64,000 nt of DNA from Natrarchaeobius oligotrophus (GCF_003841465.1 NZ_REFZ01000002.1:310001-374000); one strand, 5' to 3'. Counted from the stretch's first letter, positions 1 through 64,000 are shown. Numbers and translations: made by a program. The notes: generated by a model not told the origin, from the sequence alone.

Positions 1-80
1 GTACCTCGAGGAGCGCCTAAATACTATCCGACGGATACGATCGCAGCCGCCGGATCGCCTCGAGGCGTGTCAAGCCCCCC

Positions 81-89
81 ATAATTATT
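81..89 (+). promoter_or_regulatory. TATA box for the first sulfatase
   Basis: An AT-rich element (ATAATTATT) lies about 30 nt before the sulfatase ATG at 116. That is the spacing of a leaderless haloarchaeal promoter, and it supports this ATG as the start. Inferred by eye. Confidence 0.5.
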
Positions 90-115
90 CACGCCGTCGC
101 CGTAGGTGGCCGTCT

Positions 116-1468
116 ATGGTCACCTCGCGCCCGAACGTCGTACTGGTCACGTGTCACGATCTCGGCCGATACCTCGGTTGCTACGGTGTCGACGTCGAGA
201 CGCCGCGGATCGACGAGCTGGCGGAGACGGGCGTCGCATTCGACAATCACTTCGTGACGGCACCGCAGTGTTCCCCCAGTCGCGGGAGCCTCATGACCGG
301 CCGATTCCCGCACGTCAACGGATTGATGGGGCTCGCACACGGCGACTGGGAGCTCGACGACGGCGAACGCATCCTTCCCCACTACCTGGACGACGCCGGC
401 TACGAAACCCACCTGTTCGGGCTCCAGCACATCACCCAGGACACCGACCGACTCCAGTACGAGTACGTCCACTCCGAGGGCAATCTCTACCCCGGCGTCT
501 CGCCGGCGGTCCACCAGGCCAATCGGGCGCGAAACGTGGCCGACGTGGTCTCCGGGTTTCTCGAGCGCGATGCGTTCGAATCGCCGTTTTTCGCCGCTGT
601 CGGGTTCTTCGAACTGCACCGGGTCGAAGAGGAGAACGGTCGCTTCGGCTTCGACAGCGACCACTACGAAACCGACGACCCCGACGAAATCCGGCCGCTG
701 TCGTACCTCCCGGACCGACGCGGCATCCGCCACGACCTCGCGGAGATGCGAGGCATGGTGTACGCCGTCGACGAGGCGATGGGAACGATCCTCGATACGC
801 TCGAGCGGACCGGTCTCGAGGAGGAGACGCTCGTCCTGTTCACGACCGAACACGGGATCGCGTTCCCCCGGGCCAAGGGAAGCTGCTACGACGCCGGCAT
901 CGAAGCCGCGTTGTTGCTTCGCTGTCCGGAACTCGCGGCCGACGGGAGCCGGTACGACGAGCTGATCAGCAACGTCGACGTCCTGCCGACGCTGCTCGAG
1001 TTGATCGGCGAGGACGTCCCCTCGAGCATCGGGGGACGGAGCTTCCTGTCGCTTCTGGCGGAAGACGGCGAGTACGACGAGCGCGAGCGTGTGTTCGCGG
1101 AGATGACCTGGCACGACATGTACAACCCGGTGCGGGCGATACGGACGGAGCGCTACAAGTACGTTCGAAACTTCTGGCACCTGCCGAAGGTGTACCTCAC
1201 CAAGGACATCTTCGCGAGCGAGGCGGGCCGGATGGTCCGCGAGACCGACGGCGTCCCGCCCCGACCGTACGAGGAGCTGTACGACCTCCAGGAAAGTCCC
1301 CAGGAGGACGAAAACGTCGTCTTCGAGCCGACGTACCAGGACGTCAGGCGCGACCTTTCTCGCCAGCTCCACGAGTGGATGGTCGAGACCGACGATCCGT
1401 TACTCGACGGGCCGGTTCCTCCCGGCGATTACGGGACGATCACGTCCTGGGCCCACGAGGAAAATTGA
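116..1468 (+). CDS. sulfatase family hydrolase (arylsulfatase/heparan-sulfatase-like)
   Basis: This 450-residue protein has the type I sulfatase signature CSPSRGSLMTGR, with the Cys that is converted to formylglycine at residue 52. The N-terminal metal-binding strand reads RPNVVLVTCHDLG. The second metal motif is TTEHG rather than the usual DHG. There is no signal peptide or membrane segment, so it probably acts in the cytoplasm on a sulfate ester or sulfamate; the substrate cannot be read from sequence. The formylglycine-generating enzyme it would need is not in the window. The ATG at 116 follows a TATA box by about 30 nt. The downstream gene converges on it. It is distinct from the second sulfatase at 35.6 kb, which belongs to an ABC-transporter operon. 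Confidence 0.88.
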   Translation: MVTSRPNVVLVTCHDLGRYLGCYGVDVETPRIDELAETGVAFDNHFVTAPQCSPSRGSLMTGRFPHVNGLMGLAHGDWELDDGERILPHYLDDAGYETHLFGLQHITQDTDRLQYEYVHSEGNLYPGVSPAVHQANRARNVADVVSGFLERDAFESPFFAAVGFFELHRVEEENGRFGFDSDHYETDDPDEIRPLSYLPDRRGIRHDLAEMRGMVYAVDEAMGTILDTLERTGLEEETLVLFTTEHGIAFPRAKGSCYDAGIEAALLLRCPELAADGSRYDELISNVDVLPTLLELIGEDVPSSIGGRSFLSLLAEDGEYDERERVFAEMTWHDMYNPVRAIRTERYKYVRNFWHLPKVYLTKDIFASEAGRMVRETDGVPPRPYEELYDLQESPQEDENVVFEPTYQDVRRDLSRQLHEWMVETDDPLLDGPVPPGDYGTITSWAHEEN

Positions 1469-1512
1469 TCCGCTCGTAGTCGGGGAGACGATGGAGACGC
1501 CGCGATCGAAGA

Positions 1513-2256
1513 TCACTCGAGGGTCTCCCGCGTCCGTCGTGCGGTGTCGGCCAGCAGCTCGCGATCGTCGGTAAACACCTCGACGGCGACGGTGCCGTCG
1601 AAGCCCGCGAGGTGGTCGGCCACGACGCCGTAGTCGATTTCGCCGGCACCGATCGGGAGGTGGGTGTCCCCTCGGCTCCGGGCGTCGTGGACGTGCAGGT
1701 GCGAGACGAGGTCGCCGTACCCGGAGAGGAACCGATCGACGCCGTCGTCGCCGTCTTCCATGTACGCGTGTCCGACGTCGAAACAGACGGCGGTGTCGGT
1801 CTCGCGGGCGAGGTCTCCCAGAACCGACAGCGGGAGTCCGCGTTTCTGGTGGCCGACGTTCTCGACGACCAGTTCGACGCCGGCCTCAGCGGCGGCGTCG
1901 CCGATCGCCGAGAGCTGGTCCGCAAACAACGGTCGAAGGTCCGTATCGTGCGGGTTCCTGGCGGTTCCGTGGAGGACGGCCTTCCGTGCGCCGGCAGCAC
2001 CGGCCCACTCGAGCAGCCGCCGCAGGTAGGAAACGATCGCGTCGTTGATCTCGGCGACGGGCGTCACGACCTCCTGTTTGAACGGCAGGTGAACGCAGAG
2101 GTCGGCGTCCGCGCCGGCGAGGATCGACTCGAGACGCTCGGCGTCGATTTCGCTCGGGTCGCGTCCCTCCCCCAGGGAGAGTTCGGCGAAGTCGAAGCCG
2201 TCGATCGTCCGCCGCGTTCGCTCGAGCGAATCGCCGACGGTGAGGCCAACGTTCAT
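1513..2256 (-). CDS. sugar phosphate isomerase/epimerase-like TIM-barrel protein
   Basis: The protein has 247 residues and resembles the xylose-isomerase-like TIM barrel (AP endonuclease family 2). Recognisable strand ends are LCVHLPF, AVLHGTA, ELVVENVGH, VCFDVGHAY and SHLHVHDA, which carry the His/Glu/Asp residues that usually bind one or more divalent metals in this family. Some members isomerise sugars or inositol derivatives and others are endonuclease-like, and the sequence does not decide between them. It is convergent with the sulfatase and on the same strand as the UspA gene upstream (160-nt gap), so an operon is possible but not evident. Confidence 0.8.
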   Translation of the reverse strand: MNVGLTVGDSLERTRRTIDGFDFAELSLGEGRDPSEIDAERLESILAGADADLCVHLPFKQEVVTPVAEINDAIVSYLRRLLEWAGAAGARKAVLHGTARNPHDTDLRPLFADQLSAIGDAAAEAGVELVVENVGHQKRGLPLSVLGDLARETDTAVCFDVGHAYMEDGDDGVDRFLSGYGDLVSHLHVHDARSRGDTHLPIGAGEIDYGVVADHLAGFDGTVAVEVFTDDRELLADTARRTRETLE

Positions 2257-2416
2257 ACCGAATCACGGCTCGCGACCCCCATAACCGCGACGGTGTCTCC
2301 CGGTCGGCGGGGGCCGGGGGCTCGAAATCGTACCCGACCGGACGGACCAGCTCCGATCGTGTCGATCGCACGAGACTGTCGGTTTCGTCGAGCGACCGGA
2401 ACCGGGCCGACGGGGA

Positions 2417-2866
2417 TCACGATTCCGAGTCGTCGACAGGTGGGACGTTTCGTCCCGTGATCACGATCGGCACGTCGGTCAGGAGAAGAAGGCTCTGAGC
2501 GACGCTTCCGTAGCTGTGTCGACCAACCGGTGGGTTTTTTCGCCCGCCGAGGACGATAGTCTGAACGTCGCGTTTCAAAACTTCCTGGCGGATTTTTTCG
2601 ACGGGGTTGAACCGTCGATCGACGAGGGTGACGTCGACGTCTCTCTCCTCGAGGTACTGATAGGCAACGGCGACCGAGGTGACGACGTCCCTCGACGAGC
2701 CGCCGGATTTGACGGCGGCGGGTAGATCGTCGAGTTCGTCCCGTTCGAACACGAACACGAGGATCACCCGTACCGAGCGTTCCGCGTCCGGAAGCGATGC
2801 GATCCACCGAACCTGGCTTAGCGCGCGTTTTTCGTCTAGATCGACGGGCGCTAGTATCCGATGCAT
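2417..2866 (-). CDS. universal stress protein UspA-like
   Basis: This 149-residue protein shows the UspA alpha/beta fold. It begins RILAPVDLDE, and near its C-terminus it has the nucleotide-binding loop GGRKNPPVGRHSYGSVAQ, a form of G-x2-G-x9-G-S. That motif marks the ATP-binding branch of the family. Usp proteins are soluble dimers linked to stress responses, but specific roles in haloarchaea are mostly unknown. A second, broken UspA-like sequence lies at about 7.7 kb. Confidence 0.9.
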   Translation of the reverse strand: MHRILAPVDLDEKRALSQVRWIASLPDAERSVRVILVFVFERDELDDLPAAVKSGGSSRDVVTSVAVAYQYLEERDVDVTLVDRRFNPVEKIRQEVLKRDVQTIVLGGRKNPPVGRHSYGSVAQSLLLLTDVPIVITGRNVPPVDDSES

Positions 2867-3159
2867 TGACGATAGTCGTGGTCAGGGCGATAACGAACGA
2901 TGGAACGATTCCCAAAAACGGATGCTCGTGACGGTGATTTAAGATGTCTCGCGAACGCCCGTCGATCGCGCCAGTCGAGGTTCGTCGCGGGAGATCTATG
3001 GATTCCGACGACGATCCCACCGAAACTGTCCGTACATCGATCCCATCGCTGTCGTGCGATCGAGTGCGTACCGGCTTTCAGTGGCGACGATAACGCGACG
3101 AGCCGTCTGCGACGGCTTGCACTCGAAGTTTTATGTCGTGGCCGTGGTAGGGACGGGAG

Positions 3160-3603
3160 ATGGAGGGACTTCGCTGGATCAGCCTGAGCGAGGACGAGCG
3201 AACCGAGTTCCTGGGAGACGGCGGTACCGGCGTCATCTCGTTTTCCACCGACGCGGGTGAGCCGCCCGCATCGCTTCCGGTGTCGTACGGCTACTTCGAC
3301 GCCGACGAGAGCTTCTACTTTCGGCTCTCGTTTCCCCCTGGAAGCTCGAAAGACGAGGTCGTCGACAACCCGGTTACGTTCGTGACCTACGGCGAAGACG
3401 ACGGCGGATGGAAGAGCGTCGTCGCAAGCGGCGTCCTCGAGGAACTGGACGACCTGCCGTACGACTCGACGGCGGTACAGGGAATGTGGGCGATCGACAT
3501 TCCGACGGTCGACGTCTTCGAGCGACCGCGTGACGAGATCGAGTTTCACGACTTCCGGCTCGTTCCGGAGATGCTCTCGGGACGAAAGAGCGTCTCCGAC
3601 TAG
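3160..3603 (+). CDS. pyridoxamine 5'-phosphate oxidase family protein
   Basis: The protein has 147 residues and the split-barrel flavin-binding pattern of the PPOX family: an early GVISFST strand, then LPVSYGYFDADESFYFRLS, then VTFVTYG and a VVASGVLEEL strand. Haloarchaea carry many such small proteins, which are predicted to bind FMN, F420 or haem and act as small-molecule reductases. The substrate is unknown. The CBS-domain gene starts 42 nt downstream on the same strand, so the two may be cotranscribed. Confidence 0.82.
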   Translation: MEGLRWISLSEDERTEFLGDGGTGVISFSTDAGEPPASLPVSYGYFDADESFYFRLSFPPGSSKDEVVDNPVTFVTYGEDDGGWKSVVASGVLEELDDLPYDSTAVQGMWAIDIPTVDVFERPRDEIEFHDFRLVPEMLSGRKSVSD

Positions 3604-3645
3604 TGGCCCGAAAAGCGTAATCCGGCGGGATGAGAACCAGGTACT

Positions 3646-4086
3646 ATGTGCGCTCGCATCGCGGACGTCATGACCGAAGACGTCGTCTCCGCCGAGAACA
3701 CCACGTCGCTCGAGACGGTGGCAGAACGGATGCTCCGTCACGAGATCGGCAGCGTCGTGATCACGAACGACGACGTCCCTTACGGGATCGTCACGGAGAC
3801 GGACGTCATCCACGCCAGCTACCGCACCGGGAAGCCGCTTTCGGAGATCGCCACGAAATCGGCGGCGAGTCACCCGCTCGTAACCGTCGAGCCCGAACAA
3901 CCGGTTCGGCTGGTCGTCGAACGGATGCGGGACGAACGGGTCAAGAAACTCGTCGTCGTAGCGGGACTCGAGGTGAGAGGGATCGTGACGACTCACGACC
4001 TCGTCGACCACTACGGGGAGTTGACCCGAGACGTCAGGGAGATCCGAGAAAACCGGGAGCGCCGGACGGGATCGGTCTCAAAGTGA
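3646..4086 (+). CDS. two-CBS-domain protein
   Basis: This 146-residue soluble protein is a tandem CBS pair. The first repeat starts IADVMTEDVVSAENTTSL and ends YGIVTETDVIHA; the second contains HPLVTVEPEQPV and ends RGIVTTHDLVDHY. Such pairs usually bind adenosine nucleotides or SAM and act as energy sensors on a partner. No partner domain is fused here. The nearest neighbour is the PPOX-like gene 42 nt upstream. The gene is convergent with the VKOR-like gene. Confidence 0.9.
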   Translation: MCARIADVMTEDVVSAENTTSLETVAERMLRHEIGSVVITNDDVPYGIVTETDVIHASYRTGKPLSEIATKSAASHPLVTVEPEQPVRLVVERMRDERVKKLVVVAGLEVRGIVTTHDLVDHYGELTRDVREIRENRERRTGSVSK

Positions 4087-4137
4087 ATCCTCGCGCCACT
4101 CGAACCGGGCAATCGGGTCCGGACGAGACGGCGTCGG

Positions 4138-4728
4138 TTACGCACCCGGAATCGGCGCGAGCGTGATACCGTACATGGCCGCGACCGTGATCCCGACGGT
4201 CGAAACGATCAACGGCGGCCAGACGCGGGTACTCGAGATCGTCGGTGCGACGCGTCCGCCACCGAGGAACTTCACGATCACCTCGATCGCGAACAGGCTC
4301 GTCGTCGCGGCTGCCGAGATCATACAGAACGGACAGATCGCGCCGATCACGCCGAGTTGCAGGTAGACGAAGTACGCCGACGCACCGAGTCCGGAGAGCG
4401 TGATCGCGAAGATGGCGCGCTCGAGGAGTTCGTGTTTAGTCTCGAGCCAGAGACCACCCAGGACGATCATCGTCACGTAGTATCCAGCGCCGATCAGCGC
4501 GAGCGGGATCGGCCCGACGTACGCCCACCCGCTCGTGATGACCGCCAGGCTTCCCTCGGGCTCGACGCCGGATGGCAGCGGCAGCGCCCAGAAGTGCACC
4601 GCCGTGAGGAAGGCGCTCGCCCCCCAGCCGATCACCGCGACGGCGAGGAAGGCACCTAACAGCGCGTTCACGTGCCGTCGGAGGTCGTACGAGGTCGACG
4701 TCTCGATTTTCGATGCGAGTTCCGTCAT
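4138..4728 (-). CDS. vitamin K epoxide reductase (VKOR)-like membrane protein
   Basis: The protein has 196 residues and about five hydrophobic segments. The family's redox motif CPFC is at residues 132-135, at the start of a transmembrane helix, as in VKOR/DsbB-type quinone-linked disulfide-forming proteins. These are the only two cysteines: the first extracytoplasmic loop, which in bacterial VKORs carries a second Cys pair, has none. The start was set at the ATG at 4728 because the longer upstream reading is unlike the family and runs over the divergent promoter. The divergent thioredoxin suggests a thiol-redox role. The electron partner is not evident. Confidence 0.8.
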   Translation of the reverse strand: MTELASKIETSTSYDLRRHVNALLGAFLAVAVIGWGASAFLTAVHFWALPLPSGVEPEGSLAVITSGWAYVGPIPLALIGAGYYVTMIVLGGLWLETKHELLERAIFAITLSGLGASAYFVYLQLGVIGAICPFCMISAAATTSLFAIEVIVKFLGGGRVAPTISSTRVWPPLIVSTVGITVAAMYGITLAPIPGA

Positions 4729-4762
4729 CGTATGCTGGCGTATGCACCAGGGGCACTTAGTT

Positions 4763-4773
4763 GTTTGTATAGT
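4763..4773 (-). promoter_or_regulatory. TATA-like element for the VKOR-like gene
   Basis: On the minus strand an ACTATACAAAC-type element lies about 35-45 nt before the ATG at 4728, allowing a short leader. Called by eye. Confidence 0.4.
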
Positions 4774-4776
4774 TGC

Positions 4777-4787
4777 CACAATATTGG
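4777..4787. promoter_or_regulatory. CACAATATTGG element upstream of the VKOR-like gene
   Basis: CACAATATTGG contains the palindrome CAATATTG. It lies just upstream of the VKOR-like TATA element. CACAATA recurs at 8026 before tusA, and as TATTGTG at 4965 before thioredoxin. It may be an operator of a shared thiol/sulfur regulon; this is inference. Confidence 0.35.
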
Positions 4788-4964
4788 ACAAGATGAATGG
4801 CGACAGCGCGTCGAGCGCCGGGCGAGCTTCTCGCGGATCGAACGACACCACCGGCGGTGAGGTGGAATCACCACTGTGAACGATCCTGACGATCCGTATC
4901 GGTAGTAGTTCCGACGCCGGCCGACCGCCGTTACCCCGGGCTGTTCGACGGGTTTGGGGAAAGG

Positions 4965-4983
4965 TATTGTGCGAAACACACAA
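4965..4983. promoter_or_regulatory. TTGTG-N7-CACAA dyad upstream of thioredoxin
   Basis: TATTGTG at 4965-4971 and CACAA at 4979-4983 form an inverted repeat (TTGTG-N7-CACAA). It directly precedes the TATA box at about 4987, where a regulator could affect TBP/TFB loading. Related half-sites occur at 8061 and 11210. Confidence 0.45.
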
Positions 4984-4984
4984 A

Positions 4985-4994
4985 GGTATTATAG
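4985..4994 (+). promoter_or_regulatory. TATA box for thioredoxin
   Basis: GGTATTATAG is centred about 28 nt before the ATG at 5018, fitting a leaderless transcript and supporting that ATG over the upstream in-frame one at 4967. Confidence 0.55.
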
Positions 4995-5017
4995 TGTTCG
5001 AGCTCCTATTCTCTCCC

Positions 5018-5458
5018 ATGAGCGACGCGATGGACGACGAACGCGAGCGAATCCGCGAGCAGAAGAAACGCGAACTGATGGAGCAACTCGAGAACGGCGG
5101 CGGGGCAAGCGATCCCGGCGACGACTCCACCGAAACACCGCCGGACGAGCCGATCGAGATCGACGGTGGTGACCACCTCGAGTCCGTGATCGACTCCCAC
5201 GACGTCGTTCTGGTCGACTGCTACGCCGACTGGTGCGGTCCCTGTCAGATGCTCGAGCCGACGATCGACGCAATCGCGGCCGAAACGGACGCCGCCGTGG
5301 CGAAAGTCGACGTGGACCGCCACCAGCGACTCGCCCAGCGCCTGGGCGCACGCGGCGTACCGACGCTCGTCCTCTACGCCGACGGCGAACCCGTCGACAG
5401 GCGGGTCGGCGCACAGGATCGGGCGAGCCTCGAGGCGCTCGTCGAGCGCCACACCTGA
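5018..5458 (+). CDS. trxA: thioredoxin with acidic N-terminal extension
   Basis: This 146-residue thioredoxin has the active site YADWCGPCQM at about residues 71-75 and the cis-proline loop GVPTLVL. An N-terminal acidic, charged helix of about 50 residues precedes the fold, as in many haloarchaeal thioredoxins. It should reduce protein disulfides in the cytoplasm. The start at 5018 was chosen because it follows a TATA box by about 28 nt; the upstream ATG at 4967 would lie inside the promoter. A small hypothetical gene starts 12 nt downstream. The divergent VKOR-like gene suggests paired oxidising and reducing thiol functions. Confidence 0.92.
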   Translation: MSDAMDDERERIREQKKRELMEQLENGGGASDPGDDSTETPPDEPIEIDGGDHLESVIDSHDVVLVDCYADWCGPCQMLEPTIDAIAAETDAAVAKVDVDRHQRLAQRLGARGVPTLVLYADGEPVDRRVGAQDRASLEALVERHT

Positions 5459-5470
5459 GGTGTCGCCCCG

Positions 5471-5752
5471 GTGACCGACGATCGTGACGGCGTCCGCGTC
5501 TGGCTGGTCGAACGGACGTACTCCGACGACGAACAGAACCTGATCATCCTCGTCTACGCGACGCTCGACGGAACGCGGTACTACCGAAAGGAGCGGGCGC
5601 TCACGAGTGCGACCGACGAGCGACCGACGACGGCGGCGGTGACGGTCGAGCCGACGAATCTCGGCTCCGTCGACGATCCCGCGCTACGAACGCAGTACGC
5701 GACCGAAGCGAGCCGGATGGCCGACGAGCACGATCCGGACGACGACGTCTGA
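5471..5752 (+). CDS. small acidic hypothetical protein
   Basis: The protein has 93 residues and starts with GTG only 12 nt after the thioredoxin stop, so it is probably cotranscribed. It has a plausible beta-rich core (VRVWLVERTY, LIILVYAT, TRYYRKERAL) and an acidic tail ending DPDDDV. There are no cysteines, membrane segments or motifs that I recognise. Tight coupling to thioredoxin hints at a redox-related or housekeeping role, but no function can be assigned. Confidence 0.7.
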   Translation: MTDDRDGVRVWLVERTYSDDEQNLIILVYATLDGTRYYRKERALTSATDERPTTAAVTVEPTNLGSVDDPALRTQYATEASRMADEHDPDDDV

Positions 5753-6016
5753 ACGCGTCTCGGTCGTCCGTCGTCAGAGGCCGGCGGGGCTGGAGTCCCT
5801 CGAGCTAGTCGGCCGTTCCGTTCTCGGTCGCGATGTCCACGCCAGCTGTCCCCGTTCGCGACTCGCGAGATATTTCTTACTCGAAGAGTGAATTCTAGTG
5901 TGAGATTGGTTATGTATGAATTACTGGGTGGCTACCGTAATCGGTTAAATTGTTCTCACCATAGTGATACAAATATAACCATACACTTTACATCTCGGTC
6001 GTGGTGGGTCGGGTAT

Positions 6017-7528
6017 ATGTCCGAACGGAGAACGAAGTCCCGTCCGATCACGACGCGACTTCCCGACCCGCGGCGAGCGGAAAACGTCGTCTACGAGCCG
6101 ACGCCCGAGGAACTGCGAGAGCTGGCGGCGGCCGACGAGACGACGACAGAGTACGGGTCGCCGTCGTACGTCAGCGAGTTCCGATCCCGGAGCGTCGAGC
6201 GGACGAAAAACGACGTCGACGACGAGTTCACCGCCGCCGACGAGGAGTTGCTCGAGGACGCGGTCGAGGTCGTCTCCGAGAGACGGACGATCTGCGTGGA
6301 TCGAATCGTGGGACGACGACACGGGGCGTCGTTTCGCTGTCGGCTCTACGTTCCGACCGAGTACGCACGGATCGCGCTCGCGTGGGCGAACCTGTTCGAG
6401 CCGAGCGACGGTGGGGAGCCGGATCTGTACACGGTTCAGCTTCCGGACTACGACGAACTGGCGATCCGGGTCAGCCCCGAGGAGGGGTTCACCGCGGTGC
6501 TCGGCAGCGACTACACCGGCGAGGCGAAGAAGTCGGTACTCAGGCTGTTCATGTATCTCGTGAAAAAACGGGGTGGACTCGGACTCCACGCGGGCAGCAA
6601 GCGCGTCCGCGTGCGCGACGGCGACGGCGACCTACGCGAGGTCGGACAGCTGTTTCTCGGGCTCTCGGCGACCGGCAAATCGACGCTCACCTCCCACGGA
6701 CTCTGGCTCGAGGAACCCGAACGGACGGTCATGCTCCAGGACGACGTCTGTGCGCTGTTGCCGGACGGATCGGTCGCGGGAAGCGAAGGAGCGGGACTGT
6801 ACATCAAAACGATCGGCCTCGAGGAGGACGAACAGCCGGGCCTCTATCGGGCCGCGACCCACGAGTCCGCCGTTCTCGAAAACGTGGCCGTCGACGACGA
6901 CGGAACGGTGAATTTCGACGATCCGAGGTACGGAACGAACGCTCGCGCCGTCGTTCAACGGTCGGAAGTTCCGAGCGCCGACGACGAGATCGACCTCGAT
7001 CGCGTCGATCAGGTGTACTTCATCACTCGAAATCCGCTGATGCCGCCCGTTGCGAAACTCGACGAGAAGGAAGCCGCCGCCGCGTTCATGCTCGGCGAGT
7101 CGATCGAAACGAGCGCTGGTGACCCCGAGCGGGCCGGCGAGTCGATCCGGGTCGTCGGCACCAACCCGTTCATCGTCGGCTCCGAGGGGCGCGAGGGGAA
7201 CCGATTCCGCGAACTCATCGAAGCGCTCGGAGTCGACTGCTACGTTATCAATACCGGATACGTCGGGAACGAATCCACCGACGTCGGCGTAACCGAGTCG
7301 GTCACGATCCTCACCGAACTCGCTCGCGACACCGTCGAGTGGACGGACGACGAGCGCACGGGCCTGACGATTCCGAGCGCCGTTCCAGGGCTCGACGTCG
7401 ACGAGTACTACGTTCCCGATCACGTCGACGAGTACGCCGAGAAGGCCGCCGACCTCCGCGACGAACGTCGAGCCTACCTCGAGCGCTTCGACGAGCTCGA
7501 GTCGGAGATCGTCGACGCCGCGTACTGA
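6017..7528 (+). CDS. phosphoenolpyruvate carboxykinase (ATP)-like
   Basis: This 503-residue protein aligns along its length with ATP-type PEP carboxykinases, which interconvert oxaloacetate and PEP. Visible motifs are the metal-site loop GEAKK, a conserved His in LGLHAG, the P-loop GLSATGKSTL at about residues 215-224 (usual GLSGTGKTTL), the second metal motif QDDV, and a SEGAGLYIKTIGL segment matching the EGGCYAKTI region. A conserved Arg lies in TNARAVV. The N-terminal TGRSPKDK substrate loop is not recognisable; SRSVERTKND occupies its place. The ATG at 6017 was chosen because the longer reading includes a 40-residue AT-rich, non-haloarchaeal-like leader. It may be gluconeogenic or a divergent relative. 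Confidence 0.78.
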   Translation: MSERRTKSRPITTRLPDPRRAENVVYEPTPEELRELAAADETTTEYGSPSYVSEFRSRSVERTKNDVDDEFTAADEELLEDAVEVVSERRTICVDRIVGRRHGASFRCRLYVPTEYARIALAWANLFEPSDGGEPDLYTVQLPDYDELAIRVSPEEGFTAVLGSDYTGEAKKSVLRLFMYLVKKRGGLGLHAGSKRVRVRDGDGDLREVGQLFLGLSATGKSTLTSHGLWLEEPERTVMLQDDVCALLPDGSVAGSEGAGLYIKTIGLEEDEQPGLYRAATHESAVLENVAVDDDGTVNFDDPRYGTNARAVVQRSEVPSADDEIDLDRVDQVYFITRNPLMPPVAKLDEKEAAAAFMLGESIETSAGDPERAGESIRVVGTNPFIVGSEGREGNRFRELIEALGVDCYVINTGYVGNESTDVGVTESVTILTELARDTVEWTDDERTGLTIPSAVPGLDVDEYYVPDHVDEYAEKAADLRDERRAYLERFDELESEIVDAAY

Positions 7529-7671
7529 CCGGCGAGTGCGGATTCTCGAGTCGGGTCCGATAGCGATTCGGTGGCGGCGGTCTCGTATCGCTATCGAACT
7601 ACCGATCGCCACCCGCACGGGAGAGCCGAGGATCGACAGCGCGGACCGCCGACCCCCGACGGGGTCAGGAA

Positions 7672-7893
7672 CCGGCCGTTCGAGCGGATGCTGTACGAGA
7701 CGGACTTCTCCGAGAACGCACAGCGACGTTAGGACTTCCGAAGGAAGACGAGGCCGAGCGTCGGCTGGACGAACTGGCAGGGACGCTCGAGGGCAGGGGA
7801 ATCGAGCCGCGAACGGTCGGCGTCCGGGGCGATCCTGCCGAGGTCGTCGCCGTTTGCGCCACCGCGAACGTGTTGCTCGTGGCGGTGTCGTGA
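7672..7893 (+). pseudogene. UspA-like gene remnant
   Basis: One frame reads FERMLYETDFSENAQ, the typical start of haloarchaeal UspA proteins, and then hits a stop at about 7731. A second frame resumes with LDELAGTLEGRGIEPRTV and VVAVCATANVLLVAV and ends at 7893. These match the middle and core strand of a UspA domain, but most of the protein is missing. I read it as a frameshifted, internally deleted remnant. No other gene is visible between PEPCK and tusA. Confidence 0.6.
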
Positions 7894-7905
7894 TCGCGGA
7901 GCATA

Positions 7906-7926
7906 TATTGCAAGTTAATAGCAATA
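7906..7926. repeat. TATTGC-N9-GCAATA inverted repeat
   Basis: A perfect 6+6 inverted repeat with a 9-nt AT-rich spacer lies between the UspA remnant and tusA, about 175 nt before the tusA ATG. It may be an operator. It resembles the nearby TATTGTG elements but has C in place of T at the sixth base. Confidence 0.45.
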
Positions 7927-8025
7927 CTGCAACCGGATTCGAACGGAAGAAAACTCTGAGAGTTCGTTCGAGCCCGTCTACAAACGGGATTCGATCTCGT
8001 TTGTTGCTTGGATAGTGGAATACCG

Positions 8026-8067
8026 CACAATAATCGGTACGCTTTTATGGTCGAAGACTATATTGTG
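8026..8067. promoter_or_regulatory. tusA promoter region with CACAATA and TATTGTG half-sites
   Basis: CACAATA (8026-8032) and its inverse TATTGTG (8061-8067) flank a TATA-like CTTTTATGG, with a second TATA-like ACTATATT overlapping the right copy. The tusA ATG is at 8101. The same half-sites occur before the thioredoxin and VKOR-like genes. I infer a shared regulator, possibly the HTH protein at 10.8 kb. Confidence 0.45.
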
Positions 8068-8100
8068 TAGTAGCTCCAATACAGAGCACCGATACCGATC

Positions 8101-8346
8101 ATGAGTTCCGAATACGATATCGCGGAGATGCTCGACGTGAAAGGACAGTCCTGCCCGATGCCCATCGTCAAGACCAAACAGGCCATCGACGATCTCGAGG
8201 CCGGCGACGTACTCGAGGTGGTCGCGACCGACTCGGGCAGCATAAGCGACATTCGCGGGTGGGCCGACGGCACCGACGGGGTCGAACTCCTCGAGCAGGT
8301 CGAAGGCGACGATCAATACACTCACTACGTGAAGAAAACGGACTAA
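8101..8346 (+). CDS. tusA: TusA/SirA family sulfur-carrier protein
   Basis: This 81-residue protein has the hallmark CPMPIVKTKQAI motif, whose first Cys carries persulfide sulfur in TusA proteins, followed by the LEVVATDSGS strand and a C-terminal YTHYVKK. TusA relays sulfane sulfur between sulfurtransferases, DsrE-type proteins and downstream reductases. The DsrE-like gene begins 1 nt after its stop, a coupled arrangement common in sulfur-trafficking operons. The regulation site upstream is described separately. Confidence 0.92.
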   Translation: MSSEYDIAEMLDVKGQSCPMPIVKTKQAIDDLEAGDVLEVVATDSGSISDIRGWADGTDGVELLEQVEGDDQYTHYVKKTD

Positions 8347-8347
8347 A

Positions 8348-8932
8348 ATGAGCACGGACACGCCCTCCGGAGCCGACGCGAACGACGAACCGACGACCGA
8401 AGCGGATCTGGTCGCACGAGTCGAAAAGCTAGAAGAGAAAGTCGCGACGCTCGAGACCGACGACGGCGACGACGGAAAGAAGATGACGATCGTCGCCACG
8501 CAGGGGAGTTTCGACATGGCGTATCCGCCGCTGATCCTCGCGAGCACGGCGGCGGCGTTCGACTGGGAGGTCGTCGTCTTCCACACGTTCTGGGGACTCG
8601 ACATCCTCCACGAGGACAACTCGAAAGATCTCAAACTGAGCGCCGTCGGCAACCCGAACATGCCGATGCCGAACGCCCTCGCCGCGTTGCCGGGCATGGA
8701 CGCGATGGCCACGCGCATGATGCGAAAGAAGATCGACGAGAACGGGACCGCCACGATCGAGGAACTGATCGACCTCTCGCTCGAACAGGGGGTCGATCTG
8801 CAGGCGTGTCAGATGACGATCGACCTGATGGGCTACGACGAAGACGACTTTTACGACGGCGTCACGACGGGGGTCGGCGCGGCGACGGCGCTCCAGCACA
8901 TGGCCGAGTCGGACGTCCAGTTGCTGGTGTGA
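8348..8932 (+). CDS. DsrE/DsrF/DrsH-like family protein
   Basis: The protein has 194 residues. An acidic N-terminus and a short coiled coil (ARVEKLEEKVATLE) precede a DsrE-like Rossmannoid domain beginning MTIVATQGSFDMAYPPLILASTAAA. A conserved Cys in LQACQMTIDLMGY matches the sulfur-accepting position of this group. Such proteins are thought to shuttle persulfides with TusA. It lies immediately after tusA, and its stop overlaps the HalOD1 ATG by one base (TGATG), so the three genes look like one operon. Confidence 0.88.
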   Translation: MSTDTPSGADANDEPTTEADLVARVEKLEEKVATLETDDGDDGKKMTIVATQGSFDMAYPPLILASTAAAFDWEVVVFHTFWGLDILHEDNSKDLKLSAVGNPNMPMPNALAALPGMDAMATRMMRKKIDENGTATIEELIDLSLEQGVDLQACQMTIDLMGYDEDDFYDGVTTGVGAATALQHMAESDVQLLV

Positions 8933-9192
8933 TGACCGAGACGAGCGAACCCGGCTCCGACGAGACGTTCGAGAAACCCAGTCTGCGTGTTATCGAAACG
9001 GTCGCGAGCGCCGACGGCGTCGATCCGGTCGATCTCGAGCCGCCGCTCACCGACGTCGTCGACCCGACCGCGCTGGATGCGTTGTTCGAACCGACGACGA
9101 AAATCGACTCGAGTCGGCGAGGCCGCGTTACCTTCAGGTACCGCGGCTATCGCGTTACGGTCGACTCGAGCGGTCACGTCGAACTCGGGTAG
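8932..9192 (+). CDS. HalOD1 output-domain protein
   Basis: This 86-residue acidic protein matches the haloarchaeal output domain HalOD1: a helical SLRVIETVASADGVDPVDLEPPL segment, then DVVDPTALDALF and a C-terminal beta hairpin containing VTFRYRGYRVTVDS. The domain is common in haloarchaea as a stand-alone or sensor-linked module, and its biochemical role is unknown. The ATG overlaps the DsrE-like stop, suggesting translational coupling with the sulfur-transfer genes. Confidence 0.8.
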   Translation: MTETSEPGSDETFEKPSLRVIETVASADGVDPVDLEPPLTDVVDPTALDALFEPTTKIDSSRRGRVTFRYRGYRVTVDSSGHVELG

Positions 9193-9271
9193 CGAACGTT
9201 CCCGGAAAGAGCCGACGCGACGACCGATTCGTCCCGACGAACCGAGGGACCGATCGCGACGACAGAGTATC

Positions 9272-9302
9272 CTACTATATTGGGAACTTTGAGAAATACT
9301 TT
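9272..9302 (+). promoter_or_regulatory. promoter region of the CoA-disulfide-reductase-like gene
   Basis: A TATATTGGG element (about 9276) and an AATACTTTA TATA-like element (9294-9302) precede the ATG at 9328, the latter by about 28 nt. The first loosely resembles the TATTGTG sites of the neighbouring sulfur genes. Confidence 0.4.
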
Positions 9303-9327
9303 ACGTGCTGGAGGGAGTACCCCGAGT

Positions 9328-10680
9328 ATGAGCGGACCCTTCGTAATCATCGGTGGCGACGCCGCCGGGATGAGCGCAGCCAGTAAAGCAAAGCGCGAGA
9401 ATCCGGAGCTGGACGTGAGGGTCTTCGAGAAGGGAGAGTGGGTCTCCTACGCCGCGTGCGGGATGCCCTACTACGTCAAAGGCGACGTCGACCGTCTCGA
9501 GGACCTCGTCGCCGTCACGCCCGAGGAGTTTCGCGAACAACGGAACGTCGACCTCCGGACGAACCACGAGGTCGTAGAGATCGATCCGAACGGACGGACC
9601 GTGACGGTCGAAGCCGACGGCGAGCGATTCGATCAGGCCTACGGCAGTCTGCTGATCGGAACCGGCGCTCGAGCGATCGAGCCGCCGTTCGACGGACTGG
9701 ATCTCGACGGCGTGTTCACGCTCCGGAGCATGGACGAGGCCGACGCGATCGAAGACGACGTCGCGACCGCCGATCCCTCGAGCGCGGCGATCGTCGGCGG
9801 CGGCTACGTCGGCGTCGAGATGGCGGAGGCGCTCGTCGAACGCGGGCTCGACGTCTCGATCTTCGAGATGCTCCCGCGGACGCTCCAGCCGTTCGGCGAA
9901 GGGGCCGCCCGCGTCGTCGAAGACCACCTCCGGGAGAAGGGCGTCGAGCTTCACCTCGAGACGGCAGTTCGTGGGTTTTCGGGCGCAAACGGCCGCGTCG
10001 AGGCGGTCGAACTCGAGGACGACGCGGTGTCGGCGGATCTCGCGATCGTCGGCGTCGGCGTCGCTCCGAACGTCGAACTCGCCGAGGCGGCAGGCGTCGA
10101 ACTCGGACCCACGGGAGCGATCGCCACCGACGAGTACGGTCGGACGAACCTCGAAGACGTCTACGCGGCCGGCGACTGCGCCGAGGTGACGAACGTCGTC
10201 ACCGGCGAACCCGATCACGTTCCGCTGGCGTTGACGGCCAACCGTGCGGGTCGGGCAGTCGGAACGACGGTCGCCGGCGAGGCGACGCCGACCGGCGGAA
10301 CGGCCGGAACGGCGATCGTCAAGGCGTTCGACCTCGGCGCGGCTCGAACGGGCGTCGTCGACGAGGAACGGGCTCGGAACGCCGGATTCGATCCCGTCTC
10401 GGTAACGATCGACGCACCTACCCGACCGCACTACTATCCCGGAGCGACCGAGCTCACGGTGACGCTCGTCGCGGACCGAAAGAGCGAACGCGTGCTCGGA
10501 GCGAGCGTCGTCGGACGCGACGGGGCAAAGCGAATCGACACCGTGGCGACCGCGGTGGACGCGGAGCTCACCGTCTCGGAACTAGAGAAGCTCGACCTGG
10601 CGTACGCGCCGCCGTTCAGTCCGGTCTGGGACCCGATCCTCACCGCGGCGAAAGTACTGAGCGGGAAACTCGACGAATGA
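9328..10680 (+). CDS. FAD-dependent pyridine nucleotide-disulfide oxidoreductase (CoA-disulfide reductase/NADH oxidase group)
   Basis: This 450-residue flavoprotein begins with the FAD motif VIIGGDAAGMSAASKAKR. It carries the single redox Cys of the CoA-disulfide reductase/NADH oxidase/NPSR group in SYAACGMPYYV, near residue 43. A second Rossmann motif (IVGGGYVGVEMAEAL) binds NAD(P)H, and VYAAGDCAEV is the second FAD contact. The dimerisation domain follows. Members reduce CoA disulfide, O2 or polysulfide/persulfides; next to tusA and dsrE the persulfide-reducing role is attractive. The ATG at 9328 is preferred over the upstream one because of the TATA spacing and the family N-terminus. Confidence 0.88.
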   Translation: MSGPFVIIGGDAAGMSAASKAKRENPELDVRVFEKGEWVSYAACGMPYYVKGDVDRLEDLVAVTPEEFREQRNVDLRTNHEVVEIDPNGRTVTVEADGERFDQAYGSLLIGTGARAIEPPFDGLDLDGVFTLRSMDEADAIEDDVATADPSSAAIVGGGYVGVEMAEALVERGLDVSIFEMLPRTLQPFGEGAARVVEDHLREKGVELHLETAVRGFSGANGRVEAVELEDDAVSADLAIVGVGVAPNVELAEAAGVELGPTGAIATDEYGRTNLEDVYAAGDCAEVTNVVTGEPDHVPLALTANRAGRAVGTTVAGEATPTGGTAGTAIVKAFDLGAARTGVVDEERARNAGFDPVSVTIDAPTRPHYYPGATELTVTLVADRKSERVLGASVVGRDGAKRIDTVATAVDAELTVSELEKLDLAYAPPFSPVWDPILTAAKVLSGKLDE

Positions 10681-10770
10681 AACGGAGCCGACGTAAACGG
10701 CCGTGACTCGACAACCGACGGTCCGGTTCGACGTTCGATCGGGACTCGAGCGACGACGGACGGCGGACGC

Positions 10771-11172
10771 TCAGCTCTCGACGGGAGCCGTCTCGGCCGT
10801 GGAGTCGTACTTGTCCTCGAACTCCTGGATGAGCTGGCCCATCTTCGCGTACCAGTCGTTCAGCATGCGCTGCATGTCGTTTGCGATCTGAGACGGGTCG
10901 GTGGGATAGTAGACGTGGTAGTAGCCACCCTGATCGTAGTTGATCTGTTCTTTCTGGATGAAACCGCTCTGGAGCAGCCGCTGGATCGATCGGTAGGCGG
11001 TCGAGCGTTCGCGGTCGACTCGCTCGGCGACCTCGTCGATCGTCAGCGGCTCGTCGCTCTCGACCATCGCCCGAAAGCACTCCTTGTCGAGCTGTTTGAG
11101 GCCGTGGATGCATTCCAGTAGTCCTTCGCACTGCATGTCCTGTTGCAGTTGTTCCACCATCGAGTTAGCCAT
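10771..11172 (-). CDS. TrmB-like winged-helix transcriptional regulator with Cys-containing N-terminus
   Basis: The protein has 133 residues. A winged helix-turn-helix spans about residues 36-80 (PLTIDEVAERVDRERSTAYRS), followed by a C-terminal helix that could dimerise (DMQRMLNDWYAKMGQLIQEF). Three cysteines, Cys15, Cys21 and Cys32, cluster before the HTH and could sense thiols or persulfides or bind a metal. It converges on the CoA-disulfide-reductase-like gene. Its own promoter has TTGTG and TTGTACAA elements next to the TATA box, like those before thioredoxin and tusA. I propose it as local regulator of the sulfur/thiol genes; this is inference. Confidence 0.82.
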   Translation of the reverse strand: MANSMVEQLQQDMQCEGLLECIHGLKQLDKECFRAMVESDEPLTIDEVAERVDRERSTAYRSIQRLLQSGFIQKEQINYDQGGYYHVYYPTDPSQIANDMQRMLNDWYAKMGQLIQEFEDKYDSTAETAPVES

Positions 11173-11200
11173 CTTCTTACATCCGGTACGAATCGAAGCC

Positions 11201-11228
11201 GTATAAGGATTGTGTGAGTATTGTACAA
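11201..11228 (-). promoter_or_regulatory. promoter and putative operator of the HTH regulator
   Basis: On the minus strand a CCTTATAC TATA box (11201-11208) lies about 30 nt before the ATG at 11172. Directly upstream of it are ATTGTG (11209-11214) and the palindrome TTGTACAA (11221-11228), consistent with autoregulation at the same kind of site as the thiol genes. Confidence 0.5.
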
Positions 11229-11259
11229 GGCCGCTGAGCCGGATGTCGGCGGGGTCGGA

Positions 11260-11814
11260 CTACCGGCGAGCGACGACCGCGAGCGTCTCCGGTCGATCGT
11301 GAACGCGATCGACGGCGAAATCGGCGCGTTCGAGGTGAGCCGTCACGTCCGCGGAACTGAACCGCTCGTCCATCGACGGCCCGTCGTCACCGGCACCGTC
11401 CGCCGACCAGTCGACCGTGACGAGCCGGCCGCCGGGGCGAATCACGCGGGCGAGTTCGACCATCGCCTCGTCGTCGACGTACTCGTGGTGGGTCATCGTC
11501 GAGAACGCGCCGTCCAGTTCGCCGTCGTCGAACGGCAGCGACGAGACGTCGGCCGCGATCAGTTCGACGTTGTCGGGAACGCCCACCTCGCGGTGACGGT
11601 CGTGCATCTCTTCCTGGATGTCGACGGCGTACAGGGTGTCGACGACCGGCGCGACGTCTCGCGAGTAGAACCCGGTGCCCGAGCCCAGGTCGGCGACGAC
11701 GTCGTCGCCGTCGACTGCGAGCATCTCGAGCAGTTCCTCGCGCGAACAGAACCGGTAGCGAGCGGGATCCTCGAGGGAATCGGCACGTTCGACGGGAAAC
11801 GTGTGAAAGCCCAT
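11260..11814 (-). CDS. class I SAM-dependent methyltransferase
   Basis: This 184-residue protein shows the Rossmann methyltransferase motifs: motif I VADLGSGTGFYS, an acidic residue ending strand 2 (YAVDIQ), ELIAADVSSLPFDDGELD and the post-motif RVIRPGGRLVTVDW. It belongs to the broad UbiE/Methyltransf_11-like group. The acceptor cannot be inferred. It lies alone between the HTH regulator and a helicase on the same strand, with gaps of about 90 and 160 nt. Confidence 0.85.
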   Translation of the reverse strand: MGFHTFPVERADSLEDPARYRFCSREELLEMLAVDGDDVVADLGSGTGFYSRDVAPVVDTLYAVDIQEEMHDRHREVGVPDNVELIAADVSSLPFDDGELDGAFSTMTHHEYVDDEAMVELARVIRPGGRLVTVDWSADGAGDDGPSMDERFSSADVTAHLERADFAVDRVHDRPETLAVVARR

Positions 11815-11973
11815 ACCGGTAGGTGGATCGCGGATCGCAAGAAGCTATCCGTTCCGGTCAGCTACCCACGATTAAAGTCGATGGGCTTCCGCGCTGTTAC
11901 CGCTGTGAACTGGCTTCGCACGACGAACCGGAGCGCTGGAACGGTCGCGAGGTCGGACGCGTCCGTCCTCGAG

Positions 11974-14232
11974 TCACTCGGGTACCGGGATGAACTCCGG
12001 TTCGACCTGACGCAGCCGACCGGTACTCTCGAGAAACGAGTACAGATCGTCGTAGAGATCGAAGTCACCGGCGTCGCGGTCGTCCGATCCGCACAACGTG
12101 TACCAGTCGCCGACGATCGCACAGAAGCGCTCGGCGCGAGTCATCGCCACGTTCAACCGTCGAGGTCCGTCCAGCGGGCGGCCGAGAAACCCGATCTCAC
12201 CGGCCGCGTTGCTGCGGACGAGCGAGATCACGATCGCGACCTTCTCGCTTCCCTGGAACGAATCGATCGTGTCCACCGCCACCGCGTCGCCGTCCTCGAG
12301 GTGAGCCCGTAGTTTCGAGCGGATCGCGGCCGCCTGTGCAGTATACGGCGTGATGACGCCGATGTCGGACGCCTCCAGTCCCTCCTCGCGACGAAGCTCT
12401 GTGACGACGTGAGCGACGAGTCGAACTTCCGCCGCGTTTCGCGTCGAGTGGTCGATCGTCTCCTCGCTCCCGCCGACGTCGTAGCCGACCAGCGCCGGCC
12501 GACCGTCGAAGGACCGAACGTCGCGGCCCTGCCGGAGCGCGCGACCGTAGAACCGGCGATTCGGAAACCAGGCGACGTCGCGGTGCATCCGGTACTGCGT
12601 CCGCAGTTGCACGCCGACACCCTCGTAGACGCCGCCGTCGGCGTAGAGGTGCTCGAACAGCGAGAGACCGGCGGCCGACTCCGGCGGCTCCTCGGTCGCG
12701 CTGAACGGCGGAAGTTGCTTGTGATCGCCGGCGAGGACGAGCTTGTCCGCTCTCGAGAGCGGTATGCAAGAGGCGGTACACGTGGCCTGGGTCGCCTCGT
12801 CGAGGACGAGGACGTCGAACTCCCGTTCGAGGGTGGCCGCGCTGCTGTTCGTCGCCGCGACGACGTCGGCGCGGCCATCAGCGGTTCGGTATTTCTCGTT
12901 GACCACCGCGTTCGCGGAGTTTGCGGCGTTCACCCGTCGGAGCACGAACTCCCCGGAGCCGTGCTGTGCGTACGCGTGGAGCGATCGATCGTCGGCCGTT
13001 TCGGGCGTACTCGAGCCGACGACGAGGTTGTCGACGGCCTGATTCGAGTCGGCACAGACGAGGACGGCGTCGCCGGCCTGGACGGAGCGCCTGACGACTT
13101 CGACGAGGGTTCGCGTTTTCCCGGTTCCCGGCGGTCCGTGGATACAGAACAGGTGATCGGCCAGCAGCGCACAGGAGACCGCTAGCTCCTGTTCCTGATT
13201 CAGTTCGGCGTCGCGTTGGCTGCTCTTGACGCCGGCGGTGTCGCCGAAAGTGACCGCGGTCGCGCCGGTCAGGAACGATCGATGCTCGTCACGGTCGCGA
13301 ACTCGATCGATCGCGTTCAACTCCCGATCGTACGGAACCGGGTTCAGCAACGCCGTCAGCGCGAATCCGCGCCGCTTCTTCCGAAGAAATCCGCCGACGG
13401 CCGTTCGTTCTTCGATCGCGCTCCAGTCGATGGTCAGTGCCACGATCCGCCCCTCGACCGAGTCGACCGTCGCCGGGATGGGAAACGCCTCCGGCGAGTT
13501 GTGATCGCTCGGCGGGTGGACCAGCACCTCGTTTCCCTCGAAGATCCCGAACTCGTTTCGAACGTATCCGTACCGAACCCGCTGGTCGTCGTCTCCGTCG
13601 TCGATCCGAAAACGGTAGACGCCGTCTTCCGGACGCCCGAGCGACGCGAGCGACGGAATGGCACCGAACCCTTCCGCGTGAAGCGATTCGGGGGTCGAGT
13701 TCGCTGCGATCTCCCGTTTCGCGTCGCGCTGAGCGTCCATCTCCGACCGGACGAACGATTCGAGTTCGTCGAAAAAGGAGTCCACGTCGTCGCTCGAGAG
13801 GGGATTTCGAGGGGGTTCGCGTTCGTCGATCGGCGAGTCGAAGTACGACGGCGGCTCCTCGGGCGCGTAGTCGGAGTGCCAGAAGCGAACCCGTCCGGCG
13901 AGCGTCGACTCGGCGAACGCGTCCCGGTCGATCGAATCGTACTCGCCGTCGTCGTCGTAGACGAACACTTCACCGTGGAGCGCGTGGTCCGTGAACGCGA
14001 CGTACTCACCGGACAGCGCCGCGCCGTCGGGCTCGTGAAGCGGAATCGCGATCCAGTCGTCCTTCTCGGGGTGGGCGAGCCGGTCGTGGTAGCTCGCGTA
14101 CTCGACGATACCGTCGATCGGAATGGGATTCGCTCGCGCGGGCTCGAGGTCGTCGTCAGTCGAGGAGTGCGAATAGAGCGTAGCGGCCGAGAAATCGAAG
14201 TCACCGATCGCGCTCTCGAAGAGGAGGGACAT
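11974..14232 (-). CDS. Dna2/NAM7-type superfamily 1 helicase
   Basis: This 752-residue protein has a C-terminal SF1B helicase core: Walker A HGPPGTGKTRTL at about residue 365, Walker B VLDEATQA, motif III AGDHKQLPPF, QYRMH (motif IV area), TIDSFQGSE and the final RLNVAMTRAE motif VI. The N-terminal ~340 residues are acidic with no domain that I recognise, beyond a small beta-rich stretch seen in related AAA_11/AAA_12 proteins. Relatives unwind DNA or RNA in repair or RNA surveillance; no nuclease motif is obvious. It reads from an ATG 25-60 nt downstream of an AT-rich segment shared with a divergent small ORF. Confidence 0.9.
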   Translation of the reverse strand: MSLLFESAIGDFDFSAATLYSHSSTDDDLEPARANPIPIDGIVEYASYHDRLAHPEKDDWIAIPLHEPDGAALSGEYVAFTDHALHGEVFVYDDDGEYDSIDRDAFAESTLAGRVRFWHSDYAPEEPPSYFDSPIDEREPPRNPLSSDDVDSFFDELESFVRSEMDAQRDAKREIAANSTPESLHAEGFGAIPSLASLGRPEDGVYRFRIDDGDDDQRVRYGYVRNEFGIFEGNEVLVHPPSDHNSPEAFPIPATVDSVEGRIVALTIDWSAIEERTAVGGFLRKKRRGFALTALLNPVPYDRELNAIDRVRDRDEHRSFLTGATAVTFGDTAGVKSSQRDAELNQEQELAVSCALLADHLFCIHGPPGTGKTRTLVEVVRRSVQAGDAVLVCADSNQAVDNLVVGSSTPETADDRSLHAYAQHGSGEFVLRRVNAANSANAVVNEKYRTADGRADVVAATNSSAATLEREFDVLVLDEATQATCTASCIPLSRADKLVLAGDHKQLPPFSATEEPPESAAGLSLFEHLYADGGVYEGVGVQLRTQYRMHRDVAWFPNRRFYGRALRQGRDVRSFDGRPALVGYDVGGSEETIDHSTRNAAEVRLVAHVVTELRREEGLEASDIGVITPYTAQAAAIRSKLRAHLEDGDAVAVDTIDSFQGSEKVAIVISLVRSNAAGEIGFLGRPLDGPRRLNVAMTRAERFCAIVGDWYTLCGSDDRDAGDFDLYDDLYSFLESTGRLRQVEPEFIPVPE

Positions 14233-14287
14233 GTCGACGACGACGAATTACTGGCTCCTTAATCTTCTCATCAGTCCCCCAGTAAAG

Positions 14288-14298
14288 ACATATATTTG
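14288..14298 (+). promoter_or_regulatory. TATA box in the helicase upstream region
   Basis: ACATATATTTG is centred about 31 nt before the ATG at 14324 of a possible small ORF on the plus strand. The area is clearly AT-rich compared with its surroundings. Confidence 0.4.
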
Positions 14299-14323
14299 AT
14301 TATTATGGCGACAACGTCGTTCT

Positions 14324-14482
14324 ATGACACGTCAAACGGCGGCGTTCGATCGCCGTGAAACGGAGACGGTGACCGCCTCGGACGACGTGGTCGATCGACG
14401 GTCGACCTCGAGAACCGCCTCGTACGAAACGCGACGAAACACGGGGTGTGATCGCGTGGCGAGACGAGAACGGGGCGAGTGA
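14324..14482 (+). CDS. possible 52-residue small protein
   Basis: A short open frame starts with ATG about 31 nt after a good TATA box and runs to TGA at 14482, encoding an Arg- and Thr-rich 52-residue peptide beginning MTRQTAAFDRRETETVTASD. I recognise no family. The only support is the promoter spacing and the lack of another gene between the divergent helicase and the convergent Ldh2-like gene. It could equally be a noncoding transcript or chance. Confidence 0.3.
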   Translation: MTRQTAAFDRRETETVTASDDVVDRRSTSRTASYETRRNTGCDRVARRERGE

Positions 14483-14491
14483 CGTTCCGCG

Positions 14492-15442
14492 TCAGTCCAG
14501 ACCGGGACCGGCTCGTTGTGCACCTTCGGAATCCGGTGCGAAAATGCCGTTGCTACGCTCGAACAGCTCCTCCCAGACGTCGCGTTCCACGTCGACGCCG
14601 CGATCGGATAGCTGCTGGACGCGTTTTCGAACCCGTTCCGGGCGATACACGGTCGCAAAATCCGCCTCCTGGTCGGTGACGAAGCGCTCTGCGAGTTGTT
14701 GGATGCCGCCGGAGAAGCGGGGGTGGAACGGATCCACGCAGATCGTAACGAATCCCGGTTCGACGTCTTCCGACGTCTCCCGATCGGGTCGAACGGATTC
14801 GCTCAGCAATCGATCGATCAGGCACGTTTCCGCGGACGAGTGATCGCCCGAACGGTCTCGATCGAAGAATTTTCGATACAGAGACGTGCGCTTTCGGTTA
14901 TATGATCTAGAATGTATTACGTCCGTTATTTGTCTGTAGCTCGTCGATGGACGATCGACGTTCGCCTCCGCGAGTAACGGACGCGATTGGCCGGGCGTTC
15001 CGACGACAGTGAACGACTCGCCAGTTCCGCCGTAGTACGTTACGATCGAGACCAGTCCGCGTCTCGCGGCGTGGTAGGCCGCGTGGCCGACGACCGACGA
15101 GGTGCCGTCCGATTCCGGAATCGTCGCGTGAACGATTCCGATCCCGTCCCGTTTGGCCTCCGAACAGCCGAGATCCAGCGCAGCGGTGCTCGAGAGGAGA
15201 CTCGGCTGGTCGTCGCCGACGACGACCGTAAACGGCGACGTTCGATCGTCGCGTTTCAGCTTCGTCCGGTCCAACTCCGGATACTCCTCCAGGAGCGCGC
15301 GCAGCGTCGTGCATCCGGAACCCTTGTACACCTCCGTCCACCAGATCGCTCGAGCGGTTGCTCGTGCAGTACCGGGGGGGAGGCCTGCGCCGGCGAGACA
15401 GCGTTCGGCTAGCTGGAACACCTCGCGGGTGCTGATTTTCAT
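14492..15442 (-). CDS. Ldh2/DUF3726-like protein lacking the catalytic motif
   Basis: The 316-residue protein has the general layout of the malate/L-lactate dehydrogenase (Ldh2) fold: an N-terminal ISTREVFQLAERCLAGAG helix, a VVVGDDQPSL strand, ALDLGCSEAKRDGIGIVHAT and a GFVTICVDPFHP strand. The catalytic SHG and NHFG motifs of Ldh2 are absent (GSGC and ESDG stand there). The C-terminus (APDSEGAQRAGPGLD) recalls DUF3726 proteins. The ATG at 15442 overlaps the upstream stop by four bases (ATGA), so it is translationally coupled to the unknown 569-residue protein. I suspect a non-dehydrogenase partner subunit; function unknown. Confidence 0.6.
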   Translation of the reverse strand: MKISTREVFQLAERCLAGAGLPPGTARATARAIWWTEVYKGSGCTTLRALLEEYPELDRTKLKRDDRTSPFTVVVGDDQPSLLSSTAALDLGCSEAKRDGIGIVHATIPESDGTSSVVGHAAYHAARRGLVSIVTYYGGTGESFTVVGTPGQSRPLLAEANVDRPSTSYRQITDVIHSRSYNRKRTSLYRKFFDRDRSGDHSSAETCLIDRLLSESVRPDRETSEDVEPGFVTICVDPFHPRFSGGIQQLAERFVTDQEADFATVYRPERVRKRVQQLSDRGVDVERDVWEELFERSNGIFAPDSEGAQRAGPGLD

Positions 15443-17148
15443 CGGTGGTCCCTCCATTCGTTCGCTCGTTCCGGTCTCGACGGATACATCCAGTACGATC
15501 GATCGCCGTCTCTGACATCTTCGGGCAGCGGCGCACCCTGGAAGAACGTTCCCTTCACCCAGCCCTTGTTCGCCGGGTGGGCTTTCTGTATCCCCCAGAA
15601 CGATTTGATGAGCGAGACGAGGTGGAGGGGGATGAAATCGGCATCGAGGGGATTCCCTCGAATTTCGGCGTACGGGAGGTCGTGGACGGTTTGAACCCGC
15701 TCGACGACGTACCGGTGCTCGGGGTGATCGAAGAGGAACTCCCCGACGGTCGTCGACGGGGCGGACGCCCGAAGATCGTCCTCGAGTCGCTGTACCCGAA
15801 GCGCGATATCGATCGGGCGGGAGTATTCTTCAGCGTCGTTCTCCCCCGTTATCCCCAGACGCGGTTCTTCGCCGTTTTCGGATCGGTACCAGAAGTGGTG
15901 GGTGGCCTCCGGCCGACTCATGTCGATATTCAGCGCCCACCGGTAGTTGGAATCGAGTATCGATCGCAGGGTGGCGGTCGACATTTCCGGGACGATATCG
16001 GTCTTCTCGGAGGTGGTCAGGGTCTCCGCTAACCCCTCGCAGACGGACGGGTGAACGTCGATCAGTAACGAGTGAAGTACCTCTCGAGCTTCCGGTTTCA
16101 AATTTCGCTCCGACCAATCACACAGCTGCGCCCACGACGAGACGTCGCTCGAGCCAACGTCGTCGAGACGGTTTCGGACGTCGCGGAGCCCGCTCGCGAT
16201 TTCGGATTTGGAAAGGAAAAACTCCTTGGAGTCGCTGTCGTCTTCTTCGAACCACACTTCCGCTTTCGCCAGGAAATTTTGTAGCGTCACGACGTCCTCG
16301 CGCGACGGTTCGATGGCTTTGGCTCGAGCGAGGGCGATCTCTCTGGCTCGAAGCCAGGTGTGAACGAGCTTCGGATGATTCATCGCGAACAGCGCGACGC
16401 CCATTCCCGACGAGTTTCCCGTTCCGAGGTATCGCTTGATAGCAGGATCCAGGGTGGCCGCGTCGGAGTTGCGTTCCGCAGCGATGGTGTCAGCCAGGTC
16501 GTATCCGAAAATTCGCCACATGTACGCGGAAAACATCTGCGCCAGGTAGGGCTCTCCCAGCGGATGGTCGCTCTCGAACGATCTGAACACCTTGGTGCCG
16601 TTCAACCCGTTTCCGTAGTAGCCCGAAGATCGTATCAGATACCCTCCTTTCGCCAGAAAGTCGACGTCGGGTTGATGGCCCGCCGTCAGCGAGTCGACGA
16701 TGTGATCGAAGAAACGCGAGCTCCGGTTTCCCCTGGTCCAGATCAGCACGTCCGGAGTGGCACGCCCCGTTCTCACGTTCGGCAGCTCTTCGAACTGCCA
16801 GTCGACGAACTCGTCGCTCGGGTTTCCCTCGCAGAGAAATCCCCACATATCCCACGTGTCGGCGGTAATTCGATCCGTCTTTTCGGCTTCGCTTATCTTC
16901 TGTGAGAAGATCGGAAACGAAAATTCGTGGGACGGCGTGGAGATGCTGTACCGAGCTCGACCGTTACCCTCTTCGTCGAGGGTTACCTCCCGGAGATCGA
17001 TCTCCCACTGCTCGTCCACCATTCGCCGCATCAGTAGCCGGGCGAAGCTCAGGCGCGTGTGCTTCAATGCTCCGAGACGCTCGGGCTGCATCAGTTCCGA
17101 CGGATCGCGCAGTGAGCCTAATCGGCGTGGTACGCTCTCTTGTGCCAT
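15439..17148 (-). CDS. large conserved protein of unknown function coupled to the Ldh2/DUF3726-like gene
   Basis: This 569-residue soluble protein matches no enzyme family that I can name. Distinctive segments are GGYLIRSSGYYGNGLNGTKVF, KRYLGTGNSSGMGVALFAMNHP and a helical WLRAREIALARAKAI. From memory, the glycine-rich GTGNSSGMG and NHP motif also occurs in uncharacterised proteobacterial proteins next to DUF3726 genes; this needs a search. The ATG at 17148 follows a TATA box by 29 nt and was preferred to the GTG at 17163. The ATGA overlap with the next gene implies an obligate pair. The BCCT transporter, IclR and aldolase genes nearby suggest a catabolic role. Confidence 0.65.
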   Translation of the reverse strand: MAQESVPRRLGSLRDPSELMQPERLGALKHTRLSFARLLMRRMVDEQWEIDLREVTLDEEGNGRARYSISTPSHEFSFPIFSQKISEAEKTDRITADTWDMWGFLCEGNPSDEFVDWQFEELPNVRTGRATPDVLIWTRGNRSSRFFDHIVDSLTAGHQPDVDFLAKGGYLIRSSGYYGNGLNGTKVFRSFESDHPLGEPYLAQMFSAYMWRIFGYDLADTIAAERNSDAATLDPAIKRYLGTGNSSGMGVALFAMNHPKLVHTWLRAREIALARAKAIEPSREDVVTLQNFLAKAEVWFEEDDSDSKEFFLSKSEIASGLRDVRNRLDDVGSSDVSSWAQLCDWSERNLKPEAREVLHSLLIDVHPSVCEGLAETLTTSEKTDIVPEMSTATLRSILDSNYRWALNIDMSRPEATHHFWYRSENGEEPRLGITGENDAEEYSRPIDIALRVQRLEDDLRASAPSTTVGEFLFDHPEHRYVVERVQTVHDLPYAEIRGNPLDADFIPLHLVSLIKSFWGIQKAHPANKGWVKGTFFQGAPLPEDVRDGDRSYWMYPSRPERANEWRDHR

Positions 17149-17171
17149 CAAAAGATGATGCACAATCCAGG

Positions 17172-17182
17172 GACTAATATCT
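17172..17182 (-). promoter_or_regulatory. TATA box for the 569-residue protein
   Basis: GATATTAGTC on the minus strand is centred 29 nt before the ATG at 17148, supporting that start. Confidence 0.5.
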
Positions 17183-17917
17183 TCTGCTTCAACCCCCCGT
17201 TCGAGCGCCGAACGCGTTCAATGCGCGCGAGCGACGCTCGTAGCGGGATACTGAATCGCGTCGGACGGATCGGTCAACGTCGGAGGAAATCGGGACGCTC
17301 GGTCGCACCCGTCCGGAACGCAACGCGGCCGCATTCGAGCGACGGGTCCTCGAGAACGCACCGGTGGCGAACGGCCTTCGGGCGATCATCGACGCCGGAC
17401 GTCCTGGAGGATCCGATCGAATCCGCCGAACACGACGCTACCTCGTCCCGTCGTTCGGATTCGCTCAGCGACCGTTGACAATCGAAACGGATGTGGTCGT
17501 TCGCTGTGAGCGAATTCAGCTGGGGAGCCGCTATCGGGTTGGAATTCCCGGGAAACGCCAGCGATCGATCATCGTGTGGACAGCTAGCGGAAGACGAACG
17601 TTCGGTTCAATAACGGGTACGTTCCACGACCGGCGTGTGCGCAAATCCTCTCGCTCGGACCCACTACGGGCGAATCGCTTTACACATGTACTATCGTAAC
17701 TTTCCTCTTCGGTTCTGGCGAATTTATTACGGTCGTATGTCTGTAATTCCAGGCCGGCCCGGCTCGTTCGACGAACACCGTTCGTTCTCCATCAGAGAAC
17801 AGCAATCGGCGATCCGGTATTGGATAGCGAGCGAAACGAAAGCCTCGGGCCGCCGTACACAGGTCGTGGTGTCCCTCGAGGACGGAGGTGGAAGGCGGCG
17901 TTCGGGTTCGCGCCCGC

Positions 17918-17926
17918 AATTATTAG
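17918..17926 (+). promoter_or_regulatory. TATA box for the IclR regulator
   Basis: AATTATTAG is centred about 29 nt before the ATG at 17952, the spacing of a leaderless transcript. Confidence 0.55.
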
Positions 17927-17951
17927 TACTTCCCGCCGTATTTGATGGGGT

Positions 17952-18716
17952 ATGGCTGGGAACTCGGCGGGAGGACGCGGGGTTAAATCGGACGAAACGC
18001 TGTTCGCTATCATCGAAGCAGTTCGGGAGGCGGACGGGATCGGAGTGACCGAACTGGCGGCCAACGTGAACCTGGCGAAGAGTTCGGTTCACAAACACCT
18101 TTCGACGATGAGAGATCACGGGTTCGTCGTAAAGCGAAACGGAGAGTACCACCTCGGACTGGAATTCTTCAGTTACGGCCAGTACACGCGGACGACCCAA
18201 GACGTGTACTCGGCCGCCTTACCCGCGCTCGAGGAGATCGCTTCGGAGACCGGGGAATCGACGTGGCTGATGACGCACGAAAACGGGCAGGTGATGTACC
18301 TGGACGGGAGGGATCCGAACGACGAGATCAACGTCAACGCGCTCGTCGGTTCGTGGGAAGAGATGCACGCCAACTCGGGCGGGAAGGTGATCCTCGCTCA
18401 TCTTCGGGAGAGTGAAGTGAACGAGATCGTCGAACGCCACGGTCTCTCGGCGAAAACCGACGAGACGATCACCGACAGAGCGACCCTCGAGGAGGAACTC
18501 GAACGAGTTCGCGAGCGCGGATACGCGCTGAACCTCGGCGAAGGTCTTCGCGAGATGAACGCAGTGGCGGTTCCGCTCATCTCACAGGAGTCGGTCGAAG
18601 GGGCGCTCTCGGTTGCGGGACCGACGTATCGGGTGAAACGAGAACGGTGCGAAGGGGAACTACTCGATCGGCTCCGGGCCGCTGCGGACGATATCGGACT
18701 GAGCCTCGCGTACTAG
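17952..18716 (+). CDS. IclR family transcriptional regulator
   Basis: This 254-residue protein has an N-terminal winged HTH (GIGVTELAANVNLAKSSVHKHLSTM, about residues 33-58) and a C-terminal GAF-like effector domain with the IclR-type end EMNAVAVPLISQE. IclR proteins sense small metabolites and control neighbouring catabolic genes. It stands between the unknown/Ldh2-like pair and the BCCT transporter, which it probably regulates. It has two paralogues in this window, at 42.3 and 54.0 kb. The ATG follows a TATA box by 29 nt. Confidence 0.93.
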   Translation: MAGNSAGGRGVKSDETLFAIIEAVREADGIGVTELAANVNLAKSSVHKHLSTMRDHGFVVKRNGEYHLGLEFFSYGQYTRTTQDVYSAALPALEEIASETGESTWLMTHENGQVMYLDGRDPNDEINVNALVGSWEEMHANSGGKVILAHLRESEVNEIVERHGLSAKTDETITDRATLEEELERVRERGYALNLGEGLREMNAVAVPLISQESVEGALSVAGPTYRVKRERCEGELLDRLRAAADDIGLSLAY

Positions 18717-18982
18717 TATTCGCGGGCATGGAAGGGGCGTCTCGGCGATTCGAACGGATACGATATCTCGTTCGTTCCCGTGAGTGGTGGGATCGCCACC
18801 GGGACACCACGTCGGCCACCGAGGAACTCGTTACCCGCGAGGGAAAACGGTGCTCTCACACGCTGCGTTCCTGGAAGAAGTCGTTTCGCGGTCGGCGAAT
18901 CGTCCGTCGTCGGAAACTACCGTCGAATTAGTTCACGAACTCGGGCAATGTCGACCGGAACGGCCCGGTCCGATCGGTTTCG

Positions 18983-20872
18983 TCAATCGTCGCTCACCGC
19001 GGAGTCGTCGTCCGTGATGTCGCCGACGAGACCACCGCTGGAAGTCACGCCACCCTCACCAGCGGGATCGATCTCGATTTCGCCCCGATCGATCAGCTCC
19101 TCCCGCCGTCGCTGAAATTCGTTGGACGTCAAGATCTCGTGTTCGCGGTCGAGTCCGCGATAGATTGCGTAACACATGAATATGAGGACGACGGCGAACG
19201 GGACTCCCGTCGCGACCGAGGCAGCCTGCATTGCCGTGAGGCCGCCACCGATCAACAGCACCGCTGCGATCGCACCCTCGACGATCGCCCAGAAGATTCG
19301 TTGGGCTTTCGGAACGTCCCGTTTTCCGCCCGACGAGAGATTCTCGAGGACGAGCGAACCCGAGTCCGACGAGCAGACGAAGATGGTCATGACCAACACC
19401 GTCACGAGAACCGACGTGAGGAGTCCCAGCGGGTACTCCGAGAGCATCGCGTACATCACGGCCTCCTGACCCTGTTCGTTGAGCACGGTGAGAAGCCCGC
19501 CGGTGTCGAACTGGGCGAACAGGGCCGATCCGCCGAGCGTCGAAAACCACAGGACGCCAAAGAGCGTCGGGACGACCAGCACTCCGGCGACGAACTCGCG
19601 GATGGTTCGTCCCTTCGAAATTCGCGCGATGAACATGCCGACGAACGGGGACCAGGCGATCCACCACGCCCAGTAGAAGAACGTCCAGTTGCCGAGCCAC
19701 GTGGAAGCGTCTTCCCCCGCGAACGTTCCGGTGTACAGGCTCAACTCCACCAGCGAGGAGAGGTACGTGCCGAGGGCCGAACTGAATCCGCTCAGCAAAT
19801 AGAGCGTCGGCCCCGCAACGAGCAGGAAGGCGAGCATCGCGACCATCAGGTAGGCGTTGAGGTTGCTCAGTCGTTTCACCCCTCGTTCCAGTCCCGCCGC
19901 GACTGACGCGGTCGCGACGAGGGTGATGACCGCAATCAGGACCACGTGTGCCATCGTCGTCTCCGGAACCGTGATCCCTATCACCTCACTGGTAACGTGT
20001 GCGACGCCCGTGGTCGCCTGCTGAGCGCCGAGCCCGAGCGACGTCGCCAGGCCGAACAGCGTCGCGAACACCGCGAGGATGTCGATCACGTGGCCGGGCC
20101 AGCCGTAAATGCGCTCGCCCAGCACCGGCCAGAAGATCGAGCGAAACGTGAGCGGGAGACCGCGGTTGTAGGAGAAAAACGCGAGTCCGAGGCCGACGAG
20201 GGCGTAAATTCCCCACGGAGCGAGTCCCCAGTGGAAGAAGGTCTGGACGAGCGCGGCCTGTCCCGCTTCGGGCGTTCCGGCCTCGGTGCCGGCGAAGAAC
20301 GGCGGGACGGTCTGGAGACCCCACAGCGTTTCGGAGACGCTGAAGACGATGAGTCCGATCCCCATCCCCGCACTGAAGAGCATCGCCAGCCACGCGAAAT
20401 CGCTGAACTCCTTTTCGGCCTCGACGCCGCCGATACGTATTCTGCCGTACTTGCTGAGCGCGAAGTAGATCACGGCGAGAATAGCGCCTTTCATGGCCAG
20501 AATGAGCAGCCAGTCGAACGTGGCCGTTCCGAACGCCTGGACCGCACCGAACGCTTCGACGGCCGTCATCAACTCGCCGCCGTCCGTCCGCAGTCCGAGC
20601 AGTGAAGCGAGCGGCTGAAACAGCAGCGTCACTGCGATGAACAGACCGATGACGGCGATCGAAACTGGAAACACCACCGGATGAATGTCCAGGTACCCAC
20701 CTAGCAGTTCGAGGTTCGTGTCCCCGGCTTCGCGGTCGGTATCGGGGAAAAACAGTTCCTTCTGAAGCGATCCCGGCTCCTCGCCCGCCGCGTCCTCGTC
20801 TTCGATCTCAGTCACGGCGGTCACCCCCGTTTCGAGCGGTCGAGCGTTCGTTCGATACGGAGGGTATTTCAC
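18983..20872 (-). CDS. BCCT family transporter
   Basis: The protein has 629 residues and about 12 transmembrane segments. The BCCT signature is present: FFHWGLAPWGIYALVGLGLAFFSY at about residues 215-240, containing the conserved Trp/Gly pattern, with a second Trp-rich segment FFYWAWWIAWSPFVGMFIARI. BCCT carriers import glycine betaine, carnitine, choline and similar quaternary ammonium or zwitterionic solutes using Na+ or H+. In this setting it probably brings in a carbon/nitrogen source, not only an osmolyte. The GTG at 20872 gives the longest frame; internal GTG codons about 50 nt downstream are alternative starts. It is divergent from the DapA-family gene and convergent with iclR. Confidence 0.92.
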   Translation of the reverse strand: MKYPPYRTNARPLETGVTAVTEIEDEDAAGEEPGSLQKELFFPDTDREAGDTNLELLGGYLDIHPVVFPVSIAVIGLFIAVTLLFQPLASLLGLRTDGGELMTAVEAFGAVQAFGTATFDWLLILAMKGAILAVIYFALSKYGRIRIGGVEAEKEFSDFAWLAMLFSAGMGIGLIVFSVSETLWGLQTVPPFFAGTEAGTPEAGQAALVQTFFHWGLAPWGIYALVGLGLAFFSYNRGLPLTFRSIFWPVLGERIYGWPGHVIDILAVFATLFGLATSLGLGAQQATTGVAHVTSEVIGITVPETTMAHVVLIAVITLVATASVAAGLERGVKRLSNLNAYLMVAMLAFLLVAGPTLYLLSGFSSALGTYLSSLVELSLYTGTFAGEDASTWLGNWTFFYWAWWIAWSPFVGMFIARISKGRTIREFVAGVLVVPTLFGVLWFSTLGGSALFAQFDTGGLLTVLNEQGQEAVMYAMLSEYPLGLLTSVLVTVLVMTIFVCSSDSGSLVLENLSSGGKRDVPKAQRIFWAIVEGAIAAVLLIGGGLTAMQAASVATGVPFAVVLIFMCYAIYRGLDREHEILTSNEFQRRREELIDRGEIEIDPAGEGGVTSSGGLVGDITDDDSAVSDD

Positions 20873-21269
20873 GTGGGCGATACGGTCGCCCGCCGTTCAG
20901 CCTCCGTGACGATGCATCGGTACCGGTCCCACACACCACGTTCGGTGCGCTATTGACTGTGTTATAGGTCATCTAGCGTGTGCCACTATACTATGCACCA
21001 CGTATAAAAATTTCCCCATATTGATCATCATGCATTAGCTCGGCTACAGTTACGACCGATCCGTCCGATTTGGTGTTACGTGCGCGAGGAGCTCGGATAC
21101 GACGCTGTGGATATCTCGTTCACCGCCGAGACGAGTCGGGACGTCGCTCGGCCGAAGGCCCAAACCACTCGAGGAGCCGATCGTGCAACGCGCGTTCCGT
21201 CGAAGGAATCAGTTCGTTAAAACGTCTACCGATAGTATTTTGTGCTCATACACGCAACCGGAACACGGT
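20873..21269. other. intergenic promoter region, AT-rich
   Basis: About 400 nt separate the BCCT and DapA-family genes. The stretch 20,960-21,050 is markedly AT-rich, with TATA-like and short dyad sequences around GTGCCACTATACTATGCAC. It is a likely site for IclR control of both divergent genes. No gene is evident. Confidence 0.4.
21232..21241 (+). promoter_or_regulatory. TATA box for the DapA-family gene
   Basis: ATAGTATTTT is centred about 33 nt before the ATG at 21270. Confidence 0.45.
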
Positions 21270-22154
21270 ATGCAATCGGAACTGAGAGGGATTCTCACGC
21301 CAGTACTGACTCCCATCGAAGACGGCGCCGTCGCGATCGAACGGATAGCCGACTCCGTGAAGTTCGCTCAACGGTGTGGCTGTCACGGGATTATCGCCGC
21401 GGGAACCGGCGTACAGGAAACGGTGTCGCTCACGGTTGCGGAACGGAAGAAAGTCATCTCGAAGACGATCGACGCGACGGACGAGAGACCGGTATTGGCC
21501 GGCATCTCGCATCCCTCGTTACAGATCGCCACCGAACTCGCAACCCACGCTGCGGAGGAAGGCGCCGACGGCGTGTTGGCGATGCCCCCCTGGGGGTTCG
21601 CACCGGACGACGATGTCGTGATGTCGTACTACCGCTCGATCGACGCGTCGACGGAGCTTCCGATTTTACTGTACAACAATCCGACGGTCACCGTCGACCT
21701 CGCACCCGAGACGATGCGACGAATCGCCCGGTTGGACGGCGTGAAATACGTAAAGGAGACGTCCAGAAACTGGAAGAAGCTCGCGTGGTTGATCGAAAAC
21801 GTCGACGACGCCGGACTGGCGTCGGTCTTCGGCACGATGGACGTTCTGTTGCCCGTACTGGAGGCGGGAGGACGGGGAGCCGTCATCCCCGCTCCCGCGA
21901 ACGCTCCAGCGATGCGGGTCTACGACGCGTTCAACGAGAGCGACTCCGGGGCCGCTCTGGAGGCACAGCGGACGTTCGTGGACTTCCCGCCGGACGAGGT
22001 GTCGACCGGATTGATGCCCGCGGTCAAGGCCGCGTCGGAACTGTCGGGCGTGCCGGTCGGACCGCCCCGGCCACCCTACCAACCGGTGTCGGAGGAAGGG
22101 AAAGACGCGATATCGGAGTGGCTCGCCCGCGAAGACGTTCCGACAGTCGAGTGA
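21270..22154 (+). CDS. dihydrodipicolinate synthase/N-acetylneuraminate lyase (DapA) family protein
   Basis: This 294-residue class I aldolase-type TIM barrel has the catalytic Tyr135 in LLYNNP and the Schiff-base Lys162 in KYVKETS. The phosphate-binding-like GxGxxE motif reads GTGVQE. Members include aldolases, hydratases, dehydratases and 1-pyrroline-4-hydroxy-2-carboxylate deaminase. A biosynthetic DapA is unlikely here because the gene sits with a BCCT transporter, a phosphotriesterase-family hydrolase and an aldehyde dehydrogenase. The ATG at 21270 has a TATA box 33 nt upstream; longer in-frame readings do not resemble the family. Confidence 0.88.
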   Translation: MQSELRGILTPVLTPIEDGAVAIERIADSVKFAQRCGCHGIIAAGTGVQETVSLTVAERKKVISKTIDATDERPVLAGISHPSLQIATELATHAAEEGADGVLAMPPWGFAPDDDVVMSYYRSIDASTELPILLYNNPTVTVDLAPETMRRIARLDGVKYVKETSRNWKKLAWLIENVDDAGLASVFGTMDVLLPVLEAGGRGAVIPAPANAPAMRVYDAFNESDSGAALEAQRTFVDFPPDEVSTGLMPAVKAASELSGVPVGPPRPPYQPVSEEGKDAISEWLAREDVPTVE

Positions 22155-22453
22155 TCCCCTCGTTCGGTCGAGTATCGTCCGAATTCACCGCCGCTGGCAC
22201 GGCAGTCCAGGGCCGACGGTTGGTGAGCGGTTCCGCCGACAGCGACCGACGCCGACCCGCCATCGGTGCTCGAGCGAAGGGGACCCAAGGAGTCGCCGTA
22301 CCCGGAACTGCCAAGGCGGCGGCGCTTCTCGACGGACCGATCGACCGTCGCGTCTTCGAACGCACCTGTTGGCACAGCAGCGACGACACAGCGCTGCAGT
22401 ATCCGAGCCTCCGGACCAGTAGGTTAATGTGAAGCGTGCCGTATTACCGGAGC

Positions 22454-23590
22454 ATGGAGTCGGATGCAGGAGGCGTTATCTCGGTAGACGGTCGGATCGA
22501 CCCCGACGAGCTCGGCGTGACGATGACCCACGAACACCTCTTTACCGACCTGTCGGTGACAAAGCGCGCGATCGAGTTCGAGTCGCCGGTGAACGAGCGA
22601 CGGTCCAGGGAACCCCTCTCGCTCGAGAACCGGTGGTTCGCTCGACGAGGGGGCGGCTTTCACATGGCCGACGATCAACTCTTCCTCGATTCCCTGGACG
22701 ACGCGATCGAAGAGGTGGGCAAGTACTATCGGATGGGAGGGGACAGCATCGTCGACGTCACGCCGAAAAACTTCGGACGCGATCCGGAGGCGGTGCGCGC
22801 CGTCATGCGGGAGACGGGCGTCAACGTCGTCCACGGGACGGCCTACTACACGCAGGCGAGCCACCCCGAGGGGGTCGACGAGATGAGCGTCGACGAGATC
22901 CGAAGCGAGTTCGTCGACGACGTCGAAAACGGGATCGGGTCGTCGAACGTGCGGGCGGGTATCATCGGAGAGCTCGGCGTGTCGGGAGCGATCCACGAAA
23001 ACGAAGAAAAAGTGCTCCGCGCCGGGGCGCGGGCGGCGCTCGACACCGGGGCACCGGTGACCGTCCACCCCAACGGAAAGTCCCACCGGCGCGACGGGAC
23101 GTATCCGTCCTCGCGATGGGGCCTCGAGATTCTGGACATCCTTGAGGAGGAAGGGTTACCGGCCGAACGGGTCGTGATCGATCACATGGACCGAGCCTTT
23201 TTCGAGGGGACCGGCCTCGAGTATCAGAAGGAACTCGCCGACCGCGGCGCGTTCATCGAGTACGACGAGTGGGGAATGGAGTCGCACTTCGTCGTCGACT
23301 GGATCGACCGGGGGTACGCGCGACCGTCGAACTTACACCGGGCCGAGTGGATCACGGAACTGGTCGAGGACGGATACGCGTCGAACATCCTGTTTTCCCA
23401 CGACAGACACAGAAAATCGCAGCTGGCGAAATACGGCGGAAGGGGGTATTTCCACGTGCTCAACGACGTGGTTCCGCTCTTACTGATCGACGAACCCGGC
23501 CGCGAGTTCGGGATCACGGACGACGACGTCGAGCGGATACTGATCGAAAATCCGAAGCGGATGCTCACCTTCGCCGAGCCGGAGGTGTGA
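22454..23590 (+). CDS. phosphotriesterase-family metal-dependent hydrolase
   Basis: The protein has 378 residues. It shows the amidohydrolase-fold PTE pattern: HEH at residues 26-28, a Glu in IIGELGVSG at about residue 171 in place of the carboxylated Lys, a His in VTVHPNG, another in VVIDHMD and a terminal Asp in FSHDRH. Glu-type members include lactonases, and true phosphotriesterase activity is rare. A lactone or ester in the pathway of this island is a reasonable substrate. The ATG at 22454 follows a TTAATG-containing TATA-like element by about 27 nt, preferred to the GTG at 22436. The aldehyde dehydrogenase gene follows 83 nt later. Confidence 0.85.
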   Translation: MESDAGGVISVDGRIDPDELGVTMTHEHLFTDLSVTKRAIEFESPVNERRSREPLSLENRWFARRGGGFHMADDQLFLDSLDDAIEEVGKYYRMGGDSIVDVTPKNFGRDPEAVRAVMRETGVNVVHGTAYYTQASHPEGVDEMSVDEIRSEFVDDVENGIGSSNVRAGIIGELGVSGAIHENEEKVLRAGARAALDTGAPVTVHPNGKSHRRDGTYPSSRWGLEILDILEEEGLPAERVVIDHMDRAFFEGTGLEYQKELADRGAFIEYDEWGMESHFVVDWIDRGYARPSNLHRAEWITELVEDGYASNILFSHDRHRKSQLAKYGGRGYFHVLNDVVPLLLIDEPGREFGITDDDVERILIENPKRMLTFAEPEV

Positions 23591-23673
23591 GGACGACGCG
23601 TCCACCGTGCCGGACGACCACGACGAACGGTAGCATTAAAACCGTCGAACGCGAACTGGCGAAGGACGGTACT

Positions 23674-25182
23674 ATGTCCGAGAATCAGCCGAGCCTGGAG
23701 ACCGTAACGGACTACGACTTGCTGATCGATGGCGACCACCAAGCGTCAGCTACCGACGAGCGCATCGCGGTGAGCTTCCCCTACACCGGCGAGGAGTGGG
23801 CCACCGTCCCTCGAGGGGACCACCGGGACGTCGACCGGGCCGTCGAGGCGGCGCGACGGGCGTACGAGAACGGATGGAAGGAGACGCTCCCGAGTACGCG
23901 ACGCGATATTCTCACCGGGATCGCCGACGTGCTCGACGAACACTACGAGGAGCTCGGTCGGCTGGAAACCCTGCAAAACGGCAAGCTACTCCGCGAGATG
24001 GAGGGGCAACTGGAGAGCCTCGGCGAGTGGTATCGGTACAACGCGAGCCTGTGCGACACGCTCGAGGGAGCCGTCATCCCGGTCGAAAACAAAGACGGTG
24101 GGATGTTCAACTACACGCAGCGAGAACCCTACGGCGTCGTCGGGGCCATCACGCCGTGGAACTCGCCGCTGTTGCTCCTGTCGCTCAAACTGGCACCCGC
24201 GCTGGCCGCGGGAAACGCGTTCGTTCACAAACCGAGCGAACACACGCCGGTCAGCGCGCTCCGGTTCGGGGAACTCGTTTACGAGGAGACGGACCTCCCG
24301 GAGGGCGTCTACAACGTCGTCACCGGCGACGGAGAGGCGGGGAAGGCGGTGACGGACCACGACGGCGTCGACAAGCTCACGTTCACGGGAAGTACGGCCG
24401 TCGGCCGCCAGATCGGCAAGAAAGCCGGCGAACGGCTGATTCCCGCCTCGCTCGAACTCGGCGGAAAGAGCCCGAACGTCGTGTTCCCGGACGCGAACCT
24501 GGAGAACGCGGTTACGGGGGCGATCAAGGGGATCTTCGCCGCCACCGGCCAGACGTGCGTCGCCGGCTCCCGCGTTCTCGTCGCCGAGGAGATCTACGAC
24601 GAGTTCGTCGACAGATTCGTCTCGAGGGCGGCCGACATCGAACTCGGCGATCCGCTCGACCCCGAAACCGAGATGGGGCCCATCGCCTTCCCCGACCAGT
24701 GGGAGAAGGTCAACGAGTACGTCGATATCGGGACCTCGGAAGGGGCGACGCTCGCGTACGGCGGCGAGGAACCGGGCGATACCGCCGGCGACCTGTTCGT
24801 CCAGCCGACCATCCTCACCGACGTGGAAAACGACATGCGCGTCGCCCAGGAGGAGATATTCGGGCCGGTGGCGTCCGTGATCGCGTTCGCCGACGAGGAC
24901 GAGGCGATCCGGCTGGCGAACGATACCGAGTACGGGCTCGCCGCGGGGGTCTGGACGGAGGACATGCGGCGCGCACACCGGGTCGCCGATCGGATCGAAG
25001 CCGGCACCGTCTGCGTGAACGAGTACCGGCTCATGTCGTATCGCTCGCCGATCGGCGGCTACAAGGACAGCGGGCTCGGTCGAGAGCAGGGAAAAGCGGG
25101 CCTGGAGGAGTATCTACAGACCAAGAGCGTGTGGATGGATCTCGAGGGCGAGGTGTCCGATCCGTTCAACATGGATACCTGA
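23674..25182 (+). CDS. aldehyde dehydrogenase (NAD(P)+)
   Basis: This 502-residue ALDH superfamily protein has the Glu-containing SLELGGKSPN motif and the catalytic Cys at about residue 295 in TGQTCVAGSRV. Conserved ITPWNSP and EIFGPVASV segments are present. It should oxidise an aldehyde, possibly a semialdehyde, to the acid. It follows the phosphotriesterase-family gene by 83 nt on the same strand, so it is probably the last step of the BCCT/DapA/PTE pathway. The ATG at 23674 matches the usual N-terminus; a much longer upstream reading overlaps the previous gene and is not credible. Confidence 0.92.
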   Translation: MSENQPSLETVTDYDLLIDGDHQASATDERIAVSFPYTGEEWATVPRGDHRDVDRAVEAARRAYENGWKETLPSTRRDILTGIADVLDEHYEELGRLETLQNGKLLREMEGQLESLGEWYRYNASLCDTLEGAVIPVENKDGGMFNYTQREPYGVVGAITPWNSPLLLLSLKLAPALAAGNAFVHKPSEHTPVSALRFGELVYEETDLPEGVYNVVTGDGEAGKAVTDHDGVDKLTFTGSTAVGRQIGKKAGERLIPASLELGGKSPNVVFPDANLENAVTGAIKGIFAATGQTCVAGSRVLVAEEIYDEFVDRFVSRAADIELGDPLDPETEMGPIAFPDQWEKVNEYVDIGTSEGATLAYGGEEPGDTAGDLFVQPTILTDVENDMRVAQEEIFGPVASVIAFADEDEAIRLANDTEYGLAAGVWTEDMRRAHRVADRIEAGTVCVNEYRLMSYRSPIGGYKDSGLGREQGKAGLEEYLQTKSVWMDLEGEVSDPFNMDT

Positions 25183-25352
25183 CCGAAAACGGGTGAAATC
25201 GCGGACGAACGGTCAGCGAAGCGAACTCGCGGTTCGGACGTCGATCGATCGAGGATCCGCGGACGCGAGAACGATATTTCACCACGGAAACCCGCCGGAG
25301 GTGGGCGGCACGTCCCGACGCGGCGATCCGCACACTGTCTCGAGTCCGTCGT

Positions 25353-26714
25353 CTACTCCACCCACACCGTCTTTCTGTTGACGAACTCCAGCATCCCCGC
25401 TCGCGAGAGTTCGCGCCCGTAGCCGGAGTCGGTGATCCCGCCGAAGGGGACGCGCGGATCGGATTTCACGAGTTCGTTCACGTAGACGCAGCCGGCGTCG
25501 AGTTCCCCGGCCACGCGCCGGCCCCGCTCGCGGTCCTCGGTCCAGATGCTCGCGCCCAGTCCGAACCGGGTGTCGTTCGCCGTCTCGATCGCGTCCCGTT
25601 CGTCTTCGACCTCGTAGACGGTCGCGACCGGGCCGAACGTTTCTTCGACGTCGACGGGACACCCGTTCGGAACGTTCGCCAGAACGGTCGGCGGGTAGTA
25701 CGCACCCGTCCCGTCGAGCGGTTCGCCGCCCGTCAACACGGTCGCACCCGCGTCGACGCTTCGTCGGACCTGCTCGTGAAGCTCCGTCATCAGCTTCGCG
25801 TCGGCTTGGGGCCCAACGTCGGTCGTCTCGTCCATCGGGTCGCCCACGGTCAGCCCCTCGAACGCGTCGACGAGGCGGTCGACGTACTCGTCGTACACCG
25901 CCTCGTGAACGAGAAATCGCTTCGCGGCGATGCAGGATTGCCCGCCGTTTTGCGTGCGCGCTCGCACGCCGGTTTCGACAGCCGCCTCGAGGTCGGCGTC
26001 GTCGAGGACGACGAAGGGGTCCGAGCCGCCGAGTTCGAGAACCGTCTTTTTGAGCTGCCTGCCGGCCGTCTCGGCGACGGCTCGACCGGCCGGGCCGCTC
26101 CCGGTCAGCGTCGCCGCTCGGACGCGGTCGTCCGAGAGCACGTCGTCGACCCTGTTCGAGCCGATCAGCAGCGTTCGAAAGACGCCGTCGGGATAGCCGG
26201 CCCGCTCGAACAGTTCCTCGAGCGCGAGCGCACAGCCGGGAACGTTCGACGCGTGTTTCAAGAGCCCGACGTTGCCCGCGGTGAGATACGGAGCGGCAAA
26301 GCGGATCACCTGCCAGAACGGGTAGTTCCAGGGCATCACCGCCAGTACGGGTCCGAGCGGTTCGTAGACGGTCCTGGCCTCCGTACCCGGTGGACTCGGA
26401 TGGTGTTCGTCCGACAGGTACGAGTGGGCGTGCTCCGCGTAGTGTTCGCACGCCCAGGCGCACTTCTCGATCTCGGCTGTGGCCTGCGAGAGTGGTTTCC
26501 CCATCTCCGCGGTCATCAGTTCGGCGTACCGTCGCTGGTCCTCCCTGAGGACGGCCGCGACGTTCTCGAGCAACCGTTCTCGTTCCCGCAGCGGATACTC
26601 CCGCCACTCCTCGAAGGATCGGTGCGCCGCCTCGAGGGCCGCCTCGACGTCGTCGGCGTCGTGTTCCTCGTACGAAGCGATACGCTCCTCTGTCGCCGGA
26701 TTTACGGCTTCCAT
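25353..26714 (-). CDS. aldehyde dehydrogenase, succinate-semialdehyde dehydrogenase-like
   Basis: The protein has 453 residues and is of the shorter ALDH type seen in NAD(P)-dependent succinate-semialdehyde dehydrogenases. Glu227 lies in VLELGGSDPF and the catalytic Cys261 in NGGQSCIAAKR. The cofactor segment is MPWNYPFWQ. SSADH relatives convert succinate semialdehyde to succinate, but several aldehydes are possible. It converges with the aldehyde dehydrogenase at 23.7 kb, so the two are separate transcription units. A small SnoaL-like gene is divergent. Confidence 0.9.
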   Translation of the reverse strand: MEAVNPATEERIASYEEHDADDVEAALEAAHRSFEEWREYPLRERERLLENVAAVLREDQRRYAELMTAEMGKPLSQATAEIEKCAWACEHYAEHAHSYLSDEHHPSPPGTEARTVYEPLGPVLAVMPWNYPFWQVIRFAAPYLTAGNVGLLKHASNVPGCALALEELFERAGYPDGVFRTLLIGSNRVDDVLSDDRVRAATLTGSGPAGRAVAETAGRQLKKTVLELGGSDPFVVLDDADLEAAVETGVRARTQNGGQSCIAAKRFLVHEAVYDEYVDRLVDAFEGLTVGDPMDETTDVGPQADAKLMTELHEQVRRSVDAGATVLTGGEPLDGTGAYYPPTVLANVPNGCPVDVEETFGPVATVYEVEDERDAIETANDTRFGLGASIWTEDRERGRRVAGELDAGCVYVNELVKSDPRVPFGGITDSGYGRELSRAGMLEFVNRKTVWVE

Positions 26715-26840
26715 CGCAGTCCTATCTTCGGACGAAGTCTCTTAGGCGTTCTGTTAACTGACGATATTGCGAGCAGGATGCCAGGACGGTCCAGCGGCGC
26801 TTCCAAAACGTTCATGTGCCGAACCGAGAGTGTAGACGGT

Positions 26841-27194
26841 ATGTCCGAAGAGAAACGGATCTCGCGTATCGAGGCGTATTTCGACGCGATGGACGCGGCA
26901 CATCCCGAGCTGGTGGAACCCGCGCTCGCCGACGGGTTCGTCTACGAATCGATCGCGGACGATCTGCGGGGATTCGACGGGCTGGTGACGTACATGCGGG
27001 AGCTGCGCGGAATCTCGAACACGGACCACGAGGTAAGCGGCGTCGTCCACGGCGAGGCGGCTTCCGTCGTCGAGGGCACCGTAACGGGCGACGGCGGCGG
27101 CGATTCCGTGACGGTCGACTTCTGTGCCGTCTTCGAGTTCGACGCCGCGGACGAGGAGATCACTCGAATCAGCGTCTACGCGAGAGACGAGTAA
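26841..27194 (+). CDS. SnoaL/NTF2-like small protein
   Basis: This 117-residue protein has the cone-shaped alpha+beta pattern of SnoaL/NTF2-like proteins: RIEAYFDAMDAAHPELV, the FVYESIADDLRGFDGLVTYM loop and C-terminal strands with VDFCAVFEFD and ITRISVYA. Such folds serve as isomerases, hydratases or ligand-binding domains, and no active-site set is clear enough to choose. It is divergent from the SSADH-like gene. Confidence 0.75.
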   Translation: MSEEKRISRIEAYFDAMDAAHPELVEPALADGFVYESIADDLRGFDGLVTYMRELRGISNTDHEVSGVVHGEAASVVEGTVTGDGGGDSVTVDFCAVFEFDAADEEITRISVYARDE

Positions 27195-27427
27195 CCGTTC
27201 GAACCGACGACACAGCCTGGTACGTCAGTCGCCGCGATTCGGTCGTCGCGACCGCCCGCGTCGACCGCGAAACGGGAAGCGACAGAGCCACTGACGAGTA
27301 CGCGACGGCCGGGAGGACCAGTCTCGTCGGCGTCCGCGCCCCGTGTGCGAACGATAATCCACCGACGTCTCGAGCGCCCCGACGAACCGCCGTGTCGCTC
27401 ACGCCGCCGCGGGGATCGCGATCGGCG

Positions 27428-30400
27428 TCAGTCGTCGACGGCCGTTCCGTCGCCCGTACCGACGTCGGGCGTCCGAAGCACGTCCGCGTCGGTCTCCGGA
27501 CCGAGCGGTTCGACGCGGACGCTCGAGACCTTGTACTCGGGGATGCCGGACTGGGGATCGAACGTCTTCTGGGTGAGTTTGTTGACCGCGCCGGCGGCGA
27601 AGTGCATCGGGATGAACAGCGTGCCCGCGTCGACGCGATCCGACACTCGCGCCTTGACGACGATCTCGCCCCGTCGGGACTCGACGCGGACGTACTCCTC
27701 GTCGGCGACGTCGAGGTCCGCGGCTAGCTCCGGATGGATCTCGACGAAGCTCTCGCCGACGTGGCTCATGAGCCCCTCGACGCGGCGGGTGAGCTGGCCC
27801 GTGTGCCAGTGATAGAGGACGCGACCGGACGTGAGCGTGAGCGGGTACTCCTCGTCGGGAATCTCGCCGGGGTGGCCGCTGTCCGCCGGAACGAACCGCG
27901 CGAGCCCGTCGTCGAAGTTGAAGTTTCCGTCCTCGTAATCGTAGAGGTACGGGGTTCCCGGGTGGTCTTCGGTTGGACAGGGCCACTGGAGGCCGTGCTG
28001 GGGACCCTCCTCGAGCCGCTCGTAGCTCACGCCGCCGTAGATCGGCACGAGGTCGCTGATCTCGTCCATGATCTCGCGGGGGTGATCGTACGACCAGTCG
28101 TACCCGAGCCGGTTCGCGAGGGCCTGCGTGATCTCCCAGTCCTGGCGGGCAGAGCCCGGAGGGGCGGCCGTCGGCCGGACGCGCTGGATTCGCCGTTCCG
28201 TGTTCGTGAACGTCCCGTGTTTCTCCGGCGACGTCGCCGCCGGGAGCACCACGTCGGCGTGTTCGGCCGTCTCGGTCATGAAAATGTCCTGGACGACGAG
28301 GAACTCGAGCGCCTCGAGGGCCTCCCCGGCGTGGTCGACGTCCGGTTCGGAGAGTGCCGGGTTTTCGCCGACGACGTACATTCCCCGCAGATTGCCGGCG
28401 TGGGCCTCGTCGAACATCTCCGGCACCGTGAGTCCCGGTTCGGCCGGCGGGCGCTCGCCCCAGGCCTCCGCGAACGTCGCCCCCACGTCGTCGTCGGCCG
28501 GATCCTGGTAGCCGGGGAGGCTCCCGGGGAGCGTCCCCATGTCACCGCCGCCGCCCTGGACGTTGTTCTGGCCGCGAAACGGGGAGAGGCCGGCGCCCGG
28601 CTTGCCGAGCTGACCCAGCGCGAGCGCGAGGTTCGCGAGTGCGAGGACGTTCTGCGTGCCGTGGCTGGACTGGGTCATTCCCATCGCCCACCCGAAGACG
28701 ACGGTGTCGGCCGCGGCGAGCGTCTCGGCGGCCGACTCGAGTTCGGTCGCCGGAACGCCGGTCAGTTCCTCGACTCGCTCGGGCGTGTACGGTTCGACCT
28801 TCTCGCGGAGGTCCGCGAAGCCGGTGGTGTTGCGCTCGACGAACGCCTCGTCGTGGAGGTCGTGTTCGACGACGTACCGAATCAGCCCGTTGATCCAGGC
28901 CACGTCGTAGCCGGGTCTGGTCCGGGTGTACTGGTCCGCGTGTTCGGCGATTCCGACCTTTCGCGGATCGAATACGATCAGGTCGGCGCCGTCGCGGACG
29001 TTCCGCTTGATCCGCGTCGCCAGAACCGGGTGGGATTCGGTCGTGTTCGAGCCGGTGATGAGGTAGGCGTCCGCTTCGCCGACGTCCTCGTTGATGCGGT
29101 TGGTCATCGCGCCGTAGCCCACCGTCTGCTGAAGCGCGGCGACCGTCGAGGAGTGACAGAGGCGGGCGCAGTTGTCGACGTTTTTCGTTCCCAGCACCTG
29201 TCGGGCGAACTTCTGTACGAGGTAGGCCTCCTCGTTCGTCCCCTTCGACGACGCGAGACAGCCGACGGCGTCGACGCCGTGCTCGCGTTGAATCCGGCGG
29301 AGGTTCTCGGCGACGTGCTCGAGCGCCTCGTCCCACGAGACGGCCGTGAACTCGCCCGAGTCGGTTCGCACCAGCGGCTCCGTCAGCCGTCGTTCGCTGT
29401 TGGCGAACTCGTGACCGAACTTCCCTTTCACGCAGGTCGAAAAGTCGTTCGCGGGTGCCGCGGACGGTTCATCGACCGGTTCGACGCCGAGCGTCTCGCC
29501 GTCTTTCCCCCATATCTCGAACCGACAGCCGACCGCACAGAAGCCACACGTCGTCTCCTCGACGTCGATCCGATCGAGGCGGACGTCGCCGACGAGGTCC
29601 GCGACGTCGAAGAGTCGGCCTTCCGACAGCGTCGTCATCGCGACGCGCTCGGCGGTGTGTTCGCCGGCCAGCATCGCCCTGTGGCCGTACTCGGCGGCCA
29701 GATTGGTCGCCCGTTCCCTGGCGATCCGCGCGTAGCGAGCGATCCCCGTCGGTTCGTCCCCGTCCCGTCGGCCCGCGGATTCGGGGGCGTCAGTTCCGCC
29801 GGGAGCGGGGGATCGGTTGGGCGCGCTCGTCTCGTCCAGCGTCTCGACGGCGTCGGCTTCGACGACGGTCCCGATGGAGTTGCGCTGCGTGAAGCCGGGA
29901 AGCGGCAGCGTTCCGGGCCCGCCGATCCCCTTCTCGGTGAGCGCGCCGGTCGGACAGACCGTCGCGCAGTGTCCACAGGAGACGCACTCCGATTCGGCCA
30001 TCGTCTCCGCGTCCGACTGAAACCCGATCCGGGTGTCCTCGCCGTGGCCCTCGATCCGGAGCACGCCCTCCACCTGCACGTCGTTGCAGCCCTCGACGCA
30101 TCGGTTACAGAGGATGCACTTGTTGCGGTCGATCTGGATGAACGAGGAGGTGTCGTCGAGCGGCTCGTACTCGTCTCGATCCGCGAACACGCCGTAGCGC
30201 GGGTGGTCGACGCCCTCGCCGATCGCGGCGTCCTGCAGTTCACACCGGCCGTTTCCGTTACAGGTCGTACAGCGGAGGTTGTGGTTCGAGAGGACGAGGT
30301 CGAGGTTGACGCTCCGGCTCTCCTCGGCGTCAGGGGTGTCGGTCCGAACCGTCAGCCCATCCTCGGCCGGGTACGAACAGGCGGGAACGAGGCCGTGTTC

Positions 30401-30754
30401 GTCAGTCTCGACCATGCAGGTCCGACACTCGCTTCTCGGCCCGATCTCGTCGCTCGCGTCGCCGTCCCGGTCGTAGTAACACAGCGCCGGAACGTCGGCT
30501 GCGTTCTCGAGGGCGTCCGCACCCGGGCCGACGGCCACGATTTCGTCGTCGATCGCCTGCATCGCGTCGATGATCGTCGATCCTGGCGGGACGGTCACCG
30601 ACGCTCCGTCGATCGAGAGCGTCGTGGGACGGTCGCCGGTGGTGCCGGCGGGCGGGTCGTTCGCCGTTCCGGTCTCGAACGTCGCCGTCACCGGCGTCCG
30701 TTCGCTCGGATCGTCGATCGCCGGTACTCTCGGAAGTGGATCGTCCGTACTCAT
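27428..30754 (-). CDS. fdhA: formate dehydrogenase-like alpha subunit (molybdopterin/Fe-S)
   Basis: This 1,108-residue protein is a NuoG-like N-terminus fused to a molybdopterin oxidoreductase. In order it has a [2Fe-2S] ferredoxin domain (SECRTCMVE, VPACSYPAEDG), a [4Fe-4S] segment CTTCNGNGRCELQD, two ferredoxin clusters (CILCNRCVEGCND and CVSCGHCATVCPT), the Mo-domain cluster CGFCAVGC...CVKGK and the Mo-ligand Cys-His in CARLCHSSTV. QNNVQGGGGDMG is the substrate/cofactor loop. The C-terminal domain binds the second pterin. It resembles NAD(P)- or ferredoxin-linked formate dehydrogenases. The ATG at 30754 overlaps the upstream stop (ATGA), coupling it to the NuoF-like subunit. A gap of about 120 acidic, Pro-rich residues separates the two halves. 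Confidence 0.88.
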   Translation of the reverse strand: MSTDDPLPRVPAIDDPSERTPVTATFETGTANDPPAGTTGDRPTTLSIDGASVTVPPGSTIIDAMQAIDDEIVAVGPGADALENAADVPALCYYDRDGDASDEIGPRSECRTCMVETDEHGLVPACSYPAEDGLTVRTDTPDAEESRSVNLDLVLSNHNLRCTTCNGNGRCELQDAAIGEGVDHPRYGVFADRDEYEPLDDTSSFIQIDRNKCILCNRCVEGCNDVQVEGVLRIEGHGEDTRIGFQSDAETMAESECVSCGHCATVCPTGALTEKGIGGPGTLPLPGFTQRNSIGTVVEADAVETLDETSAPNRSPAPGGTDAPESAGRRDGDEPTGIARYARIARERATNLAAEYGHRAMLAGEHTAERVAMTTLSEGRLFDVADLVGDVRLDRIDVEETTCGFCAVGCRFEIWGKDGETLGVEPVDEPSAAPANDFSTCVKGKFGHEFANSERRLTEPLVRTDSGEFTAVSWDEALEHVAENLRRIQREHGVDAVGCLASSKGTNEEAYLVQKFARQVLGTKNVDNCARLCHSSTVAALQQTVGYGAMTNRINEDVGEADAYLITGSNTTESHPVLATRIKRNVRDGADLIVFDPRKVGIAEHADQYTRTRPGYDVAWINGLIRYVVEHDLHDEAFVERNTTGFADLREKVEPYTPERVEELTGVPATELESAAETLAAADTVVFGWAMGMTQSSHGTQNVLALANLALALGQLGKPGAGLSPFRGQNNVQGGGGDMGTLPGSLPGYQDPADDDVGATFAEAWGERPPAEPGLTVPEMFDEAHAGNLRGMYVVGENPALSEPDVDHAGEALEALEFLVVQDIFMTETAEHADVVLPAATSPEKHGTFTNTERRIQRVRPTAAPPGSARQDWEITQALANRLGYDWSYDHPREIMDEISDLVPIYGGVSYERLEEGPQHGLQWPCPTEDHPGTPYLYDYEDGNFNFDDGLARFVPADSGHPGEIPDEEYPLTLTSGRVLYHWHTGQLTRRVEGLMSHVGESFVEIHPELAADLDVADEEYVRVESRRGEIVVKARVSDRVDAGTLFIPMHFAAGAVNKLTQKTFDPQSGIPEYKVSSVRVEPLGPETDADVLRTPDVGTGDGTAVDD

Positions 30755-32274
30755 AGGTTCTCGGAACAGGTTCCGCTCGGACAGCGTCCGTCCGCGTGAA
30801 CTCGGAACTCGGGTTCGAACTCGTTCATCGCCGATAGCACGGGCCGCGGCGCGCAGGCACCGATCCGACAGTTGCTCGAGCGTGACATGACCCGGCCCAG
30901 TTCGCGGATCTCGTCGCTCCGGAACGAGCCCCGGTACGTCTCGCGGAGCAGTTCGGTAAGCTGTTTCGTCCCTTCGCGCCCCGGAACGCACCGACCGCTG
31001 TTCTCGAGCGAGGCGAATCGCGCCCGCTCGCCGGCGGTCGCGACCGGACAGCGGCCGTCGTTCAGCAGTTCGACGACGCCGTCGGTCCCCAGGCCGGCCG
31101 CCGCGAGCGCCGGCTCGGAGGCGACGACGTCCAGATCAGCGGTTATCCCGCCGAAGACGCCGCCGACGCAGGCCATCTTGAACGCGCCGGTCATCGAGAC
31201 GGCGTCCCGAACGGCCGCGAGTTCCGTCGTCGTCTCGAGTTCGACGGTCGTCGGCGCGTCGACGTCGCCGGTGACGGTCACGAGCCGCGTTCCCGGATCG
31301 GGCGCGTCGGCGTCGAACGAGTCCGGGTCACGGAGCGCTCGCTGGACCTGCGCGAAGGTCCGCGGCGTGTGGACGATCGTCGGGCGGCCGTAGAGGCCGT
31401 ACTCCGCGGGCGTCGGCGGCTGTCGGCGCGGTTCGATCCTGTCCGCACCCTCCATCGCCTCGAGCGCGGCCGTCGGCGCGCCGGCGCGGTACTCGTCGGG
31501 GCCGACGACGACCTCGGGAGCGATCGAGAGCGCGTCTGCGGCCGCGTCCACGGCCCGTCGAAGGTGGCGCTCGAGGCCCTCGTCGCCTTCGTTCAGGTAG
31601 ATCACCGCGTCCTCGGCCCCGACGTACGCCGCGACGGCCGCGACGCCGTCGAGGACCGCAATCGGGGCCCCCGCGAGCAGCGTTCGATCCGCGCGGTGTC
31701 GGTCGTCGGGTTCGTTCGCGTTGACGACGACGACCGGCTCGCCGTCCGTTTCGCGGACCAGCTCCCACGCCTCGGCGGCCGGCTCGTCCTCGCGGGCGTC
31801 GCCCCTTCCGCGGCCGCGAATCCCCACGTTCGCCACCGCGCCAGCGTGTCGCTCATCGGAGCGAAGCGCGTAGTCGGTCGGTTCGAGCGGATCGACCCAG
31901 CCACAGGGCTCGAGAACGCGTCGACAGCCCACCGACAGCGCGCCCGTTTCGGGGGTCGCAAGCGCCGACGCGTCCGGATCGTGGTCGACCGTCGCGTCGG
32001 CGGCCGCGACCGGAACGCCGTCCGACTCGAACTCGATCACGAGGTCGGAGACCGCGGACGGGGACGGATCCGAAAAGAGGGCGGTCCGTCCGCCGTCGGT
32101 CGCCAGAAGCAGCGGCTCGAGGTCGTCGACGCCGGTCGGTCCCGTGCGGACGACCGGAACGGAAGTCGCGGCGTCGCGGGCGGCGGCGCAGACGCGGTCG
32201 GCCCGCTGTGACGAGACGTCCGCCGCGACGCGGACGACCGGCGAACGGCGAACGGCTCCTGGTTCATCCGTCAT
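30751..32274 (-). CDS. degenerate NuoF/FdhB-like subunit
   Basis: The 507-residue protein aligns with the NuoF/FdhB flavoprotein but has lost key positions. The GRGGAGFPTG flavin/NADH motif is replaced by RGRGRGDARED, although VVVVNANEPDD still matches the following VNADE segment. The [4Fe-4S] motif CGxCxPCR reads SGRCVPGREG, so two of the first three Cys are missing, and only a later Cys (NCRIGAC) remains. It precedes fdhA with an ATGA overlap and is presumably its partner. It may have lost NADH oxidation and serve as a structural or alternative electron-transfer subunit. The ATG at 32274 is preferred to the TTG at 32283. Confidence 0.75.
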   Translation of the reverse strand: MTDEPGAVRRSPVVRVAADVSSQRADRVCAAARDAATSVPVVRTGPTGVDDLEPLLLATDGGRTALFSDPSPSAVSDLVIEFESDGVPVAAADATVDHDPDASALATPETGALSVGCRRVLEPCGWVDPLEPTDYALRSDERHAGAVANVGIRGRGRGDAREDEPAAEAWELVRETDGEPVVVVNANEPDDRHRADRTLLAGAPIAVLDGVAAVAAYVGAEDAVIYLNEGDEGLERHLRRAVDAAADALSIAPEVVVGPDEYRAGAPTAALEAMEGADRIEPRRQPPTPAEYGLYGRPTIVHTPRTFAQVQRALRDPDSFDADAPDPGTRLVTVTGDVDAPTTVELETTTELAAVRDAVSMTGAFKMACVGGVFGGITADLDVVASEPALAAAGLGTDGVVELLNDGRCPVATAGERARFASLENSGRCVPGREGTKQLTELLRETYRGSFRSDEIRELGRVMSRSSNCRIGACAPRPVLSAMNEFEPEFRVHADGRCPSGTCSENL

Positions 32275-32555
32275 CGATGGCAATCATTCGAGGAACGATA
32301 CAAAAAACTACCCGAAAGTCACTCCGAACCGCGAGACCGTAGGGGCCGGTCGGCTGGCAGCCGTTCGCACGTCCGACGCGCTCGTTCGGGGTCTGTCCCG
32401 TCGATTCGGGTGGCGGAGATCCGAGCGAAGCGATCTCGAGACGATCGCGGCGACGCGCGCGTTGACGTCGAGGGTGGGGCGAAGACTCGAGCGCGCTGGT
32501 CTCGAGACGATCGGTATCGAAGCGTTGAGGAGGGCTCGAGCGCTCGCACGAAACG

Positions 32556-32828
32556 ATGTCGAACCAGCAATTCGATGAACTTCGGGCACGAGCCGCCGAC
32601 GCGATCACCGACGACGACCTCGCGTCGGTGTACGCCGGGCTCGTCCGAGAGGACGGTCACCACGAGTACTACTTCGGGAACGACACCGAGGAAGCGACGG
32701 AGCTCAGAGAGACGGCGGCGATTCAACTCGGAATGCTGCTGCGAGTGCTCGCCGATCGATCCGACAGGACCGTCGAGGAAATCGCCGACCTCGCGGTCGA
32801 ACGCGCCGAGGGGCTGGAGCTCCGGTGA
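32556..32828 (+). CDS. small acidic hypothetical protein
   Basis: This 90-residue mostly helical, acidic protein contains YAGLVREDGHHEYYFGND and a C-terminal amphipathic TAAIQLGMLLRVLADRSDRTVEEIADLAVERA. I recognise no family. It sits between the fdh pair (divergent) and the AOR-like gene (convergent), so it may belong to this redox cluster. It has haloarchaeal codon use and a normal ATG, so I regard it as real. Confidence 0.65.
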   Translation: MSNQQFDELRARAADAITDDDLASVYAGLVREDGHHEYYFGNDTEEATELRETAAIQLGMLLRVLADRSDRTVEEIADLAVERAEGLELR

Positions 32829-32870
32829 GCGGTCGAACGAGCTCACATTTTCGTAGCAGGCCGGACGCGC

Positions 32871-34676
32871 TCACTCGGAGCGATCGCCGGCCGCGGACGT
32901 CGAGTTCGGATCGGTCCCGGGGGAGCCAAGCGGCGTCCGGTCGTCGGCGACGTCGTCGAGTTCGAGTCGGGCGAGCGTCTCGGGGAGCGGTCGGCCGTTC
33001 GGCCCCCAGCCCCTGCTCGCGTAGTACCGGTCGAGCGCTCGCTCGAAATCGTCGGGGTCGATCGACGGTCCGCCCGCCGAAGGGGGGTCGCGAAAGACCG
33101 GCGGGAGGCTGTCGTCGCTCCTGTCGAATCCCTCCCGGACGTTGAACAGTCGAACGAGCGTCCAGACCCGCCTGCCGAGCCGGGAGAGATCGCTCGAGTC
33201 GTACTCCCGTTCGAGCGCGGCGAGCCACTCGGCACCCAGATCGTCGAGAACGTCCCCCACGAAGTCGTCCGTGGGCAGGCACCACAGCGCCGATCGAACG
33301 TCCTGAGCGGCGACGACGGCTCGCACCTGCGTTTCGAGCGTCCACTCCCCCTCGAACACCTCTCGCTCGAAGGGACGGGCTCGGCGGTGACAGCCCCCGC
33401 GGTCGCTCGTCGCGTACGCCAGCGCCATGCTTCCGGCCCGTCGCGGATCGTACGACGGGACGGCCATCGATTTGACGGTCGGGACGAACGCCTCGCCGCC
33501 GTACCGGTCGGCGGCGACGGAGACGCCGTCGGCCAGCGCGTCGGCGATCGGGCCGTCGCGCGTCGCGATCCGCTCGAGGAGCCCGACGGCCGCGTCGGCG
33601 TCGCCGAACGAGACGTCGAGATCGACGCATCCCGCGTCGGCGGCGCGAATCGCCCACGCGACGGCGTTCCCGGCGCCGATGACGTCCATCCCGAGTCGAT
33701 CGCAGACGGCCCCCAACGTCGCGACGTCGTCGAAGTCGTCGATACCGAGGCCGGCACCCAGCGTCATCGCGGTCGCGCCGCGGGGGACGGTGTCGCCGTC
33801 GTCGGTTTCGACGCGAAAGCCGCCGGGGTGGTCGTCGTCGGAATACTCGCGCTCGACGGCGGCCGCTTTCGCGGCTTCGACCCCGATCGCGTCGCTCCCG
33901 TCGAACGCCGTCTCCTGCCACCCTCGAGTCGCGAGCAGTCCGGTCTCGTCGGCGAAGTCGAGACTCTCTATCGTCGCTCCCGAGCGCAACCAGCGGCCGG
34001 TGTCGTGGTTTCGGTACGCTTCGGCGTACTCCCGACGGAGCTCCGCGAGCTCGCCGGTCGGACGGACCGGATCGCCGCGGACGACGACGGCTTTCAGGTT
34101 CTTCGCTCCCATGACTGCGCCCGCGCCCCCGCGACCGGCGTGGTGGTCGCCGCCGTCGGACGCGATCGACGCGTACCGGACCATCGCTTCGCCCGCCGGG
34201 CCGATACACGCCGTCGCAGCGTCGGGACACGACTCGGCGACCGTTTCGGTATCGGCACCGGCGAGGCCGTCGGCCGCGGTTATTTCGACGCTTCCCTCGT
34301 CGATTCGAACCGCGACCGGCGAGTCGGCGCGTCCCGTCACGAGAACGCCGAGACAGTCCGGGAGGGTACCCGCGAGGCGCGCGGGAAACCGGCCACCGGC
34401 GTAGGAATCGAGAAATCCGCCGGTGAGCGGTGACTTCGTCACCGCCGCGTATCGGGTTTCACCGGGGAGACAGCCCGAGAGCGGCCCGAGCATGAGACCG
34501 AGGAGGTTGTCGGGACCGAGCGGATTCGTCTCGGCCTCGAGTTCCTCGTACAGGTAACGGGCGCCGAGTCCCTTCCCCCCGAGGAACAGGCGACGCCACC
34601 GCTCCGGAACGCGGTCGCGACGAACGGACCGCGTCGAGAGGTCGATCCGGAGGACGTGATCGCGCGTCCGTGTCAC
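32871..34676 (-). CDS. aldehyde ferredoxin oxidoreductase-like protein without CxxCxxxC
   Basis: This 601-residue AOR-family protein has the N-terminal FLGGKGLGARYLYEEL, the LSGCLPGETRYAAVTKSPLTGG loop and GRGGAGAVMGAKNLKAVVV, all typical of the tungsto-bispterin binding domain. In AOR enzymes the [4Fe-4S] cluster is held by CxxCxxxC near residue 290 plus a distal Cys. Here that place reads YSDDDHPGGF without any Cys; only a later Cys (ALWCLPTDDF) matches the fourth ligand. So it probably lacks the cluster and may use another electron route or be catalytically changed. It stands alone on the minus strand beside the fdh pair. Confidence 0.82.
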   Translation of the reverse strand: MTRTRDHVLRIDLSTRSVRRDRVPERWRRLFLGGKGLGARYLYEELEAETNPLGPDNLLGLMLGPLSGCLPGETRYAAVTKSPLTGGFLDSYAGGRFPARLAGTLPDCLGVLVTGRADSPVAVRIDEGSVEITAADGLAGADTETVAESCPDAATACIGPAGEAMVRYASIASDGGDHHAGRGGAGAVMGAKNLKAVVVRGDPVRPTGELAELRREYAEAYRNHDTGRWLRSGATIESLDFADETGLLATRGWQETAFDGSDAIGVEAAKAAAVEREYSDDDHPGGFRVETDDGDTVPRGATAMTLGAGLGIDDFDDVATLGAVCDRLGMDVIGAGNAVAWAIRAADAGCVDLDVSFGDADAAVGLLERIATRDGPIADALADGVSVAADRYGGEAFVPTVKSMAVPSYDPRRAGSMALAYATSDRGGCHRRARPFEREVFEGEWTLETQVRAVVAAQDVRSALWCLPTDDFVGDVLDDLGAEWLAALEREYDSSDLSRLGRRVWTLVRLFNVREGFDRSDDSLPPVFRDPPSAGGPSIDPDDFERALDRYYASRGWGPNGRPLPETLARLELDDVADDRTPLGSPGTDPNSTSAAGDRSE

Positions 34677-35592
34677 AGTTTGGAATTGGCGGACGGCCGA
34701 TAAACACCTTCCGGCTCGAGGAGGGTCGCTCGGCAGCCGGAGAAACGCAATGTGATTCGGTAGCTATCAGGTTGAAAAGTATATAGCTTGTTAGATAGTT
34801 ATAGAGGATAGGTCGCCCGGGTCGACGAGTCCGCGTGGTCGCATCCACCACCCGAATCGAACGTTGTCGGCCCAGGCGTCGCAGCGTATCGGTGACACGG
34901 GTTCGCAGCGGGGTGAGAGACGCATCGACGGATCGGCAAGCGGACGGAGAAAGCGCGATCTCAACGCGAACGAGAACTTCGCGATCGACCGCGACGAGCG
35001 ATTGCAGGGACCGGATCGACGGCTCTCGCGTCGTCGCCCTGATCGGCCCGCTTCTCCCCCGGCGCTCGGTACGTCTCGGGGTAGCGGCGGTCGATTCTGT
35101 GCCAGAATCCGACGTCGAGCTGGCCGATGCTCGTCGGTTCACGTCGTAACTCGCGATTCGTTTCTCGGGTTCGGTTTCGGTGGGCGTGTGAAACGCGCGA
35201 ATCACCCTCTCGAAACAGAAAGGTAGAACGGTTTTGATGTCCGTGATCTACTCAGCTTCAATATATTTTAGAAGGATGGTAGCAAGCGCCGATCGATCGG
35301 GTCGAAAAGGAATCGACGGCTCGCAAGCGCGAATAGCGGTCGACGGTCGTCCGGCAAAATCTAACGAGAACTCGTCCTTCGAGACGGTCAGAGGTCGGAC
35401 TCGGCCGATCGCAGCCTTCACGCGGAGGAGAGACAGGGCGCTACGTTCACCACGCGTCGGCACCGATTCCAAACCCATCGGTCTGTTCTCGAACGATGCG
35501 TCGATCCGGCGGCTCCGAGATCGACGACCGCGTCGTGCTCGGAGCGGAACATCTGCGGGCGAGAAAACCGTGACCGGCCTCGGTTTCGGTCG
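34677..35592. other. long intergenic region, no gene seen
   Basis: About 920 nt without a convincing gene separate the AOR-like gene (start) and the second sulfatase (stop). There is an AT-rich patch at about 34,770-34,810 with TATA-like AAGTATATAG, and another (AATATATTTT) at about 35,260. The open frames are short, Arg-rich and overlapping. No tRNA or repeat is obvious. Confidence 0.5.
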
Positions 35593-36993
35593 TCACACGG
35601 CGGACGGTCGGATTCGGTCCAGGCGGGTTCGAACCGACCGCTTGACGGCCCGATAGTCGGGATCGGTTGCGCGGTTGTGTATCTCGGCGGGTCGGTCGTC
35701 GAGGTCGTACAGCACCTCACCCTGTCCGTCGGTAACCGCGTACTTGTAGCGCTTTCCTCGAACCATGAATATCGGGTGATCCGGATTGGCCCCGAAAGTG
35801 CTCTCATCCGTCAGATACTCCGCGTACACCGTCGAACGGTGGTCCGACCGTTCGCCGAAGAGAATCGGCGCGAACGACTGGCCGGGAGTCTCGGCCGGGA
35901 ACGAACAGCCAGCCAGTTCGGCCAGCGTCGGCGGAAGATCCGCGAGCGAAACGAGGCTATCGGTCTCGCCGGATTCGATCGACGGATGCGAGACGAGCAA
36001 CGGCACCCGGAGCACGTCGTCGTACATGAACGGCCCCTTCCAGAGGAGTCCGTGGTTGCCGAGCATCTCGCCGTGATCGGAGACGTAGACGACGACGGTA
36101 TCTTCGAACAGATTCCGATCGCAAAGCGCCTCGAGTAGGCGACCGAGCTGGGTGTCGATGTGGGTACAGAGGCCGTAGGTCAGCGCCCACGCCGCGCGGA
36201 GATCGTCCTCGGAAAACTCCTCGTAATCCGATCTGGCGACGGTCGCCGTCTCGAGGGAAGGCTTGTCCTCGAACGACTCGAGCGTGCGGCTCTCCGGAAG
36301 CTCGATGGCATCGGGGTCGTACATCCGGTCGTACGGCGCCGGCGGTGCGATCGGAAAGTGAGGGTAAAATCCCGACAGTTGCAGATAAAACGGCGACTCG
36401 TCGTCGTGCGAGTCGAGAAATTCGATCGCGCGATCGACGAGCCACGTCGTGAAGTGATGTTCCGCCGGAATCGCCGATCGGCCGACGGGCACCGAACTAT
36501 CGGGTACGTCCCGCCACGCGGTTTCGTCCGCGTCGGTGTCGACGACGCCTTCTCGCTTCAGGTAGCGGAGGTAATCGGGCTCTTCACCCGGCGGTACGTC
36601 GTGTTCGAGCGCCGTTGCCATCGAATCGAAGCCGGGCGGCGCGTCCCGCCAGAGCGTGCCGGTGTGGCGGTCGACCGGAACGCCGAGGTGCCACTTCCCG
36701 ATCAGTTCGGTTCGATACCCGACGTCGGCGAGCAGTTCCACGAACGTGGTGTTGTTCTCGGGGAGCGGAACGTCGTTTCCGTAGACGCCGTGTTCGTGGG
36801 GATACAAGCCGGTAAACATACTCGCGCGACTCGGCGAACACAGCGGGCTGGTCGCGAAAGCCGACGTGAACCGTCGTCCGTTCGACGCGAGTTCGTCGAT
36901 GGTTGGCGTGGCGGGAGCGCCACCGTAACAGCCCAACCCGTCCGGGCGCTGCTGATCGGGGTTGAACACCAGGATGTTCGGTCGGTCAGTCAT
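35593..36993 (-). CDS. cytoplasmic sulfatase, last gene of an ABC sugar-transporter operon
   Basis: The protein has 466 residues. The sulfatase signature CSPSRASMFTG has the formylglycine Cys at residue 52, and a second conserved motif is IGKWHLG. N-terminal metal ligands are in NILVFNPDQQ, and VSDHGEMLGNHGL carries the DHG metal-binding residues. No signal peptide is present, so the enzyme should act inside the cell after uptake. Its ATG at 36993 overlaps the end of the CarboxypepD_reg gene by eight bases, making it the last gene of the ABC sugar operon. I infer removal of sulfate from an imported sugar or oligosaccharide. The maturation enzyme is not visible. Confidence 0.92.
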   Translation of the reverse strand: MTDRPNILVFNPDQQRPDGLGCYGGAPATPTIDELASNGRRFTSAFATSPLCSPSRASMFTGLYPHEHGVYGNDVPLPENNTTFVELLADVGYRTELIGKWHLGVPVDRHTGTLWRDAPPGFDSMATALEHDVPPGEEPDYLRYLKREGVVDTDADETAWRDVPDSSVPVGRSAIPAEHHFTTWLVDRAIEFLDSHDDESPFYLQLSGFYPHFPIAPPAPYDRMYDPDAIELPESRTLESFEDKPSLETATVARSDYEEFSEDDLRAAWALTYGLCTHIDTQLGRLLEALCDRNLFEDTVVVYVSDHGEMLGNHGLLWKGPFMYDDVLRVPLLVSHPSIESGETDSLVSLADLPPTLAELAGCSFPAETPGQSFAPILFGERSDHRSTVYAEYLTDESTFGANPDHPIFMVRGKRYKYAVTDGQGEVLYDLDDRPAEIHNRATDPDYRAVKRSVRTRLDRIRPSAV

Positions 36994-37414
36994 CCGTGAT
37001 TTCGAGCTCTATTTCCACGTTCTGTCCCTCGAAGTAGAGGTGTTCGTGTCGCTCCTCGCTCGTGCCGAGATCGTCGTGGGACGCCTGAATTCGGAATTCG
37101 AGGAGGTCCGTCTGATCGGTGAACTCGAACTCACCGTTTGCATCCGTCGTGGTCGTTCGTTCCTGCTGGACGCTCTGTAAGTGGATCGGCCAGATGTGAA
37201 CCGTCGCATCCTCGACCGGTTCGCCGTCCGGACCGACGACCTGACCGGAAATGGTTCCGTCGTTGTTAGCATTCACGTAGATCATCGTGCCACCAGCGAG
37301 CACGAGTGTGACGACGAGCAGGATCGTGACGCGGTGCAACAGGAGACGCCGCAGCGTCAGCGTCCCGCCGACGAGCAATCCGATCTGCCTGATGGGTTCG
37401 GTTATGCGTTTCAT
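36986..37414 (-). CDS. membrane-anchored CarboxypepD_reg-like domain protein
   Basis: This 142-residue protein has one transmembrane helix at about residues 28-47 (TILLVVTLVLAGGTMIYV), then a beta-sandwich with the carboxypeptidase-regulatory-like pattern GTISGQVVGPDGEPVEDATV and TTDANGEFEF. The domain probably lies outside the membrane and could assist the binding protein or surface-sugar capture. It starts 6 nt after the MalG-type permease stop and overlaps the sulfatase start, so it is inside the operon. Its function in ABC importers is not established, as far as I know. Confidence 0.8.
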   Translation of the reverse strand: MKRITEPIRQIGLLVGGTLTLRRLLLHRVTILLVVTLVLAGGTMIYVNANNDGTISGQVVGPDGEPVEDATVHIWPIHLQSVQQERTTTTDANGEFEFTDQTDLLEFRIQASHDDLGTSEERHEHLYFEGQNVEIELEITDD

Positions 37415-37420
37415 GAGTGA

Positions 37421-38317
37421 TCACTCCTTGAGTGCGCTTTGGGCGATGCTTCGGATAAACTGGCGTTGCAACAGCAGGAACATGACGATGACGGGGAGCG
37501 TGATGAGGATCACGTACGCGTACTGGAGCGCGAACTCTCCGGCCAGCGTGCTCTGGAACTCAGCCAGCCCGAGCGGTAGCGGGCGGTTCGACGGTGAACT
37601 GATGACGACGAGCGGCCACATGTACTCGTTCCACATCCAGACGAACGAGAGGATCGCCGTCGTCGCGAGTGCGGGCCGCGACAGCGGCCAGAAGACCCCG
37701 AAGATGATGTACAGCTCGGATGCACCGTCCATCCTGGCCGAGTCGACGAGCGACTGCGGAACCGATCTGAAAGCGCTCGCCAGGATCAGGATGATGATCA
37801 CCGAGACCGTAAACGGGAGTGCGACTCCAAGTCGACTGTTCAACAGTCCGAGTTCTCTCGTGACGAGAAACGCCGGGATGATCGACGTCTGGAAGGGGAC
37901 GAGCATCGCCGCGACCAGAAGGATCTCGAGCCCGCGCTTGCCGTGGAAATCCCGCGTGAGCGAGTACGCGATGAACGAACACAACACGAGGTTTCCGACG
38001 ACCGCGATGATCGTGATTATCAGACTGTTCGCGAACAACACCAGAATATCGCTCTGGTACCAGACCGTAACGAAGTTGAAGATGGACGGATCCGTGATCA
38101 GGATCGACGGCTCCCTGCCGATCAGCGCCTGGGAGGTGAGCGCGATCATGATCAGCCAGTACAGCGGGAAGAAAAACGCGATCGCTGCGAGCAGACCCAG
38201 AAGGAACATTCCGAACTTGCGCAGTCGGTAGTTCCACCCGCTGTCCTGTCGGGGCTGAAGCGAATCGTAGATTCTGCGTGCGTCCGCAGTCGAAACGATT
38301 TCGTTGATTCTGCTCAT
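37421..38317 (-). CDS. ABC sugar transporter permease, MalG/LacG type
   Basis: The protein has 298 residues and six predicted transmembrane helices. The EAA-type ATPase-docking loop reads DSARMDGASELYIIFGVFWP near residue 195. It is the second permease of a carbohydrate ABC importer (CUT1 type). The ATG at 38317 overlaps the previous permease stop (ATGA), giving translational coupling; the longer frame to 38443 would overlap the neighbouring gene. Confidence 0.93.
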   Translation of the reverse strand: MSRINEIVSTADARRIYDSLQPRQDSGWNYRLRKFGMFLLGLLAAIAFFFPLYWLIMIALTSQALIGREPSILITDPSIFNFVTVWYQSDILVLFANSLIITIIAVVGNLVLCSFIAYSLTRDFHGKRGLEILLVAAMLVPFQTSIIPAFLVTRELGLLNSRLGVALPFTVSVIIILILASAFRSVPQSLVDSARMDGASELYIIFGVFWPLSRPALATTAILSFVWMWNEYMWPLVVISSPSNRPLPLGLAEFQSTLAGEFALQYAYVILITLPVIVMFLLLQRQFIRSIAQSALKE

Positions 38318-39231
38318 TCGAACGACCTCCGTTGCAGTTTCCAGCCAGCGAACACCATCAGGAGCACGACGACGTACATGACCATCGTCAAGACGGCCCC
38401 GTATCCGAACTCTCCGTAGGAGAACGCCTGCTTGTACATCCACGTCAGGAGGATTTCAGCACTGTGGTTCGGTCCGCCCTGTGGCATCATCACCATGATC
38501 AGATCGAACGCGCGATACGTAGTGACGATCCCGACGAGAAAGCACACGCCGATGGTCGGACGAAGCAGCGGGAGCGTGATGTGCCGAAAGCGCTGCCAGC
38601 GGCTCGCACCGTCGATGCGAGCGACCTCGTAGACCTGCGTCGGAATCATCTGAATCCCCGCGAGGAGGATGATCATGTAAAATCCGACCGTCTTCCAGAC
38701 CTGGACGATCAACACGGAGATGAGCGCCCATCGGGAACTGGACAGCCAGCGGATCGGATCGGAAACCAGTCCGGTTTGCAACAACAGGTAGTTGATCACC
38801 CCGGCATCCGTTTGGAACATGTACTGCCAGATAACGCCGATTCCGACCATCATGATGATGTACGGGAGAAATATCGCGGACCGAAACACGTTTCGCCCGG
38901 GGAATTTCTGGTTCAGGAGAATAGCGAGTCCGAGCGCAACGGCGATTCCCACCGGAATCGTCGCCATCAGCGCGAACGTGTTCGCCAGACTCCGCAGAAA
39001 CACCGGGTCGTGAAGCAAATTTCGATAGTTCGAGAGTCCAACGAACGTGAGTTCGCCGGTGTAACTCATCTCGTTGAACGACAGATAGAAGTTGTACAGG
39101 ATCGGGATAATTCGGTAGAGGACGATCACTGTAAGTGCCGGAAGCGCTGCGATCCAGGCGAGTATCGTGACCCGACCCTTTCTCGATAAATCGGGCCACT
39201 CTCGGTGCTTAAACGACTCTGTGATATTCAT
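38314..39231 (-). CDS. ABC sugar transporter permease, MalF/UgpA type
   Basis: This 305-residue inner-membrane protein has about six helices and the coupling loop EVARIDGASRWQRFRHITLP. It forms the heteromeric pore with the following MalG-type permease, which overlaps it by four bases. The solute-binding protein lies 119 nt upstream on the same strand. CUT1 importers of this type take up oligosaccharides, glycerol phosphates or similar compounds; the sulfatase at the end of the operon suggests a sulfated saccharide. Confidence 0.93.
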   Translation of the reverse strand: MNITESFKHREWPDLSRKGRVTILAWIAALPALTVIVLYRIIPILYNFYLSFNEMSYTGELTFVGLSNYRNLLHDPVFLRSLANTFALMATIPVGIAVALGLAILLNQKFPGRNVFRSAIFLPYIIMMVGIGVIWQYMFQTDAGVINYLLLQTGLVSDPIRWLSSSRWALISVLIVQVWKTVGFYMIILLAGIQMIPTQVYEVARIDGASRWQRFRHITLPLLRPTIGVCFLVGIVTTYRAFDLIMVMMPQGGPNHSAEILLTWMYKQAFSYGEFGYGAVLTMVMYVVVLLMVFAGWKLQRRSFE

Positions 39232-39350
39232 ATATCATGAGGACTGCTATCGACCTTCTTAATTGTTTTGCTATTCGAATTCGATCGGACCGATCCCGTC
39301 GCGTTACCGGACGTTCGCGTACGTCCGAGCGCGCGGTGTGCGTTTACGCG

Positions 39351-40685
39351 TTAGCCAGAGAGTGCATCGTTCACCCGGTCTTCCGCGTCGTCGAGAGCGT
39401 CTTCTGGCTCTTTCTCGCCGAGTGCGGCGTTCGAGACTTCGCTGTCGAGAATGTCGGCGATTTCGCTCGCTTCGGGAACGGACGGTGCCATGACGTAACC
39501 CTCCTCGAGTTCCGGCCAGAGGTCGTAGGCCATCGCGAGCAGCGGATTGTTCTCTCTGAACTCCTCGTCGTTCGAAAGCTCTTCCTGGACGTCGAGGTTT
39601 CCTGCCATTACGGTCGTGTTGCGGAGGAAGTCCTCCTGCCACTTGTCACTGAGAATCGAACGGATGAGATCCCACGCGGCCTCTCGCTCTGCTTCCGACG
39701 TGTTCGGTTCCGTGATACAGAGTCCGTTCGCCTCGTAATTGCCGCGGTTTCCGGGCGGGAGGGTGAGTTCCAGCGTTTCCTCGTCGATCCAGTCGCCGTA
39801 CCCCTGGACCCGTCGAACGTTGGAAAGCGGTGCGATGAACATCCCCGTATCGCCGGCACCGAACTGCTGTGCCTGTTCTTCGACGAAGCCGGTCCACGTG
39901 ACCTCGGGAATGACGCCGTCTTCGGTCAGTTCGTGGAAGCGTTCGAGAATCTCGGCAGCCCGGCTCGTGTTGAAGGCTGCGGCGTCGTCGGATTCGTTCA
40001 GGACGTCGATGCCCTCCGCCCAGAAGAACGGCCAGATTCGGTAGTCGAACGTCAGCGTCGTCAGCCCGTAGTCGGCATCGGACTCGTCGACGATGCGCTC
40101 GGCGGTGTCGAAGAACTCGTCGACCGAGTACGGGTACTCGTCGATTCCCGCCTCCTCGAACAGTTCCGTGTTGATGTACGTCGCACCCGCGTTCTGGTAG
40201 AACGGCATCCGGACGAGGTCGCCGTCGAACGTCGCGTATTCGAGTGACTCGTCTCCGAACTTACTCATGAAGTCGGACGACGCGTACTCCTCGAGGTCGA
40301 CGAAGATTCCCTCCTCGGCGAACCTGGTGAACGACATTCCGAGCGTGTCGAAGACGGTGACCGGGTCGTCCGTCTGGAGCTGTGACTGGTAGTACGACAA
40401 GATCTGGTCGTCCATCCGATCGACCCACTCGACGTCGGTGTCGGAGTAGTCCGCTTCGACGGGCGGCTCGGTGTTCTGGAAGTCGTCGATCCAGCCCTCG
40501 ATGGAGTCCTCGAGGAACTCGAGGTTCCACGTCAGGAGCGAAATCGATTCCGCACCACCTTCGCCGCCCGAGCCATCGTCGTCGTCGCCGAGACACCCGG
40601 CGGTGCCGACCGCACCGGCGGTCAGGGCTGCACTCAGTTTGGCGTACTGTCTCCGCGTCAGATTCGTTGGTGAGTCTTCTGTCAT
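39351..40685 (-). CDS. ABC sugar-binding lipoprotein (extracellular solute-binding family 1)
   Basis: The protein has 444 residues. It has a Tat-type lipoprotein signal: TRRQYAKLSAALTAGAVGTAGC with the lipobox Cys at residue 31, then an acidic Gly/Asp linker and a family 1 solute-binding fold (ISLLTWNLEFLEDSIEGW, GTANGRN-like NRGNYEANGLCI). The mature lipoprotein should be anchored outside the membrane. The ATG at 40685 was preferred to the upstream one at 40715 because it leaves a normal Tat n-region. It starts the operon, with the ABC ATPase divergent 223 nt upstream. Confidence 0.93.
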   Translation of the reverse strand: MTEDSPTNLTRRQYAKLSAALTAGAVGTAGCLGDDDDGSGGEGGAESISLLTWNLEFLEDSIEGWIDDFQNTEPPVEADYSDTDVEWVDRMDDQILSYYQSQLQTDDPVTVFDTLGMSFTRFAEEGIFVDLEEYASSDFMSKFGDESLEYATFDGDLVRMPFYQNAGATYINTELFEEAGIDEYPYSVDEFFDTAERIVDESDADYGLTTLTFDYRIWPFFWAEGIDVLNESDDAAAFNTSRAAEILERFHELTEDGVIPEVTWTGFVEEQAQQFGAGDTGMFIAPLSNVRRVQGYGDWIDEETLELTLPPGNRGNYEANGLCITEPNTSEAEREAAWDLIRSILSDKWQEDFLRNTTVMAGNLDVQEELSNDEEFRENNPLLAMAYDLWPELEEGYVMAPSVPEASEIADILDSEVSNAALGEKEPEDALDDAEDRVNDALSG

Positions 40686-40908
40686 TGTTGGAGTGTGTCG
40701 GGCCGCTGTCTTCACAACTTCCCCTGTGCCACGTCATCACAACGTGAAGCAAATATAATAAATGTTCCGGCTAGTCGCCGACGAAACGGGACGAACGGGA
40801 ACGATCGAGAGCCGACAGTCCGATCGAGCAATCGCGCGAACGAAAAGGTGGTAATCGGAAACGAACGGGGTCGAAACATCCAAATAGGAGTCGTACAATG
40901 CGTCTCGT

Positions 40909-42048
40909 ATGGCCTCGATTAGCTTGGAAAACGTCACGAAAATATTTTCGGGCGACGTCGTCGCGGTCGACGACGTCAGTCTCGAGATATCCGACGGCGA
41001 GTTCGTCGTTCTGGTCGGACCGTCCGGGAGCGGAAAGTCGACGATCCTTCGGATGATCTCCGGGCTCGAAGTCCCGACGGACGGAACGATCAAACTCGAC
41101 GACGAAGACATCACCACTGCCAAACCGAAGGAACGAGATCTCGGAATGGTGTTCCAGAACTACGCGCTGTATCCCCACCTCAGCGCTCGCGAAAACATCT
41201 CGTTCGGGTTGCGGATGCGCGGCGGATACAGCGACGAAGAGATCGACGAACGCGTCACCGAGGCCGCGGAGATGATGAGCATGACCGACTACCTGGATCA
41301 CCGACCGAACGAACTGTCGGGGGGACAGAAACAGCGCGTGGCGCTGGGGCGGGCGCTCGTTCGCGATTCGAAGGCGTTTCTCATGGACGAGCCGCTTTCG
41401 AACCTCGACGCGAAACTCCGGACGCAGATGCGCACGGAGATCCAGCAACTCCAGCAGCGTCTCGACATGACGACGATTTACGTCACTCACGACCAGACCG
41501 AGGCGATGACGATGGGGGATCGAATCGCGATTTTGAACCACGGCGAGCTGCAGCAGTTCGGAACGCCGATCGAAGCGTACTATCGACCGAACAACGTGTT
41601 CGTCGCCGGATTCATCGGGAGTCCGTCGATGAACTTCATCGACGTCTCCGTCGATCACTCCGGCGACGGGACTAGCATCTCCCATCAGAAGTTCGAGTGG
41701 GAGGTGCCAGATCACATCGCCGATTCGATTCCGTCCGACGAGACGAACGCGACGCTCGGCGTCCGTCCCGAGGATCTGACCGTCAACGACGGCGACGATC
41801 CACAGATCCCCGTCACCGTCGACGTCGTCGAACCCCTCGGAAAGGAGCAGTTGCTCCACTTTTCGCTCGGAAACGAGATGCACATCGCGAGCATCACCGA
41901 ACACGTACTGGTGTCCGAAGGCGACGAGATCCGAATCGGCTTCGATCCGGAGGACGTCCACCTGTTCGACGCCGAGACGGGGACCGTGATGAAACAGCGC
42001 GAATCGATTCCCGAGGAAGAGCCGGCGGTCACGCCCCACGGCGAATAA
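40909..42048 (+). CDS. ABC transporter ATPase, MalK/UgpC type
   Basis: This 379-residue protein has Walker A GPSGSGKST, the Q-loop NYALYPHL, the signature LSGGQKQR, Walker B AFLMDEPLS, the D-loop NLDAKL and the switch His in YVTHDQTEA, followed by a C-terminal OB/TOBE regulatory domain of about 130 residues. It energises CUT1-type sugar importers. It is divergent from the binding-protein gene and is very probably its ATPase, since no other is encoded in the operon. Confidence 0.95.
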   Translation: MASISLENVTKIFSGDVVAVDDVSLEISDGEFVVLVGPSGSGKSTILRMISGLEVPTDGTIKLDDEDITTAKPKERDLGMVFQNYALYPHLSARENISFGLRMRGGYSDEEIDERVTEAAEMMSMTDYLDHRPNELSGGQKQRVALGRALVRDSKAFLMDEPLSNLDAKLRTQMRTEIQQLQQRLDMTTIYVTHDQTEAMTMGDRIAILNHGELQQFGTPIEAYYRPNNVFVAGFIGSPSMNFIDVSVDHSGDGTSISHQKFEWEVPDHIADSIPSDETNATLGVRPEDLTVNDGDDPQIPVTVDVVEPLGKEQLLHFSLGNEMHIASITEHVLVSEGDEIRIGFDPEDVHLFDAETGTVMKQRESIPEEEPAVTPHGE

Positions 42049-42297
42049 CGCCGAACCCGCATCGATCCGTTTCTATTTCCTGACGCTTCGAAGCTGACCA
42101 CCGTCCCGGATGTTCGGTAGCTCACATTCGAGCGGCCATAGCCTGCGATACCGGACGCGAAAAACGCCGATTCGTTGGCTGCCAGGGCGGCGAACACGGT
42201 CGAACCCCGACGGCCGATTCCCGCGTTCTCGAGCGAACGGCGAGCGCTCGGCGATGCGCACGGAGTCGTCGGTCAGAACCAGACGTTCGGTTTGAGA

Positions 42298-42310
42298 GGG
42301 TCAAAATATC
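42298..42310. promoter_or_regulatory. GGGTCAAAATATC element before the second iclR
   Basis: A GGTCAAA-type element lies immediately upstream of the iclR TATA box. The same core recurs at about 43,262, 43,446 (inverse) and 43,561. It may be an autoregulatory site; this is inference. Confidence 0.3.
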
Positions 42311-42312
42311 GG

Positions 42313-42321
42313 AAAATATAT
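42313..42321 (+). promoter_or_regulatory. TATA box for the second IclR regulator
   Basis: AAAATATAT is centred about 31 nt before the ATG at 42349, supporting that start over the longer frame at 42175. Confidence 0.55.
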
Positions 42322-42348
42322 GTAGGTGTCGTGCCGAGTACGTCGGCT

Positions 42349-43143
42349 ATGGAGAACGCCAGTGACGCTGGACGGCAGATTCAGTCCGTCGCCCGGTCGA
42401 TAGAGATACTGTTGCTCCTGCGAAAACACGACGGTGCGACGATCACGGATCTGGCGAGCGAAGTCGATCTGACGCCGGGAACCGTCCACACGCATCTATC
42501 GACGCTCAGAGAGTGTGGGCTCGTCGTCAGGGAACCGAAGGGGCAGTACAGCCTGAGCCTGGAGTTCATCACGATGGGAGAGCACGTCCGAAACGGCTCC
42601 GCGCTGTTCAAAGCGGGTCGCGAGATCGTCGACAAACTGTCGATGATGAGCGGCGAGACGGTCCACCTGATCACCGAGAACAACGGTGCGGAAGTGATCC
42701 TGTGGGAAGCGTTCGGTCAGAACGCCGTGGGAACGGAGTTCTACATCTACAACCGGGAGCGACCAAACCGACACCTCCACTACTCGGCGTCGGGCAAAGC
42801 GATGCTCGCGTACCTGGATCCGAATCGCGTCGACGAAATTGTCGACGAGCAGGGATTGATCCGACAGACGCCCCAGACGATTACGGACCGCCAAGAGCTC
42901 GACCGACAGCTGCAGACGATTCGCGACCGCGGATTCGCCCTGAACGACGAGGAGGGCGTGTCGGGAATCAGGGCCGTGGGAGCGCCGATTTTCGATCCGA
43001 ACGGCGACGTCATCGGCGCGATCAGCCTGTCGGCACCGGCGGCAAAGATGTCGGACGATCTCTTTCGAGAGACGGTCCCGGATATCATTATTCAGTCGGC
43101 GAATCTCATCGAAGTCAACCTGCAGGGAGTGCTCATCGAGTAA
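42349..43143 (+). CDS. IclR family transcriptional regulator
   Basis: The protein has 264 residues. The N-terminal wHTH reads GATITDLASEVDLTPGTVHTHLSTL, and the C-terminal effector domain ends GIRAVGAPIFDPNGDVIGAISLSAP. The domain binds a small metabolite. It lies between the ABC ATPase and the enolase-superfamily dehydratase, so it probably controls the sugar island. The start is set by the TATA box 31 nt upstream. Confidence 0.93.
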   Translation: MENASDAGRQIQSVARSIEILLLLRKHDGATITDLASEVDLTPGTVHTHLSTLRECGLVVREPKGQYSLSLEFITMGEHVRNGSALFKAGREIVDKLSMMSGETVHLITENNGAEVILWEAFGQNAVGTEFYIYNRERPNRHLHYSASGKAMLAYLDPNRVDEIVDEQGLIRQTPQTITDRQELDRQLQTIRDRGFALNDEEGVSGIRAVGAPIFDPNGDVIGAISLSAPAAKMSDDLFRETVPDIIIQSANLIEVNLQGVLIE

Positions 43144-43587
43144 GTCCTCGGTCGGCCCGAGTACTCGTCGGACCGAAGTGTCTCGGTCTGGTGGCCCTGA
43201 CGAACCCAATAGTCATAATTCAGAGAAGAATGTCCGAATATGCAAGGAAGTAATTTGAAAGGGTCAAAGATTGTCGTGAACCGGATTCGGCACCTCCTCG
43301 CACTCGAACGCGGTGCGGAAATCTATTACACCAGTACGAGCGTAATATTCTCGATCGGAGAGGATCGCCACGGTCGAAACCACCTGTTTCACTCTCGATT
43401 GAGCCGGATAATACCTATCAGGTCTGATACCACGCCAGTATTTTTGACCACCTCAAATCGGACGGGATCGGGTTAGCCTATACCAAATTTGACGACGGCG
43501 TTTGTATTACCTACCTGAGTTGTCTCTCGACGGAATAGTGGATCACTACGGCGGACGTCGGTCAAAATTACGATCGGGTCGACGGCG
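43144..43587. other. intergenic region with repeated GTCAAA-type motifs
   Basis: About 440 nt between convergent genes is more AT-rich than its flanks. It holds GGTCAAA-type sequences at about 43,262, 43,446 (inverse) and 43,561 and a looser GTCAAATTT at about 43,485 (inverse). One 78-codon open frame (43,240-43,476) lacks haloarchaeal acidity and I do not call it. No RNA gene is recognised. Confidence 0.4.
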
Positions 43588-44754
43588 TTACTCGTCGATT
43601 CGATACCTGTCGACCGTCGAGTGATCGACGGTGATTCCCAGTCCCGGGTCCGTTGGCACGCGAATCCGGCCGTTCGAAAGCTCGAGTGGCTCCGCGAGCA
43701 CGTCGTCTTCCCAACTGTAGTAGACGGTATCAGGCGGGAGAACGAATCCCGGGATTCCGGCGACCGCGTGGACGATAGCCGCCGTTCGAACGCCGAGATC
43801 GAACGCGCAGTGGTGGGTCACCGGAACGCCGGCTTCTTCGGCGATCGCCGCCTGATGGCGTAAGCCGGCGATACCTCCCGCCGGGGTGAGATCGAGAATC
43901 GCGACGTCGAGGGCATCCGCCTGGATCAATCGGAGGAGGTTGTGGGCGATGTAGGTATCCTCGTTCGGCCCGATCGGCTGGGAGGTGCGAGCGCGCAGCG
44001 CGGCGAGCGAGCCGTGTGCGTTGACTCGAATCGGCTGTTCGAGATACTGCAGGTAAATTCCCGCATCGTCGAGCATCGCGGCGACGCGGGTGGCCTGATC
44101 GAGCGTCCAACCCTGATTCGGATCGAGGCGGAACTCGAGCGAGCCGTCGACCGCGTCGTGCATCGCCACGATTCGCTCGACATCGCGTCGCCAGTTCCGA
44201 CCGGCTTTGGTTTTCAAGACGGTGTAGCCGCGGTCCGCGACCGCTTTTGCACGGTCGGCGGACTCCTCGGGCGAGAGAATCCCGAGGCAGTAGGCGAACT
44301 CGACGGACCGACCGTCTCGGCGTTCGTCCTGGTGATTTCGGTGGCGGCGAGTCGTCTGATGGGGGGCGGTCCAGCCACCGAGGAGTTCGTATATCGGCTT
44401 CCCGGTAGCCTTCCCGACGATGTCCCAACAGGCTAGTTCGATCGGCGCGAAAAACATGTCCGGATTGGCGTATTCGATGAACAACTGCCGCCTGAGGCGC
44501 TCGATCTCGAACGGGGATTGGCCGACGACCATGGGGGCGATGCCGTCCTCGATCACTGACACCGTCGCCTCGGGAGAGAGAAACACCCGGACTTCGCCCC
44601 AGCCGGAGATGCCTTCGTCGGTGTCGACGCGAACGAGCACCCGATCCATGTCGTCGAGCGAATTGTGGTTCGTCACGTACGGCGCGATTCCATCGTCCTC
44701 GAGCGGTTTGAGCGGGATAGTAACCGGTATCGCTTCGATTGCTGTGATCCGCAT
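43588..44754 (-). CDS. enolase-superfamily (mandelate racemase/muconate lactonizing) sugar-acid dehydratase-like protein
   Basis: This 388-residue protein is an enolase-superfamily member. The N-terminal capping domain contains TPI-like ITAIEAIPVTIPLKP and VDTDEGISGWGE. The barrel has the KxK general base in VLKTKAG, the metal ligands Asp in RLDPNQGW, Glu in QYLEQPI and Glu in GPNEDTYI, and a distal HHCAFDLG. The family covers sugar-acid dehydratases, muconate cycloisomerases and racemases. Next to an ABC sugar importer, KDG kinase and KDPG aldolase, a sugar-acid dehydratase making a 2-keto-3-deoxy acid is most likely. An extended charged loop (about residues 128-148) is unusual. Confidence 0.82.
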   Translation of the reverse strand: MRITAIEAIPVTIPLKPLEDDGIAPYVTNHNSLDDMDRVLVRVDTDEGISGWGEVRVFLSPEATVSVIEDGIAPMVVGQSPFEIERLRRQLFIEYANPDMFFAPIELACWDIVGKATGKPIYELLGGWTAPHQTTRRHRNHQDERRDGRSVEFAYCLGILSPEESADRAKAVADRGYTVLKTKAGRNWRRDVERIVAMHDAVDGSLEFRLDPNQGWTLDQATRVAAMLDDAGIYLQYLEQPIRVNAHGSLAALRARTSQPIGPNEDTYIAHNLLRLIQADALDVAILDLTPAGGIAGLRHQAAIAEEAGVPVTHHCAFDLGVRTAAIVHAVAGIPGFVLPPDTVYYSWEDDVLAEPLELSNGRIRVPTDPGLGITVDHSTVDRYRIDE

Positions 44755-44775
44755 ACCGTACTGTATGAACATCGA

Positions 44776-44786
44776 GTTTTTATACT
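44776..44786 (-). promoter_or_regulatory. TATA box for the enolase-superfamily gene
   Basis: On the minus strand AGTATAAAAAC is centred about 28 nt before the ATG at 44754. Confidence 0.55.
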
Positions 44787-44892
44787 TAACTGCATCGGGA
44801 ACGGCTCGAAGGTCGATCGGCGCGTGCGCGGGTGGAGATCCTCGCCAGCGACGGCGATCAGTCTGGTATACGCCAACAGTAACGTTAAAGTC

Positions 44893-44901
44893 CGTATACT
44901 G
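44893..44901 (+). promoter_or_regulatory. TATA box for the creatininase-family gene
   Basis: CGTATACTG is centred about 28 nt before the ATG at 44925, and it decides this start against an upstream GTG in frame at 44904. Confidence 0.5.
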
Positions 44902-44924
44902 TCTTGGTCGGTGTGAAGATCGCT

Positions 44925-45722
44925 ATGTATTACGAAGCAGTGCACGGGTCGACGGTCTCGTGGGCGACGAAGCCGTACGCGGAGATCAACTCGATCGGCG
45001 AACGGAGCGGGTCGGTGCTGTTCGTTCCGATCGGAAGCATCGAACAGCACGGTCACCACCTTCCGGTTTCGACCGACACGCTCCTGGTCGATGCGGTGAC
45101 GAGTGCGGCCGCAGAGCAGGCGGACGCGGAGGGGATTCCCGCGCTCGTAACGCCGACGCTCTGGTCCGGCTTCTCGCCCCACCACATGCCGTTCGGAGGA
45201 ACGATCACGTTGAGCCACGACGATTTGCTCGATACGATCGAAGACGTCGCGGACTCGGCGCTCGAAGTCGGATTCGATACGCTCTGTCTCGTCAACGGTC
45301 ACGGCGGCAACGCTGCACTCGTCAGCTGTGCCGTCAGCACCATCGGAGACGACCACCCCGACGTCGAGGTCATCGGAACGACCTACTTCGATCTCGCTGC
45401 CCCGTTCGTCGACGACGTACGCGAGAGCGAACGCGGGGGCATGGTCCACGGAGGCGAGTTCGAAACCTCGCTGATGTTGCATCTGTATCCCGAACTGGTC
45501 GACCAAGAACGTCTCGAGGCCGAGCCCCTCGTCGAGCCGTACGACCACGGATTGAAGGACATGTTCGACGGGGGACCGTTGACCGTCTACCGCGAGTTCG
45601 ACGAGTACTCCGAAACGGGAGCGATCGGCGAGCCGGAGCTCGCAACGGCGGCCAAAGGCGAGCAGTTGTTCGAGAATCTGTGCGACGAACTGGTTACGAT
45701 CGCACGTCAAACGCAGTCGTGA
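44925..45722 (+). CDS. creatininase family protein
   Basis: The protein has 265 residues. It carries the creatininase metal-site pattern: Glu and His in IGSIEQHGHHLP, the following Asp in STDTLL, NGHGGN and the later metal-binding Glu in HGGEFET. Family members hydrolyse cyclic amides (creatinine, mycofactocin-type or ring-opening reactions) or related C-N bonds with Zn/Mn. In this island it could open a lactam- or lactone-like ring, but no substrate can be fixed. It is divergent from the dehydratase gene with a shared 170-nt promoter region. Confidence 0.88.
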   Translation: MYYEAVHGSTVSWATKPYAEINSIGERSGSVLFVPIGSIEQHGHHLPVSTDTLLVDAVTSAAAEQADAEGIPALVTPTLWSGFSPHHMPFGGTITLSHDDLLDTIEDVADSALEVGFDTLCLVNGHGGNAALVSCAVSTIGDDHPDVEVIGTTYFDLAAPFVDDVRESERGGMVHGGEFETSLMLHLYPELVDQERLEAEPLVEPYDHGLKDMFDGGPLTVYREFDEYSETGAIGEPELATAAKGEQLFENLCDELVTIARQTQS

Positions 45723-45860
45723 TTCCGAAAAACGCTCGACAGTCGGACGTGGATATCGCCATCGCTTCGTGCCGACCGAAACGGCGCGCGAGCCACGGCG
45801 AGCCGACTGCGTCGATCGATGTAAACGTATTTACCCAACCTCTCCGTTCTTGCTCGTAGC

Positions 45861-46691
45861 ATGGACGTGAACGCTTTACACGGAGACACGGCGATCGTAA
45901 CCGGCGGAAGCTCCGGAATCGGCCGATCGATCGCGACCCGGTTCGCGGACGAAGGGGCAACCGTCGTGATCGCCGACGTCGACCAGGATGGTGGAGAAAA
46001 GACGGTCGAGCTGATCGAGGAGTCGGGGAACGACGCGACGTTCGTCCCGACGGACGTGACCGACGAGTCGCACGTCTCGTCGCTCGTCGAAACCGTCGAG
46101 ACGCGGTACGGGGGCGCCGACGTCCTCGTGAACAACGCCGGCGGTGCGACCACGTACGATCGGATCGACGAGATCGATCCGGAAACGTGGCGACTCGATC
46201 TCGAGCGGAATCTCACGGGCACGTTCCTGTGTACGCGCGCCGTGTTATCGGGGATGGTCGACCGTCGGTCGGGCAGCATCGTCCACATGTCGTCGATCAA
46301 CGGGCTAACCGGAATCGGGCTGCCTGCCTACACGGCCGCGAAAAGCGGGATACTCGGATTTTCTCGGTTAGTCGCCACACAGTACGGAGTTCACGGGATT
46401 CGCTCGAACGCGATCTGTCCGGGAACGATCGTCACGGAACAGCGGAAAGCCGAGATGGAAGAACACGGCGGCGAAACGGCAAGAGAGGTCTGGCTCGACC
46501 AGTACGCTCTCGAGCGGCTGGGCGAGCCTGACGACGTGGCCGACGCCGCCGTCTTCCTCGCCTCGGATCGCTCTTCGTTCGTGACCGGAACCGAAATCGT
46601 CGTCGACGGCGGGTTGCTCGCTGGCGTCGACCTGCGGGTCCAGCGCTCGATCTACGGGATCGACGACCTCAAAAATCGCGGCGGCGAGTAA
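45861..46691 (+). CDS. short-chain dehydrogenase/reductase
   Basis: This 276-residue classical SDR has the cofactor motif [16 protein letters not shown], a catalytic Ser in HMSSINGL and the YxxxK pair in AYTAAKSG. An Asp at the end of strand 2 (VIADVD) suggests NAD(H) preference. In a sugar-acid pathway it could be the sugar dehydrogenase that makes the lactone. It follows the creatininase-family gene by 138 nt on the same strand. Confidence 0.9.
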
Positions 46692-46792
46692 CCCCGAACG
46701 GTGTCAGGTCACCGCGAGCCGTGGACGGTGGTGATCGGCCGGAGTCTCGTCCGGACCGACGATGAGACGGCGACGACCGGCGACTCCCGCGT

Positions 46793-47176
46793 TCAGTCGT
46801 CGTCGTACTCGGCTACGACGTCAATCTCGACGGCGATCTCGATCGGGAGTTTCGACACCTCGACGGCCGTCCGAGCCGGGTACGGCGACGTGAAGTGCTC
46901 CGCGTAGGCCTCGTTGACCGCCTCGTAGTCGTTCATATCGGTGAGGTAGACGGTCGTCTTGACGACGTCGTCGAGTCCGACGCCGGCTTCGGAAAGAATT
47001 CGCTCGACGTTCTCGAGCGTCGCGTGGGTCTGAGCGCCGGCGTCGGAGCCGAGTACGTCGCCGCTGTCGGGATCGACCGGCCCCTGGCCGGAGACGTACA
47101 TTCGATCGCCGGAGATGGTCGCTTGCGAGTACGGTCCGATCGGTTCTGGTGCGTCGTCTGTCAGTAGTTCCCGCAT
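46793..47176 (-). CDS. ridA: RidA (YjgF/YER057c/UK114) family protein
   Basis: The protein has 127 residues. It shows the RidA pattern PIGPYSQATISGDRMYVSGQGPVDP and the conserved Arg in SPYPARTAVEVSKLP that binds the imine/enamine carboxylate. RidA proteins hydrolyse reactive 2-aminoacrylate and related enamines. It sits between the SDR (convergent) and KDG kinase (divergent). The ATG at 47176 gives the usual family length; the longer reading to 47314 does not. Confidence 0.9.
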   Translation of the reverse strand: MRELLTDDAPEPIGPYSQATISGDRMYVSGQGPVDPDSGDVLGSDAGAQTHATLENVERILSEAGVGLDDVVKTTVYLTDMNDYEAVNEAYAEHFTSPYPARTAVEVSKLPIEIAVEIDVVAEYDDD

Positions 47177-47334
47177 ACACCGTTGGTGGGTGTCGGGCCG
47201 ACAAAACTGTACCGTTTTTCGATAGATCGTCCGAGACCGACCGTTCCGGAATTCGACGACGAGCGGGCGGTGAACGGCCGGTCCGACTGTGACGATCGCT
47301 CTCACTGACGGCACTCGGGACGGGGAGAGCGAAG

Positions 47335-47342
47335 AATTATAT
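47335..47342 (+). promoter_or_regulatory. TATA box for the KDG kinase gene
   Basis: AATTATAT is centred about 29 nt before the ATG at 47368, which supports this start rather than the ATG at 47341, which overlaps the box. Confidence 0.55.
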
Positions 47343-47367
47343 GGGCGAGTTCGAAACAGACGACCGT

Positions 47368-48327
47368 ATGCCGACCCTAGTCACGTTCGGCGAAACGATG
47401 CTTCGCCTCGCCCCGCCGACCGGCGAGCGAATCGAGACGGCGACCCAGTTGGACTTCAAAACGGCGGGTGCCGAAAGCAACGTCGCCATCGCGGCATCGA
47501 ATCTCGGCGTCGATTCGACGTGGATCTCGAAACTGCCGGATTCGCCGCTCGGGAGGCGAGTAACGCGAGAACTCCGAAGCCACGGCGTCGAACCGGCCGT
47601 CACCTGGACCGAGGACGGACGACAGGGTGCCTACTACATCGAACGCGGGGGCGATCCACGGGGAACGAACGTCATCTACGACCGGACGGACGCCGCGATC
47701 AGAACGACGACGACGGAGGAAGTGACCGGGGCAGTCGACCTCGAAACGACGGACGCCGTCTACACGAGCGGAATCACCCCCGCGCTCTCCTCGAGATTGC
47801 GAGAGACCACCGCCTCGTTCCTCGAGCAGGCCGGACGAGCCGGCGCGACGACGGTCTTCGATCTCAACTATCGGTCGAAGCTGTGGTCGCCGTCCGAAGC
47901 CCGGTCGTGTTGTACCTCCCTTCTCGAGTCCGTCGACGTCGCCGTGATCGCAGCGCGTGACGCACGGACCGTCCTCGATCGAACCGGAAGCGACGAGGAG
48001 ATCGTCCGCGAACTCGCGTCGACCGGCGATCCGGCCGTCGTCGTCCTCACTCGCGGCGCGGACGGGGCGATGGCGGTCGATCGGGACGGACGACTCCACG
48101 ACCAGCCGGCGGTGGCAGCCGAAACGACGGATCCGATCGGCACGGGCGACGCGTTCGTCGGCGGGTTTCTGGCGAGCTACCTCGACGACCGGGACGTCGC
48201 GAGCGCGCTCGCGTACGGTTCGGCGACCGCGGCGCTGAAACGCACCATCGACGGGGACCTCGCGATCGTCACCCCCGAGGAGGTCCGGGCCGTCCTCGAG
48301 AACGACGGCGGCGGGATCACGCGGTGA
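47368..48327 (+). CDS. PfkB-family sugar kinase, 2-keto-3-deoxygluconate kinase-like
   Basis: This 319-residue PfkB/ribokinase-family protein starts LVTFGETMLRLAPP, with GGAESN-like AGAESNVAIAASNLG. The ATP-binding/catalytic motif is DPIGTGDAFVGGFLASYL, whose Asp is the general base. KDG kinases of haloarchaea have this kind of N-terminus. With the KDPG aldolase at 48.4 kb it suggests phosphorylation of a 2-keto-3-deoxy sugar acid and cleavage to pyruvate and glyceraldehyde 3-phosphate. The two genes are convergent. Confidence 0.85.
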   Translation: MPTLVTFGETMLRLAPPTGERIETATQLDFKTAGAESNVAIAASNLGVDSTWISKLPDSPLGRRVTRELRSHGVEPAVTWTEDGRQGAYYIERGGDPRGTNVIYDRTDAAIRTTTTEEVTGAVDLETTDAVYTSGITPALSSRLRETTASFLEQAGRAGATTVFDLNYRSKLWSPSEARSCCTSLLESVDVAVIAARDARTVLDRTGSDEEIVRELASTGDPAVVVLTRGADGAMAVDRDGRLHDQPAVAAETTDPIGTGDAFVGGFLASYLDDRDVASALAYGSATAALKRTIDGDLAIVTPEEVRAVLENDGGGITR

Positions 48328-48436
48328 CGGAGAGGCGGAATCGAACTACTCGACGCACCAACCGGTCAGCTGTATCGACGTGACGATGCATCCTCGACGG
48401 CCTTCGTCACACCGAACGCGAGTACGACAGACCGGA

Positions 48437-49090
48437 TCAGTCCGACCGAACGGAGCTGACAGCGTCGACGAACTCGGCGGCAGTCTCGCGTATCCGATCC
48501 GGATCGTCGCGATCGACGGCGTCGTAATCCACGATCGAACTCCCCACGCCCACCGCGACGGCGCCGGCGTCGAAGAACGCACCGACGTTTTCGGTCGAGA
48601 TGCCTCCGGTCGGAACGACGTCGACGTCGCCAAGCGGCCCCCGTATCGCGCCGACGTGGTCCGGACCGACCGTCGTCGCCGGAAACAGTTTCAGCATGTC
48701 AGCACCCGCTTCGAGCGCGGTGACGGCGTCGGTCGGCGAAAGAACGCCGGGAATCGAGACGACGCCGTGTCGGTTGCAGGTTCGGATCACGTCCGGATTG
48801 CAGTCGGGTGCCAGAACGAACGTCGCTCCCGCGTCGATGACCGTCCGCGCCGAGGACGGATCGAGAACCGTCCCTGCACCGACGACCACATCGGTGTCGG
48901 CCAGTTCGCGATCGACTGCCGCGATCTTTTCCCGAACCCGGGTTCCGTCGGCCGTCACTTCGATCGCACCGACGCCCGCCTCGTGGATGGCACGGGCGAC
49001 GGATCCGATTCGATCCTCGTCGATACCGCGTAGAATCGCGATGACGCCGCTGTCGACGATCCGCTCTCTCACCTGGTTCGACTCGACCAT
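48437..49090 (-). CDS. eda: KDPG (2-dehydro-3-deoxy-phosphogluconate) aldolase
   Basis: The protein has 217 residues and is a class I aldolase of the KDPG/KHG type. It has GVIAILRG, a Glu in GAIEVTAD, VGAGTVLD and the Schiff-base Lys in MLKLFPATTVG, followed by PTGGIS. It cleaves KDPG, or the D-galacto equivalent, to pyruvate and glyceraldehyde 3-phosphate. The ATG at 49090 is preferred to a TTG further upstream. It is convergent with the KDG kinase gene. Confidence 0.9.
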   Translation of the reverse strand: MVESNQVRERIVDSGVIAILRGIDEDRIGSVARAIHEAGVGAIEVTADGTRVREKIAAVDRELADTDVVVGAGTVLDPSSARTVIDAGATFVLAPDCNPDVIRTCNRHGVVSIPGVLSPTDAVTALEAGADMLKLFPATTVGPDHVGAIRGPLGDVDVVPTGGISTENVGAFFDAGAVAVGVGSSIVDYDAVDRDDPDRIRETAAEFVDAVSSVRSD

Positions 49091-49245
49091 ACGCTCGGTT
49101 GGCAAATCAGCACCTTAAACGTGAAGGGTTCGACGCGGACGGCGTCCGCCGCATTCGATCGGGAACTGGGTAGCGACCGGTCCGAGAGCCGAGAGTCAAC
49201 CAGAGAGAGCGGCGAGGCGTGATCGGGCGGTGGACGGACCCACCG

Positions 49246-50277
49246 TTACGACCGGGCGACGATTTCGATACAAACCGGCTGCGGAACCGAGAGTCGGCCA
49301 CCCGTCGGCGCGAGCCTACCGTCGTCGTCGACGGCGAAAAAGACGATCGTATCGGAGTGTTCGTTCGCCACGAACAGGTGGTCGCCCGTCGGTGAGAGCG
49401 CGAAGTTCCGCGGCCACTCACCCGCCGTCGAGACGGTCTCGAGGAGCGTGAGCTCCTCATCCGAGCACTCGAGGACGGCGATACTGTCGTGACCTCGGTT
49501 CGATGCGTACACGTGCTCGCCGGACGGGTGGACGTGGACGTCGGCGGGAAAGTTCTCGCCTTCGCCGCCCTCACGCGTTTCGATCGTTTGGACGATTTCC
49601 AGTTCGCCGGCGTCTGGAGACCAGTCGAAGACGGACATCGTCGAATCCAGTTCGTTGACGAGGTAGGCCCGACCGCGACCGCGGTCAAACTCGAGGTGAC
49701 GGGGCCCAGCGCCGTCGTGGACGGAAACGACGTCGTATCGCTCGAGCGTTCCGGCGTCGGGATCGAGCGAGTAGACGAGCACCTCGTCCGTTCCGAGGTC
49801 GGGGACGTACGCGTACTCGTCGTTCGGACCGGGAACGATAGCGTGTGGATGCGGTTCGGTCTGGCGCTCCGGATGGACGCTCGAACCCTCGTGTTCGACG
49901 ACGGTCGGTTCGTCGAGACGGCCGTCGTCGGTGAGCGAAAGGACCGACACGGCTCCGCCGCTGTAGTGAGCCACCAGAAGCGCTGACCCCGTCGAATCGA
50001 CGCTACAGTAGCAGGGATCCGCCGGTCCGATCGTCAGCTCGTCCAGACGGTCGAGTTCGCCGTCGTCGCGGATTTCGAACGCGGTGACGGAGCCGTCGTC
50101 CACCTCATTCACCGCGTACAACACGTCGAGGTGGGGATGTGCGGCGACGAACGACGGATTCTCGACCGTCGCCGCCAGTCGACTATCTATCATCTCACCA
50201 TCTATGAGTTTACAGTGATAGATTCCGTCACCGGTATCGTCGGTGTACGTTCCGACGTACGTCTGATAATTGACCAT
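49246..50277 (-). CDS. lactonase family beta-propeller protein (6-phosphogluconolactonase YbhE-like)
   Basis: This 343-residue protein is a seven-bladed beta-propeller of the YbhE/CMLE lactonase family. It begins YQTYVGTYTDDTGDGIYH and contains repeated ENPSFVAAHPHLDVLYAVNE, PHAIVPGPNDEYAYVPDLGTD and RNFALSPTGDHLFVANEHSD blades. Family members hydrolyse phosphogluconolactone or other sugar lactones. In this island it may open the lactone made by the SDR. It is followed at its start by a long apparently empty region. Confidence 0.9.
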   Translation of the reverse strand: MVNYQTYVGTYTDDTGDGIYHCKLIDGEMIDSRLAATVENPSFVAAHPHLDVLYAVNEVDDGSVTAFEIRDDGELDRLDELTIGPADPCYCSVDSTGSALLVAHYSGGAVSVLSLTDDGRLDEPTVVEHEGSSVHPERQTEPHPHAIVPGPNDEYAYVPDLGTDEVLVYSLDPDAGTLERYDVVSVHDGAGPRHLEFDRGRGRAYLVNELDSTMSVFDWSPDAGELEIVQTIETREGGEGENFPADVHVHPSGEHVYASNRGHDSIAVLECSDEELTLLETVSTAGEWPRNFALSPTGDHLFVANEHSDTIVFFAVDDDGRLAPTGGRLSVPQPVCIEIVARS

Positions 50278-51401
50278 TATGAGTGATCAGTTGAGCCACA
50301 CCGTTATAATCCTTTCTTTTCGTTTGGAAGCGTACTTCGAACGGAAATTCGGCGGGCAATAATCGACCGGATTCGACGTAAAGGAAACACGAGCGAGTCC
50401 GAGCGGATCGGCGTACGTAATCGCCTCGGCGACGATGAGCGAAACGCGAGCCGGGAGGGACGACGACGGGAGACACCGAAGGTAGTATGGGACAGTGATA
50501 CGTTCACAGACAATTCGACATTCAAATATTTTCGGCGTGTCCAACGCCGGAGTGCGCACCCGGGACGCCGCCGTCCTCGAGCGTCCACTCACGAGTAGCC
50601 CGTCAGCTCTTCGCCGTAGTACGACTCGAAGGTGGCTCCGGTCGCACGCGACGGCCGGAGGCCCGAGACCTCGGTCCATCGGCATCGGCCCGGGAAGCGC
50701 GAACCGGACGATCCGTCGATCGATCGGACGAGAGTTGAGTGGATCAAATCGACACGAGACGCGGTTTCGTCGCTCATCGATGCGTTCGGCGATGGTACCG
50801 AACGACGCGTCGCCGATCAATTCGAACGAGCAATCGTTCGCTCCCGTACAACGAGACGAGGAAAACCGCCTCGACGGAAATGGGTGAAGCCACCTCCCGA
50901 CGGGAGCGCGGTTCGACAGTATCAACTCCGGTCGAGACGGCCGTCGAGTTCGACGGCCGAGAGGGATCAAAGAGCCGGTACCGGCCGAAATAGTATCGGA
51001 GCGAGCGAGCACCCGCGCTCGAAGAATCCGACGACGCGCGTCGAGAACCGCTCCCGTGATCGACCGAGAGACGGTCGGACGATCGCGCGAAACGGAAGTT
51101 CGAACCGATCCGTTCCCATCGGAAAACCGGCCCGGTGGCCTGGAAAATCGCCGTTCAATCGGTTCGGTCACGTCGAATTTATCGGCAGATTCGAACGGAA
51201 ACGAGAAGTGAGCAGCGTCCACCGGGTCGTTTCGCTCCGGGGAGCCGGAAATTCCGTTGAGCAGATCAAACGATCCGCATCGGTGGACCGCGTACTTGGC
51301 GGGCGGAGCCGTGCGTCGATGACGTGCTCGGAGCGGTAGAACGATGAGGATCGGCGGTGATAGATCGAGTCGCCTGCCGGCCACGACAGGCAGTGACCGC
51401 C
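50278..51401. other. long intergenic region, no gene seen
   Basis: About 1,120 nt between the lactonase gene and the broken ThDP-enzyme gene. Open frames here are Arg/Ser-rich and overlap in several frames, as expected from GC-rich noncoding DNA. A minus-strand 62-residue reading ending ESYYGEELTGYS at 50,589 could be a gene remnant, but I cannot place it. No RNA gene is recognised. Confidence 0.5.
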
Positions 51402-53107
51402 ATGAACACCGCCGAGAAACTCGTCACCGAACTCGAGCGTCTGAACGTCTCGCACGTCTTCGGCTATCCGGGCGGCCGAACGATCGAACTGTTTTCCCAC
51501 CTGGCAGACAGCGAGATAACCGTCGTGCGGCCCAGAGACGAGCGTGAAGCCAGCGTGATGGCGGAGCTGTACGGCCGACTGCGCCGGGAGCCGGGCGTCC
51601 TGATCGGTCAGGGGCCGTGGATCGGGAGCCTGGGTGCGATCGGGCAGATGGAGGCCCGGCTGGGGTCGTCACCGATGGTCGTGCTCACCGAAGCGAGCGA
51701 ACGCGGGGAGTACTCGACGCTGGCACCGTACCAGCAGGCGCGCGGCGACTACGGCGGAATCGCCCTGCCGAAGATCCTCGACGCGATCACGAAAGAACAC
51801 TGGTTCCCTCGGACGCCGAAAGAAACGGTGCGGAGTCTGCAACTCGCGTTCAAACACGCGACGGCCGGCAGAGCCGGGCCGACTGCCGTGATCCTCGACG
51901 GGAACGCGATCGGCGACGAGTTCGCGCCGGAGGGACCACCGCCACTCTGGGACGCAAAACGGCAGGTCCGAAACTGGAACGCCCGGCCGACCGACGACAA
52001 CGTGGACCGGGCCGTCGCGGCGCTCACCGGTGCCGATCGACCCGTCGTCGTCGCCGGAAACGGCGTCCACAGCGCGCAGGCGTACGACGAACTGGCGGCG
52101 GTCGCGGAGCGGTACGGCTGCGTCGTCACCACGTCGTACCTGGGGAAGTCGACGATTCCGGAAACGCACGATCTGGCGGCCGGCGTGATCGGCTCGTTCG
52201 GCCACGAGGGAGCGAATCGGGCCGTTTCCGAGGCCGACGTGCTGCTGGTGGTCGGCTGTCGGCTCAATCCGATGGACACCAACTGGGGAGCGACGTCGTT
52301 CATCCGACCCGACGACCAGACGATCGTTCACGCCGACGTCACGACCGAAAATGCCGGCTGGGTCTACCCGGCGGACGTCGGACTGATCGGCGACGCCGCC
52401 GAGACGCTTACCGTCCTGTGTCGTCGCGCTCCGACGGAAGCGAGAGCGTCTCACGAGTGGAGCCGCCGTCGAGCGGCGGCGGCGCGCGAGTGCTATCGGA
52501 CCCGACCGGATCGAAGGCGGATAGCCCCATTCCGCCACAGCGAGCGGTAAACGCGATCGAGGCTCACGTCGACGAGGAGACGATCGTGACCGCCGACTCC
52601 GGAAACAATCGCTTCTGGCTGCTGAACTTCCTGCAGACGCCGGATACAGGAACGTACTTCGGAAGCGGCGGCGTCGGCGCGATGGGGTGGTCGGTTCCGG
52701 CCGCCGTCTGCGCGTCGCTCCTCACGGACCGGCCCGTCGTCGGCGTCACCGGCGACGGCGGCTTCGCCATGACGATGACGAGCCTCGAGACGGCCGTCGA
52801 GCACCGCACCAGTCCGGTGATCGTCGTTCTCAACGATCGGAGCCTCGGCATGGTCCGGCAGATGCAGTCGGCCGACTCGCGCATCGAGGGCGTCGAGTTC
52901 CGGGATACGGACTTCGTAACGGTCGTCGAAGGGCTCGGTGCGAACGCGACCCGCGTCGAGACGGAACGTGCCCTCCACGAGGCGATCGGCGACGCGCTCG
53001 AGGCGGCTTCGCCCACCGTGATCGACGCGCGCATCGACCGCGACGAGGAGATGGAAGCGACCCTCCAGTCGTCGTTCTACGCCGACGTCGGCGGCCTCCA
53101 CGAGTGA
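51402..53107 (+). pseudogene. acetolactate-synthase-like ThDP-dependent enzyme, frameshifted
   Basis: The two halves lie in different frames. The first (from ATG 51402) begins AEKLVTELERLNVSHVFGYPGGR and has the catalytic Glu region PRDEREASVMAEL, then the central domain up to about 52,490. The second, shifted frame from about 52,500 gives SPIPPQRAVNAIEAH, TVTADSGNNRFWLLNF-like text and the ThDP motif GDGGFAMTMTSLETAV ending at 53107. The frames differ as if one base were missing at about 52,490-52,510, after AAARECY. Restoring one base gives a typical 568-residue enzyme. It is either a recent pseudogene or a sequence error. Activity could be acetolactate synthase, sulfoacetaldehyde- or glyoxylate-carboligase-like. 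Confidence 0.85.
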
Positions 53108-53698
53108 CTACGAGAGCTGCGAGTACTCGTCGATCCACTCCTGGAGCGTAATCCCCATCGTCGCCTCGGTGATCGCATTGGAGCTCGCGCTGTTGGCGCT
53201 CTTGACCAACTCGGCCTCGAGCGTCCGGGCCGGGACCTCGCCGTGGTAGTGTGGAATCGCCCGCTGGACGGCGAGCGGGCAGCCGACCTCGTGTGCGAGC
53301 GCGTAGCCGCTTATCGAGTGAGGAACGTCCGGGGAGACGTACGTCGGATCGGGCTCGTCGACGAGTTCGTCGACGTACGTCGGATACTCGTAACACTTCC
53401 CCACGTCGTGGAGCAAGGCCGCGGCGACGATCACGTCGCAGTCCGGCGACGCGCCGTGAAACTCCCGCTGGACGTCCGCGGCCTCGAGCGCGATCTTCGC
53501 CACCCCGCGGACGTGTTCGACGTTCGAAACCTCGTGGACGTTCCACGCGTAGGGGACGTCCATCACGTCGCGCCAGCCCCCGCGTTCGAGGCCGAGCGAC
53601 CAGGCGTCGATCACCGACTCGCGCAGTCGCTCGTCCGACAGGCGGTCCAGTTCGGGAAACGCGTCTCGTATCTGCGTGGCGTGGTCGGTGTCGGTCAT
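53108..53698 (-). CDS. HD-domain phosphohydrolase-like protein
   Basis: The protein has 196 residues with an HD-domain pattern: a His in NVEHVRGVAKIAL, the HD pair in LLHDVGKCYEYP and two further His in PHSISGYALAHEVG and IPHYHGEVP. HD proteins of this size are nucleotidases, phosphodiesterases or hydratases using a divalent metal. The substrate is unknown. It converges directly with the broken ThDP-enzyme gene (no gap). Confidence 0.85.
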   Translation of the reverse strand: MTDTDHATQIRDAFPELDRLSDERLRESVIDAWSLGLERGGWRDVMDVPYAWNVHEVSNVEHVRGVAKIALEAADVQREFHGASPDCDVIVAAALLHDVGKCYEYPTYVDELVDEPDPTYVSPDVPHSISGYALAHEVGCPLAVQRAIPHYHGEVPARTLEAELVKSANSASSNAITEATMGITLQEWIDEYSQLS

Positions 53699-54035
53699 CG
53701 TGAGATCAGCTCCGTCGAACCGCCCGGTGCGGTCGTCGGGGATACCACACCAAACGACGACGACGACCAAATACGTACGCATCTCGAGGTCGGTCCGTCG
53801 CGTTCGGTTCGGGGTGGCTCGAGTCCCGGTAGGCGCACCATACAGGTAAGCGGACCGACCGAACGCATCGAACGTCGACTCGAGCGGGTACGGAGCGGGT
53901 ACGGATCGCAACGGTAGCTGCGGGCGGTTCGACCGGAGAACGCAGTTTGCCGGCGGGGATCGTCGATCGATCGGTGACGTGACGACGTGTTTCGACAGAC
54001 AAAACTATATATACCGGTGGGAACAAGCGGCCGCT
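53699..54035. other. intergenic region between HD-domain and IclR genes
   Basis: About 340 nt carry the promoters of two divergent genes. An AT-rich TATA box for iclR lies at its right end. No gene is visible. Confidence 0.4.
54006..54013 (+). promoter_or_regulatory. TATA box for the third IclR regulator
   Basis: TATATATA is centred about 27 nt before the ATG at 54036, so the ATG at 53979 upstream of it is not used. Confidence 0.6.
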
Positions 54036-54809
54036 ATGAGCGAGCAACGATCCGATTCGATCGTCGAGGCGAGCATCACCACGTTCGAGGTGATCGAAGC
54101 TCTCAAACAGCTGGACGGGGGAAGGGTCAACGAGGTCGCGGAGTACCTGGACAGACATCCGAGTACCGTCTACCGGCACCTCAACACGCTCTCGAGCATC
54201 GAATACGTGACGAAACGCGGAGATCAGTACCAGCTCGGAATGCAGTTTCTGACGCTGGGTGGATTCGTGCAGGGATCGGATCCGGCCTACGAGATGGCGA
54301 AAACGAAAGTCGAAGAACTCGCGGACCGGACCGGCGAGCGCGCACAGTTCATCATCGAAGAACACGGCCGCCGAATTTACCTGCACACCGCGACCGGAGA
54401 GCAGGCCGTCCGAACCGACAGCCAGCTGGGAAAGCGTGGTCCGCTACACTGCAGCGCCGCTGGAAAGGCGATCCTCGCCGAGCTCCCCGAGGAATACCTC
54501 GCCGACGTTCTCACGGACGCCGGCCTGGAGCCGGTCACCCCGAATACGGTCATCGACCACGACGAACTGATGGCCGAACTCGAGGAAATCCGCGAGACCG
54601 GGGTCGCGTTCAATCGGGAGGAGTCGACCGAGGGGCTCAACGCCGTCGGGACAGGCGTAGTCGGACCCGACGGCGAGGTGATCGGCGGACTGAGCGTTTC
54701 GGGACCCGCACACCGACTCACGGGCGACCGTCTGCAGTCCGACGTTCCGGATCTGTTGCTCGGCGTCGCGAACGAGCTCGAGCTCAAAATCGAATACGAA
54801 CTGCGATAA
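54036..54809 (+). CDS. IclR family transcriptional regulator
   Basis: This 257-residue protein has an N-terminal wHTH (GGRVNEVAEYLDRHPSTVYRHLNTL) and a C-terminal ligand domain ending AVGTGVVGPDGEVIGGLSVSGP. It is the third IclR protein in the window and the nearest regulator to the TcuA-like and Tct transporter genes. The start follows the TATA box by 27 nt. Confidence 0.93.
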   Translation: MSEQRSDSIVEASITTFEVIEALKQLDGGRVNEVAEYLDRHPSTVYRHLNTLSSIEYVTKRGDQYQLGMQFLTLGGFVQGSDPAYEMAKTKVEELADRTGERAQFIIEEHGRRIYLHTATGEQAVRTDSQLGKRGPLHCSAAGKAILAELPEEYLADVLTDAGLEPVTPNTVIDHDELMAELEEIRETGVAFNREESTEGLNAVGTGVVGPDGEVIGGLSVSGPAHRLTGDRLQSDVPDLLLGVANELELKIEYELR

Positions 54810-55730
54810 CCGGGTCGTCGCGTTCGACAACCGCCGTCGGTCACGTCGAGATCCAACGAATTGTCACGACCAACTACTAATCGAACGGCGTATGTGTCGT
54901 GAGAGCCGGAACGCTCGACGATGAATCTCGAACGAGGTCTCACCGGCGTCATCGTACCTCGAGCGGACGAACGATACCGGGTACCGACGGCACCGGAGAA
55001 GACGAACCGGCGCGAGCAGACGTGTTCCGAGCTTCATTGGCCACCTGACGACACGGTATTCGATAGTCTGGCGTTTCGCCTCCGCTGGACTGCTACACTC
55101 CGAGGACGAACGCTGACTCGGACCGGCGTTCACACGGACAGGAAATAACGGAACGATGAACGCCGATTCGACGAGCACGACAGATACGTGGTACGTTCGG
55201 GGAGCTATCGGGTGCGGAGTGTATCGGACGTCGGGTTGGACGGCCCCGTCTTGGGGCCAGCTCGAGGGGGACGAACCGACTGCGGCCGATCGGGGTTCTC
55301 GACGCATCGCAGGACTCGTTGATCCTCGAGGCCAGAACGCCGGGCGCTTCCCCGAGACGCGTTCGATCGAACGAGTCGCCGACGACCGTCGCGTCGGTCG
55401 GCCCGAGCCGTGCAACGACGGAGGGGCCGGTCCGGATGGTGAGTCCGTCCGCAGAAATTTACACAGGTACAGGTGTATATCCGATCCCACCCAGACTGCA
55501 TCGGGTACGGCGACCGACGACCGGTCGTGTATTCCCCACAGCAAAATGGCCGTGAAACGGTCACCGATGGGGAACCCACGTACGCCGACTCAACGAGTAG
55601 GTTTCACCACTACACTCACGCGAACGAACTCGACCGAACACCGATACCGAAGATGTAGAGGCCATAGCCATCGATATCGGGCATCGACAATCGCATTTCA
55701 CTGTGCGAAATCCGTCTGGCCAAAACTAAT

Positions 55731-55742
55731 ATTATTAATAAT
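55731..55742. repeat. 12-bp AT palindrome
   Basis: ATTATTAATAAT is a perfect palindrome in an otherwise GC-rich, gene-free stretch. It could be a promoter/operator element or chance. Confidence 0.35.
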
Positions 55743-56120
55743 GTTGTTCTTGTCGCGAGTGAGAGCGAGACGAAACCGAGCAGCGAAGGACCGGAAGAAT
55801 CACCGGATAGCGTCGACGTGAGAAGAAAGGGACGAGGTCCCCAGCGACGTGTGAATTGTGTACACGCTTCGGAGTCGATTTCGCACATCGGAATGACGAT
55901 CGAACGAGAGCGTGAAACGGCGAATCATCGTCTCGTTCACCGTGGCTGCTGCGCCCGCCGGCCGGATCGACGGCCGATGGAGAAAAGCGAGGTCGGAAGC
56001 ACCGCTCGTCGCGCCCGAGGAGCAGTGCAGCCAGGCGACAATCGCCGAGCCATTTCGTTGTGCGGAATGGGGTCGGAACGGCCCGGAGCGGGCGACTCGG
56101 CGATGCGTCGGGCTGATCGA

Positions 56121-56130
56121 TAGATATAAA
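56121..56130 (+). promoter_or_regulatory. TATA-like element upstream of the TcuA-like gene
   Basis: TAGATATAAA lies about 85 nt before the ATG at 56213, which would leave a leader of about 60 nt, unusual in this window. Called by eye. Confidence 0.35.
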
Positions 56131-56212
56131 TGAATTCCGGGCTCACATTCAGGAGCATCAATCGGATGGAGCCGTCCATCCTCGATAGTCGGGTAACCGA
56201 CCAACGATTCGC

Positions 56213-57634
56213 ATGAGTCAAAACGAGTACGACATCGTCGTCATCGGTTGTGGAATCGCCGGGCTCTCGGCCGGTTTGCGGGGAGCCCAACTCGGACACT
56301 CGGTCTGCGTACTGGAAAAGAGTCCGAAAGAACATCGGGGCGGTCACACGCGGTTTACCGAATCGTTTCGGATTCCGACCGCGAACATCGACATCGACGC
56401 CGAGTTCGACGTCGAGGATTACACCACGTCGGACTTCTACTCGGACATCATGCAGTTGACGAACTTCCGAGCGGACACCGAACTCGCGAAACGGGTCGCG
56501 GAAGGTTCGGTCGAGACGTTCGAGTGGTTGACCGAGCAGGGACTCGAGTGGGAGTATCAGGCACCCCACACCGGATACACGGCCGGTCGAGTCTGGCTCC
56601 ACGGCGAAGATATGGTCGACGACCTGGTCGAAATTCTCGAAGAGCACGGCGTCGACTTCTTCTACGAAGCCGAGGCACGCGGACTGATCCGCGACGACGA
56701 CGGACGCACCACCGGCGTCGAAGCTCGAGTGGAAGGAACGAAGACCCGCTTCCACGGCGAAACGGTGATTCTCGCGGCCGGCGATTACGGCTCGAGCAAA
56801 GAACAGCGTACGCGGTACTACGGTCCCGGCTACGGAAACATGAAAGTTCGCGGGAGCCGGTACAACACGGGCGAAGCGGTCGAAGCGGCGCTCGACGTCG
56901 GCGCCAAATCCGACGGCGAGTGGGGCGACGCGCACATGGCCATCATCGACGCGGAATCGCCGGACGTCGAAGGAGGCATCACGCGGATCGACGGCTATCA
57001 GTACGGCGTGATCGTAAACCACGACGGCGAGCGCTTCGTCGACGAGGGCGAAGACGCTCGAGCGCACACGTACGCGAAGTTCGGACGGCGCATCTTCGAA
57101 CAGCCGTATCACGAGGCGTTCATCATCGTCGACTCGAAGACGGTCGACGACGTCGCGCACATGGGCCCGGGTCAGCCCATCTCTGCGGACTCGCTCGAAT
57201 CGCTCGTCAAGCGTCTCGACATCGAGGACACCGAAACGGCGGTCGAGACGATCGAGGAGTTCAACGCCGCCTGTGATCCCGACGAGTTCGATCCGGAAGT
57301 ACTCGACGGCAACACTGCGACCGGGATCGAGCCGGAGAAATCCAACTGGGCGCTGACCATCGACGAACCGCCGTACACCGGCTACCCCGTAACCGGCGGA
57401 ATGACGTTCGCGTTCGGCGGCGTCGCGATCACGCCGGACGCGGAGGTACTGGATACGCGTGACGATCCGATTCCCGGCCTTTTCGCCGCCGGTAACTCGA
57501 CCGGCGGTCTCTTCTACAACAACTATCCGGGCGGAACTGGGTTGACGAACGCGGCCGTGTACGGCCGGATCGCGGCCGAAACAGCCGACGAGTACATCGA
57601 ATCGAGCCGGCGGGCCGAGCAACGACAGGCGTAG
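56213..57634 (+). CDS. FAD-dependent tricarballylate dehydrogenase-like (TcuA/FAD_binding_2) protein
   Basis: The protein has 473 residues. It starts with the FAD motif DIVVIGCGIAGLSAGLRG and belongs to the fumarate reductase/succinate dehydrogenase flavoprotein-like FAD_binding_2 group. The stretch GGITRIDGYQYGVIVNHDGERFVDEGED closely matches tricarballylate dehydrogenase TcuA, and GVDFFYEAEARGL and GLTNAAVYGRI also fit. TcuA converts tricarballylate to cis-aconitate. The tripartite tricarboxylate transporter just downstream on the other strand supports a tricarboxylate-like substrate. Related flavoproteins oxidise other succinate-like or steroid substrates, so the exact one is unproven. Confidence 0.82.
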   Translation: MSQNEYDIVVIGCGIAGLSAGLRGAQLGHSVCVLEKSPKEHRGGHTRFTESFRIPTANIDIDAEFDVEDYTTSDFYSDIMQLTNFRADTELAKRVAEGSVETFEWLTEQGLEWEYQAPHTGYTAGRVWLHGEDMVDDLVEILEEHGVDFFYEAEARGLIRDDDGRTTGVEARVEGTKTRFHGETVILAAGDYGSSKEQRTRYYGPGYGNMKVRGSRYNTGEAVEAALDVGAKSDGEWGDAHMAIIDAESPDVEGGITRIDGYQYGVIVNHDGERFVDEGEDARAHTYAKFGRRIFEQPYHEAFIIVDSKTVDDVAHMGPGQPISADSLESLVKRLDIEDTETAVETIEEFNAACDPDEFDPEVLDGNTATGIEPEKSNWALTIDEPPYTGYPVTGGMTFAFGGVAITPDAEVLDTRDDPIPGLFAAGNSTGGLFYNNYPGGTGLTNAAVYGRIAAETADEYIESSRRAEQRQA

Positions 57635-57981
57635 GCCGGCGGCCCTCGCGGTGAGTTCTCTTTTCACTTTTTTCGACCGACTGCGTTCGCGGACGACGGC
57701 CGTCGGACCGCGGCGAACGACGGGAGGGGACAGACGCAGCCGATGACATTGATTCTCGAACGACGTGCACGGTCGGACAGCCGACGGAGAACGGTTCGAG
57801 TTGGATCGGCGGCGACGACGGGTCCACCGGCCGAAATCGACCGCAACCACGGTCACGAGCGGTCACCGGCGCGCCGTGAACTCCGGCCGGACGAGGACGG
57901 TTCGTCTTCTCGAGAAACGGTTCGGCTTATCGCCGGAGCGATGGATGGACAACGAGAACGGAGAAAGAGAGGCGGGACCCG
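57635..57981. other. intergenic region between convergent genes
   Basis: About 350 nt between the stop codons of the TcuA-like gene and tctA. A T-rich stretch near 57,660 may end the first transcript. No gene is visible. Confidence 0.4.
57658..57674 (+). terminator. T-rich transcription terminator of the TcuA-like gene
   Basis: A run CTCTTTTCACTTTTTTC begins about 24 nt after the stop at 57634. Poly-T tracts are the usual archaeal termination signal. Called by eye. Confidence 0.45.
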
Positions 57982-59562
57982 TTAGCGATCCGATCGAGAC
58001 GTGAACGGATTGTCGTCTTTAAGCTGCGGCCAGACGAACGAGGAGACGAGGAAGGCGACGATCAACAGCACGAGCAACAGCGAGAGGGGATCGTTCACGA
58101 AGATGACCGGCGACCCCTGAGACAGCTGCAGCGACCGGAGCAGGTTCGACTCGATGATCGGAGACAGCACTGCGCCGAGAACCAGAGCGATCACCGAGTA
58201 GTTGTACAGCTTCATGTAGAACGCGATGATACCGAAGACGAAAACAGTAACGAGGTCCCACCAGTTGGATCGGATGCCGATCGCCCCGATGATCGCGAAC
58301 ACGAGGATGATGGGAATCAGAATGTCGGTGTCGATGTCGGTGATGATCGAGCCGATACGGGTGATGACGAAGAGGCCGGCTCCCAGAATCAACACGTTGC
58401 CGAGCAGCAATGCCAGGATCATCGTGTAGGTGATGTGTAGATTAGTCGTGAACATCTCGACGCCGGGGTTGATCCCGTGGACGATGAATCCGCCGAGCAA
58501 GACGGCGGTCGACGCACTGCCCGGGATACCGAACGAGAGCACTGGAATCAGCGATCCGGCGACGCTCGAGTTGTTCGACGACTCGGCCGCGATCACGCCG
58601 AGGGGGTTCGCGTTACCGAACTCGTCCGGATTGCTCGAGCTTCGGACAGCTTCCGTGTACGAGAAGAAGTTCGCGGCACCGGCACCGGCTCCGGGAATCG
58701 CCCCGATGACCATCCCGATCAACGCCGATTTGATCGTCAAGAACTTGTTCGAGAGGACGTTCCGGACGCCGTCGAACTGTTTGCCGGTGATCGACGCACC
58801 TTCCTTGACGAGACTCGCTGGCGTGTCCGCAATTCGGAGCATCTCGCCGAGCGCGAACATACCGATCAGAATCGCGACGATGCTGAGACCGTTGTACAGC
58901 CCCATGACACCGAACGTGTACCGAACCTGTGGCGTAATGTGACTCACGCCGATCGTCATCACCAGAACGCCGAATAGACCGACGGTGATGCCTTTGAACG
59001 TCGAGTCCTGTGACGCGATGACCCCGATCATCACGATACCGAACAGTGCAAGCAGGAACACCTGCGGTGCGCCGAACGCCAACACGATGGGAATGAGATA
59101 CGGAACGGCGACGAACAACAAAAGCATCGTCAGACTTCCGCCGAGGGCCGACGCCGCCGCCGACGTCTCGAGGGCCTCCCGACTCTGTCCCGCCTGGGTC
59201 ATGGTGTAGCCGTCGAACGTCGTCGCTGCAGCGGCGACGGTTCCCGGCACGTTGACGAGAATAGCCGAGATGCTGGCTCCGTACAGCGCGCCACTGTAGA
59301 TACTGACGAGCAACACCAACGCGATGTCACTATCGACGACGATCGTTAGCGGCAGGACGATCGTCATGCCGAGCACCGCACCGAGACCGGGAATTGCACC
59401 GAGAATCAGCCCCAGCACGATGCCGACGACGATGATCGCAAGCAGCGTCGGCTCGAGCGTCCGTCGTACCGCCTCGAGGAAAGTACCCCACTGGTCGACC
59501 TGGCTCGGACCGTCCCCGTTCTGTAGAACGATCGACGCGAGGAGAGTCGGATCTTCGAACAT
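57982..59562 (-). CDS. tctA: tripartite tricarboxylate transporter large membrane subunit TctA
   Basis: This 526-residue protein has the TctA fold with about 11-12 helices. Characteristic segments are LGAIPGLGAVLGMTIVLPL, IYSGALYGASISAILVNVPG and the second repeat IGAIPGAGAGAANFFSYTEA, then SVAGSLIPVLSFGIPGSAS. TctA forms the Na+- or H+-driven channel of TTT importers for citrate, tricarballylate and other dicarboxylates. It follows tctB with no gap (tctB stop at 59563). Confidence 0.95.
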   Translation of the reverse strand: MFEDPTLLASIVLQNGDGPSQVDQWGTFLEAVRRTLEPTLLAIIVVGIVLGLILGAIPGLGAVLGMTIVLPLTIVVDSDIALVLLVSIYSGALYGASISAILVNVPGTVAAAATTFDGYTMTQAGQSREALETSAAASALGGSLTMLLLFVAVPYLIPIVLAFGAPQVFLLALFGIVMIGVIASQDSTFKGITVGLFGVLVMTIGVSHITPQVRYTFGVMGLYNGLSIVAILIGMFALGEMLRIADTPASLVKEGASITGKQFDGVRNVLSNKFLTIKSALIGMVIGAIPGAGAGAANFFSYTEAVRSSSNPDEFGNANPLGVIAAESSNNSSVAGSLIPVLSFGIPGSASTAVLLGGFIVHGINPGVEMFTTNLHITYTMILALLLGNVLILGAGLFVITRIGSIITDIDTDILIPIILVFAIIGAIGIRSNWWDLVTVFVFGIIAFYMKLYNYSVIALVLGAVLSPIIESNLLRSLQLSQGSPVIFVNDPLSLLLVLLIVAFLVSSFVWPQLKDDNPFTSRSDR

Positions 59563-60126
59563 CTAGATCACCACCGGAACGACGATCAGTAGGAGATCGT
59601 GGAGGTAGCCCTGTTCGATCGGGAAGTAAAACAGGGCTCGCATCCCGTATGCGACGCCGAACATGACCAACGCGAGTCCGCCGGAGAACGTCCACGAGTA
59701 CTCCGCCCAGCGGAGGTACGCGAACACGTAAATCGGCGTGACCCACATGAGACCGACGAGATAGCCAAACAGCATGTATCCGCCGGTCAGCGTCGTGACG
59801 CCCGCAGTTTTACGAGTCATTCCACGAGATTCGTCGTCCGCTTGCTGTTCGTCGGGATCGTCGGCGTCGGAATCGGCGGTCGCACCGCCGACGCCGAGCG
59901 AACCCCCGCCCTCAACGAGTTGAGAGAGCGGTTCCGGAAGTAGATTCCGAAAGAGGAGCATGCTGACCAGCACGAAGACGGCGATCGAGAAGATTCGCGG
60001 ATACAGCCCATCCAGTCCCGTGAACGAGTAGGACTCGATAAACATGTATCCGGATGTGATCCACATGACGAGCAAGAGACCGACCTCGCCGGGTTCGAGT
60101 TCGAGGAGTGGGACTTCGTTGGACAT
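59563..60126 (-). CDS. tctB: tripartite tricarboxylate transporter small membrane subunit TctB
   Basis: The protein has 187 residues and four hydrophobic helices, with an acidic linker (GGATADSDADDPDEQQADD) between the second and third. This matches the small TctB subunit, which is poorly conserved but always sits beside TctA. It is 80 nt downstream of tctC and directly upstream of tctA. Confidence 0.9.
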   Translation of the reverse strand: MSNEVPLLELEPGEVGLLLVMWITSGYMFIESYSFTGLDGLYPRIFSIAVFVLVSMLLFRNLLPEPLSQLVEGGGSLGVGGATADSDADDPDEQQADDESRGMTRKTAGVTTLTGGYMLFGYLVGLMWVTPIYVFAYLRWAEYSWTFSGGLALVMFGVAYGMRALFYFPIEQGYLHDLLLIVVPVVI

Positions 60127-60205
60127 ACTAACTGGTGACACGCATCGTGACGTCAATATTTCGTATTCGTATTCGATTCAACTGCTCCGTGATTGGTGAG
60201 CTGAC

Positions 60206-61213
60206 CTATTCTTCGAGGAGTTCGTCGAGGTCGAGCCGTTCGGGAATCTCCTCGATGACCGTCCCCATCATGTCGTTGACGTCGTCACCGGTCGCACCCA
60301 TCCCGGCGATTCGATTGGTCTCGTCAGCCCACTCCTGGTACTCCTCGGACTCGACGCAATCCGAGAGAACGTCGACAAGCTCATCCCGACGATCGGCATC
60401 GAGATCCGGCGGTGCCACCGCGAGGAGATTGTATCGGGAGATGAAGTCGATGTTGGGCATTCCCAGATCGTCGACCCACGCGGGAACGTCCGGTGCGTTC
60501 GGATCGCCATCGGAGACGAAGTTATTGATCAGATCGATCTCGCCTTCCTGGTCGGCGGTGATCGCCACGTCCGTCGTCGTGATTGCCGCGGGAACCTCGC
60601 CGGCGGCGACGCCGCGAATCGCGTCGTTGGTTCCGTCGAAGGTGACGAAGTTGGACCAGTTCCAGTCAGCTTCCTGTCGCGCGATCGCCAGCGTGATGTG
60701 CCAGGCGTGACCGACTGCCAGTCCGCCGACCGTATCGAACTCGCCGTCGTTGTACCGATCGACGAGGTCGTGGAAGTCCTCGAACTCGTAATCGGGGTTC
60801 GCAACGAGAGAGAGGGTGTACGCGCCGATCTCGGCAACGCCAGAGAGGTCGAGGATGTCCCAGTCCGGGGGGTTAGTCGCGGTCGCGAGCGGTTGGCTCG
60901 GAGACCACAACAGTGCGAACGTGTAGCCGTCAGCTTCCCTGCCGAACAGTTCACCTGTTCCCCTGAGACCGGCTGCACCGCCGATCGGTTCGACTTCGAC
61001 GTCAGCACCCGACTGTTCGGTAATCTCCGTCCCCAGCCGGTGGGCGATCGCGGTCGTCCCCGAACCCTCCGGATACGTCGAAATGAGGTTTATTCGCTGA
61101 TCCGGGAACTCTCCGTTCTCATCGTCTCCGAGGCACCCCGCAACGCCGGTGAGAGCTGCTGTCGACACTATTCCGCCGTACTGAATCGTTTTTCTCCTGC
61201 TAATCTTTGGCAT
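60206..61213 (-). CDS. tctC: tripartite tricarboxylate transporter solute-binding lipoprotein TctC
   Basis: This 335-residue protein carries a Tat-like lipoprotein signal (PKISRRKTIQYGG, lipobox Cys27 in GVAGC). The mature protein has the TctC/Bug-family fold: INLISTYPEGSGTTAIAHRLG and VEPIGGAAGLRGTGEL are the ligand-carboxylate loops. It should catch a tricarboxylate or related organic acid outside the membrane and deliver it to TctAB. Starts at 61213 and 61225 are both possible; the shorter leaves a normal Tat n-region. A TATA-like stretch (ATAAGGTTTAT) lies at about 61,245-61,256. Confidence 0.92.
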   Translation of the reverse strand: MPKISRRKTIQYGGIVSTAALTGVAGCLGDDENGEFPDQRINLISTYPEGSGTTAIAHRLGTEITEQSGADVEVEPIGGAAGLRGTGELFGREADGYTFALLWSPSQPLATATNPPDWDILDLSGVAEIGAYTLSLVANPDYEFEDFHDLVDRYNDGEFDTVGGLAVGHAWHITLAIARQEADWNWSNFVTFDGTNDAIRGVAAGEVPAAITTTDVAITADQEGEIDLINNFVSDGDPNAPDVPAWVDDLGMPNIDFISRYNLLAVAPPDLDADRRDELVDVLSDCVESEEYQEWADETNRIAGMGATGDDVNDMMGTVIEEIPERLDLDELLEE

Positions 61214-61225
61214 GGCTAGCCCCAT

Positions 61226-61466
61226 ACTGGTTCTGTGTGGGAAACAGTATAAGGTTTATGATAATCGTTCGTTCGGGTGGTCGCCGCGCCCGGGATTAGC
61301 GGGTCGGACGTCCGTCCGTGACGGTCAACCGAGCCGCAACGACGGCGCGTAACGCACGGGCGAAACCGAAGTAAACCGGTCACGAACGGACGAACGACGA
61401 TCGGTTCCCGAGCAACTTCGGCGACGAGAATCGAGGGTCTGACACACAGCCGCTTCGAGGACGGCC
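61226..61466. promoter_or_regulatory. tctC promoter region
   Basis: About 240 nt between tctC (start) and the aldehyde dehydrogenase (stop). A minus-strand AT-rich TATA-like segment lies at 61,241-61,260. The rest looks noncoding. Confidence 0.4.
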
Positions 61467-62912
61467 TCAGATACCGCGGTCGAGATTTATCGAGATGTTC
61501 TTCGTTTGCAGGTACGAATCCAGCGCCTCGAGACCCTTTTCGCGGCCGATTCCGCTCAGTTTGGTGCCGCCAAAGGGAGCTTCGACGCCACCGCCGTACC
61601 ACTCGTTGACGTAGACGGAACCGACGTCGAGCCCTCGAGCGGCGGTCAGCGCCCGATCGACGTTCTGGGAGAAGATGCCGCCGGTGAGCCCGAACTCCAC
61701 GTCGTTGGCCATCTCGATCGCCTCGTCGGCGTCCGAGAACGGGATGACGGTGAGCACCGGACCGAAGATCTCCTCCTGTGCGATCCGCATGTCGGGGTCG
61801 ACGTCGGAGAAGACGGTCGGTTCGACGAAGTACCCGTCCCGTTCCAGGGGTCGACCGCCCGTTTCGAGCGTCGCACCCTCTTCGACGCCGAGATCCAGGT
61901 ACCTGAGAACCTCGTCGTAGTGGTCCTCGTTGTTGAGCGGACCCATGTCGGGATCCTCGAGCCCGTGCCCGAGTTCGTAGGACTCGGCCGCGTCGACGAT
62001 TCCGTCGACGAACTCCTCGTACAGCGACTCGTGAACGAGCGCGCGATCGGCGGCCGCACAGATCTGTCCGGCGTTCCAGAAGATGCCGACGTCGATCTCA
62101 GAGATCGCGCGATCGAGATCGGCGTCCGCCATGACGATCGCGGAGTTCTTTCCTCCCAGCTCGAGCGTGACGGGTGTGACCGTCTCCGCGGCGGCCTCCA
62201 TGACCGTCTGTCCCGTCGGAACGCTGCCGGTGAACGTGATGACGTCGACGGCTGCGTGCGACGAGAGGGCGGCCCCGGAGTCGCTTCTGCCGGTTACCAC
62301 GTTGAAGACGCCGTCCGGAACGCCGGCCTCGTAACAGATTTCAGCGAAGAACGCCGTGGCGAGCGGCGTCGGCGACGCCGGTTTGACGACCACCGTGTTG
62401 CCAGCCGCCAGCGCCGGCGCGGATCCGCGAGCCGCCAGGCTGACGGGAACGTTCCAGGGAGCGATCTGTGCGCTGACGCCGTAGGGAACTCGTTCGGTGA
62501 AGTCGACGTTCGATCCGGAGAGCGGAACGCTCTTTCCCTCGAGTTTGTCCGCGATGCCGGCGTAGTACTCGAAGTACCGCGCCGTCGTTTCGACGTCGCT
62601 TTTCGCCTGCGACAGCGGCTTCCCCTGATCAAGACTCTCGAGTTCGGCGAGTTGATCCGCACGATCTTTCACGGCGGTCGCGACGTCGCTGAGAATTCGA
62701 CCTCGTTCGACGCCCGGCAGGTCGCGCCACGTTTCGAACGCATCGGCGGCAGTTCGGACGGCGCGGTCGACGTCCGACGGCGTTGCCCGCGCGACTTCCG
62801 CGATCGTTTCCCCAGTCGCCGGATCGGTGCTTTCGAACCACTCGTCGGTCGATGCGGGCTGACTCTCGCCCCCGATAAAGAGGTGAAACCGGTCTCGTTG
62901 CTGTGGATTCAT
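61467..62912 (-). CDS. aldehyde dehydrogenase
   Basis: The protein has 481 residues and is an ALDH-superfamily enzyme. Glu251 lies in TLELGGKNSA, the catalytic Cys285 in NAGQICAAADR and IAPWNVP is the cofactor segment. It resembles betaine-aldehyde/gamma-aminobutyraldehyde or semialdehyde dehydrogenases; the substrate is undetermined. It follows the tct genes on the same strand (upstream of them in transcription) and is divergent from the SDR. The ATG at 62912 gives the standard N-terminus; a longer frame is not supported. Confidence 0.92.
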   Translation of the reverse strand: MNPQQRDRFHLFIGGESQPASTDEWFESTDPATGETIAEVARATPSDVDRAVRTAADAFETWRDLPGVERGRILSDVATAVKDRADQLAELESLDQGKPLSQAKSDVETTARYFEYYAGIADKLEGKSVPLSGSNVDFTERVPYGVSAQIAPWNVPVSLAARGSAPALAAGNTVVVKPASPTPLATAFFAEICYEAGVPDGVFNVVTGRSDSGAALSSHAAVDVITFTGSVPTGQTVMEAAAETVTPVTLELGGKNSAIVMADADLDRAISEIDVGIFWNAGQICAAADRALVHESLYEEFVDGIVDAAESYELGHGLEDPDMGPLNNEDHYDEVLRYLDLGVEEGATLETGGRPLERDGYFVEPTVFSDVDPDMRIAQEEIFGPVLTVIPFSDADEAIEMANDVEFGLTGGIFSQNVDRALTAARGLDVGSVYVNEWYGGGVEAPFGGTKLSGIGREKGLEALDSYLQTKNISINLDRGI

Positions 62913-63120
62913 GGTGATCAGTTGTCGGCGTTCGTTGACTACGCTCGGCTCGGACGGCCGAACGCTGGGTACGATTTCGAAAGCGGTCGGGATAAGGGCT
63001 TCGACAGGGGCGATTACTCCGCCGACGTAGCGGTGACTATCCTGCATCAGTCGGCCCCCGTGGAAACCCGACGAGCGTCGAACGCGGCGAGTCACGCATA
63101 ACGACCTCCCTCGAGTTCCA

Positions 63121-63130
63121 AATGTTTATG
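63121..63130 (+). promoter_or_regulatory. TATA-like element for the terminal SDR gene
   Basis: AATGTTTATG is centred about 31 nt before the ATG at 63157. Confidence 0.45.
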
Positions 63131-63156
63131 CGGGCGTGCTCTGAAGATCATTCAGA

Positions 63157-64000
63157 ATGCTGTCCAACAAAACGTGTATCGTCGCAGGAGCGGGAACTGG
63201 TATCGGTCGAGCGGTTGCAGTCGAGCTGGCGTCCGCCGGCGCGAACGTCGTCGTGAACGACCTCGGGACGTCGCTCGACGGCGAAGGGGAAACGGACGAG
63301 CCCCTCGAGGAGACCGTCGAAACGATCGAGGAAAACGGCGGAACCGCGCTCGCCCACTTCGGTGACATCAGCTCGTTCGACTACACGGAACGACTGGTCG
63401 ACGACACGCTCGAGGAGTTCGGGCGGATCGACGGCGCGGTGAACTTCGCGGGGATTCTCCGCGACTCCATTTCCTACAAGATGACGCCGGAGATGTGGGA
63501 CGACGTCGTTCGAGTTCACCTGCGTGGCCACTTCGCCCTGTTCCGGAACGTCGCCGCACACTGGCGAGAAGTGGCTCGAGAGGAGGACGATTACCTCGAC
63601 CAATCGCGGTCGTTCGTCAGCGTGAGCAGTCGGTCGGCACTCGGAAAGATCGGACAGATCAACTACTCCTCCGCCAAGGCCGGCATCCTCGGTATGACCC
63701 GTACCGGTGCCAGGGAGCTGGATCGGTACAACGTTCGCGTCAACGCGATCGTTCCGTCCGCGTACACGAGAATGCTCGAGACGGTTCCGGAGGAGAAACG
63801 CTCGTACACGCGCGAGGACATGCCACCGGAGCGGATCGGAGCGATCGTCACCTACCTCATGAGCGACGAGGCAGAAGGCATCACGGGCCAGACGTTCCGG
63901 GCTGGCGGTGACGGCGTCGGCATCATCAAAGATCCGGAGATCCACCGCCTCGGATTCAACGAAGGTGGCTGGACGGCGGAGGACATCGCCGAGCGGTTCT
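63157..64000 (+). CDS. short-chain dehydrogenase, MFE-2 type (partial at the window end)
   Basis: The visible 281 residues form an SDR with the motif GAGTGIGRAVAVELASAG, VNDLG (typical of the peroxisomal MFE-2/HSD17B4 (R)-3-hydroxyacyl-CoA dehydrogenase branch), NFAGILRD, a catalytic Ser in SVSSRSAL and INYSSAKAG with the YxxxK pair. The frame is open past the last base, so the C-terminus is missing from the window. It is divergent from the aldehyde dehydrogenase gene. A hydroxyacyl-CoA or similar alcohol substrate would fit the branch, but other SDR substrates cannot be excluded. Confidence 0.85.
   Translation, partial: MLSNKTCIVAGAGTGIGRAVAVELASAGANVVVNDLGTSLDGEGETDEPLEETVETIEENGGTALAHFGDISSFDYTERLVDDTLEEFGRIDGAVNFAGILRDSISYKMTPEMWDDVVRVHLRGHFALFRNVAAHWREVAREEDDYLDQSRSFVSVSSRSALGKIGQINYSSAKAGILGMTRTGARELDRYNVRVNAIVPSAYTRMLETVPEEKRSYTREDMPPERIGAIVTYLMSDEAEGITGQTFRAGGDGVGIIKDPEIHRLGFNEGGWTAEDIAERF

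Follow-up and report, generated by a model that had tools for sequence, protein, structure and literature searches.

Can a haloarchaeon take up a sulfated sugar whole and remove the sulfate inside the cell, and what would then activate the sulfatase? The question is raised by an operon on the minus strand (35593-40685) of the window, by which we mean the whole 64,000-nucleotide stretch of Natrarchaeobius oligotrophus DNA that was analysed (GCF_003841465.1 NZ_REFZ01000002.1:310001-374000). A sequence-only reading had described five genes joined by short overlaps, and had proposed that sulfated saccharides are imported intact and desulfated in the cytoplasm.

The importer operon and its relatives

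All five genes are indeed there, co-directional and in the order binding protein (SBP), permease, permease, CarboxypepD_reg protein and sulfatase (Table 1); the operon is real and coherent. The sulfatase gene overlaps that of the CarboxypepD_reg protein by 8 bp and the permease genes overlap each other by 4 bp, with gaps of 6 bp between the CarboxypepD_reg and permease genes and of 119 bp between the SBP and permease genes. An in-frame stop five codons upstream of the sulfatase ATG bears out the claim that this enzyme has no signal peptide. Omitted from the sequence-only reading were the divergent ATPase gene and a block of sugar-acid genes.

Table 1. Genes of the importer operon, its divergent neighbours and the adjoining sugar-acid block (positions in the window)
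Feature	Position	Strand	Remarks
Type I sulfatase (PF00884 + SGSH_C), no signal peptide	35593..36993	-	last operon gene; motif C52-S-P-S-R56
Small membrane-anchored protein, CarboxypepD_reg beta-sandwich	36986..37414	-	142 residues; one N-terminal TM segment; PF13620 39 bits
ABC permease 2, GlcU/UgpE-like	37421..38317	-	PF00528; start MSRINEI at 38317
ABC permease 1, UgpA/GlcT-like	38314..39231	-	PF00528
Tat-exported lipoprotein SBP, family 1	39351..40685	-	N-terminus 'TRRQYAK...AGC'; SBP_bac_8 81 bits
MalK/UgpC-type ATPase (ABC_tran + OB_MalK + TOBE_2)	40909..42048	+	divergent from operon; NF008653 451 bits, cut-off 432
IclR-type regulator	42175..43143	+	follows ATPase gene
Enolase-superfamily (MR-type) probable sugar-acid dehydratase	43588..44772	-	orthologs beside same importer in L101, L100
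Creatininase-family hydrolase	44904..45722	+	adjoins dehydratase in most neighbourhoods read
SDR dehydrogenase, glucose-1-dehydrogenase-like	45861..46691	+	NF005559 232 bits, cut-off 215
RidA-family enamine/imine deaminase	46793..47314	-	52% ortholog in L100
Haloarchaeal KDG/KDGal kinase	47341..48327	+	NF041332 464 bits, cut-off 440
KDPG/KHG aldolase	48437..49105	-	TIGR01182 173 bits, cut-off 156
7-bladed beta-propeller lactonase, 6-phosphogluconolactonase-like	49246..50277	-	not found in L100 or L101

The transporter has the sequence features of the CUT1 type, namely a family 1 SBP lipoprotein, two PF00528 permeases and a MalK-like ATPase with OB/TOBE domains. In these components it resembles MalEFGK, UgpABCE and archaeal GlcSTUV, but it departs from the CUT1 norm in possessing an extra membrane-anchored CarboxypepD_reg protein and in the divergent position of its ATPase gene. 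The SBP profile picks up sugar-binding proteins of solved structure (maltose/acarbose, arabino-oligosaccharide, UgpB and SmoF); judging by these relatives and by the neighbouring genes, a sugar is the plausible ligand. Close relatives of the CarboxypepD_reg protein (44–46% identity) were found only beside this transporter type, at locus L100 of genome G194 and locus L101 of genome G106. Therefore, this protein is probably an exofacial accessory subunit of the importer.

Among the 293 genomes of the order, relatives of the SBP at E≤1e-30 are present in only two others, again G194 and G106. Both loci keep the SBP-permease-permease-CarboxypepD_reg order and also carry the ATPase, dehydratase, creatininase and IclR genes. 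Identities to the L101 and L100 proteins are 45% for the SBP, 56–59% for permease 1, 42–49% for permease 2 and 61–62% for the ATPase; recurrence of the transporter gene order in two other haloarchaea at 42–59% identity argues that the arrangement is not due to chance. Dehydratase orthologs lie beside the matching importer (66% identity in L101, 47% in L100), the creatininase-family orthologs are 56–58% identical, and L100 additionally possesses orthologs of the SDR (57%) and RidA (52%) proteins. No sulfatase was found at the importer modules of L100 and L101. It follows that the conserved core consists of the importer and the sugar-acid enzymes, with the sulfatase as an add-on outside it, and that by its ancestry the importer has no specificity for sulfate. 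This sulfatase is missing from the congeners as well, and the SBP was shown to be missing from two. Nor did L100 and L101 yield the kinase, aldolase or lactonase, which may be general housekeeping copies.

Both homologous importer operons contain a gene for an F420-dependent LLM oxidoreductase (L100:14022-15032 and L101:8444-9430), which in L101 occupies the position taken by the sulfatase in N. oligotrophus. A role for this luciferase-like gene as a sulfoquinovose-type desulfonating monooxygenase was considered and rejected, its nearest affinity being with F420-dependent glucose-6-phosphate dehydrogenases.

The sugar-acid block

In its alignment the dehydratase shows a K-x-K motif and what looks like a D...H pair, the pattern of the mandelate-racemase subgroup, to which many acid-sugar dehydratases belong. 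The enzyme is widespread, with matches at E≤1e-60 in 72 of the 293 genomes, usually adjoining a creatininase gene. In three further genomes (G092, G206 and G166) PF00884 sulfatase genes occur no more than about 20 kb from those of the dehydratase and SDR, with or without a creatininase gene; coupling of this pathway to sulfatases therefore recurs, with different sulfatases. The presence of SDR, lactonase, kinase and aldolase genes beside that of the dehydratase suggests, as the simplest route, conversion of a sugar through its lactone, acid and 2-keto-3-deoxy acid to the phosphate. Such a sugar-acid scheme gives the RidA and creatininase-family proteins no part, so that a nitrogenous or cyclic substrate is conceivable; RidA in particular hints at a nitrogenous one. 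For the creatininase-family protein a Thermotoga IolN-type inositol route was considered, but the match reached only 72 of 245 bits.

Two more modules are present in the same genome (L130, G000:C2:424000-443999, and L131, G000:C4:262000-281999). Their dehydratases are 68–70% identical to that of the window, and they also carry creatininase, IclR and ABC genes; no match to the operon's sulfatase was found in them.

The sulfatase and its maturation

The sulfatase combines the PF00884 fold (162 bits, cut-off 25; SGSH_C 71 bits) with the C/S-x-P-x-R motif and the conserved metal-binding and catalytic residues of type I (formylglycine) sulfatases. Its catalytic set is complete (D13, Q14, C52, P54, R56, K100, H102, H212, D306, H307 and K319) and identical to that of its nearest relatives in G209, G204, G271, G013 and G156. 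Sulfate-ester hydrolysis is its predicted activity. No specific NCBIfam sulfatase model is matched above its cut-off, and in the tree the protein groups with canonical C-x-P-x-R sulfatases, on a long branch and with weak support. A genome-contig search with it as query gave a single weak haloarchaeal match, all others being distant bacterial sulfatases. The closest relatives (40–45% identity) are all from genomes bearing the formylglycine-generating enzyme (FGE), whose gene is often within 10 kb; they reside in multi-sulfatase clusters, one of which includes GH51-type arabinofuranosidases and another an ABC importer.

The sequence-only reading had staked itself on a maturation enzyme being encoded elsewhere in the genome, and on this point the result went against it: neither FGE nor anSME was found, although the genome is 99.4% complete. 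Profile searches of the draft, which comprises 69 contigs, yielded no PF03781 match for FGE, and the sole match to the anSME model TIGR03942 was L009, at 28.8 of 349 bits. L009 was rejected as an anSME, being a TIGR04347 pseudo-SAM/SPASM heme-type protein (717 bits). The positive controls in other haloarchaea scored about 280 bits for FGE and 453–485 bits for anSME (G271 and G013), so that the profiles readily pick up both enzymes where they occur. An FGE gene on an unassembled piece of the draft is possible but, because of the 99.4% completeness, not likely, and FGE was likewise not found in two congeners. The operon sulfatase is thus either unmatured, weakly active or matured by a route other than FGE and anSME. 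In E. coli too, neither FGE nor anSME explains the maturation of Cys-type sulfatases, and another maturase is suspected (PMC6189696, citing Benjdia et al. 2007).

FGE is present in 33 of the 293 genomes of the order and in one of the 63 genomes of the family to which the window belongs. A match to C-x-P-x-R was recorded in 30 of the 33 genomes with FGE, as against 66 of the other 260 (Fisher p = 2e-13, uncorrected for kinship; genome counts read by hand). The comparison relies on a long version of the DNA pattern that gave almost no control matches, a shorter one having matched no more often than the reversed control. The haloarchaeon G271 possesses both maturation systems: a single contig (G271:C25:102823-128795) carries FGE, an anSME of full length (485 bits) and several matches to C-x-P-x-R.

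Two further groups of haloarchaeal sulfatases make the maturation gap more than local. In a large sister clade, supported at 100/100, the motif reads C-x-S-A-R, its proline lost but the Cys kept; of its 25 rows 24 come from FGE-less genomes, and the two members checked retain every other catalytic residue. In another clade C-x-P-A-R alternates with S-I-P-A-R: the Ser form (SIPAR; L123, L137 and L138) occurs in G166, G156 and G171, and the Cys form (L122 and L129) in G092 and G206; the anSME search was negative for G166, G156, G171 and G092. It is possible, if on balance doubtful, that haloarchaea run working type I sulfatases in the absence of FGE and anSME, by means of a third maturation system or by direct use of Cys (or Ser). 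The operon sulfatase, the C-x-S-A-R clade and the Cys/Ser-alternating clade would all be examples. Members of the C-x-S-A-R clade, such as L004, L020 and their relatives (G000:C19:15734-17161), are widespread in haloarchaea.

The same evidence bears on whether the sulfatase works at all. It might have been acquired with or after the module and never matured, in which case it would be idle or very slow in this strain and the importer would serve a non-sulfated sugar. We consider this unlikely: the missing FGE and anSME, the confinement of the closest relatives to FGE genomes, often with FGE close by, and the sulfatase-free modules and congeners are all consistent with an idle enzyme, but it has an unbroken reading frame and a full set of catalytic residues, it is tightly coupled in the operon, the genome also retains a second intact Cys-type sulfatase (L001, motif CVPAR), and unmodified Cys sulfatases can turn over, as choline sulfatase does, slowly (PMC6189696).

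The window contains another sulfatase-like gene (116-1468; motif CSPSRGSLMTG). It was rejected as a partner sulfatase since L replaces K100 and E replaces D306, so that it is no typical sulfatase. Near-identical motifs are found in many FGE-less genomes of the family.

Predicted route and comparison with known systems

Import followed by cytoplasmic desulfation is, plausibly, the best reading of the locus. The part of the earlier proposal that stands is the adjacency of a CUT1-like importer, an intact sulfatase without signal peptide and a sugar-acid pathway, and the neighbours that had gone uncited plausibly strengthen it; against it count the lack of FGE and anSME in the genome and the sulfatase-free state of the importer elsewhere. 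We would give a slightly better than even chance to the locus being a sugar uptake and catabolism module with an added cytoplasmic sulfatase, through which a sulfated sugar would be imported and then desulfated inside. The Tat-exported binding lipoprotein would pass a small sulfated sugar or sugar derivative to the two-permease importer, driven by the divergent MalK-type ATPase, and the cytoplasmic sulfatase would first take off the ester sulfate. The freed sugar would be oxidised by the SDR dehydrogenase, the lactone opened by the lactonase or the creatininase-family hydrolase, and the sugar acid turned, by loss of water on the enolase-superfamily enzyme, into a 2-keto-3-deoxy acid, which the KDG/KDGal kinase would phosphorylate and the aldolase would split into pyruvate and glyceraldehyde-3-phosphate, the whole pathway being under control of the IclR regulator. 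The sequence itself shows the gene identities, the operon structure, the cytoplasmic location and intact catalytic residues of the sulfatase, and the conserved company of importer, dehydratase and creatininase; a sulfated sugar as the substrate, the order of the steps and activity of the sulfatase without a known maturation enzyme are inferred. In Bifidobacterium breve, the ats clusters reportedly provide for import of N-acetylglucosamine-6-sulfate and its desulfation in the cytoplasm, with an anSME maturase encoded alongside; the predicted route in N. oligotrophus is alike in both respects, but no maturase was found in its genome.

Less likely still than an idle sulfatase is the possibility that the enzyme is a formylglycine-type phosphodiesterase or phosphonate monoester hydrolase, or that the sulfate ester it cleaves is a choline-sulfate-like compound and no sugar. 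Among the best solved-structure matches are a choline sulfatase and members of the multifunctional sulfatase/PMH group (4upi, 7oz8, 2vqr and 2w8s), but a carrageenan sulfatase also ranks near the top, and the matches to the choline-sulfatase (TIGR03417, 220 bits against a cut-off of 433) and PehA (188 of 900 bits) models fall far short of their cut-offs. The sugar-acid catabolism neighbourhood and the MalK/UgpC-type ATPase also argue for a sugar. The choline sulfatase BetC of Ensifer meliloti, a distant match, is likewise a type I enzyme with C-x-P-x-R, but its substrate is choline sulfate and a putative FGE is present in that species (PMC6189696).

That the route of import and internal desulfation is little described in haloarchaea, as the sequence-only reading had it, holds only in part: a proposal made for haloarchaea in 2026 (PMC13260240) has chondroitin-sulfate disaccharides enter by an ABC or PTS system and a sulfatase act during their breakdown. 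Those glycosaminoglycan loci share with ours the import of a sulfated saccharide, a sulfatase in its breakdown and Entner-Doudoroff-type enzymes downstream; they differ in carrying GAG lyase, GH88 and GH154, none of which is among the window proteins scanned. In N. oligotrophus the importer operon ends with the sulfatase gene. Maturation is not mentioned in PMC13260240, the word 'formylglycine' being absent from its text. That the importer takes a larger sulfated oligosaccharide and the operon is a fragment of a polysaccharide-utilisation locus seems very improbable. No glycoside hydrolase or polysaccharide lyase domain was found among the window proteins scanned; the chondroitin sulfate proposal (PMC13260240), the multi-sulfatase loci with glycoside hydrolases in which sulfatase relatives lie and the oligosaccharides commonly carried by CUT1 importers would fit it.

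The mismatch between an intact sulfatase and a missing maturase is the most interesting part of the locus. With one ABC importer, one cytoplasmic sulfatase and catabolic genes nearby, uptake of whole sulfated sugars is open to test by single-gene deletions in an archaeon, and the maturation of Cys-type sulfatases becomes a matter of comparison across haloarchaea that have FGE, anSME or neither and closely comparable sulfatases. Elsewhere in the window, adjacent minus-strand genes (27428-34676) for a NuoG/molybdopterin oxidoreductase, a NuoF-like protein and an aldehyde:ferredoxin oxidoreductase suggest a multi-subunit aldehyde- or formate-oxidising complex.
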